A stretch of DNA of 64,000 bases, from NCBI GenBank assembly GCA_948567375.1, contig OX419758.1, forward strand, positions 129,001 to 193,000, written 5' to 3'. How positions within the stretch are numbered: the stretch's first letter is position 1; every line of letters starts with the position of its first letter. The stretch is from Lunularia cruciata. Its lineage: Eukaryota > Streptophyta > Marchantiopsida > Lunulariales > Lunulariaceae. Of this stretch, positions 1-64,000 are shown piece after piece. Made by a program: the position numbers and the translations under genes. The notes under the pieces were generated by a model. It saw only the letters and a program-made list of their open reading frames with translations, was not told the origin of the DNA and made no database searches.

Positions 1-1095
1 AAATTAGATTTGGTCAAGTCAGAGTTAGAGAGAATTAGGAGTAGTGTGATAGAGGAAAGAAAGTCCAATGTTGGAGAAGTAGGAATTCAAGTGTCTTTGG
101 ACTTGTTATTGGACACATTAGAGAAGAGTGGGTTGGGAGATAAAGAAGTAGATAGATTAACCATGAGCTCAATTGTAGTTACTAATGTAGAAGTAGTAGA
201 AATTGTGAAGGACTTGGTAGAATCAGATCTACCCAAAGAAGGAGAAGTAATAGGAAGATCATTGGGTTTGAAAGCCAATGAAGAGATTGACATTGGATCG
301 GAGTTGTAACAGATTTGAGATTTGAAGAGGCAGATATGAAGAGGTGGTTTTTTATTTTGGATCTATAGGTTAGAAGAGTTGTTGTAGAATGGTATTTTCA
401 TTAGTAATTATTGTTTGCTTCACTATTTAAGAGTAGCATGCACAATAAAAGGTTGTTCAATATTCATATTTCTGAAGATAGATAAAGTGAAGTGTTGTTT
501 TTAGTGCTTGTCGCTTGAGCTTGATTTGAAGTATCAAATTTTTGGGAGTGTGAGGAGAATTTTGAAGTGCAAGTCAGTGTGCTTGGTGGATGTTGGATTC
601 TATAGCCTTTATCTTCATTCTGTGTGTTTGATCCTTAGTGAACTGCAATTGGAGCAATGCCTTGACAGATCTGAGAGGAATTGTAGTGTTGGTAATATTC
701 AGTATTTGTGAGTGCAACACAAAGTTGATGTGAAGAAATTTAGATTGAGGAAGTTGTGCCTTCAGTGGAGGGGTAGAACACAATTTTGATGCAAAGTCAT
801 TTTACAATGAAGTACCGTCTTTGGGAGAATCTGAATCATTACAATCAAGATTTGTTTGGACAAAATTTGCTAAGTTGTGATTATGGTGTGTGTGTATTTG
901 TGACAAATTGTCAAGATTGTGAGCTTGTTACTCTTGTCTGCATGTAGTTTCTACTTTAGAGATTAAAGAAGAACCCAAGAAGAACTACATTATTACTATT
1001 TGACTTTGTATTTGGACATTTCTGGTTGGTATCTTTGCGGGAACAAACTTTACTTACCTAATTACCACACAAGTGATATTTGCTGGGTTGTCACA
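1..1095 (+). mobile_element. Family L LTR, 3' portion
   Basis: This is the right-hand part of a long Athila-like LTR. It ends in GGGTTGTCACA at 1095, the same terminus seen at 33783 and, inverted, at 37058 and 52384. It runs from the end of the LTR-resident ORF through the AT-rich segment with the conserved 'caatgccttgacagatctgagaggaa'-type block near 655-680. No primer-binding site follows 1095, so it is a 3' LTR or solo LTR; its start lies outside the window. Confidence 0.8.
10..309 (+). pseudogene. LTR-resident coiled-coil ORF, C-terminal end
   Basis: About 99 codons match the C-terminus of the ORF carried inside family L LTRs (compare 53187-53519 and 37853-38233, both on the minus strand). 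Shared signatures are LDLVKSELE, VGIQVSLDLLLDTLEKSGLGDKEVD and a closing LGLKANEEIDIGS stretch before the stop. The protein is acidic and helical. Its function is unknown. The 5' part is outside the window, so intactness of the whole copy cannot be judged. Confidence 0.65.
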
Positions 1096-1640
1096 TTAAC
1101 ATCTAGACGGATGTTATATATGATGGACTAAGTAGATTAGATAAAGGTGTCACCAAAAGAGTACTTCTACTAATAGGGCAAGAGCCAAAGATAGCCTCAA
1201 AACTTCAAAGCCAATTTGGAAGCTTAAATAGATAAATTAGGCCTTGAAATGAAAAAGTTTCCTCTTCTTCAAAGAAAGAGTCTTTCTTTCTCTCCCCACT
1301 ATTTTTCTTGTCAAGAGCTTTCTAACAATACCTCACCCATATGATTCTAAGCTTCCTTTATGAAGATTCCCTTTAGTTGAACTTGTTTAACCAACCAGAT
1401 AGGACAAGAACAAACATGTTACCCATCCATGCAACTAATCTAAGAGTGGAGTTTGCTGACATGCCACTTATCCATGTATTTGATCCAAGGATGGAGCTTC
1501 TTTTGAAATGATCCTCTTTGCTATATAATAAAGACAATGTGGTCCTTTGGGGCAATTGGAGTATTGAAGCCTAGTGTTTCTGCTCTTGTGTTTTTCTTGG
1601 GGGTTTCCTATCCTCAGAATATAATAGCTGGTGGTCAAGC
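1096..1640 (+). repeat. Family R LTR-like repeat
   Basis: Begins at an AACATCTAG-CGGATGTTA palindrome directly after the L LTR end. It shares ordered blocks with 2878-3430 and 30225-30615: the 'tacttctactaatagggca' block, the 'aaccaaccagataggac' block, and a TATA-like 'ctatataataaag' segment near 1520-1535 followed by 'tggtcctttggggca'. The TATA box plus downstream start-like region suggests an LTR or terminal-repeat promoter. No coding capacity is seen. Confidence 0.55.
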
Positions 1641-1899
1641 TTCATGCTCATTGTGACCAAAGAGTAGTAGAAGTGCAAGAATTGATGTTAATCAATTCTA
1701 AACTAAAAGATAGATAATAAGACTTATTAATTAATTTAGGCACATGGTATGTTGCCATGTATTGGAAGTTAACCAAATAATGGTAGAACATAGTGTATAT
1801 AAGAGTTGTAAATAAGAAGCAGTTTCTAAGAGTGTAAAAAAGCAAAGAATTGTAACACATGAGGATCAAGAAAAGAGGAAGTAGTCTTTGAAATTGTCA

Positions 1900-2340
1900 A
1901 GAAGTGGACATAAGATAGTTTTCTTAGCTTTTGTAACTCCTTAGTAGTCTGGTTATTTAAGCTATTTATTTGAAGTGCTCTCTCATTCAAAAGAAACAAA
2001 AGGTGAATAAAATAAGGTGCTTTATAACTTGTTTAATCATGATTATAATTTCAATTCTTTGTTTTATGTATGTTGAGTAATCTCTACAATGAGTGATGTT
2101 AGTTGCCACATGTGTTTCATCCTTGGTGTAATCCTCTTGAAGTAATGCCTTGGTTGGACTTAAGTGGCATATAGTATTGGTAGTATGCAGTAGAAGCAAA
2201 GACAAAAATTGTTCATGGGAGCAAGGCCCTTTGTAGGAATGCATTTCTTTAGGGAATATAGAACATAGTTCCTTGGAGTAATACTTTTTGTAGCCTCTTG
2301 GATAATTAGATTGGATAATCATTTTTAGAATTTACTTGGG
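1900..2340 (+). repeat. Degenerate family L LTR fragment
   Basis: The stretch around 2105-2190 ('atccttggtgtaatcc...aatgccttggttgg...tattggtagtatgcag') is a decayed match to the 3' third of family L LTRs (compare 625-715 and 33320-33400). No open frame or boundary is recognisable. The space between 1640 and 1900 shows nothing else. Confidence 0.4.
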
Positions 2341-2716
2341 ATCCTTTGTGATTAGAATTACAACTATCATTCTTTTTCTTTTTGTAATCCAAATTCTTGG
2401 TATCATTGTCCTCCTTTGGAATGGTTTTTGCCTAAGAGGTTAAGGATATGATGGTAAAGAACTTCATTTTGACACTTTTTGTTTGTATTTAATTATTTTT
2501 AACCATATCCTTGTGAGATCAACTTGTTTCTAGTAATGTATTGCAATTTGGTAGAAATAATGTTGTTATAACTAACAAACCCAAAGGTCTTATATTGGAA
2601 AAACTTGCTTTTAAGCTTACTTGTTTGATTGGCTAGACTAAAAATTTTGTCAATTTCAAATCCTAGTCCTTTTGTAATACCAAGAGTTAGCCATATGATC
2701 TAAATGTGAAATTTGG

Positions 2717-3430
2717 TTTGGTAACATCTAGAATGATGTTATAAATGATGGTCAAAATAGATAATATAGAAATATTACCAAAAGAGTACTTCTACTAATA
2801 GGGCAGAAACCAAAATAGACTTGAGAACCTTAGAACCAATAGCTAGACATATGATTTAAAGGTGAGAATTGGTTTGGTAACATCTAGAAGGATGTTACAC
2901 ATGATGGACTTAACAGATCAGAAAGAGGTATCACCAAAAGGGGACTTATACTAATAGAGTAGGAACCAAAATATGCTTGAAATCTTTGAAGGCAATTTTG
3001 GAGGCCTAAACGGATGAATTAGGCCTTGAAAATGTACAATTCCCCCCAATCCTCCCAACAAAGGAAAGTTTGGCCTTCCCTCCCCCCCTGCTTTGTCTTG
3101 CCAAGAGCTTTCCAACCGTACCTTACGTGATTCTGAGATTCTTACAGGAAGATTCCCTAAAAGATTCTCTCTGGTCAAAACTTGTTTGACCAACCAGATA
3201 GGACCTAGACCAGACATGTCACCCATCCAAGGAAGTAATCCAAGGGTGGAGCTTGCTGACATATCACCTATCTGTGTCCCTAATCCTATGGTGGAGCTTC
3301 CTTGGAGGAGATCCTCTTTATAATAAAGAGAAGGTGCTCCCTTGGGGCATCAAATGTTTGAGTGTGCAATCTGTGTTTTCTCTCTTCTCTTGTCCTTGGA
3401 GTATTACACCTTCAAATAGCTTATTGAGAC
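2717..3430 (+). repeat. Family R repeat, partial copy plus longer copy
   Basis: Two starts with the palindromic 'aacatctaga-ggatgtta' block occur at 2724 and 2883. The first copy stops after about 110 bp; the second continues through the 'ggaggcctaaacgg' block (about 3000), the 'ccaaccagatagga' block (about 3195) and the 'aataaagagaaggtgctcc' block (about 3320). The arrangement suggests one copy truncated or nested beside another. No genes are seen. Confidence 0.5.
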
Positions 3431-3479
3431 CTAGATCTTTAGTATTGATGTAAGGATGTCAATCCAGAAATAGCAAAGT

Positions 3480-5290
3480 ATACTTAAAGAAGGTAAAACT
3501 AACATACATCTAGAAATTCTAAGAATATTCTAGAAGAAGCATCCAAGATGCTTCTTAGTGATAAGCTTTGGAAACTTCCAAAAGAGTGAGTAGCTTGTAC
3601 ACCAAGTAAAGAATTAGTTTAGTTTCTACTTCAAGAAAGATAGTTTCTAGAAATAAACTTCTTTGGAAGCTTCCTTTAAATCTTGTACTTAGTTTACTTA
3701 TAAACACCAAAGCTTGGCCTTTGCCCCATATATTTGGAGTTTCTCTCAATTATGAGTTCTAATTGGATCTTCCATTTTCATATTTCTCTCCTCGTATGTC
3801 ATAATTGAGATCTACCTCTAGCACCAACCCTTTGGCTAGAGTAGCTTGCCTTTACTCCTCAATCATCATGTTCTTTTCTTTGTCCCCCTCCAACAAGGTC
3901 ACCATTTATGATGAAATATCTTCAGCTTCCATTTTTTCATCCATTGCTACTTGCTTGTGCTTTCTGAACCTTGATGGAAGAATATAAACTATAAAGTATA
4001 CCTTCTTCTTCCCAAAAGTCTCTCTCAAAACCTCTACATAAACCTCTACAAACCTTGACATTTGTCTTGCATTAAAAATAACAGCAAAGTGCACTAAATA
4101 ATGAAGCCTGATGTCATTGAGGAATAATACATCTTTTGAGTTTGATTGTGAAAGATGTATGCCCAATCCACCAATGCACATGCAAATAGATTCTTGCAAA
4201 TATTATCTAGTTGATGGACAAGTAGGTCATCCTTTATAGAAGAAGAGTTTGATTATGGCTATCACAATAGCCTTTTTTGTTGGGTCATGATAATGAGCTA
4301 TTGACCATCCATTCCTTAGATGCCAATGAGTAATAAATAATAAATATAGTTGTGCCTCCATGTCCCCAATCTTAATGTACTAAGAGTCCAAGGTATGTAC
4401 ATCTTCCTCCTTATGTTGTTGCTAAGGATTTTCTCCAATGTCTTTTATTCCATTGTGTAGATTCCCTTGAAGATAATTGATTCTTTGGTTGCATCCACTT
4501 CTAATCTCTTGGTTGATAATAATGGTTGCATAAGTCCATTTCAAAAGCAAAAATTTAAGATAAAGCTCTCATGGAAGTGTCTTTTGTGCTAGCATCTCCC
4601 ACTTATCAATAATCAAAGTACAAAGGTTCAAATCCTTTGCTTTTCCTCTTCCTTTTAATACACCCCCATAGATTTCTACAACAATATGAAATTACTCCTT
4701 GATCAAAATCTATTCTAAAATTTTTTATCCCTTCACATGGCATCCTCTTCTCACTCAAATACTCTTGCCTTTATGACAAAATTATATCACCTCAAGATTA
4801 AATCTATATTGCAAAATATCTTTGTAGTGAGAGCACCTCATTTTATAGTCCAAAGCCTTGCAATCTCACATATTACATATTCACTTGTAAGCTTTTTACA
4901 TTTTTGGTGTCACCTTGGTCTAGTAGTATTCAGTTAATAGTACTTTCTATAGCACTAGCGGACTTGAAGATACTTTGACTATCCATTGAATTTTTGTTCC
5001 CTTTGGACTAGAATTCCTTTGGAGTACATTTCTCTAGAATTAATTCCTCAAGAGCCAAACAACAAAGACATTTTCCATTTAACCCAATTGCTCCTCTACA
5101 AGGAGTAAAAAACAAAGAGATATATCTTCAAGGACATGTAAAGCTCCCATACCTAAAGAAAAAAGTAAAGTAAAAAGAAAGAAAAAGAAAATTTTGAATT
5201 TTTACCTGTACCATAATTTATCTTAAATAAATGATTGAAGAAAGTAGAAGGCTTCATTTTTTTTTAGTTTGTATTAGCTCAAAGAATATT
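3480..5290. other. No recognisable gene
   Basis: AT-rich sequence. A 97-codon minus-strand frame at 3906-4199 has no family signature I recognise and could be a relic of a retroelement ORF. An A-rich tract at 5160-5200 and otherwise unstructured sequence fill the rest. Confidence 0.5.
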
Positions 5291-5530
5291 ATCATCAACA
5301 ATGACTATGAAAATGCTCAAGTTCTTATAACAATGAGCATGTATCTCAATCTCAACCACACCAACACAATAAGCTTATAACAAATCCTAGTCTTCGACTC
5401 ATACACTTGGAATATATCATTATTGCATCAATGAGAAAGCACTAAGGTAGAAGTTGCAACACAATACATAAGTAGAGAAAAACAAGTTGCAAACATTCTC
5501 ACCAAGTCCTTATCACAATTTTGACAAAAT
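5290..5530 (+). pseudogene. Possible Ty1/copia RNase H C-terminal relic
   Basis: Across two frames one can read a weak DN.SA-like stretch near 5300 and then ISREKQVANILTKSL near 5465-5515. The latter resembles the closing motif of copia polyproteins (...EQVADILTKAL). A frameshift and stops separate the two parts. No LTR or other copia domain could be tied to it, so this is a tentative relic. Confidence 0.3.
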
Positions 5531-5559
5531 ATTGAATTTTGGATATGTATGCAAAGAAT

Positions 5560-6991
5560 AGGTATTAAGTGATATTAATATGTATGTATTGTGTGTATTT
5601 GTACATTCATATAGGAGTTATATGGACAAAAAGGAAACCACATAGACTACATGAAGGTTGGGTAGACTCTTGTACAAGGGAGAGGCAAACAAGGTAAAAT
5701 GGGATTAAGCCCCAATAGTTCCTATATGAGAATTTGAGAGGAGTTATATCACAATAAAAATTAATGGAGAACTTTCTTGATTCTTTAAAATAACTCTAAC
5801 CTTCACCAAGTTACACCTTCACAATTGTATGAGAACTCAAACATCATCCTTGAAGTGAATTTGGACATCATGCAATAGACCTTTGAAGTCAACCTTAAAT
5901 TAAAGGTAGCTGAAGTTGCATGTGGGGTTGACCTTTAAGGCGGTTTGAACTTGCAAGTCAAGAGAGATGAACGTGAACTTGCAAGTCAAGAGAGATGAAC
6001 GTGAACTTGCAAGTCAAGAGAGATGAACTCCAAAGTGCAAAGGTGAACTTTGAAGCCACAAGAAACTCTTAATTTCTAACATGGACATCCAAAGTCACAC
6101 TAAACTCCAAGGTTAAAGTGTAGAGTACAAGCATGTGTGAAATTGATGGAGGATCAACAATCCCTATTGACATTGAGAAGTCCCTATCCAAGTGAGCTTT
6201 TTGAATTAATTTCAAGAAAGGACTAAGACCTAGGAGCATTGGATTTTTTGGGTGGCTAGCAACTAAGTATAATGATGGCTAATGATTGAGGAGATTAAAG
6301 ACTAACCATAGAGTATAGAGTTCATACCTTCAACTTTAGAGACCACATTTGCAAGTTGAGTACTAAGAGGTTTGAGTATGGATGCATATGATCTGGTGAT
6401 CATAAGGGGTTTTGAGGCAATGAGTCTAAGTGAATCAATGAGTGTTAAGCACCATGGCATTTGGAGACATTGTCCATGGATGCAAAAGTAGGAAGAGCAT
6501 GAATCTTTGAACTCCAAAGTTGAACTAGTGGGAAATGTTTGGGAGAAGAGAGAGACTAGAAACCCTACACCTTATCATCCTTTTGTGGAACTAGACTTAC
6601 ACATTGATGCAAATTAGCCACAAGATTAGGTAATAGAAGTTCAATAAAGTAGAGAATTTAGGAGAAAATCCCCACATGTGGAGAGAGAGTCATTGGCATC
6701 ATGTCCTTTGGAGATGATGCTAGAGAGGAGTGTCATTGGTTGGATGCTATTACACCAACTCCAAGAAAATAGAGGATCAAGTAAGATGGTTGTTAAGCAC
6801 ATGAAGAGGGATTAAAATAGATGGTCTATGCATCACTATAAGGACCTTGAGAGACAAGAAGTTGTTCTAGCCATTATAGAACTCTTTAGACCTCAATGCA
6901 CCACCTACCTTACCTTGAACCATGTCATACTCTTTAAAAATATGTTTTCAAGGGAATCAATAGACAAGGCTCACCTTTTCCACTAGCACAC
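5560..6991. other. No recognisable gene; contains a short tandem repeat
   Basis: Simple AT-rich sequence with scattered short frames. The only structured item is the 28-bp tandem repeat at 5946-6029. The minus-strand frame at 6302-6517 has no recognisable motif. Confidence 0.5.
5946..6029. repeat. Tandem repeat, 28-bp unit x3
   Basis: Three head-to-tail copies of a 28-bp unit starting TGAACTTGCAAGTCAAGAGA occur at 5946, 5974 and 6002, with identical spacing and almost no differences, so the duplication is recent. There is no spacer or dyad symmetry. Confidence 0.9.
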
Positions 6992-8126
6992 TATCACGCC
7001 ATTTGTAGTGTTGCATCTAGATTGCTTGGACATTGGAGTTGCAATGATAGTAGTTAGAGTTATTTGAGCAGTTTCTCAAAGACTACTTTTCAGCGGTCAG
7101 ATTTTTTGTTTGGGGTACTGACTTCATGGTGGGGCCCACCGTCACTTTGCACCGTTTGCACCGTCAAGTGTGCCATCAGTGGGACCGTTAGGGTTCAGAC
7201 CTAGCTCAAGTCCAAGGGATATATTTTTGAAGTGCAGCTCCAGAGAGCTCACTTCTCTGATGTTGAGCCTTCGAGTTCTTGGATATGGTGGACAGAGGTT
7301 GGCGAGCATCACTTGGATTCTCTATGCTTGAGTGGGTGTGGCTTGACTGTAATCAGTGCCCAATTGTTGGCAGTTTATAGAGTGACAAATCAAGTACTGA
7401 TCTGAGTTGAGTTGAGTTGAGTTGAGAGTGGTAAACAATCTGATTACATCAGAGAAGTGAAGTCAAGGGGAAATTGGGTGTAGGAACTTTGAGTGTTGGT
7501 GGTATCTCCAAGCTCAGTGATAGTTGGTAGCTCGATTCAAGTTCAGCTTTTCACTAATGTGCAAAAGCTCATTCGATTGATGCAGATTTGGCAGTAAGGT
7601 AGACGGTGTGTGAAAGCGCTTGCCAATTTTTGAGCAAAGAAGGAGCAAATTTTGAGCAGTGGTTGTGATTTTGAGCTCAAGAGGTGAAGGTAAGACTGAT
7701 TTTTTGCGAGCTGGGCTCAAAAAGTCAAATTGAAGGTGGAGTTGGGAAGTTATTCTCATGAATTTGTGATTTGGAGAAACTCATGTTGTCAATTTTGCTC
7801 AAGTGGAAAGTTAGCAAGGGATTTGGCGGATAGCCAACTTTAGAGTTTACGTCAGATTTTACATCAGATTTTGGCTGGATTTTATGTCAGATTTTGGCCA
7901 GATTTGGAGGACTTTTGCTAGTTTGGAGGACTTTTGCAAGTTTGGAGAAGTTTTGCTAATTTTGGAGGAGGTTTGAAGTGGCAAGAAGAAAGGCCTCATT
8001 TGGTGTTTAGAGGCTTCAAGGCATAAGGCTGTGTGCTATGAGAGGCTACAAAGGCCTAGAAGGGCCAAAAGGCCAGCAAGCCAGTTTGATGGCATGAGGA
8101 TAACTAGTTCAGAGTAGATCTTGGTC
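6992..8126 (+). repeat. Family M LTR, truncated copy
   Basis: Starts TATCACGCCATTTGTAG and follows the same order as the 5' LTR of the methyltransferase element read on the minus strand (62364 down to about 61040): 'gtttctcaaagactactttt', the ACCGT-rich palindromic block at 7126-7175, the TGAGT microsatellite near 7405-7425, 'catcagagaagtgaag', then the 'gccagattttgg' and 'ggcctagaagggcc' blocks. It breaks at 8126, where a minus-oriented family L LTR begins, so about 260 bp of the 3' end and any internal region are missing. Confidence 0.75.
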
Positions 8127-11100
8127 ATACAATTTGTCACTTATAAATCACAATACTTCAAATATGTCCAAGTAATCTTGATTGTGATAATTCAGTCCAT
8201 CCCAAAAATGGCTACTTCACTATAGAATGACTTCACCTCAAAATTATGTTCCAATCATCCATTGAAGGCACAACTTCCTCGATCAAAATTGCTTCTCATC
8301 AACTCAACACTACACTCACAAATGAAAAATACTACCAACACTCACAAATCACTCTATCAAGGTATTGCTCCAACTGCACTCCACTTAGGATCAAACATAG
8401 AATGAAGATCACGGTTGTGGAATCCAACATCCAACAAGCACACTAACTTGCACTTCAAAATTCTCCCAACACTCACAAACACATACACAAACACATACAC
8501 AAAATTGATACTCAGAATTAAGCTCAAGCAACGAGCACTACTTCACAACACTTTGCTTTATCTACTCTTAGGATTATGCATATTGAACAACATTTTACTA
8601 CAAAGGCCTCCTTTAAATAGTAGAGCACTTAACAATTATCAAACTTCCTAAACTAGTTCCTAAAAACTTTACCAACCTGTAGATCCAAAATGACAGTGCA
8701 CCTCTTCATATTTACCTCTTCCAATCTCAAAGCTGTCCTAATCCAATCTGATGTCAACCTCAACTTTGGCTTCTAAACCCAAGATAAATTCCTTCACCTC
8801 ATGTACTTTGGGTTCTACCGCTTCAGCTCTTCCACTAATTCTCCTACTTCTTCATGCTAAACTTCAATTAAAGGCATGGGTACATTATCTACAACTTTAT
8901 CCTACAACCCACTATTCTTTAAAGTCTCAAATAGATGGCTTGAAGATACCTACACTCCTAACTCTCTTACTTTGGACTTAGTTTCTTACTTCATGGTACT
9001 ACGAAGTTTCTCTAACTCCAAATATACTAAATCTAACCTAAGACACACATTGTCTCTTGCCTCTAAGATCTTCCTATCTACTCAAACGGATTAAAAGCTT
9101 ATTCACGTCAATGTCCTTCACCTTCTTCCTTTGCATATCCTGTACTAACAATTTTAATTTCATGTAGTCTTGATTCCTCCAATTGAACTTCAAACATTGT
9201 ACCAAGCATTCCCTTCACTCTTATGGTAATTTCTTGGATTGCCTCCCATGGTGGCATCTGCATCTTCTCTCTCTCTGCTTATAACTCCTCCCAATATATC
9301 TTTACTTCATCTTCCATCTCATCTTTCAATGCCTCCTTCCCCTTCACACTCAACCTTAGTTGTTCTTCCATTCCTTTGATCAACCCACACAATTGCTCTT
9401 CTTCTCTATCTTGCTTAGCTAGCTCACGTTGCTAGGCTCAATCTTTCTTTTCTGCACTTGCCTTCAAATTCTCCAACTCTTGTCCCATGACAATAGCCAT
9501 CGTCTTCAAATGGATAACCTCCACTTTTTTATCACGCACTTTTGCCCTCAAGGCCTCAGTCTTCACCAACTGCTCCTTCCGATCTTGCTTCACCTCTCTT
9601 TGCAAAGTCTTTTGTTAAAGTCTTAATCTCCTTTCTTCTCATCTCTACCTCAGTCTAAATTTTGACTAGTTCATGCTCTCCCCAGCTTAACTTCCTTTGC
9701 AACTCCAAGTTCTCATCACTCGTATATTGCACTTCTCCCAATTCATCTTTCAGGTTGGAGTGATCTCTTTTCAGTTCTTCTCTCTTCTTTTGCAATTGCA
9801 CTAGCAGAGGACACACTACTTGCAACAGATATTCTACACCATCAAAGACTTGTAAGCCCTCAATTTGCTTTGGTGCCTCTCTCCTTACTTCTTCTACTGG
9901 TGCTCTACTCCAAAGTCTTAATCTTTGAACTCTCAAAGGTACTTTATCTGAGCTTTCTCCTTCCTCCTCTTCCAGGCTTACATTGCTTGCTTCTACCTCC
10001 GTAGTAGTAACATTTCTTCTTCTTCATTTACTCCTCTAAACCTCTGTCCTCAGCTCAGCCTTTGGAGTTTCTTCTATCTCCATGGTGGGTAATTTGTGAT
10101 AGTGGTTTTCTCCTCCTTCCATCCGATCAATTGTAGCATGGAACTCCTACTCTTCCCTCTTGGCATTGTCTTCTCCTTGTTGCTGAACTTCCACCTCACC
10201 TTCACTTCCACTGCTTGACTCTTCACTTTGCAGTGTCAATTCCGGTTCTTCTCCTTCTCTTGAGTCTTTGGTTTTGTAATTGGCTTTGCCTTTTGATTCT
10301 TCTACTCCCAACAACTCATCAAGAACTATGACCTCTTGCCTTGAATTCACCTTCCTCACCTTCTTTGGCTTTATTGGCAACAAACTCTCCTTCAGATGAC
10401 TTTGCTTCCTCATCTTTAGGATGGTCACTACTACTCTCATATATTGTCATGTACACACATAGTGTTCATCACTACTTTGGATCTGTCAAAATATACTACT
10501 GTTCATTGTTGTTTACAATCTTGCGTAAATTTGAGTGAAAGTGAGATACCATCTTTCTTCACTCAATCTCCTTCCTCAAATTCAATCCAAAGTAAAATGG
10601 GTAGCAAATGGCACCAAATAGTGAGGAGCATCACAATCTCTCCAACACCACACCATCTATTGCATTCTTTGATGAAAGCACTTTGCCCAATTCACTGGTG
10701 CACCTACAAACATTTGGTGGAAGAAAACCCCCTGACATTTCATTACATAAGTCATGTAATTGGGCTTAAAGAGTGCCATTATTACATCAAAAATGCTTTT
10801 CCTGACTAGGTCTCAATATGTATCCACCTTGTACCCATTCTTTGTGCGTGGCAACATAAAAAAATTTGGATTTCATTTGTCTTCTTTGTAGATTCTCCTT
10901 TCCCAAGAAACATTGCACCATTTTCCTCACTTGCCTCTCATCCCAATACCAACCTCCAATCTAACTCTATCCATCAAGCCGGATTGCCTTTCTTTCCTTT
11001 GTTCTTGGATCCTTCCTCACAATCACTTGATGCTACTTTTGACATGAATCCTAGAAACTCAAATTCCAGTTCCATGCCTGAAAAAGTCTGAAGTCTATTC

Positions 11101-11773
11101 AATACTTCAATCCTTGCTATCATATCTAACCTTTGAATCATTGGATTTCTCACTGCAAGTGAAGGATTCTTCTTCTCACCCTTCTTTGGCATGGTGCAAC
11201 TCTAACACATAGGACCCTAAAAATAAGTTTGCCATATCTTGGTCTTGAGATCCTAACTCCGTCAGACCTATTAAACTTCAAATGCTAGATTGGCTTGGCT
11301 ATAGGCACTCCTTTGGGTCGACTACTCAATGGCTTAGGATACTTGAGAGGCATTTTGAAATCCCCTTGAAGTCTCAATTTTATAAGTTGTTGATCAGCCA
11401 TTCCTTCGTTGCTCCTCATTGAGATTCACCCCTTCTCCATGACTTCCTCTTGGCATTATCCAAGTTAATGGTTCATGCTTTGCATACTATTTCTTTGCCT
11501 ATACTTTCTTGATTGAGCATCCAAAGGGAAGTTTTTACACCGTCTTTGCATTGGGTTTGATCACCTCAAGACAAAATTCCCTTACTTCAGGTTCTTTGGT
11601 TGGATCTGGTCCGAGTACTTTACTTCTGACTCGGGGTCATGTTATGTCAGGTTTCAACCCAAATACACCATTCTACTCCTTCCAATGCCATTTGGGTTCA
11701 ATATAAATTTTTCTATACACTTCTTCTTCAAAATAGAACAGATAGTAAAAAAACAAAAAATATGGGTACCACA
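8127..11773 (-). mobile_element. Family L LTR, nearly full length
   Basis: The high-coordinate end reads TATGGGTACCACA at 11761-11773, i.e. the LTR start TGTGGTACCCATA on the minus strand. The low end is cut at 8127 next to a family M LTR copy and lacks the last roughly 190 bp, including TGTGACAACCC. Between them lie the remains of the LTR-resident ORF and the 3' AT-rich LTR segment. No protease, RT or integrase is seen beside it, so it is an isolated LTR or remnant. Confidence 0.75.
8750..11192 (-). pseudogene. LTR-resident coiled-coil ORF, decayed copy
   Basis: Read on the minus strand the fragments are colinear with the better copies at 53187-56018. 10974-11192 carries the N-terminal RLDMIARIEVLNRL...EFEFLGFM block. 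Next comes a block around 10560-10810 matching the KVESYRD...FFHQMF region, then an acidic Ser/Glu-rich linker at 10147-10440. A QRLRLWSRAPVEEVRREAP...VCPLLVQLQKKREEL heptad-rich coil lies at 9655-9936, followed by a decayed C-terminus down to about 8750. Many stops and frameshifts show it is not functional. No similarity to gag or pol is seen. Confidence 0.6.
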
Positions 11774-12169
11774 GGTGAATAAAGTGAAAGAGTTATTTCT
11801 CTTTACTTTGCAAATTATTTATATTTAAGTATTTCATGAATCTTTGCAATGATGGTTACTCTATGCCTTGTATGCTTGATCCTTAGTGCTAAAAACAATT
11901 GTTCAAAAGCAAGACCTTAACAAACTAATGAGGTTTCTTAGTATAAGCAATAATTAAAATATGAACACTTGAAGAGACAACCTTTGCAATGAAGTCAAAA
12001 CCTATCAAAATTTTGTGCCTTCAAAAAGAATAGTGAAATGCATTCCTTGGCATGGAAGCTTTGGATGTATCTTTGGAAGGTTTGCACCTTTAGGAAAGAG
12101 GAGAATACAAGAATTTAAAGCATCTTTATAAGGAATCAACATCTTATGATTTATTCCTCACTCTTGGGA
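11774..12169. other. No recognisable gene
   Basis: Spacer between two family L LTR fragments in opposite orientation. AT-rich, with no open frame, repeat boundary or motif I could recognise. Confidence 0.45.
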
Positions 12170-13575
12170 TGAAGTATGATGAAGAAGGTGATGAAGTATC
12201 TGATTGAAGAAGCACAAGAATTGAAGGAGAGGTTAATCCAAAGGGAAGAAGAAGCCAAAGAACTTTGGGTGGATGCAATATTAAAGAAGAAGACTCTAGA
12301 GAACTTGCAAGAGAGTTTTGAGAAGCAAGGAAGAGACCTTGATTGCCAAGCCAAAGAGTCAAAGAACTAGAAGGCACCAATCAAGAAGATGAAAAGCAAA
12401 GTAGAAGACGCTTGTATTGAAGTCATACATTCAAAGGCCATCGCAATAGTAATGGAGCAAAAGCTAGAGAGCTTAAGGTCAAAGGTGGCAAAGAAAGATC
12501 AAGCATGGCAGTGTGGATTGACAATTAGGCATTAGGAGGAAGAAAGACTACAAGGTCTGGTAAGAAGTGCAGAAAGCCAGATTGCCTAGTACATAGAGGA
12601 GAAGAAGATGTTATGGCTGAATATGAAGATGAGTTGAAGATTTATTGTGAAGAGTTGAAGGTAGAGTGCACTTGTGGGTATACATCAAAATTGGTAGGAG
12701 AGATTATGGGAGAATGAGAGTGATGTTGAGCACAAAAGCAAAAGGGAAGTTGGAGGAAGCAAGACTACACAAATTGAAGTTGCTTGTGCAAGAAACTCAA
12801 AAGAGGAAGGGAAAGGACATAGACATGAATAGTTTGTTAATTCACTTGAAAGATCATGTAAATAGAAAGATATTAGAGGTAGGAGACAATGTGAGTCTTA
12901 GATTAGATTTATTCAAGTCAAAATTAGACAAACTTTGGAGTAGTATGAGAGAAGAAGTTAAGTCCAAAGTCATAGTGGTAGGAGTGCAAGTGTCTTTGGA
13001 TGAGTTACGTGAGACACTAGATAAGAGTGGGGTTTGATAATAAGGAGGAAGATACATTAGCCATGTCTTTGATTGCAATTCAGCCCAAAGAGATAATAAA
13101 AATAGTGGATGAAGTAGTAGTATTAGATAGACTTGAAGAAGGAGAAGTAATTGTAAGAACCTCAGGTTTGGAAGCCAAAGTTGCAGTAGACATCGGATTA
13201 TATTAGTAATAGTCTTGAGATATGAAGTGGTGGTTTATCATTTTGGATATGAAGGTTGGTAGTTTTGTTTTAGAACAGTATTCTAGTTAAGTAATTATCA
13301 AGTGCTCTACTTATTTAAAGGAGGCATTTGCAGTGTTGTTATTTAGTAATGTTATTTTGAAGTTGAGTAAAGAAAAGTGTTGTAACTCAATGCTTGTCAT
13401 TTCAGCTTAATTCTGAGTATCAATCCTATGTGTGTGTTTGTGAGTGTATGAAGAATTTTGAAGTGCAATTTAATGAGCTTGTTAGATATTTGATTCCATA
13501 GTGTTGATTTCATTTTGTGTGTTTGATCTTGAATGGATAGCAATCAAATCAATGCCTTGACAAATTTTCATGTAG
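12170..13575 (+). mobile_element. Family L LTR fragment with ORF remnants
   Basis: 12176-12370 encodes MKYLIEEAQELKERLIQREE..., which corresponds to the VKYLVSEVKELQEQQVQR coil of the ORF at 43919-44872. 12666-13037 corresponds to the LHKLKLLVQETQKRKGKD ... VGVQVSLDELRETLDKSGV C-terminal part. After 13040 the non-coding LTR segment follows ('tatttaaaggaggcatttgcagtg', 'gtttgatcttgaatgg') and decays near 13575. Neither LTR terminus is present. Frameshifts and stops separate the coding pieces. Confidence 0.6.
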
Positions 13576-15161
13576 CTTTTCTATAAACAAGGGCAATCCT
13601 TTGCTTTTTTGACTAACCCTTTGCCTCTTTGGTGAGTTTCATCTTCTTCCTCATATTCCCTTTTGATCTTTTTGGTACATGCTTCTTGTCTTTGGGTAAC
13701 TTACCATCCACTTGGTTCCTTTTCCTCCTACCCAACGAATCTACTTCTCTTGGCATTTTGGTTGCATCTAGCATGGGGTTTTTGTTTCCACATTGTGCCT
13801 TTGCAGTTGCAAAATCAAGATGTCTTCTTCTTCATGCATATTGGGTTCACCAATTTCCAAAGATGGGATATCTTCATGATGGTTCTCTTCCATTCTTGTC
13901 AAGAGGAAAAATTGCACTTCTTCTTGCTAATTCCATTATGCACTTCCTCATATAATGAGAGTTCAATCTTGGAGAAGGATGTTGCTAGTCATGATTGTGG
14001 TTAATTCATTATCAATGTAAGAACTATGTGCCTCATTAGATCATTATACTCATTTACCTTCCAACCACTGTTAATCTTCATGTTCTTGAACAAGAGCAAG
14101 AACTTGTTCATCGTTTGCTTGTTTGTTTTGGACCACTTGTGATTCAAGTACATTGCTCTTAGAGTAGAAATTGATTTCTCAAGGACCTTTTGCCTCCAAC
14201 CAAGCTAGCATATTGACCTTCAATTTGGTAAAATTTGGGTTCCTCCTCTCTTGAATCTTCCATATCATGGAAATATATGTGAATTCCCAATTCCACAACA
14301 AGAACTACATCCTATTTGTGATGATGTACTCTACATAGCAATAATTTGTCCACTTCTTGACTATGGGTGACCTCAAGGTCATCTTGAGCACTACCTTACA
14401 CTTCTTGGTGATAACTTGTTTCCCAATGTCATGTTAAGGTGCCAAATTTGCATGTATCCCCAAATTCTCTCTTCAATCAAGTTTTCATTATCACTTGTTT
14501 GTACAATCTCTTGTTCTACTCTTGCATAAAATGATTCCACCTCAAGATGATATTGCTTTGACTTGAATTCTATCTCTTGTTCTGAAATTGCTTGAAAATC
14601 TTGCAAAGATTTCAACAATTGAACCTCACTTCCTTGCGGCACTTGGAATTTATACCTTGCACTAAACATTTCTATAATTTGAGAGGCAATCAAGGTGAGT
14701 AATTGTTGCTCCCACATATGAGAAATGCCACAAGTGCAATGGTTACAAAGATCAATTCTTTTGATACAAGAGGTGATGCTTTTCTCATGTGGATACCAAC
14801 ATGGAAAACTAACTCTCAAGCCAAAGGTCTCTATAGCAAATTATGTATAAAGCCAAAGGTATAATGACTACAAAATTTTGTGACCAAAGGTATCATGGGA
14901 AACTCTATTGGGATAAAAGTTCCAACTTGGAGGTCTCTTTTCATGCCCAATGCCTTCAAACTTGTCCTTCCTAACATTTTTCTCCCATACTTCTGTCTTT
15001 CCTGCTTGGATGGAGTAAAACCACCTCATCTTATCTCCTAGCTTTAATCTTCACTAAATGCTATCAAACTTCTCAACAAGAAATAAAAAAAATGCTTATA
15101 AAGAAGTAGAGTGTGCTATTACACATACCATGAAGATAAATTTTTTTTGTGTATATCAAGC
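13576..15161. other. Unassigned sequence with one minus-strand open frame
   Basis: A 142-codon frame on the minus strand (14391-14819) reads ...LLTLIASQIIEMFSARYKFQVPQGSEVQLLKSLQDF... and continues with stops toward 13900. It is helical and hydrophilic. I do not recognise the family; its position between L LTR fragments suggests a retroelement accessory ORF. The hydrophobic plus-strand frames at 13629-14004 look like shadows. Confidence 0.35.
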
Positions 15162-18100
15162 TATGGTACCCATAAAAAAATTTCTATCATTCTTAGGTTA
15201 GAAAGTGTATTTATAAGTAGAAAAGAAGCTTAGATTGAAAAAGATTGGTGTATTTGAATTTGAAGTAAGAAATACAATCCAACCCAAGGAAGGCAACTTC
15301 ATATCAAGAGAGAAGAACACTCAAATGAGACTTGGAAGGATGGATGATCCAAAGTGAAGATAGTTTGTATTAGGATAAAGATACCCAATCTAAGGATCTT
15401 CAATTGCAATCTTAACTCGGGCCGTAGCAACCAAGAAGGTTGTTAGAAATAATTGCTTCATATGAGGATATATTTGAAACAAACAAGAATAAAACATGCA
15501 TAATTTGTGATTTCCAACTAAGTTTGGAATAAAGAATGACTAAGATTTAAAAAATTTATAAAATTGAGACTTGGCAAATGGAATTTATTAATATTGCATC
15601 AAATTCATCTTATGAGTTTGTGTAATCCATTGGATAGGAGAAGAGTTGTGAGCCAAGTTGTTGGGTTGTTGTGCGCAAAGCCAAGTTTTGGCCAGCTTGA
15701 TCAGAAATCTTGCAATTAAACAGCTTGAAAGGGTGGCCTAATTTGAAGTTTTGAATTGACTTTGGAACACTTTCCTTGCATAGAACTAGAACTTGAGTTT
15801 TCCAAGACTCATGACAAAAATGGTCACAAGCAATTGTGAGGAAGGTCCAAGCAAGGAAGGGAAGAAAGGAAACCCAACCCAATAGACTAAAGCTGATTGG
15901 AGGCTAGTTTTAAGAAGCAATGCAGGAGAGCCCACGAGTATCACCTTCAATTAGAAGTGTGATCCTATAGAAGAAATGGAGGATTTGAAAGGAGTCCTTC
16001 AATGAACCTCACAAGAAGATAAATATAAGGTAGATACCTATGTAGACCTAGTAAGGTAAACTATCATCAGGATGGTGATGGCTATGATGAAGCTGGAGTG
16101 AACCACCTATGTGACAAAGCAACAAGTGGTTTTCTTCCACCTAATGTTCGCAAGAGAGAGTGTAAATTAGGTGGGGAAAATGTTTCTACCAAAAGACAAG
16201 GCAAATGGTGGATAATGGAAGATGGTCATGCCACCCCAATACTTTGTACCTTTTGCAACACACTACTATTTATTATTAAATCTACTCACCTACAAGGAGC
16301 AACATCAAATGATGTCACACTTTTATCTGGACCTGTGATAGGTCAAAGATCAAGAGGAGAATTGGTACATGGTGGAAGTCAAAGAGAATGACCAATACTT
16401 TGCCAAGATGGGACAAGAGAAGACATTTTCACTCCCAGTACCTCAACCCAAGAAGAGAAGATGGTCCAAGGATGTTGTCACCCGAGCAAAGAGAAGGACT
16501 ACCCACCAATTGAACCCAAGTGGAGGAATTACAATGGTTGATTTATCTTCCAGAACCAAAGAAGAAGAAGCGGAGTCTAACTTAGAGGAATCTAAGAAAG
16601 AGCTAACCCTTAAGAGCAAAGAATCAAGCACAAGAAGAGTGAAGGCAAGCCCAAGGTCCAACAACTTGTTGATGACTTACCCAAAGATGATCAGATCAGG
16701 AGTTGCATGAGGAGATTGAGCTCATAAAAGGCGGTGATGCCTCATCCATAGACCTGCCAAAAGATGATATTTCAAAGGAGAAGGAAGCATAACCCTAAAA
16801 TGGTATTCCAAAGAGGAATATGATCTTGACAAATTGCTAAGGTAGTTCATGCTGAGCCGGGTGGATCCAAGGAGGAGGAAGAGAGTTCAAAGGAAATTAG
16901 TTTGAAGGTACAAAGATCTTGACTATGAGCTAAGGCACAAGTGATTGTGGCTAAAGACAAAGGAGGAAAAAACAAAGACACTTTTAAAGAGTCAATTATC
17001 TATCAAGTGTTGTTTGTCCTTTGTTGGTATATTTGTAGGAGTGGATGCAAGAAGCAAAGGAAGGACATTCAAAAGTGAAGAAAAAGCTTCAAATGGTATG
17101 GCATTGAGTGTAAAAGTACTACAATTGAAGGTGATGTTGGTTTAGAGGAGACACAAAGCTGAGGTGCTTCAAGTTGATGATATAGTACAATAACAAAGCT
17201 TGACCGACTTGCAAGGAAGTTTTGAGCAACATGGCCAATACTTTTAGCGTCAAAAGGAAGAATTGGTGGAGCAAAAGGATGTGATTGAGAGGTTGAACGA
17301 AGAATTGGATGGAGTGCAAACCAATCTGATGCATCATCCTATGCAAGTTCATCTACAAGAATAAATTATGGTGGAATTATGATGAATCATCATAGGGAAG
17401 GAGCAAGATTGGCAAAAGGAAAAAGCAAGCCGAGCTCAAGAAGAACAATGTCTTCATGATCTTGTCAAGCGCAACAAGCTCATGTCACCAACATCAAGGT
17501 GGAGATGAAGAAGATGGAGGAAAGTCATGCTAAAGAACTATAGCAACTTTGGCTATACTTCAAAGAAGAGGTGATTTGAAGTGTGTCATACTCAATGAAG
17601 GAGGGTTCTGATCCATGAGTGGGGCTGCTACACGCTTCAAGGGGATGCTCAAAATGGAGCCAAAGGCGGATTTGGGAAGAAGCCTACCTACATGAGTTGA
17701 AATTGTTAGTGCATGAAACCAAAAGGAAGAAAGCACAAGATTTACACTTGAATACCCTATTGATTTGCTTTAGAGATAGAGTAGATATGAAGATAACCAA
17801 AGTAGGAGATAATATATGTCTTAGGATAGATTTAATTAAGACAAATGTAAATAGTCTCACTCTCACTCTAAGTGAGAATAGGGTGATCTAATCCAAAGTA
17901 GTTGAGATCGTACTACATGTGACTTGGGCCAACTTGCCCGAGTCATCTAAGACAGTTAGAGTAGAGAAGGAGAAAATAGTTAGAATACTTATAATTTCAG
18001 TTGCAATATAGACTAAAGATGTGACAACAATAGATGAAGATGTAGAAGTAGATGATGAACCCAAAGTGCGAGAGACACTTGTAGTAGATTTGGGTCCATA

Positions 18101-18708
18101 AGCCAAAGTCAAGGTAGTACTTGGATAAGATCCAAGTCAATAGTAGTTATAGATCCAAAGTGGTAATTTATAAGTAGAATCGCTTTGTATCTAAAAGTTG
18201 GTAGAAAATAGTGATAAATGTTAAGTAGTTTGGATAGTTTCTATAACTTCCAATTCATCTGCCTATTTAAAGTGATCATTTGGAGGATGTTGTATTCAAT
18301 GATGAGCATAAGATTGAGTAAAGCAAAGTGTTGGAGGAGCACTCATTTTTTCATATAATTTTGAGTATCAATCAAATGTTTTCATTTGGAGGAGCACTCA
18401 TTTTTTCATATAATTTTGAGTATTAATCAAATGTTTTCATTTGGAGGAGCACTCATTTTTTCCATTTAATTTTGAGCATTAATCAAATGTTTCAATTGGA
18501 GTAGCACTCATTTTTTCATTTAATTTTGAGTATTAATCAAATGTTTTCATTTGTGAGTGTACAGAGAAATTTGAATTGTAATTGAAATATTGTTAGATGT
18601 TGGATTCTACTACTCTTCATTTCATTTTTCATTTTATGTGTTTGATCTTAAGTGGAGCACGCCCAAAACAATGTCTTGATAGGTTATGAGAACTATAATG
18701 TTATTAGG
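15162..18708 (+). mobile_element. Family L LTR, 3'-truncated copy
   Basis: Starts TATGGTACCCATA at 15162, the plus-strand form of the L LTR start. It runs through decayed ORF pieces: 16369-16710, an acidic/Ser-rich linker with PQPKKRRWSKD, and 17619-17891, LHELKLLVHETKRKKAQD...VGDNICLRIDLIK. The 3' non-coding LTR carries an expanded 55-bp tandem repeat. It breaks off at about 18708, immediately before the UTP5 pseudogene, and lacks the terminal GTTGTCACA. Confidence 0.65.
18333..18552. repeat. Tandem repeat, 55-bp unit x4, inside an L LTR
   Basis: Unit starts lie at 18333, 18388, 18443 and 18498, each beginning GGAGGAGCACTCATTTTTTC (one copy GGAGTAGCAC). Units differ by a few substitutions. 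Other L LTRs have a single copy of this segment ('gagtatcaat...gtttgtgagtgt', e.g. near 13425), so the array is a local expansion of normal LTR sequence. Confidence 0.9.
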
Positions 18709-18747
18709 ATTTGTTCGTTGCATATACAAATAAGAGATTCATTTATG

Positions 18748-18794
18748 GTCGCATTAAGGTATTTGTAACAATTTTACAAATACCTTAATGCGAC
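18748..18794. repeat. 21-bp perfect inverted repeat
   Basis: Arms at 18748-18768 (GTCGCATTAAGGTATTTGTAA) and 18774-18794 are exact reverse complements with a 5-nt loop. The left arm is the exon 1/intron 1 junction of the UTP5 duplicate; the functional copy near 20335 has only that arm. The right arm was therefore added as a fold-back copy. Confidence 0.85.
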
Positions 18795-19143
18795 TGCATT
18801 TTTAGTTACATTCATGCCACTTGAACTTACCACTTCACAGTAGGTATGATCCCTCCACAGTCTTGTGGTTCTGATTTGTGGTTCAAAGATGTCAGCGGTT
18901 GTAATATCCCTGTTTGCCTGCAGACATGGGACGTTGGAAATGGTCACTTGCGTGCAGAATTTGTAGACGTTGCAGCCTCAACGAGTGGAACAGGGGCAGA
19001 TTCAAAGGATGGAAATGGTCATTTGGCAGTCGATTATGCGTGTATAATCTGGGTTAGCTTGCCTTCCTCCTCGAAGAAGGTGTGCAAAGTTCACGCACCA
19101 AATTTCTAGGGCTTATCATTGCTCCTCTAGTCTGTCCTTCGTT

Positions 19144-19419
19144 TAATATTATTTATTACTAAACGTGTTTGAACACTGGCCGAATCCTGCAATAATCCGG
19201 GTCTGGTGCCCACCCGGGAAAATACGGCGGTTAATAGGTACTGACAACTTGGTAGATGACCGTCTTACAGTGGAGGAACTTTAATGTTATTTGTTACTAA
19301 ACGTGTTTGAACACTGGCCGAATCCTGCAATAATCTGGGTCTGGTGCCCACCCGGGAAAATACGGCGGTTAATAGGTAGTGACAACTTAGTCGATGACCG
19401 TCTTGCAGTGCAGGCAGAA
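19144..19419. repeat. 138-bp tandem duplication in the UTP5 pseudogene
   Basis: Intron 2 and the start of exon 3 occur twice (19144-19281 and 19282-about 19419), from 'taatnttatt' through 'ccgtcttacagtggagg'. The functional gene has one copy (from about 20729). The first copy keeps an acceptor-like CAG but runs into the repeat instead of the rest of exon 3. Confidence 0.85.
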
Positions 19420-20265
19420 GGGGAACAAGGATGGACAAGCATTGCTTCTCGGAACGGCCGCGGGGGATGTTTTGGCATGGGAAGCATCGGTGGGTCAGCT
19501 GAAGTGGAGAACGAACGATTGCCATGCTGGGTCTGGTTATCAACATCTTTCCGGTAGAGGCCTGTTTAGCCGTAAAGAGAGCTTTCTATACCTCGCCCTA
19601 ACCCTAATGTTTACTCTGAGCTGGGCAAACAGAAACTGAAGGTTTCTGTGAGCTGCCCGATGGACTCGGACGTTGAGAGCCTAACCCTCGCTTAAGCTCC
19701 GTGACTTAGAGCATCTTGGCTGCTATTGCCGCGAATCTCGCGTCGCGTACGTTTCACTCGTTCTGACTTCTCGTGGTCTATCAGGAGTGTCAAGGCTATC
19801 GCCGTATCAAAGTGTGGGAAGATCATTTATGCTGCGGGAGCCGATGGAATGATCACTGACCTGGATAGTGGTTAGTGGATTGATATTGGAGAAATTCCGT
19901 GCTGCTAAAACTGCCATTTCTTGTGCTACTCTCTCAAGGTTAGTCTTCAACATGCTGTTCCCGCTGATGTGGCCTTTACCTCTAATTTAATCAAATCGCC
20001 ACTCACATCCGTCTCCCTGCTGGCAGACGGTGGTACTCTTTTGCCTGCAAGCTCGTGGTTGAAATTATATGATCTTTCAAGCAAGACGTGAATACGCCAG
20101 CTCTAAGGTTTAAGTTCTCTTGCTGGACAGGTTTTGGTACCTTTACTACAATCACTCGTCGAAGTTGAGTGTCGCGGATTGGCGTGTCTGCGAGAAGATT
20201 ATTGCCTGCTTGTGTTCATGAGCTAGCTCCCCTTTTCCTCGTTGACAAAGGAGGGACTGGCTGCG

Positions 20266-23041
20266 ATGACTAAGGACGTGCTCACGGCTTTCAGTCCTGC
20301 CACCGACTTTCTCGCCGTTGCCACCACTGATGGTCGCGTTAAGGTATTTGTGACAACGACTGCATTTTTTAGTTACATTCATCACTTCCATGCCACTGGA
20401 ATTTACCCCTTCATCGTCGGTATGATCTCTCCAGAGTCTTGTAAGTTGTGGTTCTGATTTGTAGTTCAAAGACGTCAGCGGTTCTCATATCCCTGTTTGC
20501 CTGCAGACGTGGGACGTTGGAAATGGTCATTTGCGTGCAGAATTTGTAGACGTTGCAGCCTCAACGAGTGGAACAGGGGCAGATTCAAATAATGGAAATG
20601 GTCATTTGGCAGTCGATTATGCGTGTATAACCTGGGTCAGCTTGCCTTCCTCCTCGAAGAAGGTGTGCAAAGTTTACGCACCCAATTTCTAGGGCTTATC
20701 ATCCCTCCTCTAATCTGTCCTTCGTTTAATGTTATTGTTACTAAACGTGTTTGAACACTGCCCGAATCCTGCAATAATTCGGGTCTGGTGCCCACCCGGG
20801 AAAATACGGCGGTTAATAGGTAGTGACAACTTGGTGGATGACCGTCTTACAGTGGAGGAAGAAGGGGAACAAGGATGGACAAGCATTGCTTCTTGTGCTC
20901 GGAACGGCCGCGGGGGATGTTTTGGCATGGGAAGCATCGTTGGGTCAGCTGAAGTGGAGAACGAACGATTGCAATCCTGGGTCTGGTTTTCAACATCTTT
21001 TCCGCTAGATGTCCTGTTTAGCCGTAAAGAGAGCTTTCTATACCACGCCCTAACCCTAATGTTTACTCTGAGCTGGGCAAACAGAAACTGAAGGTTTCTG
21101 TGAGCTGCCTGCTGGACTCGGACGTTGAGAGCCTAACCCTCGCTTAAGCTCCGTAACTTAGATAATCTTGGCTGCTATTTGCCGCGAATCTCGCGTCGCG
21201 TACGTTTCACTCGTTCTGACTTCTCGTGGTCTACCAGGAGTGTCAAGGCTATCGCCGTATCAAAGTGTGGGAAGATCATTTATGCTGCGGGAGCCGATGG
21301 AATGATCACTGAGCTGGATAGCGGTAGTGGACAGATATTGGAGAAATTCCGTGCTGCTAAAACTGCCATTTCTTGTGCAGCTGTCTCTCAAGGTTAGTCT
21401 TCAACATGGTGTTCCCGCTGATATGGCCTTTACCTCTAATGTATTCAAATCGCCACTCACATCCGTCTCTCTGCTGGCAGACGGTGGTACTCTTTTGACT
21501 GCAAGCTCGGAGTTGAAATTATATGATCTTTCAAGCAAGAAGCGAATACGCAAGTTTGCAGGACATCCGGTGAGTGATTACGAACTTGCTGCTGTCATAC
21601 TGGATATAAGTTTTACTTTTCTTGAAAATTTATGTGGTTCCTGACAATACTATTTCTGGTGTAGGGTGAGGTGACATCTTTGACTTTCAGTGAGGATGGG
21701 AAATATGCCCTGTCGTCCGCCACCGGGGAGAGGCAAGTGTCTGTGTGGCAGATTGAAGGGAACTCCGCAGATACTGGCGCTGTTTTCTCGCTTTCTTGCG
21801 ATCACTCTGCAGTGTTTCTGGAGTGCATGTCATTCGAGCAAGAGGGACATTCGATTTGTGTCTTGGCCGTCTCCGAGACGGGGGTAGCCTATGTTTGGCA
21901 AGCCACAAGTTTTGAAGAGCTCGGCAGTACAAAGCCCGTAATAGTGAGTGTAGCGAAAAGTGCAAGATCTGGGAAAGGTGATTCACCGTGTATCCTTGGG
22001 GCTCACTTAGTCAGGGGAGCGCCAGAGGAGACTATTGCAGTACGTGTAGCTCATGGAACGACTGCGAAACCAATTTTCGAGACAGTATCGGTTAGCGCTC
22101 CAGGGACTTGCGTCGTGTTGGGTACTGACAGAAGCGGGGTGTTCCTTCCTGCGCCGCACCAGATTGATTTAAGCCCTCATATTAAGAAGAATATAACGGT
22201 TTTGGGTCCTGATAATGCGGCTGATGCAATATTGTCGAAATCACATGTTGAGTCTGACGACGTCACACTGTTTAGAAGCACGAGAAAGAGGCCAGGCAGT
22301 GTGGGATTGGACGAGGATGAGATGCTAGAGGCCGAAGCCCAGGATGAGGAAATGGCGGTTGATGCGGATGACGAGCTGACGATGGAGGAGCGCCTTGTCG
22401 CTCTTGGTATAGTTGATAAAGAAGTTGCTTCTGGAGATAAAAATGGAGCCGTGATAAAAGTAGTTCCTCCGCGAGGTGACTCCCTCCAGGTGCTCCTCTC
22501 ACAGGCCCTGCAATCAGATGATTCAACCCTGCTGGAGCGATGTCTTTCTGTTCAAGACGAGAAAGTCATCAAGAACACTGTCTGCAAACTCCGGCCATCG
22601 GAGGCTGGCAAGTTTTTGTCCGTCTGTATGTTAAAACTGGAGACTCGGCCGCGAAGAGGATTGGCGTTGGTGCCTTGGTTGCGAGCAATCCTTCTTCAGC
22701 ATTCCGGTTCTTTAATGTCCAATCCGGCTATGCAGCCTGTTCTAACAACTCTTTATCAGCTTATTGAAGCTAGGATGGCAATCTTTCGTCCATTGCTTGC
22801 TCTCTCAGGTAGACTTGACCTCATTACGGCTCAAATCTTAGGTCAGGAAGCAGGGATAGTTGATGAAGTAGAAGAAGTAGTTGAAGCAGTAGTATACGAA
22901 GAAGGGGATAGTGAAATTGAAGTAGAGGAAGTGGAGGAGGTAGACGAAAGTGGCTCCTCGGATAGTGATAAAGAGCCAAGTGAGGGGAGTGACGCGATGG
23001 AATCTGATAGCGAAGGGGATGACGAACAAGGTACTCAATAA
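20266..23041 (+). CDS. UTP5: U3 snoRNP/SSU-processome WD40 protein UTP5 (WDR43-like)
   Basis: My splice model has six exons: 20266-20343, 20507-20662, 20853-20980, 21238-21392, 21481-21569 and 21665-23041. All have GT-AG ends and matching phases, giving 660 codons plus TAA; human WDR43 is of similar size. Exon 1 (MTKDVLTAFSPATDFLAVAT) and exons 2-6 form N-terminal WD40 repeats, with LLVLGTAAGDVLAWEASLG and IIYAAGADGMITELD as clear blades. Residues about 473-595 match the UTP12-type C-terminal helical domain. About 600-660 is a Glu/Asp/Ser-rich acidic tail typical of nucleolar proteins. In this family UTP5 is part of the t-UTP/UTP-A subcomplex, needed for rDNA transcription and pre-18S processing in the nucleolus. 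The start codon is the first ATG matching family N-termini. A broken duplicate lies directly upstream, so promoter and 5' UTR must fit within roughly 20130-20265. Confidence 0.9.
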
Positions 23042-24259
23042 TAACTACCTACTAATAACGTCAGAACAACGGATCTGCTCGCGTTTTGAAATGCACATTA
23101 TATAGTTAAAATTTAGAAACTTTAGCGGCTTGTATCATATGGATAGGCTTCGAATGTAGTAATTAGCAAAGATGCCCTTTGGAGGCGCGGAGAGCGTGCT
23201 AATATGGTAAGCTACCACAGAAGAGGATACGTGATGTGCCCAATTAAAATTTTGACTGAGAATTGTGGATGACTTGCTGTCTTTCAAGTCGGCTCTCGGA
23301 AGTAGTGTAAGTTCCTGTTGTGTTGTGTCGATTAGGATCCACAACGTGTAAATGGCTTACGAGCGAAGAGCTGCTACAGGGAAAGAGATGGATGAGGAAG
23401 TGAGTTGATAACGTGCAATGGAGCGCAAAAATTGTACCTTGTCAGGACAATGTAAAACATCTGGAATTGGTGCAAACAGTCAGAATTCAGAAGTGCATAA
23501 GTGCACTGTCGTCTAACTTGAAGGGAATAGTAGGAATATTCAATTAAACATTCGGTTCGTTAAAGCACAAAGTACACTGTAGTATATTCCGTCACCAAAA
23601 ACTAAACAGAAACATTAGACACTACCGAATACCACGATACTTCCAAAACCTACCAATCTGCATCAGATATCGATCTCGAGAACAATGGCGTGTCCCGAAA
23701 ATGGTCTACAGTGGACAGAAACGAGCTATTCTGGAAAAGACATTATAATTCTCAGTAAGTGGGAGGAAACTATGAACTTATACCGGTCAATTCTCCGTAT
23801 GCAAAGAAGGAATGATACGAATGTAGTTGTGTATAACAGCCACAATCGTAAGAAAAAGCGCATAATGCAAATCCAGTCCTGTAGTTTAATAACTCCATCA
23901 AAAAATATTCCCTGGCATGCACCTCACTCATGAGAAAATGTAATTAATAAAATTAGCTCACTAGATGCATATAGTAGCGCCAAGTTGATTTCCACAATTC
24001 CTTTACTTAAAGTTATGTCATACATGTTGCAGGAATAAACTGGCACTTCTTTTCCCGACTTCTCTTCACCAGTTCCGATCTTGCGGTGCAGGATAGGGAA
24101 CTCCGAGTTTGTCAAAGATATCTTCCTCCGTTTCGCATGTAATAGTAACTTCGCTTGTCTGTAATAGTAACTGGCATGTTGATTTCCACAATTTCTTTAC
24201 TTAACGTTATGTCATACATGTTGCAGGAAACAACTGGCACTTCTTTTCCCGACTTCTCT
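23042..24259. other. Intergenic region between convergent genes
   Basis: It separates the UTP5 stop from the polymerase lambda stop and must hold both 3' UTRs. No confident coding frame was seen; the minus-strand frame at 23924-24115 is an extra copy of the polymerase last exon (see the 194-bp repeat). AT-rich stretches at about 23085-23110 and 23940-23955 could include polyadenylation signals, but none is decisive. Confidence 0.5.
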
Positions 24260-24371
24260 TCACCAGTTCCGATCTTGCGGTGCAGGATAGGGAACTCCGA
24301 GTTTGTCAAAGATATCTTCCTCCGTTTCGCATGTAATAGTAACTTCGCTTGTCTTGCCCTGCAAGCCAGTT
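23984..24371. repeat. 194-bp direct duplication of the POLL last exon
   Basis: The sequence starting GTTGATTTCCACAATT occurs at 23984 and 24178 (period 194 bp). It contains the complete terminal exon of the polymerase gene, including [16 protein letters not shown] and its stop. The gene-proximal copy (24260-24358) is preceded by a good acceptor (CTTGCAG). The distal copy has lost the upstream acceptor and is probably 3' UTR or intergenic. Confidence 0.85.
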
Positions 24372-27300
24372 CAGTAAGATGTTTAGCGAAGCTGAGCTGC
24401 TACAGTAACGAGCTTGAGGTCAACCTTGTGGAAGCGTTTTGTAGTCAATGATGTTCCACATTGTATTAGGTCGAGGTCTATAAACGTTTAGCGTTCACAG
24501 TAAAAACTGAAGATTTTCTGTTCTACAGACCGTCACAACAGGGTGCCTCAACAACCAAACTGCAAAACTCTTCAGGGACTGTAGACGGCTAGTCTTGGCC
24601 GTGACCTTATACAAGCTAGTAGATCTAGCAATTTCGAATCTAGAGCGGAGAAACTTACGTCTTTCTGGTTGCCAATTCGAAGAAACAAACCCTGGTCACT
24701 AAGCTTGTAACCTTTCGTTCTTGCCAGGTATCTAATTCTGCATTGGTGTACGGTTAGGGACGTCACATGATCTTCAGTTTGCCACTGAGGTATGCATAGC
24801 TAGCTAGCAATGACCATCCTGAGCAAGGCAATAAGCAAGCCTCGAAAAGAATCGAACATCTGGCTTTGTGTCATAGCATCAAGCCTAAGTCTACGTCAGC
24901 GACATCTACTACAGTATGGTCCAGTGGTTGTCAAGAGAAAACGGATAAGCAAAATAGCTTCAGTTGCCCTTACCACGCATGATTCACATACTTGGGCCAC
25001 CACTACTACAAAGTAGTAATTCATGTGTAGAGAATGCTGCAAAATGATTTATTCAGAAAGGGAAAGAACCTGCGGTTGAGAACATCATTTCCTGTAAAAT
25101 ATACCAGTGCAAACGCATAGACCTGTTTTGGATATATCTGCACGTTTAAAACCATTACAATGCTCTTCAGTACAGAAATCTAGACAACAGACCGAAAAAA
25201 GAAACTCAGCACCGCTCGGAGGATACCTTTTCAAGGTAAAATGCTAAACAGTACTATTTGGTGAGTCTAGTTTGGAGCGTTTATGGAGAACTTCTATAGA
25301 AAACTATAACTAGCATAGTCAAAGCGTCCCTATTCTCAATTTCACTGTATGAGTGGAATTGAGAAACCCAAAGCAGAACGGTAAATGTTGAGATTACATT
25401 TTCCAAATTCAATACTACAAGCGATCAGTTAATAAGAACTCCACTTATGCAATAACTTCTGCTGATATCATACCTTAATATCGATACGACGATGGTGAGG
25501 ATATTGAGGAAGTTTACAAATGCCCATGAAGGTCTCTACTTTGTGGGCACTGTTCTGTAAACGAAATTAGACACTTTGATTCGTCAAAATATTGAGTTAT
25601 CAAGTATCCATACCATCGTCAGTTCGTATACAGGGCTAACTGTAGGGGAATGTGGCTATCAAACTGTACTCCCACTATTTTGTGAAGAACAGGTGGAAAC
25701 ATCCCCTGCATTTAAGTAAACGTGTAATTGGCACACTCCAACTAAAACCAGACAGAAGTTTAAATGAACCAAAAGATATTTCAAACCACGAAATAATTTT
25801 AAACTTCTAAATAAAGAAAGCTATAGACTGTATTGTGTGGTAGCCTCCTTGTGCATGCAACGATCACCTCAGTACTTGGAATCAGAGAAGTGGACAAGAA
25901 CTCCATCTCTTGGAGTTTGACGACAAGTCGTCCCATTAGACCAATGTGGCTGCACTAACAAGAATATTTCAGTACACACTGGTGAATATAGGAAATTCAG
26001 AACAAATAACACATTGACAATCGCGGTATCATTTTGCCTAAGCGTCTAACCTGTGACCATCTTGGTGGGTAATGAGAAGGTCAATATCTCCACAGGTCTC
26101 TTGACCGCGCCTGTAGGAACCTCCGATGGTCATCCATGCCTACGAGGTGGTAAACAAGAATTTGATCAGTGATCACATTCCGTACTTACCTCCATGAGTT
26201 TCATTCTTGCAAACACAAGACGATTATTGACTGGCTGGGAAGCAAAGGCGTATAACGTACACCAGGACAGAGATCTTCAACCACTTTCTGCACAAAAGCT
26301 CCTGCTTCCGTGACTTCAGACCTCGATATTCTCTGAATGATATCCTGGTGGTACTTCAATCCCACTCGAGCCATGGATGGTAGTGTTGGATCTTCAGAGA
26401 TATCTTGCAAAGTTTTGTGACCAGCCTGGTACAGCCTTCGTGCGTGCTTACGACCTATACCCCACACAGAAGCAAACTGTTGCATCGTCTGGACCTGCAT
26501 AAATGCAATTGAAATTTCTTGAGAAACGCATACGTCGATACTGAGACTCTGCTGGAAAGCAAGAACTTCCACATGCAGTATAATGATAATAACAGGTGAA
26601 TTGACCTACTTGATAATTAGCCTTGAGATTCACTAGCTTCTGTAGTTGGCCAGTGCACATAATCTCCTTGATCTTGACGATCATGGACTTCCCAATGCCC
26701 TGCACGTTCTTGAGCTCGTCGGCGCTTGATATTTTGTACGGTAGTCTTTGAAGCGTGTTTGCTACCTGCAAGATGAATTGATCTTCCATCAATCATAGGT
26801 TCTATTAGTGCATGAAACGTGTGTCATGTACAGTGTCCTGGTCTTTTGACACATTCAGATTCCGCTTATATCGGTTTTACACTTGCAATCGGACTTGACT
26901 CTGACTCGGCTTGACATGCTTTGAGATAGCTTGCACTTTGTTTTGGTAACATCCAATGACAATGAGTGCATCATATGTCACACGCCTGACACTCTGGCAT
27001 TCAAGGCATGACCACAGCTGAGCTCAAAAATGTATTCACAGAGTACCAATGTAATCTATTCACCCTAACACCTGACAGAACAAATTCAGCAGGTTGCCGT
27101 CATATGAATAAGATGAATGTGAATACTCTGAGAACACGGATGAATAGATTACATTATAGAATTCCTGTCTGATCAACAATAACAGCCGGGAGTGGTATCA
27201 CAACCTTCGTTTGTATCTATACATTTCTCATAGCAGATCCTGTGGAAAGTTACCAGATATCTCGTCAAATGCCATAGAAGAACCTTCATATTTAGCTGCG

Positions 27301-28645
27301 AGATGCAATTACGATTGCTATAGGTCAGCCCATGCCTTTGCATTAGAGCTGGACATTTTACCCTAAAGACGGTAAATAGATAACCAACAATGACGGAGAA
27401 CTATGGTGCCATAGAAATATAGGAATTGAAGAAGGTAATGAGAGTCAACCTTTCGGTAAGTGAGGGCTCGCCATTCATCAGCAAAGACATCTGCATATAT
27501 TTCAGACATTTGTAGTAAGATTCCAGACACGTGCTTGTTAAAATCTGGCGTGTCATCTTCCAACAATCCATCTGGCAATTCCTCATTTGTACAAACTGCT
27601 TCAGTAGCTTTGTTCCTCTGTTCCTCAAACAGAACCTCTGTGGAAGTACTCAGATCTTCAGCAAAATAGTTCACGGAGGATGTGGGAGCTGCGGGACTCT
27701 GAATAGACAATGGCTCTTGTTGTGGTTGTTGTCTCTCTTCATTGGAAGGGGAGAGCTGGTCTTCAGCCTTACGAAGACAGTAGGAGTCACACGAGAGGAG
27801 TTCGCCATTTTTAAGACACTCTTCAACCCATTTATATCCTACAAATTTCTGCAACGGATAAGCACTTGTCACTGTTTTTGTTCTCAATAATGCACCTGCG
27901 TCAATCCTTCTTACATTCAGAACTAGAACATTATCTACAGTGTATGATCAGCTTGATAAGGGAACCCTAATTTGGAAGTATAAACGAATTTTTCAAGAGG
28001 AGTTTGAGATTAAGGTATAAGTTGCAAACCAATCTCTCGGAGCGGCCGATCTTCTCAACGTTGACCTCCTTTGAAATGGCATTCTGATGAGCAGCCAATA
28101 CGTATATGTGCTCAACCTTTTCACGAGGATATGTTCCCGAGGTTAGAATCGTACCTCCAAGGTCCTCAAATCGGCTCTGCCAAACCTACAGGCCACAAAT
28201 AATAGTGAGTCTCCACCAACACAACAAAGAGGTAACACTTATTTAGAAGTCATACCACCAACTCTGAAAGGATCTACGACATCCTCTTGTAATGCGCAAT
28301 TGTCTTATCAAATATACATTCGATACAACTGCGTGTAGTTCGTTGAGTTCCCATGTTTGCCCCACACAAAGTTTATGAGATAGAGATGTTATGCCTGGCG
28401 CTTTACATGGCAGAATATCATAAAGGATCCTTGACTGAGTTACCTCGCAAGGTCAGTGAAGTACTAAGAAATCATGATCGATTCATGTGTTTCAGAAGTC
28501 TCGTAAGAATTAATACCTGCAGGCGTTTTTTGCTGATCCCCCAAACGGTGAAAATTGCGTTTACGCCGCGGAAAAAGCGGCTAGGACCCTTCACTGTCAA
28601 ATCAGATTTAGGTCGTTGAAGCTTACGTTTTCCTTTTGCCTTCAT
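24260..28645 (-). CDS. POLL: DNA polymerase lambda (family X), with BRCT domain
   Basis: Eleven exons join in phase: 28645-28517, 28185-28030, 27848-27450, 26765-26610, 26494-26261, 26139-26051, 25949-25868, 25554-25474, 25137-25070, 24737-24659 and 24358-24260. They give 523 codons, close to plant pol lambda (about 530-550). Residues about 28-112 form a BRCT domain ([16 protein letters not shown]). A Ser/Pro/Gln-rich linker follows. The 8-kDa lyase domain carries VQGIGKSM, and a second helix-hairpin-helix carries [20 protein letters not shown]. The palm has GGSYRRG and catalytic D376 and D378 in GDIDLLITH; the third aspartate is D440 in RRIDIK. A YFTGND motif lies at 455-460, and the C-terminus reads [15 protein letters not shown]. 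In the family this enzyme fills gaps in base-excision repair and end joining in the nucleus. All catalytic residues are present and no lesion was seen, so it is probably functional. It is convergent with UTP5. The start is the first ATG of exon 1. Confidence 0.93.
27048..27155. repeat. 15-bp terminal inverted repeat pair in POLL intron 3
   Basis: AATGTAATCTATTCA at 27048-27062 and its exact reverse complement at 27141-27155 bracket a 108-bp segment in the 684-bp intron. This could be a small MITE-like insertion or chance. No clear target duplication was found. Confidence 0.5.
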
Positions 28646-29149
28646 CACGACAAAGTCCCTTCTAAATTGGCAAGTAACGTATAGTCTGAACCGGTTGGCT
28701 TCAGCACAATCGGAACCCGGTTATAAACATAAGAGCGAACTCATATTGCAGGGTCTTACTTATATTACGTGACAAGGTAGCAACTGTAACTAGAAGAAAT
28801 CCATTGAATTTCACGCCTACGCAGGCAGTTGAAACCCACAAGATGACGCGGGTTTTCGCAGCTTCAACCAAAATTCTCTATCTCTGCATCTCTTCTCAAC
28901 ATTCGTGCGTTCTAATTCCCACTTCAGACCTGCAGGACAACTCGTGCAACCGTTGCCCGGTCCGTTTCGACTATGCGATATATTCGAGCATACCAAAATT
29001 GGCAGAATCTACATTCCAGTAATTTCAGAAAACTGCATTTTATTTTCCTTGACGAAAGGACGACCGAGTAGAAAAAGTGAAGGAGGGGAAGAGCCCATCA
29101 AGCAGTACAAGGGAGAGATGAAAAAGGTAAAATTGTGCTAAGCTCCAAT
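28646..29149. other. POLL upstream region
   Basis: It should hold the polymerase 5' UTR and promoter. No TATA box stands out and no other gene is recognised. The plus-strand frames at 28804-29141 show no family signature. Confidence 0.4.
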
Positions 29150-29838
29150 AGAGTCTATCAATCTGCACTGCACATAATATATCTGCTATGCAAGTTGTGT
29201 GGTCTATAACAATGGGAGCATTTGAAGAAGTATCCCCTAGTGTGAATGCTCTCTTATGGATTGCACCGACCATTGCCACCCGTAGAGCAATGGACACTCG
29301 CTGCCTAAAATATACTACAAAAGATGAGAATGAGAGTGATACCTCGGCGCATGACATGATAAGCTCTCGTGCACCTCCGGACAAATGTGTCTAACCCTGT
29401 ATCCATAGCTCCATATAACTCCAAGGCTAGAGAAAAGATGTGACCTTGTTGCATGCCCATATACTTGGAGACCTTGCGACTTGCTGTTGCGCTTGCTGCT
29501 CAACCAGGGAGATGGATAATCACTTCCTCCAAAACTGTATCTTGCATAGGGTTTGTAACCACGACATCCGCTACTATCACTTGATCATCTCGGACCAAGT
29601 ATAAATATGCACTGACACATGTCGTTTGCAAAGCATACAAATGCTCCCTCCAAGCCAAGTATCCACTCTCTTGTGCCATAATAAACACTATGTCCCTAAT
29701 AGCATCATGGGTAGCTATCCTCCGTCCTCCAAAAGGACATTGTGTTATATGGACTACTACTGCATCTAGTGCAGAACCACACTCACAAGTGAGTAATGAA
29801 CATGCACATGGGTGGACCAAACCCAAGTGAAACTTCAT
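29150..29838 (-). pseudogene. LINE ORF2 C-terminal Cys/His domain
   Basis: 29500-29838 encodes LGLVHPCACSLLTCECGSALD, then a C-x2-H-like stretch HITQCPFGGRRIATHDAIRDI, and DDQVIVADVVVTNP. This is the pattern found downstream of RT in many plant and protist LINE-like elements. After a stop, the tail YFRQRVSIALRVAMVGAIHKRAF (29280-29350) continues the same C-terminal region. Substitution and frame damage are obvious. The domain probably binds nucleic acid in live elements; that role is inferred from family. Confidence 0.6.
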
Positions 29839-30224
29839 TGCTGTAGAGAAAGTAGTTGGTGCAAGCCTAAATGCTCTAATGCACGATCGAGCTACGATCC
29901 AAGAGCATGCATCCTTGTTGGAGCAAGAGCGAAGATGTGCTCTAGTAGCTTGAGGAATGAACGAGTCAACTAAGAGAGAATATAGCGTATACTCACACTA
30001 TCGCTCTTCCTTGGTGGAGCGATAACCTCTAGTCCAATCTGATGATAATGAAGCAAAAGATGGAAATGCCTCTTGTGTCTGTGTGGATAGACTATCTCTT
30101 GTCTGCTACAATAACATCTGGAGAGAAAAGGATCCACCTTCCACCTCTATCATGTAAGTCTCTAAGATTGGCCCATCAACAACCACAAAACTAGAGGAAA
30201 GTAGGGGTGCCATGGATGCATTAA

Positions 30225-30615
30225 AGCCATTTTTGGAGGCCTAAACGGTTGAATTAGTCCTCAAAAATAGGGATGGTCTCCCCCTTAGGCCCAAAAGGCT
30301 TGCCTTCTCACCCCATGATTTATCTCTTTAAGAGTTTTCCAATGGTACCTTACCCATGCAATTTTGTGCTTCTTATAAGAAGATTCCCTAAAGATTCCCT
30401 TTAGTCAAACCTATTTGACCAACTAGATAGGACAAGGCTTGACATGTCACCAATTCATGTATCTTATCCAAGGGTGGAGCTTCCTTTGAGGGGATCCTCT
30501 TTGCTATATAATAAAGAGAAGGTGCTCCTTTGAGGCATTGGAAGATTGAGTGTGAAATGTGTGTTTTCTCTCTTGAAGAGTTCTCTTGTCCTCAAAGTGT
30601 AACACTGTCAAAGGC
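30225..30615 (+). repeat. Family R LTR-like repeat inside the LINE
   Basis: Blocks 'ggaggcctaaacgg' (about 30235), 'ccaactagataggac' (about 30418) and 'ctatataataaagagaaggtgctcc' (about 30504) match the copy at 2990-3430 in order. It interrupts the LINE between its RT and C-terminal parts. Exact termini and target duplication were not resolved. Confidence 0.6.
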
Positions 30616-30736
30616 TCTCAGACATGATAAGAAGGACAAAGAGGGATGAACTATACGAATGAGGTAGGATGGTCGATGAGCAATATCAGAGGAAAGTATA
30701 CCAAATGCCACCTACGTATCTCCTAGTAATGGAAGG

Positions 30737-31400
30737 TCATCCACATGGAGAACATCCTCTACATGGGTAACGTCTAAGAAGCATGTGACAAAATCCTTGG
30801 ATCTTACTGGACTCCAAGAACACATAGTCCATATGTAGATGTGATACACCCCTTTGGAAGCTCAAGGTGGGGAGAATACCTAAAGAGGACCATGCCCTAC
30901 TCTTTGACACCTTGACTCTCAAGCCTACTAGATGTAGCTTGGTAGTCAAGTGGTCAAACGCCTGCCTAATCTGATCTACAAGGCCCACAATGCGTGTATC
31001 ATCTGCACAAATACACAACTTGTCATGGCCAAAGTAGTAGATAGGAGAGCTCTAAATTGAGCCATGGCAAATTAAGGTTCCCCTAAAGGATCTCCTTGAT
31101 GTGGCATGGGAAATACACAACTTGGCATGGCCAAAGTAGTAGATAGGAGAGCTCTAAAGTGAGCCATGGCAAATAAAGGTTCCCCTAAAGGATCTCCTTG
31201 ATGTGTACCCACAGTTGATTCCAAGATGGTGACTCCTTCTTGTGAACCATCGTGTTGGTAGTAAAGGGAAGCATGAGAGCCATATAAACACCGCACAAAA
31301 GGAATAAGACTCGCCAAGGATCCACCAACGTCCCTAAGCTCTCTAAAGATGGATGCACGTGAGATATTGTTAAAAGCATTTTCAACATCCACTTATAGGA
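30737..31400 (-). pseudogene. LINE reverse transcriptase domain
   Basis: 31072-31392 encodes MDVENAFNNISRASIFREL...PFVRCLYG...VGTHQGDPLGEPLFAMAHFRAL, which covers RT motifs with the first catalytic Asp and the QGDPLG turn. 30737-31018 begins CICADDTRIVGLVDQIRQAF and supplies the catalytic A-DD box. The two parts are split by a 102-bp tandem duplication at 31013-31216 that repeats QGDPLGEPLFAMAHF, which breaks the enzyme. Family: non-LTR RT. Confidence 0.75.
31013..31216. repeat. 102-bp tandem duplication within LINE RT
   Basis: 'acacaactt-gcatggccaaagtag' starts at 31013 and again at 31115, and both copies end in the 'ctccttgatgtg' block. The duplication repeats the coding segment for the QGDPLG region between the catalytic boxes. 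Confidence 0.85.
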
Positions 31401-31875
31401 CAACCCACTCCAGATGGATATCTAAGAGTGCCTTAATGCCTAAAGATATAGCCTCACATCCTCTAAGTGCAACTACTCCAAATTGATGCAGACTAAGGTG
31501 CTGTCAAAAGTAAGAACAATGCTAATAGACAATGGTACACTGACCAAATGCAAAAATATCTCTCCAATAACAATTGGTCTAATGCTCCCTATGTCCTTCT
31601 CCATCACTAGAAGTTGACTAGAAGTCTACTAGCACTTAACACCCGACTAACAAACATAAAAATGCCTCCTTCACTACTACTACAACCATTTGAAACAACT
31701 CGATAAAACCACTAGAAGGATCATCCACCTGAAAGTAATCTCTAAGGTGCTCATAACCATCCCTAACAAGCCTCTTGAGGAAAGGCGAGGGGCAATGCAC
31801 ATTGCTTGTGCAAAGAGTGACTTATCAAGACATAAAGGCTGCTCAGGCTTATAATCTAAGACCTCTAGTGGTAGT

Positions 31876-33783
31876 TGTAGTACCCACATTTTTCATTTTG
31901 GACGAGTTTTGAAGAAGAAGTGCCTTGCTGAAACCAAATTGAAACCAAATGGAGAAGAAATGAGTGGAAACTTGTGTTTTGATCAGACCCGAGGAAATCA
32001 ACTTCATGTTAGAGGAAGAAGGATTTGGACTAGATCAAACCTGAAGAAGCTTACTTTGTGTCAGAGTAGGAAAAAAACTCGGATCAGATGTTGAAGGAGG
32101 GCAAACCAGAAAGAGAAATGGAAGTTGCAGGTCAGGATTCTTGCGGGGGTCATATCTCAATGTCCACAAGTCCAAATCAAGCATGCTATATCTCGTTAAA
32201 AACGTCTTGTTTAAGGGTTTCTATTGCCACCAAAATCGCAAAGTTTGGAGGTCTGTAAAAGAAGTTACAAGCATTTGAAGTTTTGGGAGTAGATGCAAAG
32301 AGTAGTTTGGTGTCTTCGAGTCAACGTGACTTTGGACTTCGTACTTCGGACTTTGGGTTTACATGACTTTGGGTCTAAAGACTGCCTTAAGAAAAATATG
32401 ATTCAACCCAAGGAAGTTGGAACTCAAAGTGCAGTGAAGGTGACTTCGGGAATTTTGCGAGAAGCATCAGAGGAAATTAAAGTAGAGAAAGAAGATAGTT
32501 AGGATACCCATGACTTCAATTTCAGTTCTGATTGAAGATGGAACATGAATTGAAGGAGAAGTAGCAGTAGTGAATAAACCCAAAGTGCAAGATCAGACAA
32601 TAAGTGTCTTCGGGTCAATTACATGAGTGATTAGGGGAAAGTGAGTTACAAATTGAAGGTGTAGATAGTGTATTCATGCTTTCAATTACAATTCTTGACG
32701 ATGACACAAAAGAATTTGTAAAGGAAATGATAGTAGTTAGACCCGAAGTAAGAGAGATAGGAGTGTAGGTGTCTTTGGATTTGACATTTGATACCTTAGA
32801 GAAGAGTGGGTCGGGAGATAGAGATTTAGAAGGCTTAATTATGATAGGAATTGCATATTAGGAAGGAGAAGTGTTAGAATTAGTGGAGGAATTAGAAGTT
32901 GTGAAACCCGAGGACAGAGCAGTAGGAAGTGAAGTTACTTTGGGTTTGGGTTTGAAAGCCGAGGAAGAAGTGGACATTGGATCGGATTAGTAACCAATTT
33001 GAGATTTGAATAGATAGATATGAAGGGTTACATTGTCATATCAAATTTGCAAGTTTGTAGAGTTGTTAGGAAGAGGTATATTAGGAAGATAACTATTGAT
33101 TTGTTCATTACATAAGAGTAGCATTCACAGTCAGATGTTGTTTAGTGCTCATTAATTCTGAGAATAGATAAAGCAAAGTGCTGTGAAGTAGTGCTCGTCG
33201 CTTGAACTTGATTCCGAATATCAACTTTGCAATTGTGGTTGTGAGTGTTTGGAGAAATTCAAAGTGCAAGTTAGTGTGCTTGTTGGATGTTGGATTCCAC
33301 AGCCGTGATCTTCATTCTGTGTGTTGATCCTGAGTGAAGTGCAATCAAAGCAATGCCTTGACAGATCTGAGAGGAATTGTAGTGTTGGTAGTATTCTGCA
33401 TTTGTGAGTGCAATGCGAGGTTGATGTGAAGCAATTTTGATTGAGAAAGTTGTGCCTTCAGTGGAGGGGTGGAACACAATTCTGAGGTGAAGTCATTTTG
33501 CAGTGAAGTGTTGTTTTGGGAAGAGCCTAAATCATCACATTCAAGATTGTTTGGAAAGATTTGATGGAGTTGTGATTAAGGAGTGTTAATTTGTGACAAG
33601 ACTGCGAGTCAGTGCTTGTTACTCTCTTCTAGGTGTGGTTTCTACCTAAGAGATTAAAGACACAACCAAGAAGAACTGAAATTGTTATTTTGCTTTGTAT
33701 TTAACCAATTCTGACTCGTATCTCTACGAGAAGAACTTTACTTACCCGATTACCGCAAAAGTGATATTTTCCGGGTTGTCACA
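31876..33783 (+). mobile_element. Family L solo LTR with perfect target duplication
   Basis: Starts TGTAGTACCCACATTTTT at 31876 and ends GGGTTGTCACA at 33783. It is flanked by GTAGT at 31871-31875 and 33784-33788. LINE sequence continues on both sides. At 1.9 kb it is half of the intact 3.7 kb LTR, so the ORF portion is largely deleted; only C-terminal ORF traces (about 32550-32990, e.g. VSLDLTFDTLEKSGSGD with in-frame stops) remain. It fixes the true termini of the family. Confidence 0.92.
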
Positions 33784-33903
33784 GTAGTCCTTCTATTATT
33801 ATAGGATGTAGTGAGCATAGGGAAGAGATAGTCTCATCAATAGGACTTGTGATAAACAAAGGGTGTAGTGCTCATGCTGCTCTACTAAACTCTTCCGCAT
33901 GAC

Positions 33904-34392
33904 TCAATATCCTACACCATTGTAATTGAGTGGACTTTGTGGTATCCTATGGTGAAACTTGTGTCCTAGAATGTGTAGCCCTAATAGAATCCTCCTAAAG
34001 GGCCACCCAATCCCCTGCTCGGAATTGACAAAATCTAACGTCCACCTCTTTATGCCCTGCACGTGCCTCTCTAGCATAACAAAGACATCATCGAAGGAGT
34101 AAGAGGATAGGAACCATGCTAACTTGTCCAAGGGATCACGTACCAAACAATCAAGTGGTAGGCAAAAAACAGATTTAGCCTCATCATGAAGTGTGCAGGG
34201 TAGCCTATGGAAGAGAAGTGGACATGAAAAACTAGTCTTAAATAATCCCAAAATGAAACCCACTTGAGAAACTAACCACTCCCATGACTCAATAAGTATC
34301 CCTGGAATGGTCAACAAAGGGATAGATGAAGCGTGAGTACCACTACCGTCTATATGGTTGCTTGCCTCACATGGGCATCCCAAATGGTCCAA
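33904..34392 (-). pseudogene. LINE ORF2 upstream fragment
   Basis: A 162-codon frame (MDHLGCPCEASNHI...WLVSQVGFILGLFKTSFSCPLLFHRLPCTLHDEAKSVFCLPLDC...) lies on the LINE strand just beyond the solo LTR insertion. It probably represents ORF2 sequence upstream of RT. It has no endonuclease or RT signature of its own, so assignment rests on position and strand. Confidence 0.4.
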
Positions 34393-34450
34393 TCATAGTC
34401 CTTGTGCATCCTCCCCACATAGGTCTTTACCCCTTGCGAGGTAAAGCATT

Positions 34451-35689
34451 AGTGACACATTGAGCATGGTGTATCTCGAGTCGCTTTAGGCAGCCCACAT
34501 GGGAAGGTGTAGCCATGGCTAGAAGAGGAATAACAATAGTAACACATGATGCTCCTCTCCATATCTTCCTATACCTGCAAAACCACAACCCCTCACATCC
34601 AAACTCACATAAGAAAATACAATATCTCCAACCCCTAAAAACTATAAACTCTCATAAATTTCAATTTCCATCTCCAAAATTTTCAAAGTAAATTCCCATG
34701 GAACTTAATCATGAAAACCAAGAGATTAGAAATAGAAATTCTTGACCCATCACTCTCAATATGTAATGATCACTTTAAACCCAAAAAAACCTAAACATCC
34801 TTATAACTTTCTACTCACTTATCCATAATCTTCAATTTAGGTGCCAATGGAACAAAAACTAAAAAACAAATAGAATCAAATATTCACTTGAGTGCTATAT
34901 GCTACAGAGCCCTTATAAAGTATAAACATTTCTTCTTTCATCTCTCCCTCTTCTCTCCTATCTCCACACTCTCCCAAACGTCTCTGTAGAATCAAACCCA
35001 ATTTTCCTTGAGTAGTTATCTAATACTATTGTTCTACCACAAGTTCCAAGACCAATTGTCATCATTCTTTCCAAAACAAATATCTCCTTTCAGTCTTTGG
35101 ACTTCTCTTGGATATGATTAATTCAATTCATTCTTTATTTTTTTTATTAGATAAGTTTGATTGCCATACACAAAACCGTTAACACACTATGTAGATAGTC
35201 ATCATGTTGTTAAACAGTATTGGGAGGAATAATTTTTAATCAGCGACTCCAATATATATATACAAAGAAACTAAAAAATTGATATTTAGCCTCTTTTTGT
35301 AACATGAAACACCAAAGATTCCCCGATGAGGCACATTGGAGGGAAATAGAGTGACTATAAAATAGCAACAAATTTTATATTAATGTTTACATTTTGCAAG
35401 TGAGATCTGCCATTAGAATTTTAAGAGTTAATAAATTGTTTTAAATTGAGTATCTAATATGAGCCTCCAAGGCTTCCCAATCATGATTCCACTCTTTTGA
35501 AAAGTTGACTTAGGATTTGTCATTTTCCTTGCAAGTCTTTTCATTGTCATCTCCTTGATAGTTCTTTGTTAGATTATCATATTTCCATGTTTCAATATTC
35601 ACTCTTGTCATCACTAAACCCTGAAACTCAACTCTTGGATGAACATTGTTTTTGACTAAAACTTTAATGCATGGCTTGTGTTGAGCATT
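34451..35689. other. No recognisable gene
   Basis: AT-rich sequence with short T- and A-runs (e.g. near 35135-35150). The 81-codon minus-strand frame at 35510-35755 has no recognisable motif. Confidence 0.45.
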
Positions 35690-35984
35690 TGTCATGACAT
35701 TTATAGTGTCAAAACTGGTTTGCTTAGATACTAGAGTAATAGTCTTGGCGGTCAAAGTTATATTAGTAGTTTCTCAAAGATTACTTAATGATGGTTAAGT
35801 TTCATGTCAATGCTACTAATCACACCATGGGACCCATTGTTACTTGTACTATTTGCATCGTCAGATGTGCCATCAACAACATCATTAGGGTTGGAGATCC
35901 AAGGAGTATACTTATAAAGTTCTCCTCCAAAGAACTCACTTCTTTGACGTTGAACCTTACAGTTCTTAGCTATGGTGGATAAAT

Positions 35985-36350
35985 GTATAATGTTTTGAGG
36001 ATAGGAGAACTTCCAAGAGAAACACAAGAGAAGAAATACAAAGCTTCACACTCAATACTCCTATGTCCCAAAGGAACACCTTGTTTTTATTATTTAGTAA
36101 AGAGAATTCACTCAAAGGAAGCTCAATCCTTGGATCAGATACATGGATTGGTGACATGTCAATGAGCCCTACTCTTAGACTAATTGCATGCATGGGTGAC
36201 ATGTTGGTTCTGGTCCTATATGGTTAGTCAAACACGTTTTGACCAAAAGGAATCTTTAGGAAATATTCCTTTAGAAAACTCCAAATTGCATGGATGAGGA
36301 ATCGCAAGAAAGCTCTTGATGAGGCAAATAGTAGGAGAGGCTAGCCTTCT
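35985..36350 (-). repeat. Family R repeat, inverted copy
   Basis: Reverse complement of the R blocks: 'aagaaatacaaagcttcacactcaa', 'cccaaaggaacaccttg' with 'attatttagtaaaga' as the TATA-like segment (about 36090), and 'tcctatatggttagtcaaacacgttttgacc' (about 36210). It lies within the degenerate M LTR. Confidence 0.55.
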
Positions 36351-36408
36351 TTTCCATGAGGAATGAATCTCCACATTTCATCTCCATATTTCAAGAAACA
36401 AATGAATT

Positions 36409-36574
36409 GCCACATAACTACTAAAAGCTCAACTAAATTGGCTAGCCTCAAGCCAACAAGCTAGTCTTCTATTGGTAGTTGTGTGGCAAAATTAGAGAGG
36501 CTATGCAAGCATAAAAGGCTAGCTTGTTGGTATGAGGCTAGCCAATTTAGTTGAGCTTTTGGTAGTTGTGTGGC
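36409..36574. repeat. 56-bp imperfect inverted repeat
   Basis: Left arm 36409-36464 (gccacataactactaaaagc...) pairs with right arm 36519-36574 (...gttgagcttttggtagttg) with only a few mismatches, around a 54-bp loop that holds a third partial copy. It lies in the M LTR relic. Confidence 0.75.
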
Positions 36575-37057
36575 AAAATCTACTCATCCTTTAGGATTGT
36601 GCATGATAAGATTTGAACCCCAAATCTCTAGTTCCTAGATTAGTGCCCTAGCTAACTGGTCAACTCTCACTTGTTATCCCAATGATTGATACATATACTC
36701 ATGTAGCTTTGGCTAGGAAATAATGTTTGATCTCATCCTTGGTGATCATGGTAGTGTAAGAGTAGATATACACTCTATATTATGTCAAATGCCAAATGGT
36801 GATAGTTAGTCTAGATTTGATTTGTGAGATGGAGTGTTATCATTTTGATTTCTTATGAGTTGATCCCTTCCATTCTCTACTTCCTATTTGTGCACCATGT
36901 TTGTATGAGATGCCTTGATATTTAGAGCATTGAAGCTCTAATGTGCTCTCAATAGTGAGGCTTGAGTGATGACCAATCAAACTACTTATATTTCTCTTTT
37001 GTGAGATAGGAAGTGATGGTCTATAGACTATAAAAGTGCATGTTGTGATGGTAGGTT

Positions 37058-38774
37058 TGTGACAACCCAGCAAATATCACTTTTGCGGTAAATGGGTAAG
37101 TCAAGTTTGTTCTTGCAGAGATACTAGTCAGAATTGGTCAAATACAAAGTCAAACAGTAACATGTAGTTCTTCTTGATTTCTTCTTTAATCTCTCATGTA
37201 GAAACCACACCCAAAAGAGAGTAACAAGCACTGATTTGCAGTCTTGTTACAAATTAACACTTCTTAATCACAACACCTTCAACTCTTTCCAAACAATCTT
37301 GATTGTGATGATTCAGGCTCTCATGAAAATGGCACTTTACTGCAAAACAACTTTGCCTTAGAATTGTGTTCCACCCCTCCACTTAAGGCATAACTTCCTT
37401 GATCAAAATTGCTTCACATCAACTTTGTGCTGCACTCACAAATGCAGAATACTACCAACACTATAATTCCTCTCAGATTTGTCAAGGCATTGCTTTGATT
37501 GCACTTCACTCAGGATCAAACACACAAAATGAAAATCAAGGCTACGGAATCCAAGATCCAACAAGCACACTAACTTGCACTTTGAATTTCTCCACACACT
37601 CACAAGCATAGACACAATGTTGATACTCAAAATCAAGCTTAAGCAACGAGCACTGCTTCACAACACTTTGCTTTATCTATTCTAAGAATTATGAGCACTG
37701 AACAACATGATACTAAAAATGCCACTCTTAAATAGTGAAGCAAATAACAGTTATCTTCCTAATGCACCTCTTCCTAATGACTCTACAAACCTGCAGATCC
37801 GAAATGACAATGCACCTCTTCATATCTACCTATTCAAATCTCAAATCGGTTACTAATCCGATCCGATGTCTACTTCTTCCTTGGCTTTTAAACCTGAACC
37901 CAAAGTAATTTTACCTCCTACTACTCTATCCTCGGGTTTCATAATTCCTACATCTTCTACCAGATCTAACAATTCTCTTTCCTGATTTGATATTTCACTA
38001 GTGGGTAATCTATCTAACTCCTTGTTTTTTGACACACTCTTCTCTAATGTCTCCAATGGTAACTCCAAAGACATCAACACTCCTACTTCATCTACTTCGG
38101 GTTTTGCTCTAACATCTTTCCGAAGTTTATCTATCTCTAACTTCACTAGATCTAATCTTATCGTGATATTGTCTTCTACTTCTAATATTTTCCTATCTAC
38201 ATGAGTTTTGAGACTAATTAACAGAGCATTCAAGTCTGTATCCTTTGCATGTCTCTTCCTTGTCTCCTACACCAACAACTTCAACCTGTGCAGCCTCGTT
38301 TCTTCAATACAAAAACTGGCCTCTATACTCAGCATCCCATTCATCCTGATTACCATCTCCTTCAATGGCTCAAATCTCATTTGCCTTTCATGCTCCCAAT
38401 CTGCAAGCCATTCTTCCCTATACATTGCCAATTTTGCCTCAAACTCGGCTTTCACCATTTCCTTCTCCTTCTCCTTTTGCACAATCTTCTCTTCCAGACT
38501 ATGAAGTAACTCTCGTAATCTCTCTTCTTCCCTATATCTCATTGTCAACTCCCGTTGCCATAGTTGCTTCTTCTCTTCTACACTCTCCATCACTCTATCG
38601 AGCTCTTGTTCTTTCTCTACTACCCTTGCCATAGCATGGATAATTTCTAGTCTTGAATCAGCAAACTGCTGCTTCAAGATTTTGTACTTAGTTACTTGTC
38701 TCTCCCTTGCTATGTCACTCTTCTTCACAAGTTCCTCTCGATACCTTGCTTCTCTCTTCAAATTCTCAATGGCT
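37058..38774 (-). mobile_element. Family L LTR, distal part (level-1 host of the nest)
   Basis: The low end is TGTGACAACCCAGCAAATATC at 37058, the L LTR 3' terminus in minus orientation. The high end stops inside the LTR ORF at the target duplication GGCT (38771-38774) of the inserted M element. The same LTR resumes at 62365. No PBS lies below 37058, so it is a 3' or solo LTR. Confidence 0.85.
37853..38770 (-). pseudogene. LTR-resident coiled-coil ORF, C-terminal half of a split copy
   Basis: 38267-38761 (KREARYREELVKKSDIARER...) is a strongly heptad-like coil rich in E, K, R and L, ending LHRLKLLV. 37853-38233 is the C-terminal block (VEDNITIRLDLVKLEIDKLRKD...VGVLMSLELPLETLEKS...LGSGLKAKEEVDIGSD). 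A frameshift separates them near 38240. The upstream half of the same ORF lies at 62369-63998: the reading frame on either side of the M element meets at the duplicated GCC codon region. Function unknown; no gag or pol motif. Confidence 0.75.
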
Positions 38775-39441
38775 TGTCATGCGTATATACATCGCTACAC
38801 AACATACATCGTTGTCAACATCATACACTATAGAAGCACAACTCACACATAAGTCATACATAAACTCTAAAGTGCCACAATAATCAGATTGCTTACCACT
38901 CTCAACTCAACTCAACTCAACTCAGATCAGTACTTGATCTGTCACTCTATAAACTTCCAACAACTAGGCACTGATTACAGTCAAGCCACACCCACTTAAG
39001 CATAGAGAATCAAGGTGATGCTCACTGGCCTCTGTCCACCATAGCTAGGAACTCGAAGGCTCAACATCAGAGAAGTGAGCTCTCTAGAGCTCACTTCAAA
39101 ACTATACGCCCCTGGACTTGAGCTAGCACTGAAACCCTAACGGTCCCGCTGACGGCACACTCGACGGTGCAAACGGTGTAAAGTGACGGTGGGCCCCACC
39201 GTGAAGTCAATACCCCAAACACAAAATCTGACCGTCAGAAAGTAGTCCTTGAGAAACTGCTGAAATAACTCTAACTACTATCATTGGAACTCCAGTGTCC
39301 GAGCATCTAGATGCGGAACTACAAATGGCGTGATAGCTGTCATTCGTATATACATTACTACACAACATACATTGCTATTAACATCATACACTATAGAAGC
39401 ACAACTCACACATAAGTCATACATAGACTCTAAAGTGCCAC
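38775..39441 (-). repeat. Family M 3' terminal repeat, rearranged
   Basis: About 450 bp (38882-39335) match the start of the 5' LTR (61917-62364), but the following 1.1 kb of that LTR is missing. Instead a segment of about 105 bp ('tgtcatgcgtatatac...agtgccacaat') lies at 38775-38881, and a second copy lies at 39338-39441, next to the internal region. 'gct' separates the LTR piece from the second copy. A purine-rich GGAGGCAAT (minus) at about 39441-39450 may be the polypurine tract. Confidence 0.6.
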
Positions 39442-39610
39442 AATTGCCTCCTAGCTGGCGGTTAGGTCCCTCTAACTCCAGATAGCCATCTACTCTAAGT
39501 ATATGGTATACCCTCTAATGGGCAAAGATCAAGAGGCCGTGTGCTATGGAGCCCCATCGTTAGTTGCCTATCTGCAATCTATACCATATAAAGAATGAAC
39601 TAGCTATAGG

Positions 39611-39943
39611 TCAAGTACATCTAGGACATAACCACTGTCCCTGAGGAACCACCGTGAGGGGAGGAGTCATACATGCCATATGCCATCTTCTCAAACAGCT
39701 ATCACACACTAACATAGTAGCTGCTCCACCAGAAGAGCCACATAACATACACCTCAAGCCTGCACATACAAGTGCTAAGCTTGGGTCCATAGTACCATCA
39801 ATGTTTGGGAGGTGGCATGGCGCACAATTGTGCACATGATCCTTCCAAACAACACCATCACGTCCGTCCAACACAAGGACTCCAGATGGCAAAACCTCGC
39901 GCACTCTCAAGATAGTGCAGCTTGTAGAAACATCAAGTGTCAT
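39611..39943 (-). pseudogene. Integrase C-terminus fused to PHD finger
   Basis: A 110-codon open segment at the 3' end of the M pol frame. Residues about 10-48 resemble the small beta domain that ends Ty3 integrases (ILRVREVLPSGVLVLDGRDG, then KDHVHNCAPCHLP). Residues 65-109 (39617-39751) are a canonical Cys4-His-Cys3 PHD finger: C65-x2-C68, C80-x2-C83, W87-H88-x2-C91, W104-x-C106-x2-C109. All eight ligands are present. PHD fingers typically bind histone H3 tails, so a role in targeting integration or marking chromatin is inferred, not shown. No chromodomain is seen, although many Ty3 elements have one here. Marked pseudogene only because the upstream integrase frame is broken. Confidence 0.85.
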
Positions 39944-39949
39944 TGGTGC

Positions 39950-41230
39950 TGTCTGTTGTAGATATACATAGTCACCTAGATGAAATTGATGGACCGAGGG
40001 TCTATAACCTCCTCCTCAAATGGTAGCATAGTGTAAAGTATCTCTATGCTAAGCAATTGCCAAGTTCTCAAAGGCCATTGGCATCACTCTCCAAAAGATC
40101 TCTGCCCGTTGAGAACATGCGCTCATCCATACATCGGGGTCATCCAAGTCCAAAACTACAGTAGCATCTCAACAAATGGCTGTAGGTAAATCTGAATCTT
40201 GTCCATAGAGTAGAAAGTATAGAGAGAAAGATGCTAAGGAGGCTTGCTGGCTGAACTGATAGCTTATGGCCAACCAAGGTAATTGGAGATCCCAATCTCC
40301 CAAGTGGCCTCTCTGCAAACCATACTTTTGCAATCCTCTCTTCACCGTCTGAACCACTCTCTCTGCTAAGCCATCTGCCTCAGGGTGATCTCGGGATGTC
40401 GTACAATGATCAATCAAAGCCTTGTCACACAAGACTTGAAATTGCCCCTAGGACTATGTACCTTGATCAGTCAAAACCTCAGCTGGTGCACCAAAAATGA
40501 CTAAGAACTCGATCCAGGAACGAGTAAGCTGTCCCTTCACTAGACTTGTCAAGAAGTGCCACCAACTCAATCCACTTGGAGAAGTGGTCCACCATCACCA
40601 AAACACACTGATGATGTCTCACAGTCAGCGGTAAAGGTCCGGCAAAGTCCAAACTCCAACGGTAACCCAATCCCATGATAGGTAATGGGTGTAACTGTGA
40701 TGTAAGAGCATTGAATGATGCTCTAACTTGGTCACAAACCACACATCTGGCAACAAACTGTTGTACCTCGGTCTGCATACCGCACCACCAATAATGACTC
40801 TGAAGTAAGCTATACGTACGCTTTACTCCAAAATGTCCTAGCTCCTCATGAGCATGACGGACCAATTGTGGTCTCTGAGATGGAAGTGGTACTACTCACA
40901 CTCTACCATCCTCCCATACATGCAAAAGGTGTCTACCCTCCAATCTGAACCGTCTGGCTCACTGAAGAACACGGTCTCTCTCCTTGGTCCCAATTGTGCC
41001 ATCCACAACACTTGTGTGAAGAGAGTCCATCACTAAGACATCATCATGAATGTCTCGCTGAACTGTACCAATATCCTCACTCTCTGGATATGTGACCTCA
41101 ATAACTCCTCTTGTATGCGCTGAGAGAGAAACCACCAAAGCCTCTACAAATATACACAAAAAGGCCAATGCATGCCAACCTGGCACCATCTCCTCATCTG
41201 TCTCACCATGCCAATGTGCTCTAGTCTGAT
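39950..41230 (-). pseudogene. Family M integrase
   Basis: The zinc-binding H-x5-H/C-x2-C domain is visible at 40700-40865 (VRHAHEELGHFG...ARCVVCDQVRASF). The catalytic core follows with SLDFAGPLP (first Asp), then a frame change near 40470. Next comes an HPEADGLAERVVQTVKRGLQ segment (40169-40432) carrying the catalytic Glu. The frame 40959-41189 lies between RNase H and integrase. Stops near 40165, 40065 and 40025 and at least one frameshift inactivate it. In live elements this enzyme inserts the cDNA into chromatin. Confidence 0.8.
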
Positions 41231-41249
41231 CCTACTGGCTGGGACATGG

Positions 41250-42700
41250 GTTTCTACTCAACCCATCTGCATCACGGTTCACCACTCCAGGTCTGTGAAC
41301 AACCGTGAAATCATACTCCTATAAAATTAGAGCCCATTGTGCAAGCTTCCCTGAAAGCTTGTCGGACTCCATCAACCACTTCAGCGGCTGATGATTAGTG
41401 ATGAGAGTGAAGGGGTTACCAAATAGGTAACATCAGAAATGTGCTACTACCCAAACTGCTACCAAGCACTCTCCCTCATATGAACTATACTTTGCCTCCG
41501 CTGAATTGTTGGAGCGACTAGCATAGGCCACCACAAACTCCTTCTCCTCATTATCATGTTGGATGAACACCACTCCAAGCCCCAACATACTCCAATCAGT
41601 TTGAACCTGGAATGGTTGTCCCTTGATCGGTCTCCTCAAAATAGGAGCAGATGTCAACCTCTCCTTGAGCTCTACAAAAGCTCTCTCCTGCTCATCTCCC
41701 CAACACCACTCATGTGTAACCTTGGTCAGCTTTGTCAAGGCCTTGGCAATGGCACTAAATCCTCTAACATAGTGGCGATAGAAGTTTGCCAGCCGAAGGA
41801 ATGCTCGCACTCTGCTCACATCCGTAGGCCAAGGAATATGTGCAATAGCCTCCACCTTGGTCTGCTGAACACCAAGTCCTCCAGGATAGATAGTGTGACC
41901 CAAATACTCAACATGCTCATGGAAGAACCTACACTTCCCAGGATGTAATTTGAGTCCATGAGATCTCAATCTCTCAAACACCTCCAACAACTGTCTCTCA
42001 TGCTCCTCCACAGTAGAGCTATAAACCAAAATGTCATCAATATAGCACCGAGCAAAATCCAATCCAGCTAGGATCCTATCCATGACCCTCTGGAACTCAG
42101 CAAGAGCATTCTTCAACCCAAATGGTAAGAACCTCCACTGATATAACACATCCTTGCCGTGAGGATCAATAGCCCAAAATGATGTCTTGGACTTATCCTC
42201 TTCCCTGATTGGCAATTGATGATATCCCGCTTGAAGATCCAAAGTACTGAAGATTTTTGCATGCCCAATCGTATCAAAAATCTCCTCTAGTGTAGGCATG
42301 GCATACCGATCAGCCCTGGTCTATTGGTTGATAGGACGGTAATCTCCACATATCTGCCTATCTGTATAGTTGCCATGCATATCCTTCTTGGCTGGCATCA
42401 TTGTCGCTGATGCATACTTTCCATGTGAAATCTCCACCAAACTAGCCTCAAAAAGGTCACTACTTCGGCTCTGAATCAATGTCCTCTCCATATCACTATA
42501 TCGATAAGGACGTAAAAAAACTGGTGTGTTAGCTCAATCCATATACTAGGTCTCTTCAGAGCACCCAAATCCTTCATATTGAAGGCAAAACAACTCGTGT
42601 GACTCCTCAAGAACCTTCAAACCCTCCGTCTTTCCTCTCCAGTAAGCTTGGGTCCAAGATCTGGCTCCCAAGTATCCTCTGTAACTGTAGTAGGAGTGGA
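41250..42700 (-). pseudogene. Family M reverse transcriptase / RNase H
   Basis: The long open part 41433-42299 covers RT from MPTLEEIFDTIGHAKIFSTL through KTSFWAIDPHG, FLPFGLKNAL and the catalytic CYIDDILVYS (Asp-Asp). It continues to VEYLGHTIYPGGLGV, the connection domain FLRLANFYRHYVRGFS, and RNase H (VQTDWSMLGLGVVF, YASRSNNSAEAKYSSYEGECLA-like). The N-terminal RT part (42300-42700) continues in the same direction with stops. This is a Ty3-type RT. The RNase H end between 41250 and 41430 is out of frame. Confidence 0.88.
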
Positions 42701-43069
42701 AGACGTATTGATTGACTGCTACACTGGGCCCTTGGGAGCAATAGTGTCATGCTCCCGACCACTAGAGGTCCCAACCTCTATGTGAAAAACTCCCTCCACT
42801 CTAGCTGCAAGCTCCACATGTCCTCTGGCTGCATCCCATGTAGACCAAGGGTGTAATCCAAGTAGCCCACGCTCACCTGGATGGACTCCAACAAGACCAC
42901 TCTCCCTAGTAGCTACTGGATGTGTCCCAAGAATACCATGTCCACTTGGTCCATCGCCCCCAGCATGTGCCTGAATCGTCTCGATAGGCACAAGGCTCAC
43001 AAGTGTTCAAGTGGTGATGCCTATCAAGCGCATCCTACACTGCTCTACCAAGCCAAGGCTCACAATCTA
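42701..43069 (-). pseudogene. Linker between methyltransferase and RT in family M
   Basis: A 93-codon frame at 42719-43000 (IETIQAHAGGDGPSGHGILGTHPVATRESGL...) is rich in Gly, His and Pro and has no known domain. It connects the methyltransferase C-terminus to RT in the M polyprotein and is probably a spacer. Confidence 0.45.
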
Positions 43070-43289
43070 GGTCAAACAGTTCAGGTCCATATCTTGACCT
43101 AACACCTGACACCTGGATGCCTCTGACACTACTGGAACATCAGTAATATCGGTGCAAAAACCCATTGCCCGCTCTCTCTCATCAGCGTTGGGCTCCACCA
43201 ACTACTATAATTGTGAGTCCCAAACAAGTCCAGGTCCTCCCTCTTGAAAAGCATGAGAGCCTAGGAAACTCATGAGTGTGGAAAATGCA
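43070..43289 (-). pseudogene. DNA methyltransferase C-terminal part (motifs IX-X), displaced
   Basis: Read from the target duplication downwards, the frame that leaves the N-terminal fragment at 56086 continues here as FSTLMSFLGSHAFQEGG, then two adjacent TAG stops (43202-43207). After them comes VEPNADERERAMGF, matching C5-methyltransferase motif IX, and EASRCQVLGQDMDLN, matching motif X. The layout resembles the end of DNMT3-type catalytic domains (ER.MGF..D.TDV...S..R..LLG). It is separated from the rest of its gene by the 12.8 kb nested L element. This shows both that the insertion point was inside the methyltransferase and that the domain was complete before. Confidence 0.85.
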
Positions 43290-46212
43290 TGTGAGAACTC
43301 GGCAAATATCACTTTTGCGGTAATCGGGTAAGTAAAGTTTGTTCCCGCAGAGATACTACCCAGAATTGGTCAAATACAAAGACAAAAGTCACAATTGTAG
43401 TTCTTCTTGATTGCTTCTTTGATCTCTCAGGTAGAAACTACACCCAGAAGAGAGTAACAAGCTCACAATCTTGACAACTTGTCACAAATACTCACACACA
43501 TAATCACAACATAGCAAATTCTGTCCAAACAACTCTTGATTGTGATGATTCAGATTCTCACGAAGATGGCACTTCACTGCAAAGACTGATTTTGCCTCAG
43601 AATTGTGTTCCACCCCTCCACTGAAGGCACAACTTTCTTGATCAAAATTACTTCACATCAACTTCGTGCTGCACTCACCAATGCAAAATACTACCAACCC
43701 TACAATTCCTCTCAGATTTGTCAAGGCATTGCTCCGATGCACTTCACTCAGGATCAAACACACAGAATGAAGATCAAGGCTGCAGATTCCAACATCCACA
43801 GACACACTGACTTTCTCTTTGGAATTCTCCACACACTCACAAACACAAACACAAAATTGACAATTGGAATTAAGCTTAAGCGACGAGTACTAAGAACAAC
43901 ACTTTGCTTTATCTATCTTCAGGCATACTGTGTACTCTGTAACTCAGCACTTTTGACTAGCTCTCGTAATTGTTCTTCTTCCTCTTGCCTGGCTGCTAAC
44001 TCCCTCTGCCATGCTTGATCTTTTGTCATTGCACTCTTCTTCAAACTATCCACCTCTTGCTCCATTACGATGGTCATCGCCTTCAAATGAACATTCTTGA
44101 TATGCACATCACTCACTTCTTCCTTCATCTTATTGAGCCACATCGTTTGTTCCTTGAATTCTCCGGCTTGCCTTTGCAATTCCTTCTCCTTCTTGGTGCA
44201 GCTTCCTTGTAGCAGGGTCAGTTTTTTCTTCACCAAGCATTCCTCCCTCCGAATTTCTTCCACTTCCGTGCTTCTTTGGACTTGTTGTTCTTGCAGCTCT
44301 TTCACTTCACTCACCAGATACTTCACCATCTGCAATTCGTTCATCCCCTTCCTGTGATCTTGGGGAATTACTCTTTGATGCTCCTTCAATAGTTCTAGCA
44401 ATGGTGTTACCACCTTTGTCAGGTAGGATATCCCGCTGAAGTGCTCTTCCTTGTCATCGCCATCTTTGTCTGGAGTCTTCTTTTCCGTCATTGGCTCCTT
44501 CATCTGAAGTTGCAATCTTTGTATCTTTATCGTGTCATCACTTTCTTCGTCTTGGCCTCTCGAACTCGGCCCCGCGGGATTCTCTGCTTCTTCTTCTACT
44601 CTTGACTTGTTTAATACCATTGTTTGACAAGCCTCACTTATTGCTGCCGATTGTTGGACCTCTAGCTCTCCATCGCTTTTGCTCCCAAACTCCTCACTTT
44701 TCAAGGGGAGCTCCTCTTCTTCCGAGTCCTCTTCTTGCGACTCAGTCTCCTCGCTAGACTCTGATCCCGATGATGCCTCTTTTATGATCTTCGCCATTTT
44801 CAACATCAGCCATTGAGTCTTCCTTTGCATGGGAGGCAACCTTGCTTCTTTGGTTTTGTTTCTCTTCTTCATCTTTGGACTGGTAATGTCTTTGACTTTC
44901 CACTATCCTGTCCTTGCAAAGTATTCGTCATTTGCTCAAAGATGCAGCATATACTCGCACTCCTCATCGTCTACTTCTCGTCGCAAATCGGGATGCATGT
45001 GAGACACCATACAATGACGCTCGTCTTTGGATAGTAAATTCAGCCCAAAGCAGAAGTGAGCTGCAAATGGTGCAAAATAATGTGGTGGCAAGCCCGTTCT
45101 CCAATTCACCACCATCTACCTTGTTCGATGGTGAAAGCACTTCGCCCAATTCATTGGAACTCCTGCAAACATCTGATGGAAAAAGATGGCCTGCTGCATG
45201 TTCACGTAGGTAGTTTGTTCTGGCTTGAACATGGCCATCATTGCCCCCATGATACTTCTTTGGATCGGGTCCCGGTAGGACTCCACCTTGTAGCCATTCG
45301 TGGTTCTTGGAGCAAAGAACAAATTTTGGATTTCCGCCGTCTCTTTTGCAACATCACACTTCCGATAGAAGGTGATCCCCGTTGGTTCTCCTTCTTCTCT
45401 TCCCAATACCAACTTCCAATCTGACTCAGTCCATCGGGTTGGATTGCCTCTCTTCCTTTCCACCTCGGGACCCTCCTCACAATTACTAACAGCAATCTCT
45501 ACGATCACTCCCGGGAAACTGAAATTCTAGTTCCATGCTAAAAATGTGATACGAAGTCTAATCAAGACTTCGATTCTAGCCACTACATCTACCCTTCGAA
45601 TTGCAAAACCTCTCATCGCCAGCGTGTTGGCCACCTTCTTCGCCATGATTTGTTCTCTTGTTCTACGATGTTGGAAAATAAGACCCTCTCCTAGATGAGA
45701 CACTCTAACTCCCTCAGGGTTCCAGAAAATCTCACTCTCGATGGGCTTCCGGACACGCATTACTACAGGACGACTACTCAAAGGAATTGGAAATTTACTC
45801 AGAGTATTCAACTTCCCCCTGCATAGTCACAATTTTATATTGCCCCAAATTGCAGTCATTCTTTAGTTGATTTTGTCTGTGAATTTCTCTCTTCTGTGTG
45901 CACTCCCGATCACTGTCAAGACATGCTTCTTCTGCTCCCGCCATTTCTTGAAATGTAATTTCTTGCCATGTACAGAAGTTGTTAAATGGTCTTCGTCTTT
46001 CCTGCATCTTCCAACCCAAAGACGGTGATCTTTGGACTTTTTCCGGCATACTCCTCTTCTGAGTACCTCCATCATCGGATCCGATGTCATCTTCTTTGGA
46101 TTTCCTCCAAATTTACTTCCGTCCATTCTTTGTCCGCAATTCAACTTTTAGTGCTTACTTCGTCTCTTAAACCCTACTAACCATAGGAAAACAAAAAAAT
46201 GTGGGTACCACA
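43290..46212 (-). repeat. 3' LTR of the nested L element
   Basis: 2,923 bp, colinear with 52384-56085 except for a deletion of about 780 bp. The sequence jumps from 'tttatctatcttcag' at 43921 directly into 'gcatactgtgtact', which in the other LTR lies at about 53796. The terminus at 43290 is TGTGAGAACTCGG, with two substitutions relative to TGTGACAACCCAG. Confidence 0.9.
43919..46144 (-). pseudogene. LTR-resident coiled-coil ORF (3' LTR copy)
   Basis: Same ORF as 53187-56018. The N-terminal basic piece (45863-46144), a globular block with VDVVARIEVLIRLRITFLAWN (45527-45811), the block WKLVLGREEGEPTGITFYRKCDVAKETAEIQNLFFAPR (in 45116-45508) and FFHQMFAGVPMNWAKCFHH are all readable. They are followed by a 317-codon acidic and coiled-coil stretch (43919-44872) with a Glu/Ser-rich linker and long heptads. 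The C-terminal part is removed by the LTR deletion. A few stops or frameshifts separate blocks. It lies downstream of integrase in transcription order, where env-like ORFs sit in Athila elements. Function unknown. Confidence 0.75.
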
Positions 46213-46225
46213 TACCCCCTCCCTC
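46213..46225 (-). promoter_or_regulatory. Polypurine tract of the nested L element
   Basis: On the minus strand GAGGGAGGGGGTA directly precedes the 3' LTR start TGTGGTACCC. Position and composition fit the plus-strand DNA primer of LTR elements. Confidence 0.85.
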
Positions 46226-47534
46226 AAATGTGAGTGTCCCCGTGAACACCAACAACCGGGTTTTTATACAAAGTCGGGTGTTGGGTCCAATATTTTTTAA
46301 CCCTCCAACCATTGACACAAGTTGCAAAAGGATTGCCATCTAGGTCTGCGAGTTGAATGGAAATATTATCATAGATGTGCATCACACGATACGGTCTCAT
46401 CCACCTCAGATGTAATTTTCCTAGAAAAAATAGGCGGTGATTATCATATAATAATACCAAGTCGCCTTCTTGAACAGTCACAAGTTTGATTCTTTTATCG
46501 TGCAAGACTTTCCGTTGTTCTTGAATTTCCTTTGTAGTTTGCATTGCATCGTCCCTTTTCTCTTCCAACCACATCAGTTGATGGATCCAAAGATCTTGAC
46601 TTTCTTCCTCCTACAAACGTTCTTCACAAAGTATTCTATATGTCGAGACTTCAAACTCTACTGGTAAAATGGGATGCAATCCGTATGTTAGGAAATAAGG
46701 AGTTTGCTTGGTAGTAATCTTTTCAGTTGTTCGATATGCCCACAACACTGCAGGTAACTTCATATCCCAATCATAGGCATAGTTGACTGTCACCTTATTC
46801 AAAATTTTACACAACAATCCATTGGCTTTCTCCGTGAGTCCATTTGCTTTTGGGTTGTAAGGCGTGGTCTTCCGATGCTTAATTTGGAAGTATTTGGTTA
46901 ATGCCTCCACCATTGAGTTCAAAAAATGAGTTCCCCGATCACTGACCAATTCCAAAGGACACCCATAACGGGAAATGATGTTTCAGAAGAAAAACTCTGC
47001 TACTGTCTCTGCATCATCTCTTCGTGTTGCCTCTGCTTCCACCATCTTGGTGGCATAATTGGTACATACAAAGATGTACCTCTTCCTTGTGACACGGGTT
47101 ACTGGTTGAATAGGTCCCACAAAATCAATACCCCATTTCTCAAATGGGGCCAGAGGCTAAATTGGTTTCAAAGGCCATTGTGAAGTCGCCATCGGTTTCC
47201 CTATTCTTTGACAGGCATCACAACTCCGGATATGGGCATGAGTATCTTTATACATTGTAGGCCACCAATACCCTACCGAAAGAATTTTCTTTACCGTATT
47301 TTTTAGGGCATAGTGTCCTCCCGATGCTTCCAAGTGCAAGGATTCGATGACTCCTCCTACTTCGTACGCTTCAAGGCATCTCCGAAGTACTTCATCTTTG
47401 CCCATTTTAAACAAAATGTTGTGTTTCAATTGGTACGGTCCCATTTTCCGAAGAAAGACTGCTCTTTGTTCCGGGTCCAGCCCCTCAAGACAATGGTATG
47501 TATGCAAATAATGATATTCTGCCGCATACCGCAT
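46224..47534 (-). pseudogene. Family L integrase
   Basis: The zinc-binding domain reads LHLEASGGHYALKNT...SCDACQRIGKP (47157-47534). The catalytic core has WGIDFVGPIQ, LVSDRGTHF and a PKANGLTEKANGLL segment, giving the D, D and E residues. The C-terminal domain (46224-46574) reads VQEGDLVLLYDNHRLFFLGKLHLRWMRPYRV and ends almost at the polypurine tract. Stops near 47156, 46985 and 46610 break it. No chromodomain or PHD follows, unlike family M. This supports the non-chromovirus (Athila/Tat) placement. Confidence 0.88.
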
Positions 47535-47537
47535 ACT

Positions 47538-49201
47538 TCAAACAACCATTAAATGATATAGCTCTTCATCAGGAAACCGATCATTGATTTCCAAATCTTG
47601 GTCTTGAGTTTCTAACCTGGATAAGAAGTCCGGATTTGAATGCGAAGCTCTCTTCCTTACTTGTAAAGTGTATGTGAATTCTTGTAACAACAAGATCCAT
47701 CGTGCAATTTGCCCGGACAAATCTGCCTTCTTGACCAAGTGTTGCAGTGCATAATGGTCTACATAGAAGACGAATTCGTATCCTAACAGGTAGTGGAAAA
47801 ATTTCTTGCAGGCATACACCATCCCGAGTGCTTCTCTTTCAGTCATTGAATAGTTTTTTTTAGAAACTGAAAGTTGTCGGCTGGCATAATACACCGGGTA
47901 GTCCTTTTTCTTCTCATCCTTCTGACTTAAGCCAACTCCAATGGCCATGGACAAAGTGTCCACATATACATGAAAAGGGACGTCCCAATTTGGGGCCCAC
48001 ATGACTGGTGCTTCAACCAGTTTCTTCTTCAACACCTGGAAAGCTTCTTCTTGAGTTGCTTCCCACAGATAATCTTCGGATTTCTTCAGAAGCTTGGTAA
48101 GGGGTGCAACAAGCACTGCATAATTTGACACAAAGCGTTTGTAGTATCCAACGTGTCCTAAGAAGGCTCTCAGCTCCTGGAGGTTCTTCGGGGATTCCAA
48201 AGCTGCAATTACTTTAACCTTCTCGACATCCACTTCAATACCTCGGCTTGACACCCAATGCCCCAGAAGAATTCCTTCCTTCATTGCAAAGAAGCATTCT
48301 CCGGGTGTAATGACAAGCCAGCAAAACGACACCTTTCAAAAGTTTGGCGAAGGTAATCTATATGTACATCTTTTTGCCCAAACACACAAAAATCATCAAT
48401 GAAGACTTCCACAAATTTACGCAAGAAATCTTTGAATATTGAGTTCATCATCTGTTGGAAAGTAGCAGGAGCATTACACAACCCAAAGGGCATTTGATTG
48501 TAAGCAAAAGTGCCCCAATCAGTCGTGAATGTGGTTTTGTCCTTGTCTTCTTCTCAAATGGATACTTGATTGTATCCTGAAAATCCATCAAGAAAACTAT
48601 AGCATGGATGACCAGCTACTTGGTCCAGAATTGTATCTGTAAATGGTAAAGGATGATGGTCCTTTCTGTTGACTACATTTAATTTGCAAAAATCTTGGCA
48701 CACTCAAATTTTCCCGGTCTTCTTCTTTGGAACGATGACAATAGGTGAAACCCACTCATTGCTTAGAACAAGGAAAATTATTCTGGCCCCTAAGTACTTA
48801 TCAATTTTTTCTTTTACCAAGAGGGAGTACTTCGGGTTCAGGCGGTATTGTCTTTGCCAAACCGGAACTGCACCTTCGACCAGATCAATCCGGTGCTCGC
48901 CAAATTCTCATGGAATTCTCGGCATTTGGTCAATAGACCAGGCAAATACATCCTAGAACTCTATAAACAAGGCAATGTATCCTGCCAACTCCTCGGCGGT
49001 CACTATCTTTGAAATCTTTAAAATCTTTTCTTCAGTCAAGACCACATCTTGACAGTCATTGGGGTTAATGACACCTTCTACGTGACTTACTCGACTCAAT
49101 CCGAGGCGTACTGCCGTCAAACGCCCTTCCTCCAAGTCTTGTTCACCCAAGGCAATGTCGTATGGGTCTTTTTTGTTGACCTCTACCTCATAGCATTCCA
49201 A
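47538..49201 (-). pseudogene. Family L reverse transcriptase / RNase H
   Basis: RT begins after the acidic segment at 48953-49201. Visible are ...PIVIVPKKKTGKI, FLDGFSGYNQV, MPFGLCNAPATFQQMMNSIF and the active site VEVFIDDFCVFG (Phe replaces Tyr of YxDD, as in Athila). After a frame change near 48300, GHWVSSRGIEVDVEKVKVI and RAFLGHVGYYKRFVSNY follow. RNase H has FHVYVDTLSMAIGVGLSQ, YYASRQLSVSKKNYSMTEREAL and FVFYVDHYALQHLV. At least three stops lie in the N-terminal half (e.g. near 48905, 48705 and 48557). The copy is inactive but recently so. Confidence 0.9.
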
Positions 49202-49299
49202 ATAATTTACTTGGACATTGGCTTTGGAGTCCTTGGAAGACGAAGATGAAGAATCTTTGGATTCATCCTAGTCTTTTGACGAAGTAGTTTCTCCAAGAT

Positions 49300-49700
49300 G
49301 AGGAACCTTCGTCTAACTTACAGTCACCAGCTTTTGTTCCTTAGAAGAAATGTCTTTAAATTGTAATTTTTGCTGGTGCCAATCCACCATAACTTGGGCA
49401 CTGTACAACCAGGGTCTCCTGATCAAGAGAGGGTAGCCAGTTTTGGTTACTGGTCGTAACACAATGTAGTTTAATTTGAAGGGCACCCCTCCTATAATCG
49501 TGGTGATATTTGAAAGCATGCCCAAGGGCAGTCTCTTGGTTTGATCCGCAAACTTAAGTATTCGGGGTGTTGGTTCAAATGTTGTGTACCCCAGTCAATG
49601 TGCAGTGTCTTCTGTCATGACATTTACACCCGACCCCTGAATCAATGGGTATGGATGTAATCATACAGCCTACTATCTCCACATCCACCTCAGAAGATCC
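49300..49700 (-). pseudogene. Family L aspartic protease
   Basis: IPIDSGSGVNVMTEDTA at about 49610-49655 contains the retropepsin active-site triad DSG. It is followed by LPLGMLSNITTIIGGVPFKLNYIVLRP (49313-49525) and GYPLLIRRPWLYSAQVMVDW, the usual ending of plant Ty3 proteases. Stops interrupt the region between the pieces. Confidence 0.8.
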
Positions 49701-49805
49701 TAAATATTCCTATTCAATACAATAAATTGTGGGCAAGTCTTTCTTGGTCATCGCCCTTACTTTCTTGAGGGCTGAACTTAGCTGCTTTTTATAAAGCTTA
49801 TTGTC

Positions 49806-52295
49806 CTACCATAATTGTTTAAACGTGACATTCACGCTTGTAGACGCCATATCTGCCACAATATCATACTGTGGAACTCTCCCCAATTTCACTTGATTCG
49901 TCTTTGGCTTTGGTTCTAAATTGTTTGCCTGTTCAAAGTGAACTTCGGGATGCTTGAGGATAGTAACCGGAGTGCGTAGGTTCTTGACCCAATGATCATT
50001 GGGTTGACCAACTTCAGCTTGGATCAGGTCTTTTACTTCAGACCTGATATCCGCTGGAAATACAGGGGGTTGCGTCTTTGCATTTGCCTCCACACTAATC
50101 TCCCGCGTGCGTAGTACTTCTTCCTTAACTTCTTTTTGCTTTGCTTTTGCTTTAGCTTTTGCTAGGACCTTTTCCTCCTTTGCAAAAAGGATAGCTTTTG
50201 GTCGCAGTCTTTTAATTTTCCATGAGGAAGAAGACGCAATACTTCCTTTTTTGGAAGCTCGATTCTTCCTCTCCGTGCAAGTTTCTACCTTCAAAATTTT
50301 GAGGTCCGGCCACTCCCCTTCTGAAGCTAGACTCCCTTCTTGAGGCCTCTCTTCCTCAAGTGTAATACAATTGACATTAATGTCCCCCTTCGCCTGGAGC
50401 GCCGCACGCTCGGCGGGAGTCTGAACATACTTGATAGGAGACTTCGGATTGGGTGGTTGCGGGCACTAGTTTCCTGTGTGCCTTGATCCCTTACAATTCC
50501 CACAAAGAGGTACGTACCCAATTTGTTGTCTTGGCTCCGGAAAATTTGGAGACCAATGTCCCATCGAGCCACAATTGTAACAAGCACCCGATGCAACATT
50601 TTGAGGTTTATTTTGACCACCGATTGGGGGTCTTTGTGGAGGAGCAGTAGGATTGTACTCCCGTGGTCCAAACTTGGGACCTTGATATGATGGGCTTGAT
50701 GGAGGCTATGTGTCTTGGGTTTGGTATACCGTCTCTTCTTCTTCACCTTGATCCCATCCAGGAACTCAATCTATCTGTTGCACCGGAAATGCCATGTGTG
50801 TTAAACACTCCGTATTAGCGTGGCCGGATTTACCACACACAGTGCACCATACATTTGGTTGCCCAAATGACAAGGGTTTTCTTCAGTCCTTTTCCCCAAT
50901 CATCTGGATCTTAAAATCTGCAAACTCTTTAATAAGAGTTTCTAACTTTTGATCTGCCTTAGATACATTCTTTACTGGAGGTGTTACTGGCTTCTTTCCT
51001 CTACGTCTTTGTATTTTTCTCGGCTTGGGTTCTTTGTCGGATCCCAAAGAAGAACTAGAAGAAGTGGAGGATTCCTCTGAAGAAGGAGAAGTACTTCGTG
51101 AAGCTCTTTGTCTTGGCTTTTTGCCTTTCTTCTCACAATTTCTTTGGTTACTGGACGAGTTGGAATGAGCCACCTCATATCGGGCAACATGTTTGAGGAC
51201 TTTGTCTAGAGAAGTTACATTCCTCTCCCTGGCAACGATTTGAATCTTTGATGAAAGCCCGCCGAGAAACCAGGTAATGGCTTGGGCATTGGAATAACCC
51301 ACCACCCCGGATTGCTTTGGGACTCGGTTCAATAAGGCCATGAACCTCTCAGAGTAATCTCTTAATTTTTCCTTCTTTCCTCGATCCAAATCATTAAGTG
51401 CCACAAAGACACTTGTATCATAATCCACTTCCCAAAATTGTTCCAGGAAGCCATTCCGTAAGTCTGCCTAGTCTGCTGGTGTGAATCCCTTTTGCGTTAC
51501 ATGAGTATACTAGCTCCGAGCCTTCTTTCGGAGCAGACTTGGAAAAATCCGTAGTCAATCCGCAGAGTCATGTTCCTTGTTGGCAAAGGAAATGACTTCA
51601 AATTCCTCAATGAATTCGTCAGGATCTTTGTCTTGCTTGGTACCTTTATACTTCTGATAAGCATGTCGGGTTACGGGTAACGAAGACATCGTTTGGTGCG
51701 GCGGATTTGGTTGTGGTAAGTTTGAACTTATGGGAACCGAAGAGCTACTTGGTATGGACGCCGTGTTGTCTGCCCACGGGTTCCAATTTGTCAGGTTCAA
51801 ATTGGGGTCTTCTTTGACAATTTCTTCTTCTCTGGTTGTGTTGACTTCAACCCAATCAAAAGTAAGAGGTTCCACAACTTCAATCTGGTCTTTGAACCTT
51901 CTTCAGGATAACCGGGGAATTGTTCGTACCAGATGCTGACACTCTTCTTCCATAAGTGTTCGTGCTGTCTTTTCTCAAACAAACTTCTTAATGAAATCGA
52001 CTTCCTTTACAGCTTTAGGGGAAGTTGGTGTACTGGGTCGTAGCGCGTATGTTTGCCCGCTTGAGTCTTTCTTTTTCTTGGAAGACGGGGATGAAAAGTA
52101 GCCTTGTCAACCTCCTTCACGTCTCTTTTGGTCAAGTTCGCGCAAGGCTGCTTGCACTTTGTGAAGGAGTTGAAAGTCCAACTCTTCTTTTTTGATTTCA
52201 TCCGGAGGAGATGGAGCTTTCAAACGTTCATCTTCTTCACGCTGCAATGCTCGTCTTCGAGCTCTCTCTTCCCGTTGTTCTCTCGATGCAGACAT
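49806..52295 (-). pseudogene. Family L gag (capsid, zinc knuckles and basic linker)
   Basis: Starts near 52295 with a charged helix (SASREQREERARRRALQREE), then a basic region. The capsid-like part is at 51555-51875 and 50883-51428 (YSERFMALLNRVPKQ...ITWFLGGLSSKIQIVARE), with a Ser-rich linker. A canonical zinc knuckle CTVCGKSGHANTEC lies near 50790-50830. Two more knuckle-like motifs (CYNCGSMGHWSPNF, lacking the last Cys, and CGNCKGSRHTGN) lie near 50500-50590. The stretch 49806-50294 is a Lys/Ala-rich linker leading to the protease. Multiple stops. In live elements this forms the particle that packages RNA. Confidence 0.75.
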
Positions 52296-52357
52296 TCATA
52301 TTGCACATACACCCAGTCTCAAATTTGGCTTCATATTCTTCCACTTCCGCGATTTGT

Positions 52358-52376
52358 ATCCCCGGCAGCGGTGCCA
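52358..52376 (-). promoter_or_regulatory. Primer-binding site, tRNA-Asp type, family L
   Basis: On the minus strand TGGCACCGCTGCCGGGGAT lies 7 nt inside the 5' LTR end. It closely matches the TGGCGCCGTTGCCGGGGA type typical of Athila/Tat elements, differing at two positions. Confidence 0.85.
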
Positions 52377-52383
52377 AAAATCA

Positions 52384-55300
52384 TGTGACAACCCAGCAAA
52401 TATCACTTTTGCGGTAATCGGGTAAGTAAAGTTTGTTCCCACAGGGATACTACCCAGAATTGGTCAAATACAAAGACAAAAGTCACAATCGCAGTTCTTC
52501 TTGATTGCTTCTTAATCTCTCAGGTAGAAACTACACCCAGAAGAGAGTAACAAGCTCACAATCTTGACAACTTGTCACGAATACACATACACGTAATCAC
52601 AACATAGCAAATTCTATCCAAACAACTCTTGATTGTGATGATTCAGATTCTCCCGAAGACGGCACTTCACTGCAAAGACCGATTTTGCCTCAGAATTGTG
52701 TTCCACCCCTCCACTGAAGGCACAACTTTCTTGATCAAAATTGCTTCACATCAACTTCGTGCTGCACTCACCAATGCAGAATACTACCAACACTACAATT
52801 CCTCTCAGATTGGTCAAGGCATTGCTCCAATGCACTTCACTCAGGATCAAACACACAGGATGAAGATCAAGGCTACAGATTCCAACATCCACAGACACAC
52901 TAACTTGCTCTTTGGAATTCTCCACACACTCACAAACACAAACACAAAATTGACAATCGGAATTAAGCTTAAGCGACGAGTACTAAGAACAACACTTTGC
53001 TTTATCTATCTTCAGACATATGAATACTGAATAACATCATACTGCGATTGCTCCAATTAAATACTAAAGCAAACGGCAGACTTGCCTACCTAGGCACGAC
53101 TTCCTAACATCCTTTCCTACTTGCAGATCCTAAGTGATAGTCTAGCTCTTCATATCTGCCTCTTCCTATCTCAAAATCGACACTTATCCCGATCCAATGA
53201 CTACCTCATCATCGGCTTCCAAACCCGATGATCTTGTTACTATTTTGCCTTCTTTGGGTATAGATGATTCTACCAAATCCTTCACTAATTCTATGACTTC
53301 TACACTACAATCTACAATTGAGCTTTGGTTTACTCCATCTACTGCTTTATCTCCTAACCCATGTTTCTCTAAAGTGTCAATTATCAAGTCCAATGACACT
53401 TGTACTCCTACTTCTGTAACATCGGGTCTTTTCTCCACTGTCACACTATTTTGAACCTTCTCTAATTCCAAATTGACTAAATCCAATCTAAGACTAACAT
53501 TGTTCTCTACCTCTAACATTTACCTATCTACACGCTCTCTCAATCGAATCAACAACGTGTTCATATCCACATCTTTAGCTTTTCTCTTCCGAGTTTCCTG
53601 CACAAGCAACTTCAACTCATGTAGGCAGGCTTCCTCCAATCTCCCTTCAGCCTCCGTGCTTAAGATTGCTCTCAACTTCCCCGCAACTTCTCCTACTGAT
53701 TCCGACTCATATCCTTGAGAGCGCTCTACCTTCAGTTCTTCACGATACATCTTCAGCTTGTCTTCGTACTCCACAACAAGCATTTTCTTCTCCTTTGCAT
53801 ACTGTGTACTTTGTAACTAAGCACTTCTGACTAGCTCTTGTAATTGTTCTTCTTCCTCTTGCCTGGCTGCTAACTCCCTCTGCCATGCTTGATCTTTTGT
53901 CGCTGCACTCTTCTTCAAACAATCCAACTCCTACTCCATTATCATGGTCATCGCCTTCAAATGAACATTCTTGATACGCACATCACTCACTTCTTCCTTC
54001 ATCTTATTGAGCCACATCGTTTGTTCCTTGAATTCTCTGGCTTGCCTTTGCAATTCCTTCTCCTTCTCGGTGCAGCTTCCTTGTAGCAGGGTCAGCGTTT
54101 TCTTCACCAAGCATTACTCCCTCCGAAGTTCTTCCACTTCCGTGCTTCTTCGGACTTGTTTTTCCTGCAGCTCCTTCACTTCACTCACCAGATACTTCAC
54201 CATCTGCAATTTGTTCATCCCCTTCCTGTGATCTTGGGGAATTACTCTTTGATGCTCCTTCAATAGTTCTAGCAATGGTGTTACCACCTTTCTCAGGTAG
54301 GATATCCCGCTGAAGTGCTCTTCCTTGTCATTGCCATCTTTGTCTGGAGTCTTCTTTTCCGTCATCGGCTCCTTCATCTGAAGTTGCAATCTTCGTATCT
54401 TTATCGTGTTAGCACTTTCTTTGTCTTGGCCTCTTGAACTCGGCCCCGCGGGATTCTTTGCTTCTTCTTCTACTCTTGACTTGTTTAATACCATCGTTTG
54501 ACAAGCCTCACTTATTGCTGCCAATTGCCGGACCTCTGGTTCTCCATCGCTTTCGCTCCCAGACTCCTCACTTTTCAAGGTGAGCTCCTCTTCTTCTGAG
54601 TCCTCTTCTTGCGACTTAGTCTCCTTGCCAGACTCCAATCCCAATGATGCCTCTTTTATGATCTTTGCCGTTTTCAACATCAGCCGTCGAGTCTTCCTTT
54701 GCATGGGAGGCAACCTTGCTTCTTCGGTTTTGCTGCGCTTCTTCATCTTTGGATTGGTAATGTCTTTGACTTTCCACTATCCAGTCCTTGCAAAGTATTT
54801 GTCATTTGCTCAAAGATGCAGCATATACCGGCGCTCCTCATCATCTGCTTCCCATCGCAAATTGGGATGCATGTGAGACACCATACAATGACGCTCGTCT
54901 TTGGATAGTAAATTCAGCCCGAAGTAGAAGTGAGCTATGAATGGTGCAAAATAATGTGGTGGTGAGCCCATTCTCCAATTCACCACCATCTGCCTCGTTT
55001 GGTGGTGAAAGCACTTTGTCCAATTCATTGGAACTCCTGCAAACATCTGATGGAAAAAGATGGCCTGCTGCATGTTCACGTAGGTAGTTTGTTCTGGCTT
55101 GAACATGGCCATCATCGCCCCCACGATACTTCTTCGGATCAGGTCCCGGTAGGACTCCACCTTGTAGCCATTTGTGGTTCTTGGAGTAAAGAACAAATTT
55201 TGGATTTCTGCCGTCTCTTCTTCAACATCACACTTCCCATAGAAGGTGATCCCCGTTGGTTCTCATGCTTCTCTTCCCAATACCAACTTCCAATCCGACT

Positions 55301-56085
55301 TAGTCCATCGAGCCGGACTGCCTCTCTTCCCTTCCACCTCGGGACCCTCATCACAATTATTAGCAGCAATCTCTGCCATCACTCCTGGGAAATTGAAATT
55401 CCAGTTCCATGCTAAAAATGTAATACAAAGTCTAATCAAGACTTCGATTCTAGCCACTACATCTACCCTTCGAATTGCAAAACCTCTCACCGGCAGCGCA
55501 TTCACCACCTTCTTTGCCATGATTTGTTCTCTTGTTCTACGATGTTGGAAAATTAGATCCTCTCCTAGTTGAGACACTCTAACTCCCTCAGGGTTCCAGA
55601 AAATCTCACTCTCGATGGGCTTCTGGACACGCATTACTGTAGGACGACTACTCAAAGGAATTGGAAATTTACTCAAAGTATTCAACTTCCCCCTGCACAG
55701 TCGCAATTTTATATTGCCCCAAATCGCAATCATTCTTCAGTCAATTTTGTTTGTGAATTTCTCTCTTTTGCGTGCACTCCTGGTCACTGTCAAGACATGC
55801 TTCTTCTGCCCCCGCCGTTTCTTGAAATGTACTTTCTTGCCACGTACAAAAGTTGTTAAATGGTCTTCGTCTTTTTTGTGTCTTCCAACCCAAAGATGGT
55901 GATCTTTGGACTTTTTCCGGTGTACTCTTCTTCCGAGTACCTCCATCATCGGATCCAATGTCATCTTCTTCGGATTTCCTCCAAAGTTACTTTCGTCCAT
56001 TCTTTGTCCGCAATTCAACTTTTAGTGCTTACTTCGTCTCTTAAACCCTACTAACCATAGAAAAACAAAAAATGTGGGTACCACA
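52384..56085 (-). repeat. 5' LTR of the nested L element
   Basis: 3,702 bp from TGTGACAACCCAGC (low end) to GTGGGTACCACA (high end), TG...CA on both strands. This is the longest, most complete LTR of the family in the window. It holds the full LTR-resident ORF in its first roughly 2.9 kb and an AT-rich non-coding 3' part. The promoter was not located with confidence. Confidence 0.93.
53187..56018 (-). pseudogene. LTR-resident coiled-coil ORF, most complete copy (about 940 codons)
   Basis: Begins at MNCGQRMDESNFGG about 67 bp inside the LTR. It continues in essentially one path to IVTRSSGLEADDEVVIGSG at 53187, interrupted by scattered single stops and frame changes. Layout: basic N-terminus; a putative globular domain of about 250 residues (VDVVARIEVLIRLCITFLAWN, KVESYRDLIRRSIVGAMMAMF, FFHQMFAGVPMNWTKCFHH, LNLLSKDERHCMVSHMHPN); an acidic Ser/Glu linker; long coiled coil with heptads (QMVKYLVSEVKELQEKQVRR, KEKELQRQAREFKEQ); and a conserved C-terminal block (VGVQVSLDLIIDTLEKHGLGDKAVD). 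No gag, pol, env or transposase motif. Transcribed in the same sense as gag-pol. It could be derived from the extra ORF of Athila/Tat elements absorbed into an expanded LTR; that is inference. Confidence 0.78.
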
Positions 56086-57321
56086 ATGCGTCTCTAGGCT
56101 GTCCAACTAGGTTCACCACTGCCATAGGTGACCTATCAGCCACTACCACTGTCTGAGACTGATGACCAATATCCAAGATATCATCAACAAGGATGTGGTC
56201 AAGTCGCCAAATCCCATCATAAGCGCATTGTAGAACCTCTCTGGGTAAGAGGTTCGTCCACCAACAACGAAGACGATGAGCCCGTGATCCCACTCTGGCT
56301 GCATCTAACAATACAGCAGGTCCCATCCAAGAATGGACCTGATGTGTACTCACCACCACTCTGGTGCAAGAATCACCCATCAAAGGAACGTTCTCCAAAA
56401 GGTAAGTTGGAGAAACGGACTGATGAACCTGGAGATGTCGTAGTATCCGTAACATATCCCAAAACACACCAGAATGAGGATCTTGAAGACCCAATCCTCT
56501 AACAGCACGTGTATGTCCTTGACATGGCCATCCAAAAATCACCAAGTGAATAGGCCCATGTCTCTCTAGGTCATGCACCCCCAGTAAGGAAATGTCTCAT
56601 GGTAGGGCCTTTTGGTAACCTCTGACTATTGACATTGGTAATAACTCCGGATACCAATAGGCCAAGTGTGCCACATGATGTAGAAAGACTCTCCTAGCAG
56701 TCTCATCTCTCTCTACATTACTTGGATACCCGCCTATAACACCGTAGCTAGTTTGGTGCTGATCCCACCAAACAACTCCAATAGGCATATCCCCTCTACT
56801 GGATACTGCCAAGCAATGAGTGTGGTATCTAGAGGTGTCAAAGCAATCGCCTCTGGAGGCTCATCCTCACACTCATCTCCTGATGGTACGAAGGCTCCAC
56901 TCCAAGCCTGCTGCACCAACTGATCTGCATGCTGCTGCAATGCCTCCTCTAAACTCCACAATGGAACATCCAAGGTGGATAGAACAATCCCACTTGTACT
57001 CCATAGACGAGTGATCTCCTTTGGTACTGGAGTATCCTCTACATGGGCGTTCCCCTCCAACAAGTCACCAGGCCAAGTAACAACACCGCTGAAAGCTAAA
57101 ACTAATGCTGCCATGGTCCTGGACTGTAGTGAGCCAAGACTGCCACTACTGAAGCGTATTGGTAGGCGACATACCCGTCCCTCACCAAACTGCCAACCAG
57201 GTCTATAAGAGGCTATCTCCTCCCAATAGTCAATGCTGAAACCCATGGGGTATAACACTGCTCCCCCAACTAGCACATCATATGACTCAGCTATTGTCGC
57301 AATAGCCTGAGCTCTCACCAC
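56086..57321 (-). pseudogene. Cytosine-5 DNA methyltransferase (DNMT3-like), N-terminal and catalytic part
   Basis: 57321 to about 56830 encodes a region of about 165 residues of unknown fold (VLVGGAVLYPMGFSIDYWEE...). Motif I follows: CLLELFGGISTKLATVL (about 56735-56790). After a frameshift, motif II appears as VERDETARRV. A TGA stop lies at 56597-56599. Next comes motif IV with the catalytic cysteine, IHLVIFGWPCQGHTRA, then GLQDPHSGVFWDMLRILR and motif VI TYLLENVPLM. Motif VIII-like ARVGSRAHRLRCWWTNLL closes the fragment. It catalyses 5-methylcytosine formation in known relatives. The PCQ and ENV residues are intact. The gene continues after the nested element at 43289. It sits between protease and RT in one pol frame. 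DNMT3/DRM-like by motif style; a phylogeny would be needed to place it. Confidence 0.9.
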
Positions 57322-57398
57322 CGAGCTATCAGTCAGATGACCAGGCTGAACTTGGACAACAAGCTCCCCACGTGTGATGTACTATGTCGAACCACCAC

Positions 57399-57965
57399 CT
57401 AGAGATGTCTGGATCTGAAATTGGTCTTCCGTAACTCCAGACCGATAACTGCAGCCTTTCCCAACATAAGGGGTTGCGCACCAGAGTCTAACAAGACTCT
57501 CTGTGGTGTATAGACCTTCCTTGAAGGTCCCACCAAATGAAAAATCCCCCTCTGGTTATCCAATAGGACAACACTAGGTGTGAACCGTGCTCTCTCAAAG
57601 GCCAATCTAGCTGGCAACTCCTCCAATCTAGCCGTTGCTGCCTGCCATAAACCATTGGTCGCTAAATGGATCCTATGCTCCTCAACCAAGTTAGCTCCAC
57701 TACCAACCACCTCTGCTCTAGCAGTAGGAACTGCACCCTCCCTACTCTCACACAATGTGGCAGCCAACCGGAACACTAGGGCTAGGTCAACTCCCAATGT
57801 AAACATGTCACTGGCTGAAAACAAAGGATGCCGCATAATCAGTTGAGCCGCCCCCAACATCATGCTAGACTCATTCTGTGTAGTAGTAGGTGGCTGACTA
57901 GCAGGTAGTCCATCATGTACTCCATCACCACCTACCACACTAGCACTAGGACGTCTAGGAACCAT
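57399..57965 (-). pseudogene. Family M retropepsin and preceding linker
   Basis: A 188-codon open frame. The N-terminal two thirds (MVPRRPSASVVGGDGVHDG...) includes helical sequence AAQLIMRHPLFSASDMFTLG. Near the C-terminus VYTPQRVLLDSGAQPLMLGKAAVIGLEL carries the DSGA active site with flanking hydrophobic residues, as in Ty3 aspartic proteases. It is upstream of the methyltransferase in transcription order. The frame itself is open, but the polyprotein around it is broken. Confidence 0.82.
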
Positions 57966-58016
57966 GGATGTCGTCTATAATGCCTCAGATAGTGTGAAAG
58001 ACTGGAGAAGTCTGAC

Positions 58017-58460
58017 CTATCTCCCAACCTCTCCTCTCTGTGGGTCCAACTCCACTGATGCTCCTCTAGGCTCTGGAGCACATACTGCACTCCTAGTCAC
58101 TACTGCAGATGCATCCACCTGTGCTGCTCCGCACATGAAGTCCAAAGCATCTCTATCACCAACATATGAGGTGGAAGCCTCAGCACCCAAATCTGATCTC
58201 CTCTGAGCAATAGCCATACTAGCCAATCTCTGCTCCAACTGCTCAATCCGAGTAGCCATAGTTATGTCAGAAGTAAGGGTAGGTACTGCACCCCTACTAG
58301 GTGTAGATCCTCTACCACCACCTCTACCACCTCGTCCTCCATGAACTGGAGCTCCTCTACTACCTGCCATAGCAGCCCTACCACTCCGTAACTCCGGGTG
58401 TAGGTCAAAACACCGGTCACTAGTATGACAAATCTGTGGCAGTGCTCACATTGCCTCTGT
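58017..58460 (-). pseudogene. Family M nucleocapsid-like Gly/Arg-rich segment with zinc-knuckle remnant
   Basis: 58017-58370 encodes a Gly/Arg-rich stretch (HGGRGGRGGGRGSTPS) and a heptad-like MATRIEQLEQRLASMAIAQ. Immediately upstream (58380-58450), split over two frames, are CEHCHRF and CHTSDRCFDLHPELRSGRAA. Together these look like a CCHC knuckle followed by the LHPELR tail common in plant gag proteins. RNA binding is inferred. Confidence 0.65.
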
Positions 58461-58668
58461 GTTGGCTATGATGCACCAGAGGTATCAAGTCCGCTGCCCT
58501 GAGTACACTCTCTCCAATGGTGAGGTCCACCATAAGTCTAACAAGCAACATTACCACTCATTGACTGCTGCTGACCCGAAAACGAGGGTAAGGGTCTAAC
58601 TCCACTAGGCCCTCCACTCGCTCCAAAGGATCTGGGTTGTCCACCTTGTCCTCGGAACCCAACTGGGC

Positions 58669-59347
58669 TGTAACACCCATTTGTGCATGTGTGTGGTATT
58701 GTGATATTTAGCTTGGTATTACAAGTACTTAAGAGATATTATTTATATAGAGATAAAGGATGGTTCTATATTAGTCATGGTTAGCTAAAGTTAGTCATAG
58801 CTAAGATAGATGGGACCTTACTTTAGAGGAAGTAGAAAAGATGAGCACCACTATTTTGGATTTTAGTGTGTTGACTTGGTATTATTCCTAGATGTTTGGC
58901 TTTGGGGAAAGAGTTGAGAACTCTTGGGCCCGCAAGCCTTTTTGTTTTGGATTCTTCTTTAGTCCAAGGATAGCCCATGTGAAGGAATCCTTGCTTTAGT
59001 GGTTGGGTCAAGATAAGGGGAATATGCCCATGTGAATGGATATTCCTTTCTACTTTTTGACTTTACTTGACTTTTAGTCTAGTAACTTGAGTTACTACGG
59101 TAATTAGTAACTTTGGTACGTAACTATTTCACAAGTATATAAACAAGGGGTGAGGAGGTACTGATTATCCTTTCATTTGCAACTATCTCTCTCTCATTGA
59201 GTTCTCTAGTGAGCAATGTCTTGAGTCTTGGAGTGTTAGCCTTGGAGGAGTATGATGGAGTTGGGGTTCCTTGCCTTCTTAGTCCATGGTGCGCTACCAT
59301 AATAGCCATCAGAGGTTCATCCTGAGTGAGAGACAGGCCGGCTCACA
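58669..59347 (+). mobile_element. Solo LTR of another family, inserted in family M gag
   Basis: 679 bp from TGTAACACCC to GGCTCACA, flanked by GGGC at 58665-58668 and 59348-59351. A TATA box (agtatataaac at about 59135) followed by a CT-rich start region near 59170-59200 sets plus orientation. No internal retroelement sequence. It is not similar to the L, M or R repeats. Confidence 0.8.
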
Positions 59348-59351
59348 GGGC

Positions 59352-60443
59352 GTGGTGCACTCTACTGCACTCTAGAAGAAGTCACAGCCATGGATGAGGT
59401 CTCCCTACCAAATCCAGATGTCACCACTCTCTCCTCCACCATATTGAGCTCAATACGCTCAGCCAAACCAAAGACTATTGCCAAAGTGGGCAAAGTAGCT
59501 TGCAACAACGTAGCATCACAAACTCTACGTCACAACTCCCTATCCAGTATCCATACCAAAACTGGACTCCTTGGGCCTCAGTAACTCCCTGAGTGAAACT
59601 GATCAGCCACCTCATGCGAGTGTATGCCTCGCATAGGCTCTCTCCAACCTTCCGTTGGAACTTCTACAAGCTCCTCAGCTTGTCAGTCCGCACTCCCTGG
59701 TAGTTTTGCGTCAAACACAAGAAGAACTCCACCATGGGGTTAAACCCCGGTACCATAGCACCTCCTGTAGCGATACCTCCACTCGTAGTAGCACTATCTC
59801 CAGCTAGTGCACCTCCACTAGCTCCACCAACACTACTTGAGCTAGAACTCGTGGGTACAGCTGATCTACTCCTGGCCACCGAGCTTGAAGTGATGGAGAC
59901 ATAGTGTGGAGACCAATATTGTGTCCAAAACTCAACCTCCTCCAAATGAGCTCTCTTGAACTCATGGTAGTCATCCATCGACGGACCCTCTAGATGCTGA
60001 AACAACCCCTTCCATGCCATGAAAGGTGTGAACAAAGTCGGGTTCCGCATCTGCTGCAGATCACACCAGCTATCGAACTCCTAGATGAAGTCATCCAACT
60101 CAATGGTACCCACTATACTAGAGTAACACCTAGGGCCTTTGGAGACCCCATAAATCTTGTCCATGTCCCACAACAACAGTGCGGACACACCAAGTGCACT
60201 CTCAACTGAATTAGCTCTTGTGTCAAACTCCAACTCAAAGTCAATCTCTTCTCTCACTGTGACCTGAGATACAGGCTGATATCGAGCACCACTCCGAGTA
60301 AATCCACTACGTACTGCAGGGCTAACTCCTCTAGAATCCCCAAAGTGACCGCAATAGCAAACCCGAACCACCAACTGCAACCGCAAGTTGCAACAGCAAG
60401 TGCCCCACCAAGTGCCAACACCACCACGTGCCAACATCACCAA
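59352..60443 (-). pseudogene. Family M gag
   Basis: N-terminal part 60081-60330 (YQPVSQVTVREEIDFELEFDTRANS). Then the capsid-like part, 59664-60050: FDSWCDLQQMRNPTLFTPFMAWKGLFQHLEGPSMDDYHEFKRAHLEEVEFWTQ, in pieces separated by a stop at about 60079, a Ser/Gly/Ala-rich linker, and VPGFNPMVEFFLCLTQNYQGVRTDKLRSL. The FQRKVGESLCEAYTRMRWLI and GVTEAQGVQFWYG segments (about 59585-59660), after another stop, are typical of retrotransposon gag. The C-terminus is interrupted by the solo LTR. It would form the virus-like particle in an active copy. Confidence 0.78.
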
Positions 60444-60765
60444 GTGCCAATACTAACTAAGCACCACCCACTAATGTAACTCTAACCAAGATAACTACAC
60501 TAGGGGAAAGGGCAACCTGTAACCTGCCATCATAACACACACTCTCACGGTCTGCAGGTCATCACTTCCTACCTCACCGGAGAGAAACAAAGGTAGTCTG
60601 ACTAGTCATCACTCCAGCCTCACCACCGAGAGCACACTAGAGCACCAACGCTCAAAAGTCAGGGCACCTCACACAAACGTGGTGCACAAACAGGAAGCAG
60701 AGAATGGAGGGGGTCCAATCACAAGAAATCTAAACAAAAACCCTCCATCTCATAACACAACACGG

Positions 60766-60782
60766 GACTGACTCTGCCACCA
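60766..60782 (-). promoter_or_regulatory. Family M primer-binding site
   Basis: On the minus strand TGGTGGCAGAGTCAGTC begins 2 nt after the LTR end. It resembles initiator-Met tRNA type sites (TGGTA-CAGAGC) but with differences, so the primer tRNA is uncertain. The same TGGTG start follows the M LTR relic at 36797. Confidence 0.65.
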
Positions 60783-60784
60783 TT

Positions 60785-62364
60785 TGGTATTTGACATAAG
60801 AGAAGTTTGTATCTAAGTCCTAAGCTACCAGGATCACCAAGAATGAGATCAAATTGCCTCTCCTAGCCAAAGCTACATGTGTATAGATAATAGTGGCACA
60901 GTCATTAGGACAACAAGTGAGGGTCAACCAGTTGGCTAGGGCACTAGTCTAGGAACAAGAGATCTAGGGGTCAAACCCTGTTACACACAATCTAGCACGA
61001 AAGGCAGATTTTGCCAACCAATGACCAAGATCTACTCTAAACTAGCTAGCCTCACGCCACCAAGCTGGCTTGCTGGCCCTTCTAGGCCTTCGTAGCCTCT
61101 CATAGCCCACAGCTTGAAGCCTCAAAATGCCAAAATTCAGCCAAATGAGGCCTTTCTTGTTGCCACTTCGAACCTCCTCCACAATTGGCGAAACTTTTCC
61201 AAATTTGCAAAAGTCCTCCAAATCTGGCCAAACAGCAAAACTACTCAAAATCTGGCCAAAATTTGACATAAATCCCAACCAAAATCTGATGTAAACCCTA
61301 AAGATGGCTATCCGCCAAATCCCTTGCTAACTTTCTACTCGAGCCAAATTGACAACACGGGTTTTTGTGATTTTTCTTATTGCCACTTCGAACCTCCTCC
61401 ACAATTGGCGAAACTTCTCCAAATCTACGAAAGTCCTCCAAATCTGGCCAAACAGCGAAACTACTCAAAATCTGGCCAAAATCTGACGTTAATCCCAACC
61501 AAAATCTGATGTAAACCCTAAAGATGGCTATCCACCAAATCCCCCACTAACTTTCCACTTGAGCCAAATTGACAACATGGGTTTTTCCAAATCACAAATT
61601 CATGAGAAGAGCTTCCAAACTCCACCTTCAATTTGACTTTCTGAGCACAACTCGCAGCAAATTGGTCTTGCCTTCACCTCTTGAGCTCAAAATCACAACC
61701 ACTGCTCTAAATTTGCTCCTTCTTTGCTCAAAATTTGGCCGGTGCTTCCGCACACCATCCGCCTAATTGCCAAATCTGCATCAAGTGAACGAGCTTCTGC
61801 ACACTAGGGAAACACTGAACTTGAATCGAGCTACCAACAATCCACCGAGCTTGGAGATACCATCAACACTCAAAGTTCATGCACCCAATTTCCCCCTGAC
61901 CTCACTTCTCTGATGTAATCAGATTGCTTACCACTCTCAACTCAATTCAACTCAAATCAGTACTTGATCTGTCACTCTATAAACTGCCAACAACTAGGCA
62001 CTGATTATAGTCAAGCCACACCCACTCAAGCATAGAGAATCCAGGTGATACTCACTGGCCTCTATCCACCATAGCCAGGAACTCGAAGGCTCAACATCAG
62101 AGAAGTGAGCTCTCTGGAGCTCACTTCAAAACTATACCCCCTGGACTCAAGCTAGCACTGAAACCCTAATGGTCCTGCTAACGGCACAATCAACGGTGCA
62201 AACGATGTAAAGTGACGGTGGGCCCCACCGTGAAGTCAGTATCCCGAACACAAAATCTGACCGTTGGAAAGTAGTCCTTGAGAAACTACTGAAATAACTC
62301 TAACTACTATCATTGGAACTCCAGTGTCTGAGCATCTAGATGCGGAACTACAAATGGCATGACA
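60785..62364 (-). repeat. Family M 5' LTR
   Basis: 1,580 bp; starts TGTCATGCCATTTGTAG at 62364 and ends ...GTCAAATACCA at 60785 (minus strand). It contains the ACCGT-rich palindrome at 62215-62231, a GAGTT microsatellite near 61940, and two diverged copies of a 120-bp segment ('ttgccacttcgaacctcctcc...' at 61158 and 61379). The order matches plus-strand copies at 6992-8126 and 35690-36796. Confidence 0.82.
62215..62231. promoter_or_regulatory. Conserved palindrome in family M LTR
   Basis: ACGGTGGGCCCCACCGT is a perfect 8-bp inverted repeat with one central base. It is preceded by further ACGGTG and ACGATG units. It is identical at 39186-39202 and has one mismatch at 7126-7142. A protein-binding site in the LTR promoter is possible but not shown. 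Confidence 0.5.
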
Positions 62365-64000
62365 GGCTTGACTTTGCACTACTGCATCCACTTGTAGTAT
62401 TTCCCTTTCCTCCTCACCTCGGATTATACTCTTCTTCAACTCCGAGTTCTCTTCTTCTAGTCTTGCCAATACCTGCAACACAATCTTTACCTCAGGACAC
62501 TTTGACTGCATCTCTCTCTTCTTGTGCTCTAGCTTCACTAACAACGGGCATACAATTTCTCGCAAGCACTCCACTCCATCACTCGCAACCACTTCAACCC
62601 GCGGAGTGATCTCCTTCTTCACCTCTTCTTCTCCCAATACTCGCCTTCTTCTCTACAATTGTCGTATTGGAATAGATGCTTCACTTCCCTCCCAAACTAG
62701 CATTCTCCTCTTCCCTTGCCTTGCTTGGACCCACTTCACACTTTGCCTTGCACCTCAACCAAACTCCCCTTTGAATTGTAATCTTCTTCTCCTCTGGCTC
62801 GGGTACCTCATCCTCCGACTTCATGTTATTCTCTTCCCTGAGCTCCCCCCAAACTTCTTCTTCTTCTTCTACAGGTACCAACGTCATCTCCCCACCTTCA
62901 TCACTATCACTATTTGTATCCCCACTTTGTAGTGTGAGCTTAAGTTCTTCCTCGTGTTCCGAGTCTTTGGACTTGCACTTGGCTTCACCTTCTGAGTCTT
63001 CCTGCAATGATGCAATCACCATCATACCTTTCCTTGGGTTTCCTCTCCTAGTCTTCCGAGGTCTTGTCTTCACCTTCTCCTTGTCGACTCCACTTCTTTG
63101 ACTTTGGAGTACTTACTTCTACCTGCACACTCTTCCCTGTCTACGCGTAGTACTCATTAGTGCTTCAGATTTGAAGGATATGCTGTTGCTCCTCCGTGTC
63201 AACTTCCCCTCTCAAGTCGGGATAAAAGTGAGACACCATTCTACTATGCTCCACTGCATTGAGCAAATTCAACCCGAGGTAGAAATGTGCTGCAAACGGC
63301 ATGATGTAGTGTGGAGGTAACTTATCCCACAAATTCCACACCATCTACCTTGTTCTCTCATGGAAGCACCTCGCCCAGTTGATAGGTTCTCCTGCAAACA
63401 TCTTATAGAAGAACACCGCTTGGTGTTTCATCACATAAGTTGTTCTCTCTGGCTTCAAGACTGCCATGAGAGCACTCATGATCCCTCTCTTCACCGGATC
63501 TTTGTAACTCTTGACCTTATACCCATTCTTTGTACTCTTTGAAGAGAAGGCATCCCTCACTTCTTGGGTTTCTTTGGCTACCTCTCCTTTCCCCAAGAAC
63601 GTGGCACCCTACTCCGTGCCTGCCTCTCTTCCGAGTACCAATCTCCAATCCAACTATGTCCAACAAGCCGGATTTCCTCTCTTCCCCTCTTCCTTGGGGC
63701 CATCAAGACACTTACTCTTGATTATCTTGGTCATGAAGCTTGGAAAACTCACGTTCCAGTTCCACGCCAAGAATGTGATCCAAAGTTGGCTCAAGACTTC
63801 GATTCTTGCGATCACATCTAACCTCCGAATTGCATGATTTCTCACTAAAAATTTGGAGTTCTTCTTTCCTCCTCCCATATTTCTTGCTTCTTCATTGTCT
63901 CTTGGGTTAACTCTCTCAAATTCTCCACTACACACTAGCGCGTATTCAACTCTACTTCCCTTCCTCCAATCTCCTACAGGACGACTTCTCAACAACAAAG
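62365..64000 (-). mobile_element. Family L LTR, proximal part (level-1 host of the nest)
   Basis: Continues the LTR interrupted at 38774, starting at the second target copy GGCT (62365-62368). It runs off the window before the LTR start. It is coding for most of its length. Confidence 0.82.
62369..63998 (-). pseudogene. LTR-resident coiled-coil ORF, N-terminal half of a split copy
   Basis: 63654-63998 matches the N-terminal globular block (IRRLDVIARIEVLSQLWITFLAWNWNVSFPSFM). 63345-63596 follows with GYKVKSYKDPVKRGIMSALMAVL and FFYKMFAGEPINWARCFHE. 62681-63073 is the basic then acidic linker (EEELKLTLQSGDTNSDSDEGGE). 62236-62637 holds the coil VCPLLVKLEHKKREMQS...VLARLEEENSELKKSI, up to the point where M sequence begins at 62364. 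The continuation is at 38770 on the other side of the M element. This subfamily is clearly diverged from the nested copy yet keeps the same order of blocks. Confidence 0.72.

What the first reader, a model, noticed from the sequence alone, without database searches (positions are those of the whole stretch)
43070..57321. A Ty3-type retrotransposon carries its own cytosine-5 DNA methyltransferase
Between retropepsin (57399-57965) and RT (41250-42700), in the same strand and apparently the same pol polyprotein, lie C5-methyltransferase motifs in order. These are I (LELFGGIST), II (VERDETAR), IV (WPCQG with the catalytic Cys), VI (LLENVP), a GSRAHR-WTNL block, IX (DERERAMGF) and X (RCQVLGQDMDLN). 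The style is DNMT3-like. Retroelement-borne methyltransferases are, to my knowledge, known only from a few algal and protist lineages, so a plant-type copy with this layout may be new. A mobile element that methylates DNA could mark its own copies or the host genome.
Basis: partly seen in the sequence, partly recalled or inferred. Interest (0 to 1): 0.95.

Follow-up and report, generated by a model that had tools for sequence, protein, structure and literature searches.

The report
Jumping gene carrying a DNA methyltransferase
A decayed plant retrotransposon carries its own DNA-methylating enzyme, probably made together with its coat proteins ahead of a leaky stop codon, and it has relatives in mosses, liverworts and green algae.

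Summary
The methyltransferase is real. Pieces of a DNMT3-type cytosine-5 methyltransferase lie on the minus strand between protease and RT of a Ty3 element with 93% identical LTRs. A nested LTR element (43290-56085) and frameshifts break it. It is no one-off capture: Sphagnum and Marchantia encode relatives (57-66% identity in the core), and a mis-binned contig, L038, holds an intact one. Another 123 database proteins, four named green algal, carry a more distant relative.

(1) In window and L038 the enzyme ends the gag-protease frame. One in-frame stop follows, TAG CAG TCA or TAG CAA TCA, fitting the tobamovirus read-through consensus UAG-CARYYA. RT, RNase H, integrase and a PHD finger lie beyond. 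(2) In the green-algal-type set the enzyme sits after RT/RNase H (109 of 109), so the domain has two positions, matching two clades of its tree. (3) The PHD finger resembles readers of unmodified histone H3.

The kind is known: KnitGypsy-Dnmt3 of Klebsormidium (2018). A 2019 article says land plants lack transposon-borne DNA methylases. I found no report of bryophyte members, leaky stop or PHD finger. Best reading: a Gag-level methyltransferase marking the element's own new DNA. That function is inferred.

The parts
61916..62362 (-). 5' LTR of the host element
   Evidence: pairs with the 3' LTR, 422/453 identical, 6 gaps
59664..60080 (-). gag piece
   Evidence: 47-55% identical to gag of five Marchantia proteins; no Pfam hit of its own
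57399..57974 (-). retropepsin-like protease piece (LLDSGAQPLMLGK)
   Evidence: 33-47% identical to seven Marchantia proteins, 41% to one jgi protein, 27% to L038; no Pfam hit of its own
56734..57381 (-). region upstream of the methyltransferase, ending in motif I LLELFGGIST
   Evidence: 47-53% to six Marchantia proteins and one jgi protein over 216-219 aa; 33% to L038
56597..56860 (-). methyltransferase motif II piece, shifted frame
   Evidence: profile E 0.013; 62-67% over 39 aa to Marchantia and jgi proteins, 41% over 34 aa to L038
56086..56596 (-). methyltransferase core with motifs IV (PC), VI (EN) and VIII
   Evidence: PF00145 E 3.1e-5; profile E 1.7e-37; Sphagnum 66%, L038 44%
43290..56085 (-). 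nested LTR element that splits the methyltransferase; long LTRs, 93-96% identical, beginning TGTGG
   Evidence: flanks CGCAT (56086-56090) and TGCAT (43285-43289)
43205..43289 (-). methyltransferase resumes (STLMSF..HAFQEGGPGLVWD)
   Evidence: profile E 1.1e-5
43067..43201 (-). methyltransferase motifs IX (ERERAMGF) and X (LGQDMDLN)
   Evidence: profile E 1.6e-12; 73-80% to five Marchantia proteins, 66% to a sixth over 35 aa, 77% to Sphagnum and one jgi protein, 61% to L038
42722..43006 (-). C-terminal tail of the gag-protease-methyltransferase frame
   Evidence: matches Marchantia tails (three proteins, 36-47% over 36-39 aa)
42713..42721 (-). TAG CAG TCA: stop plus CARYYA read-through context; same frame continues into RT
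   Evidence: homologous TAG CAA TCA in L038
41319..42718 (-). RT and RNase H, several pieces
   Evidence: RVT_1 E 7.3e-29; nearest solved structure yeast Ty3 RT
40169..40895 (-). integrase (H2C2 and rve)
39611..40015 (-). integrase C-terminal region and PHD finger
   Evidence: PF00628 E 5.7e-11; 60% to L038, 41-48% to three green-algal-type relatives
38881..39333 (-). 3' LTR

Best explanation
Shown: this is a dead copy of a Ty3/Gypsy retrotransposon with relatives in green plants that carry a DNMT3-type cytosine-5 methyltransferase. Its layout is gag - protease - methyltransferase, one in-frame UAG-CARYYA stop, RT - RNase H - integrase - PHD finger. Inferred: most ribosomes stop at the UAG and make Gag-protease-methyltransferase in bulk, so the enzyme enters the particle at Gag level; a minority read through and add RT and integrase. 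In the particle or nucleus the enzyme methylates cytosines in the element's new DNA, and the PHD finger steers integrase to chromatin with unmodified H3K4. New copies would then arrive already marked and in quiet chromatin, which hides them from host sensing of naked DNA and limits damage to the host.
For: Methyltransferase identity: profile against PDB: DNMT3A 1e-17; 4onj 'DNA methyltransferase' 1.6e-9; DRM2 2e-6; HaeIII 4e-6; HhaI 1.4e-5; model of a Marchantia segment, pLDDT 87.3, pTM 0.89; the 50 Foldseek rows shown are all from DNMT3A, 3B or 3C entries. Conserved active site: the motif IV Cys in 128 of 129 near-complete domains (the other has a gap), EN in 129 of 129, a motif VIII Arg in 129 of 129. 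Intact relative L038: one frame of 2207 codons, last stop included, with one internal stop, TAG CAA TCA; ORF1 holds gag, protease and methyltransferase, ORF2 holds RT, RNase H, integrase and PHD. Homologous TAG CAG TCA in the window. UAG-CARYYA is the type I read-through consensus (PMC5382211, passages seen); 8 of 1972 TAGs on both window strands have CARYYA. Seven bryophyte-type proteins (P0005, P0020, P0021, P0022, P0024, P0025, P0027) end 80-84 residues after a shared SLG.A mark just past motif X, at the same kind of tail.
Against: No activity, expression or methylome data. The only published test of a plant-lineage member that I saw, KnitGypsy-Dnmt3 in yeast, gave no detectable methylation, called inconclusive by the authors (PMC5890265, section 10). 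The read-through context rests on two DNA sequences; the frame ends of the proteins are predictions, some marked partial, whose DNA I did not see. P0001, P0011 and P0026 end earlier, and P0019, P0028 and P0033 run on into RT. All relatives were found through the methyltransferase, so how many sister elements lack it is unknown. The DNA target and the PHD ligand are inferred from homology.
Confidence: 0.75

Rival explanations
1. Chance capture of a host DNMT3 in one copy, with no role for the element.
For: The window copy is broken by frameshifts and a nested insert.
Against: Relatives with the domain in Marchantia, Sphagnum, L038 and 123 further database proteins; catalytic residues kept; the 112 element enzymes put in the tree form one clade that excludes DNMT3A, support 0.971.
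Confidence: 0.02
2. The enzyme acts on host chromatin rather than on the element's own DNA: the element alters host methylation, or holds itself in check so as not to kill the host. A published variant: defence of the host against DNA viruses.
For: The PHD finger is a chromatin-reading module. PMC5890265 discusses slowing of retrotransposition as one option (section 11); PMC6338049 proposes defence against DNA viruses (passages).
Against: Nothing here separates it from the best explanation; the enzyme is on the gag-protease side, away from integrase and PHD.
Confidence: 0.25
3. Two independent captures: one DNMT3 in the green-algal-type lineage between RNase H and integrase, another in the bryophyte-type lineage between protease and RT.
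For: Two positions that match two clades exactly. In the RT tree a fragment of the methyltransferase-free nested element joins the bryophyte type at weak support, 0.545, so the backbones are not shown to be exclusive sisters.
Against: Median identity to the other type is 38-39% for L038 and P0021 and 34% for the window core, against 27-30% to DNMT3A. Both types share the PHD finger and linkers TGA(R) and D(V/I)W.D, between which the domain is present in one type and absent in the other. No cellular plant DNMT3 was in the tree.
Confidence: 0.2
4. The stop between methyltransferase and RT is ordinary decay or a plain terminator, with RT made another way (splicing or re-initiation).
For: Three Marchantia gene models run on into RT without it. 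L038 ORF2 has a GTG as fifth codon after the stop.
Against: The stop is at the homologous place in two elements whose methyltransferase pieces are 41-64% identical, with the same UAG-CARYYA context, in L038 in an otherwise open 2207-codon frame.
Confidence: 0.2

Closest known systems
KnitGypsy-Dnmt3 of Klebsormidium nitens (de Mendoza 2018, PMC5890265; outline, abstract, passages and sections 9-11 read)
   Same: Gypsy domain set with an unrearranged Dnmt3-type methyltransferase, intronless, in a streptophyte
   Different: The paper puts the domain in the Pol ORF and describes DIRS-like repeats; 'PHD' does not occur in its main text, and the sections read name no stop or read-through. Here there are plain LTRs, the enzyme is on the gag-protease side of a UAG-CARYYA stop, and a PHD finger is present. 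Its sequence was not found, so the kinship is untested.
SymbioDIRS-Dnmt3 and SymbioLINE-Dnmt (same paper)
   Same: Methyltransferase inside a retroelement; two domain orders coexist in SymbioDIRS; SymbioDIRS enzymes methylate CG in yeast
   Different: DIRS or LINE elements of dinoflagellates, with tyrosine recombinase or endonuclease instead of a DDE integrase
DNMT3A/DNMT3B
   Same: Best structural and profile match; DNMT3s also read H3 with a PHD-like domain (recalled)
   Different: 27-30% identity; outside the element clade; no ADD or PWWP among the Pfam matches of six relatives and L038
Gypsy elements with C-terminal chromatin readers (chromodomain, Tudor) in Ectocarpus (PMC12477816, passages)
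   Same: A histone-reading module behind integrase
   Different: Chromodomain or Tudor, not PHD; no C5 methyltransferase mentioned in the passages seen
Tobamovirus-type read-through (UAG-CARYYA)
   Same: Exact consensus at both sites
   Different: Here at the methyltransferase-RT junction of a retrotransposon; not tested

Membership tests
Ty3/Gypsy (Metaviridae) LTR retrotransposon | LTR pair | tested here: met
   422/453 identical
Ty3/Gypsy (Metaviridae) LTR retrotransposon | order protease-RT-RNase H-integrase with Ty3-type RT | tested here: met
Ty3/Gypsy (Metaviridae) LTR retrotransposon | primer binding site and target duplication of the host element | tested here: inconclusive
   no clear tRNA match and no clear short duplication by eye at the outer LTRs
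DNMT3-type C5 methyltransferase | motifs I, IV (PC), VI (EN), VIII, IX and X in canonical order (not rearranged as in DRM) | tested here: met
DNMT3-type C5 methyltransferase | best profile and fold match is DNMT3 | tested here: met
DNMT3-type C5 methyltransferase | groups with cellular DNMT3 of plants in a tree | not tested
   no plant DNMT3 sequence obtained; only DNMT3A segments and three bacterial enzymes served as outgroups
DNMT3-type C5 methyltransferase | methylates cytosine de novo | not testable with these tools
   needs expression
KnitGypsy-Dnmt3 group | Gypsy element with Dnmt3 in Pol | tested here: inconclusive
   Dnmt3 present, but on the gag-protease side of an in-frame UAG
KnitGypsy-Dnmt3 group | sequence clade with the K. 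nitens copies | not tested
   no protein named K. nitens among the listed hits; 109 of 229 hits were not listed and most listed ones bear no organism
KnitGypsy-Dnmt3 group | purifying selection on the DNMT | not tested
   only two DNA sequences in hand, one a pseudogene; catalytic conservation is indirect
Type I stop-codon read-through | UAG followed by CARYYA with an open frame beyond | tested here: met
   (L038 open to its end; in the window the frame runs 33 codons beyond the stop before decay breaks it)
Type I stop-codon read-through | measured read-through | not testable with these tools
   needs a reporter or ribosome profiling

The most novel reading that the evidence does not exclude
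A green-plant-wide Ty3 lineage in which a DNA methyltransferase is an ancestral, conserved part, together with an H3-tail-reading PHD finger, and in which the methyltransferase domain has moved inside the polyprotein. In the bryophyte-type branch it sits ahead of a tobamovirus-type leaky stop, so it is made at Gag level as a particle component: the element would package a DNA methylation machine that premarks its own cDNA.
Probability: 0.35. Interest if true: 0.88.

Novelty: new variant of a known kind. Interest (0 to 1): 0.72.

Why it matters
Cytosine methylation is the plant cell's main mark for silencing transposons. An element family that keeps a catalytically complete DNMT3-type enzyme, and in one branch places it ahead of a leaky stop as if to make it at coat-protein level, suggests the mark can serve the parasite. 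A 2019 article states that transposons encoding DNA methylases are absent from land plants such as tracheophytes (PMC6338049, passage); Marchantia and Sphagnum proteins found here show that this does not hold for bryophytes. Marchantia is a genetic model with annotated copies, so the question of why a transposon carries a methyltransferase becomes testable in a tractable plant. The two domain orders also offer a rare case of an accessory enzyme in two places of one polyprotein.

Tried and rejected
Single-copy chance capture: rejected. A viral origin: no support found; the scan of viral contigs with two short profile patterns gave 37 loci at 24-47% identity in the best segment, against 49% over nearly the full domain for L038, and a scan with P0005 gave none; these scans are limited, so it is not excluded. 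A search of the window's own assembly failed: the machine was busy each time, so sister copies in the same genome and the host's identity stay open. Rooting the RT tree: weak, with a methyltransferase-free fragment next to the bryophyte type at 0.545. Selection test: not possible with two DNA sequences. P0018 was first counted with the bryophyte set and dropped from it after it proved to sit among the green-algal type. The primer binding site was not identified. One search stopped with an error in its last lines after printing the counts cited; redid the missing part.
Full report
1. What is in the window. A Ty3/Gypsy element lies on the minus strand between LTRs at 61916-62362 and 38881-39333, 422/453 identical. 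It carries gag (piece 59664-60080), a protease-like piece (57399-57974), a methyltransferase, RT and RNase H (within 42718-41319), integrase (40895-40169) and a PHD finger (within 39611-40015). The copy is dead: the methyltransferase is in several pieces broken by stops and frameshifts and is split by a nested LTR element at 43290-56085, which begins TGTGG and is flanked by CGCAT and TGCAT.

2. The methyltransferase. The core piece matches PF00145 at E 3.1e-5 (24 bits, cut-off 22). A profile from four relatives matches four window pieces at E 1.7e-37, 1.6e-12, 1.1e-5 and 0.013. Motifs I, II, IV, VI, VIII, IX and X are in order. Against solved structures the nearest to the window core are DNMT3A and DNMT3B; with a 10-sequence profile the order is DNMT3A 1e-17, a chain named only 'DNA methyltransferase' (4onj) 1.6e-9, DRM2 2e-6, HaeIII 4e-6, HhaI 1.4e-5. 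An AlphaFold2 model of a Marchantia relative (P0021 segment; pLDDT 87.3, pTM 0.89) has only DNMT3A, 3B or 3C entries among the 50 rows shown.

3. Relatives. A search with the core gave 18 proteins at E<=1e-3, three of them named: Sphagnum troendelagicum (66%), Marchantia paleacea (63%) and M. polymorpha (60%). A second search aimed at long proteins gave 19, of which 14 are named Marchantia polymorpha. A search with the methyltransferase of P0034 gave 229, of which 120 are listed. Of the 123 proteins P0034-P0156, only four bear a green algal name (Monoraphidium neglectum P0051; Haematococcus lacustris P0076, P0148, P0151); one is in a bacterial MAG and the rest show no organism, so 'green-algal type' is a label for the group. 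In 129 near-complete domains (6 from P0001-P0033, 123 from P0034-P0156) the motif IV Cys is kept in 128 (one gap), EN in 129 and a motif VIII Arg in 129. All these proteins were found through the methyltransferase; sister elements without it would not appear.

4. Two domain orders. Over all 156 proteins (recounted): 94 RT-RH-MT-INT-PHD, 29 MT only, 12 MT-INT-PHD, 6 RT-RH-MT-INT, 4 RH-MT-INT-PHD, 4 RT-RH-MT, 2 MT-RT-RH, 2 MT-RT, 1 MT-RH-INT, 1 RH-MT-INT, 1 MT-INT. In P0034-P0156, 109 have RT or RH together with MT, and 109 of 109 place MT after them; 110 of 123 have the PHD. In P0001-P0033, five have RT or RH (P0019, P0023, P0028, P0030, P0033), and five of five place MT before; so do the window and L038. 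In 105 green-algal-type proteins the RNase H to integrase gap has a median of 662 residues (570-1086) and holds the enzyme; in L038 it is 131 residues, with similar flanking linkers TGAR and DVW.D (such patterns were found in 78 and 77 of the 105). The domain has therefore changed place on a shared backbone, or was captured twice.

5. Trees (FastTree). The methyltransferase tree held 110 of the 156 proteins (100 of P0034-P0156, ten of P0001-P0033), L038, the window core, three bacterial enzymes and DNMT3A segments. All 112 element enzymes form one clade without DNMT3A (0.971), split into the bryophyte type with L038 and the window (11 of 11, 0.943) and the green-algal type (101 of 101, P0018 included, 0.97). 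An earlier tree without DNMT3A gave 0.981 for the first group. The window's place inside the bryophyte group is unresolved (0.295). In the RT tree the window, L038 and two Marchantia proteins form a clade (0.836), but a fragment of the methyltransferase-free nested element joins them at 0.545; this weak result counts against exclusive kinship of the two backbones. In the integrase tree window and L038 pair at 0.974. The direction of the domain move is not shown.

6. The leaky stop. L038 (CADCWO010000201.1, filed under a cyanobacterial MAG; 9285 bases with a 127-base end repeat, as a collapsed or circular repeat would assemble) carries a frame of 2207 codons from 15 to 6635, last stop included, with one internal stop. 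ORF1 has PF00145 at E 6.8e-12 and a protease match below Pfam's cut-off (E 7.8e-4); ORF2 has RT, RNase H, integrase and PHD. The stop reads TAG CAA TCA. At the homologous place the window reads TAG CAG TCA, and the frame goes on for 33 codons into the stretch before RT, matching L038 (57% over 30 residues). Both fit UAG-CARYYA, the type I read-through consensus (PMC5382211, passages). Of 1972 TAGs on both window strands, 8 have CARYYA. Seven bryophyte-type proteins (P0005, P0020, P0021, P0022, P0024, P0025, P0027) end 80-84 residues after a shared SLG.A mark past motif X; P0001, P0011 and P0026 end earlier; P0019, P0028 and P0033 run on into RT. The DNA behind these proteins was not seen.

7. 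The PHD finger. The window PHD matches PF00628 at 5.7e-11 and its region is 60% identical to L038 and 41-48% to three green-algal-type relatives. Nearest solved PHDs include CHD4, PHF12, KMT2D, KDM5, PHF21A, UHRF1 and AIRE; that several of these bind H3 unmodified at K4 is recalled.

8. Mechanism. Best reading: Gag-protease-methyltransferase is the main product and enters the particle at Gag level; read-through adds RT, integrase and PHD. The enzyme methylates the new cDNA, and the PHD guides integration. Shown: anatomy, conservation of catalytic residues, the stop context in two elements. Inferred: read-through, packaging, substrate, targeting. I put the self-methylation function at about 0.35 and the anatomy at above 0.9.

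9. What is known. De Mendoza 2018 (PMC5890265; outline, abstract, passages, sections 9-11 read) describes KnitGypsy-Dnmt3 in Klebsormidium nitens, with purifying selection, and de novo CG methylation in yeast by SymbioDIRS enzymes, while the K. nitens enzyme gave none (inconclusive). [quoted passage not shown] So green algal hosts are named in print in general terms; the bryophyte proteins here go against the land-plant statement. A 2025 paper (PMC12344493, passages) mentions DNMT3s in retrotransposons of streptophytes and dinoflagellates. The passages found in PMC6453930, PMC9033089 and PMC11105155 do not raise element-borne DNMT3. PMC12477816 (passages) reports Gypsy elements with chromodomain or Tudor readers in a brown alga. 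Ten searches gave no title or abstract start that reports bryophyte members, the two orders, the PHD finger or the leaky stop; some searches listed 20 of 38, 27 and 191 papers. Apart from the eight papers named here and PMC5382211, I saw the listings only. The library lacks most subscription journals, and supplements could not be read.

10. Limits. The host organism is not identified and its genome could not be searched (eight busy answers). The K. nitens sequence and cellular plant DNMT3s were not obtained. No selection test was possible. Sisters without the enzyme were not looked for.

Noticed in passing
38775-38881 and 39338-39444: A 107-base direct repeat (93%) lies on either side of the 3' LTR; the repeat search of 34000-64000 lists no copy beside the 5' LTR. 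Far too long for a Ty3 target duplication.
   Followed up: partly
61153-61586: Two head-to-tail copies (93%) of a 214-base unit, spacing 220, in the leader between the 5' LTR and gag.
   Followed up: no
21671-23041 (+): Host gene piece with a Utp12 domain (PF04003, E 5.9e-19), probably a ribosome-biogenesis WD protein.
   Followed up: partly
27363-27887 (-): Resembles part of plant DNA polymerase lambda (recalled); no Pfam hit.
   Followed up: no
P0034-P0156, motif IV: In 79 of 123 green-algal-type methyltransferases the residue before the catalytic cysteine is glutamate (GWEC, not GWPC); 20 have proline and 24 have another residue or did not match the pattern. Unusual for C5 methyltransferases.
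   Followed up: partly
L038 (CADCWO010000201.1) and P0043: Plant- or alga-type retroelements filed in bacterial MAGs (a Synechococcales and a Minisyncoccia bin): probably contamination of bins.
   Followed up: partly
P0035, P0036, P0037 after the PHD finger: By eye, a Tudor-like segment (YEDGD/WEDGT/YQDGH) follows the PHD finger, perhaps a second chromatin reader; PMC12477816 calls its brown algal Gypsy with a Tudor domain the first such element known to its authors.
   Followed up: no
43290-56085: The nested element has very long LTRs (about 2.9 and 3.7 kb, 93-96% identical) that hold long reading frames with a coiled-coil look by eye (43919-44872, 54114-54746); further pieces lie at 37050-37187 and 37352-37499.
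   Followed up: no
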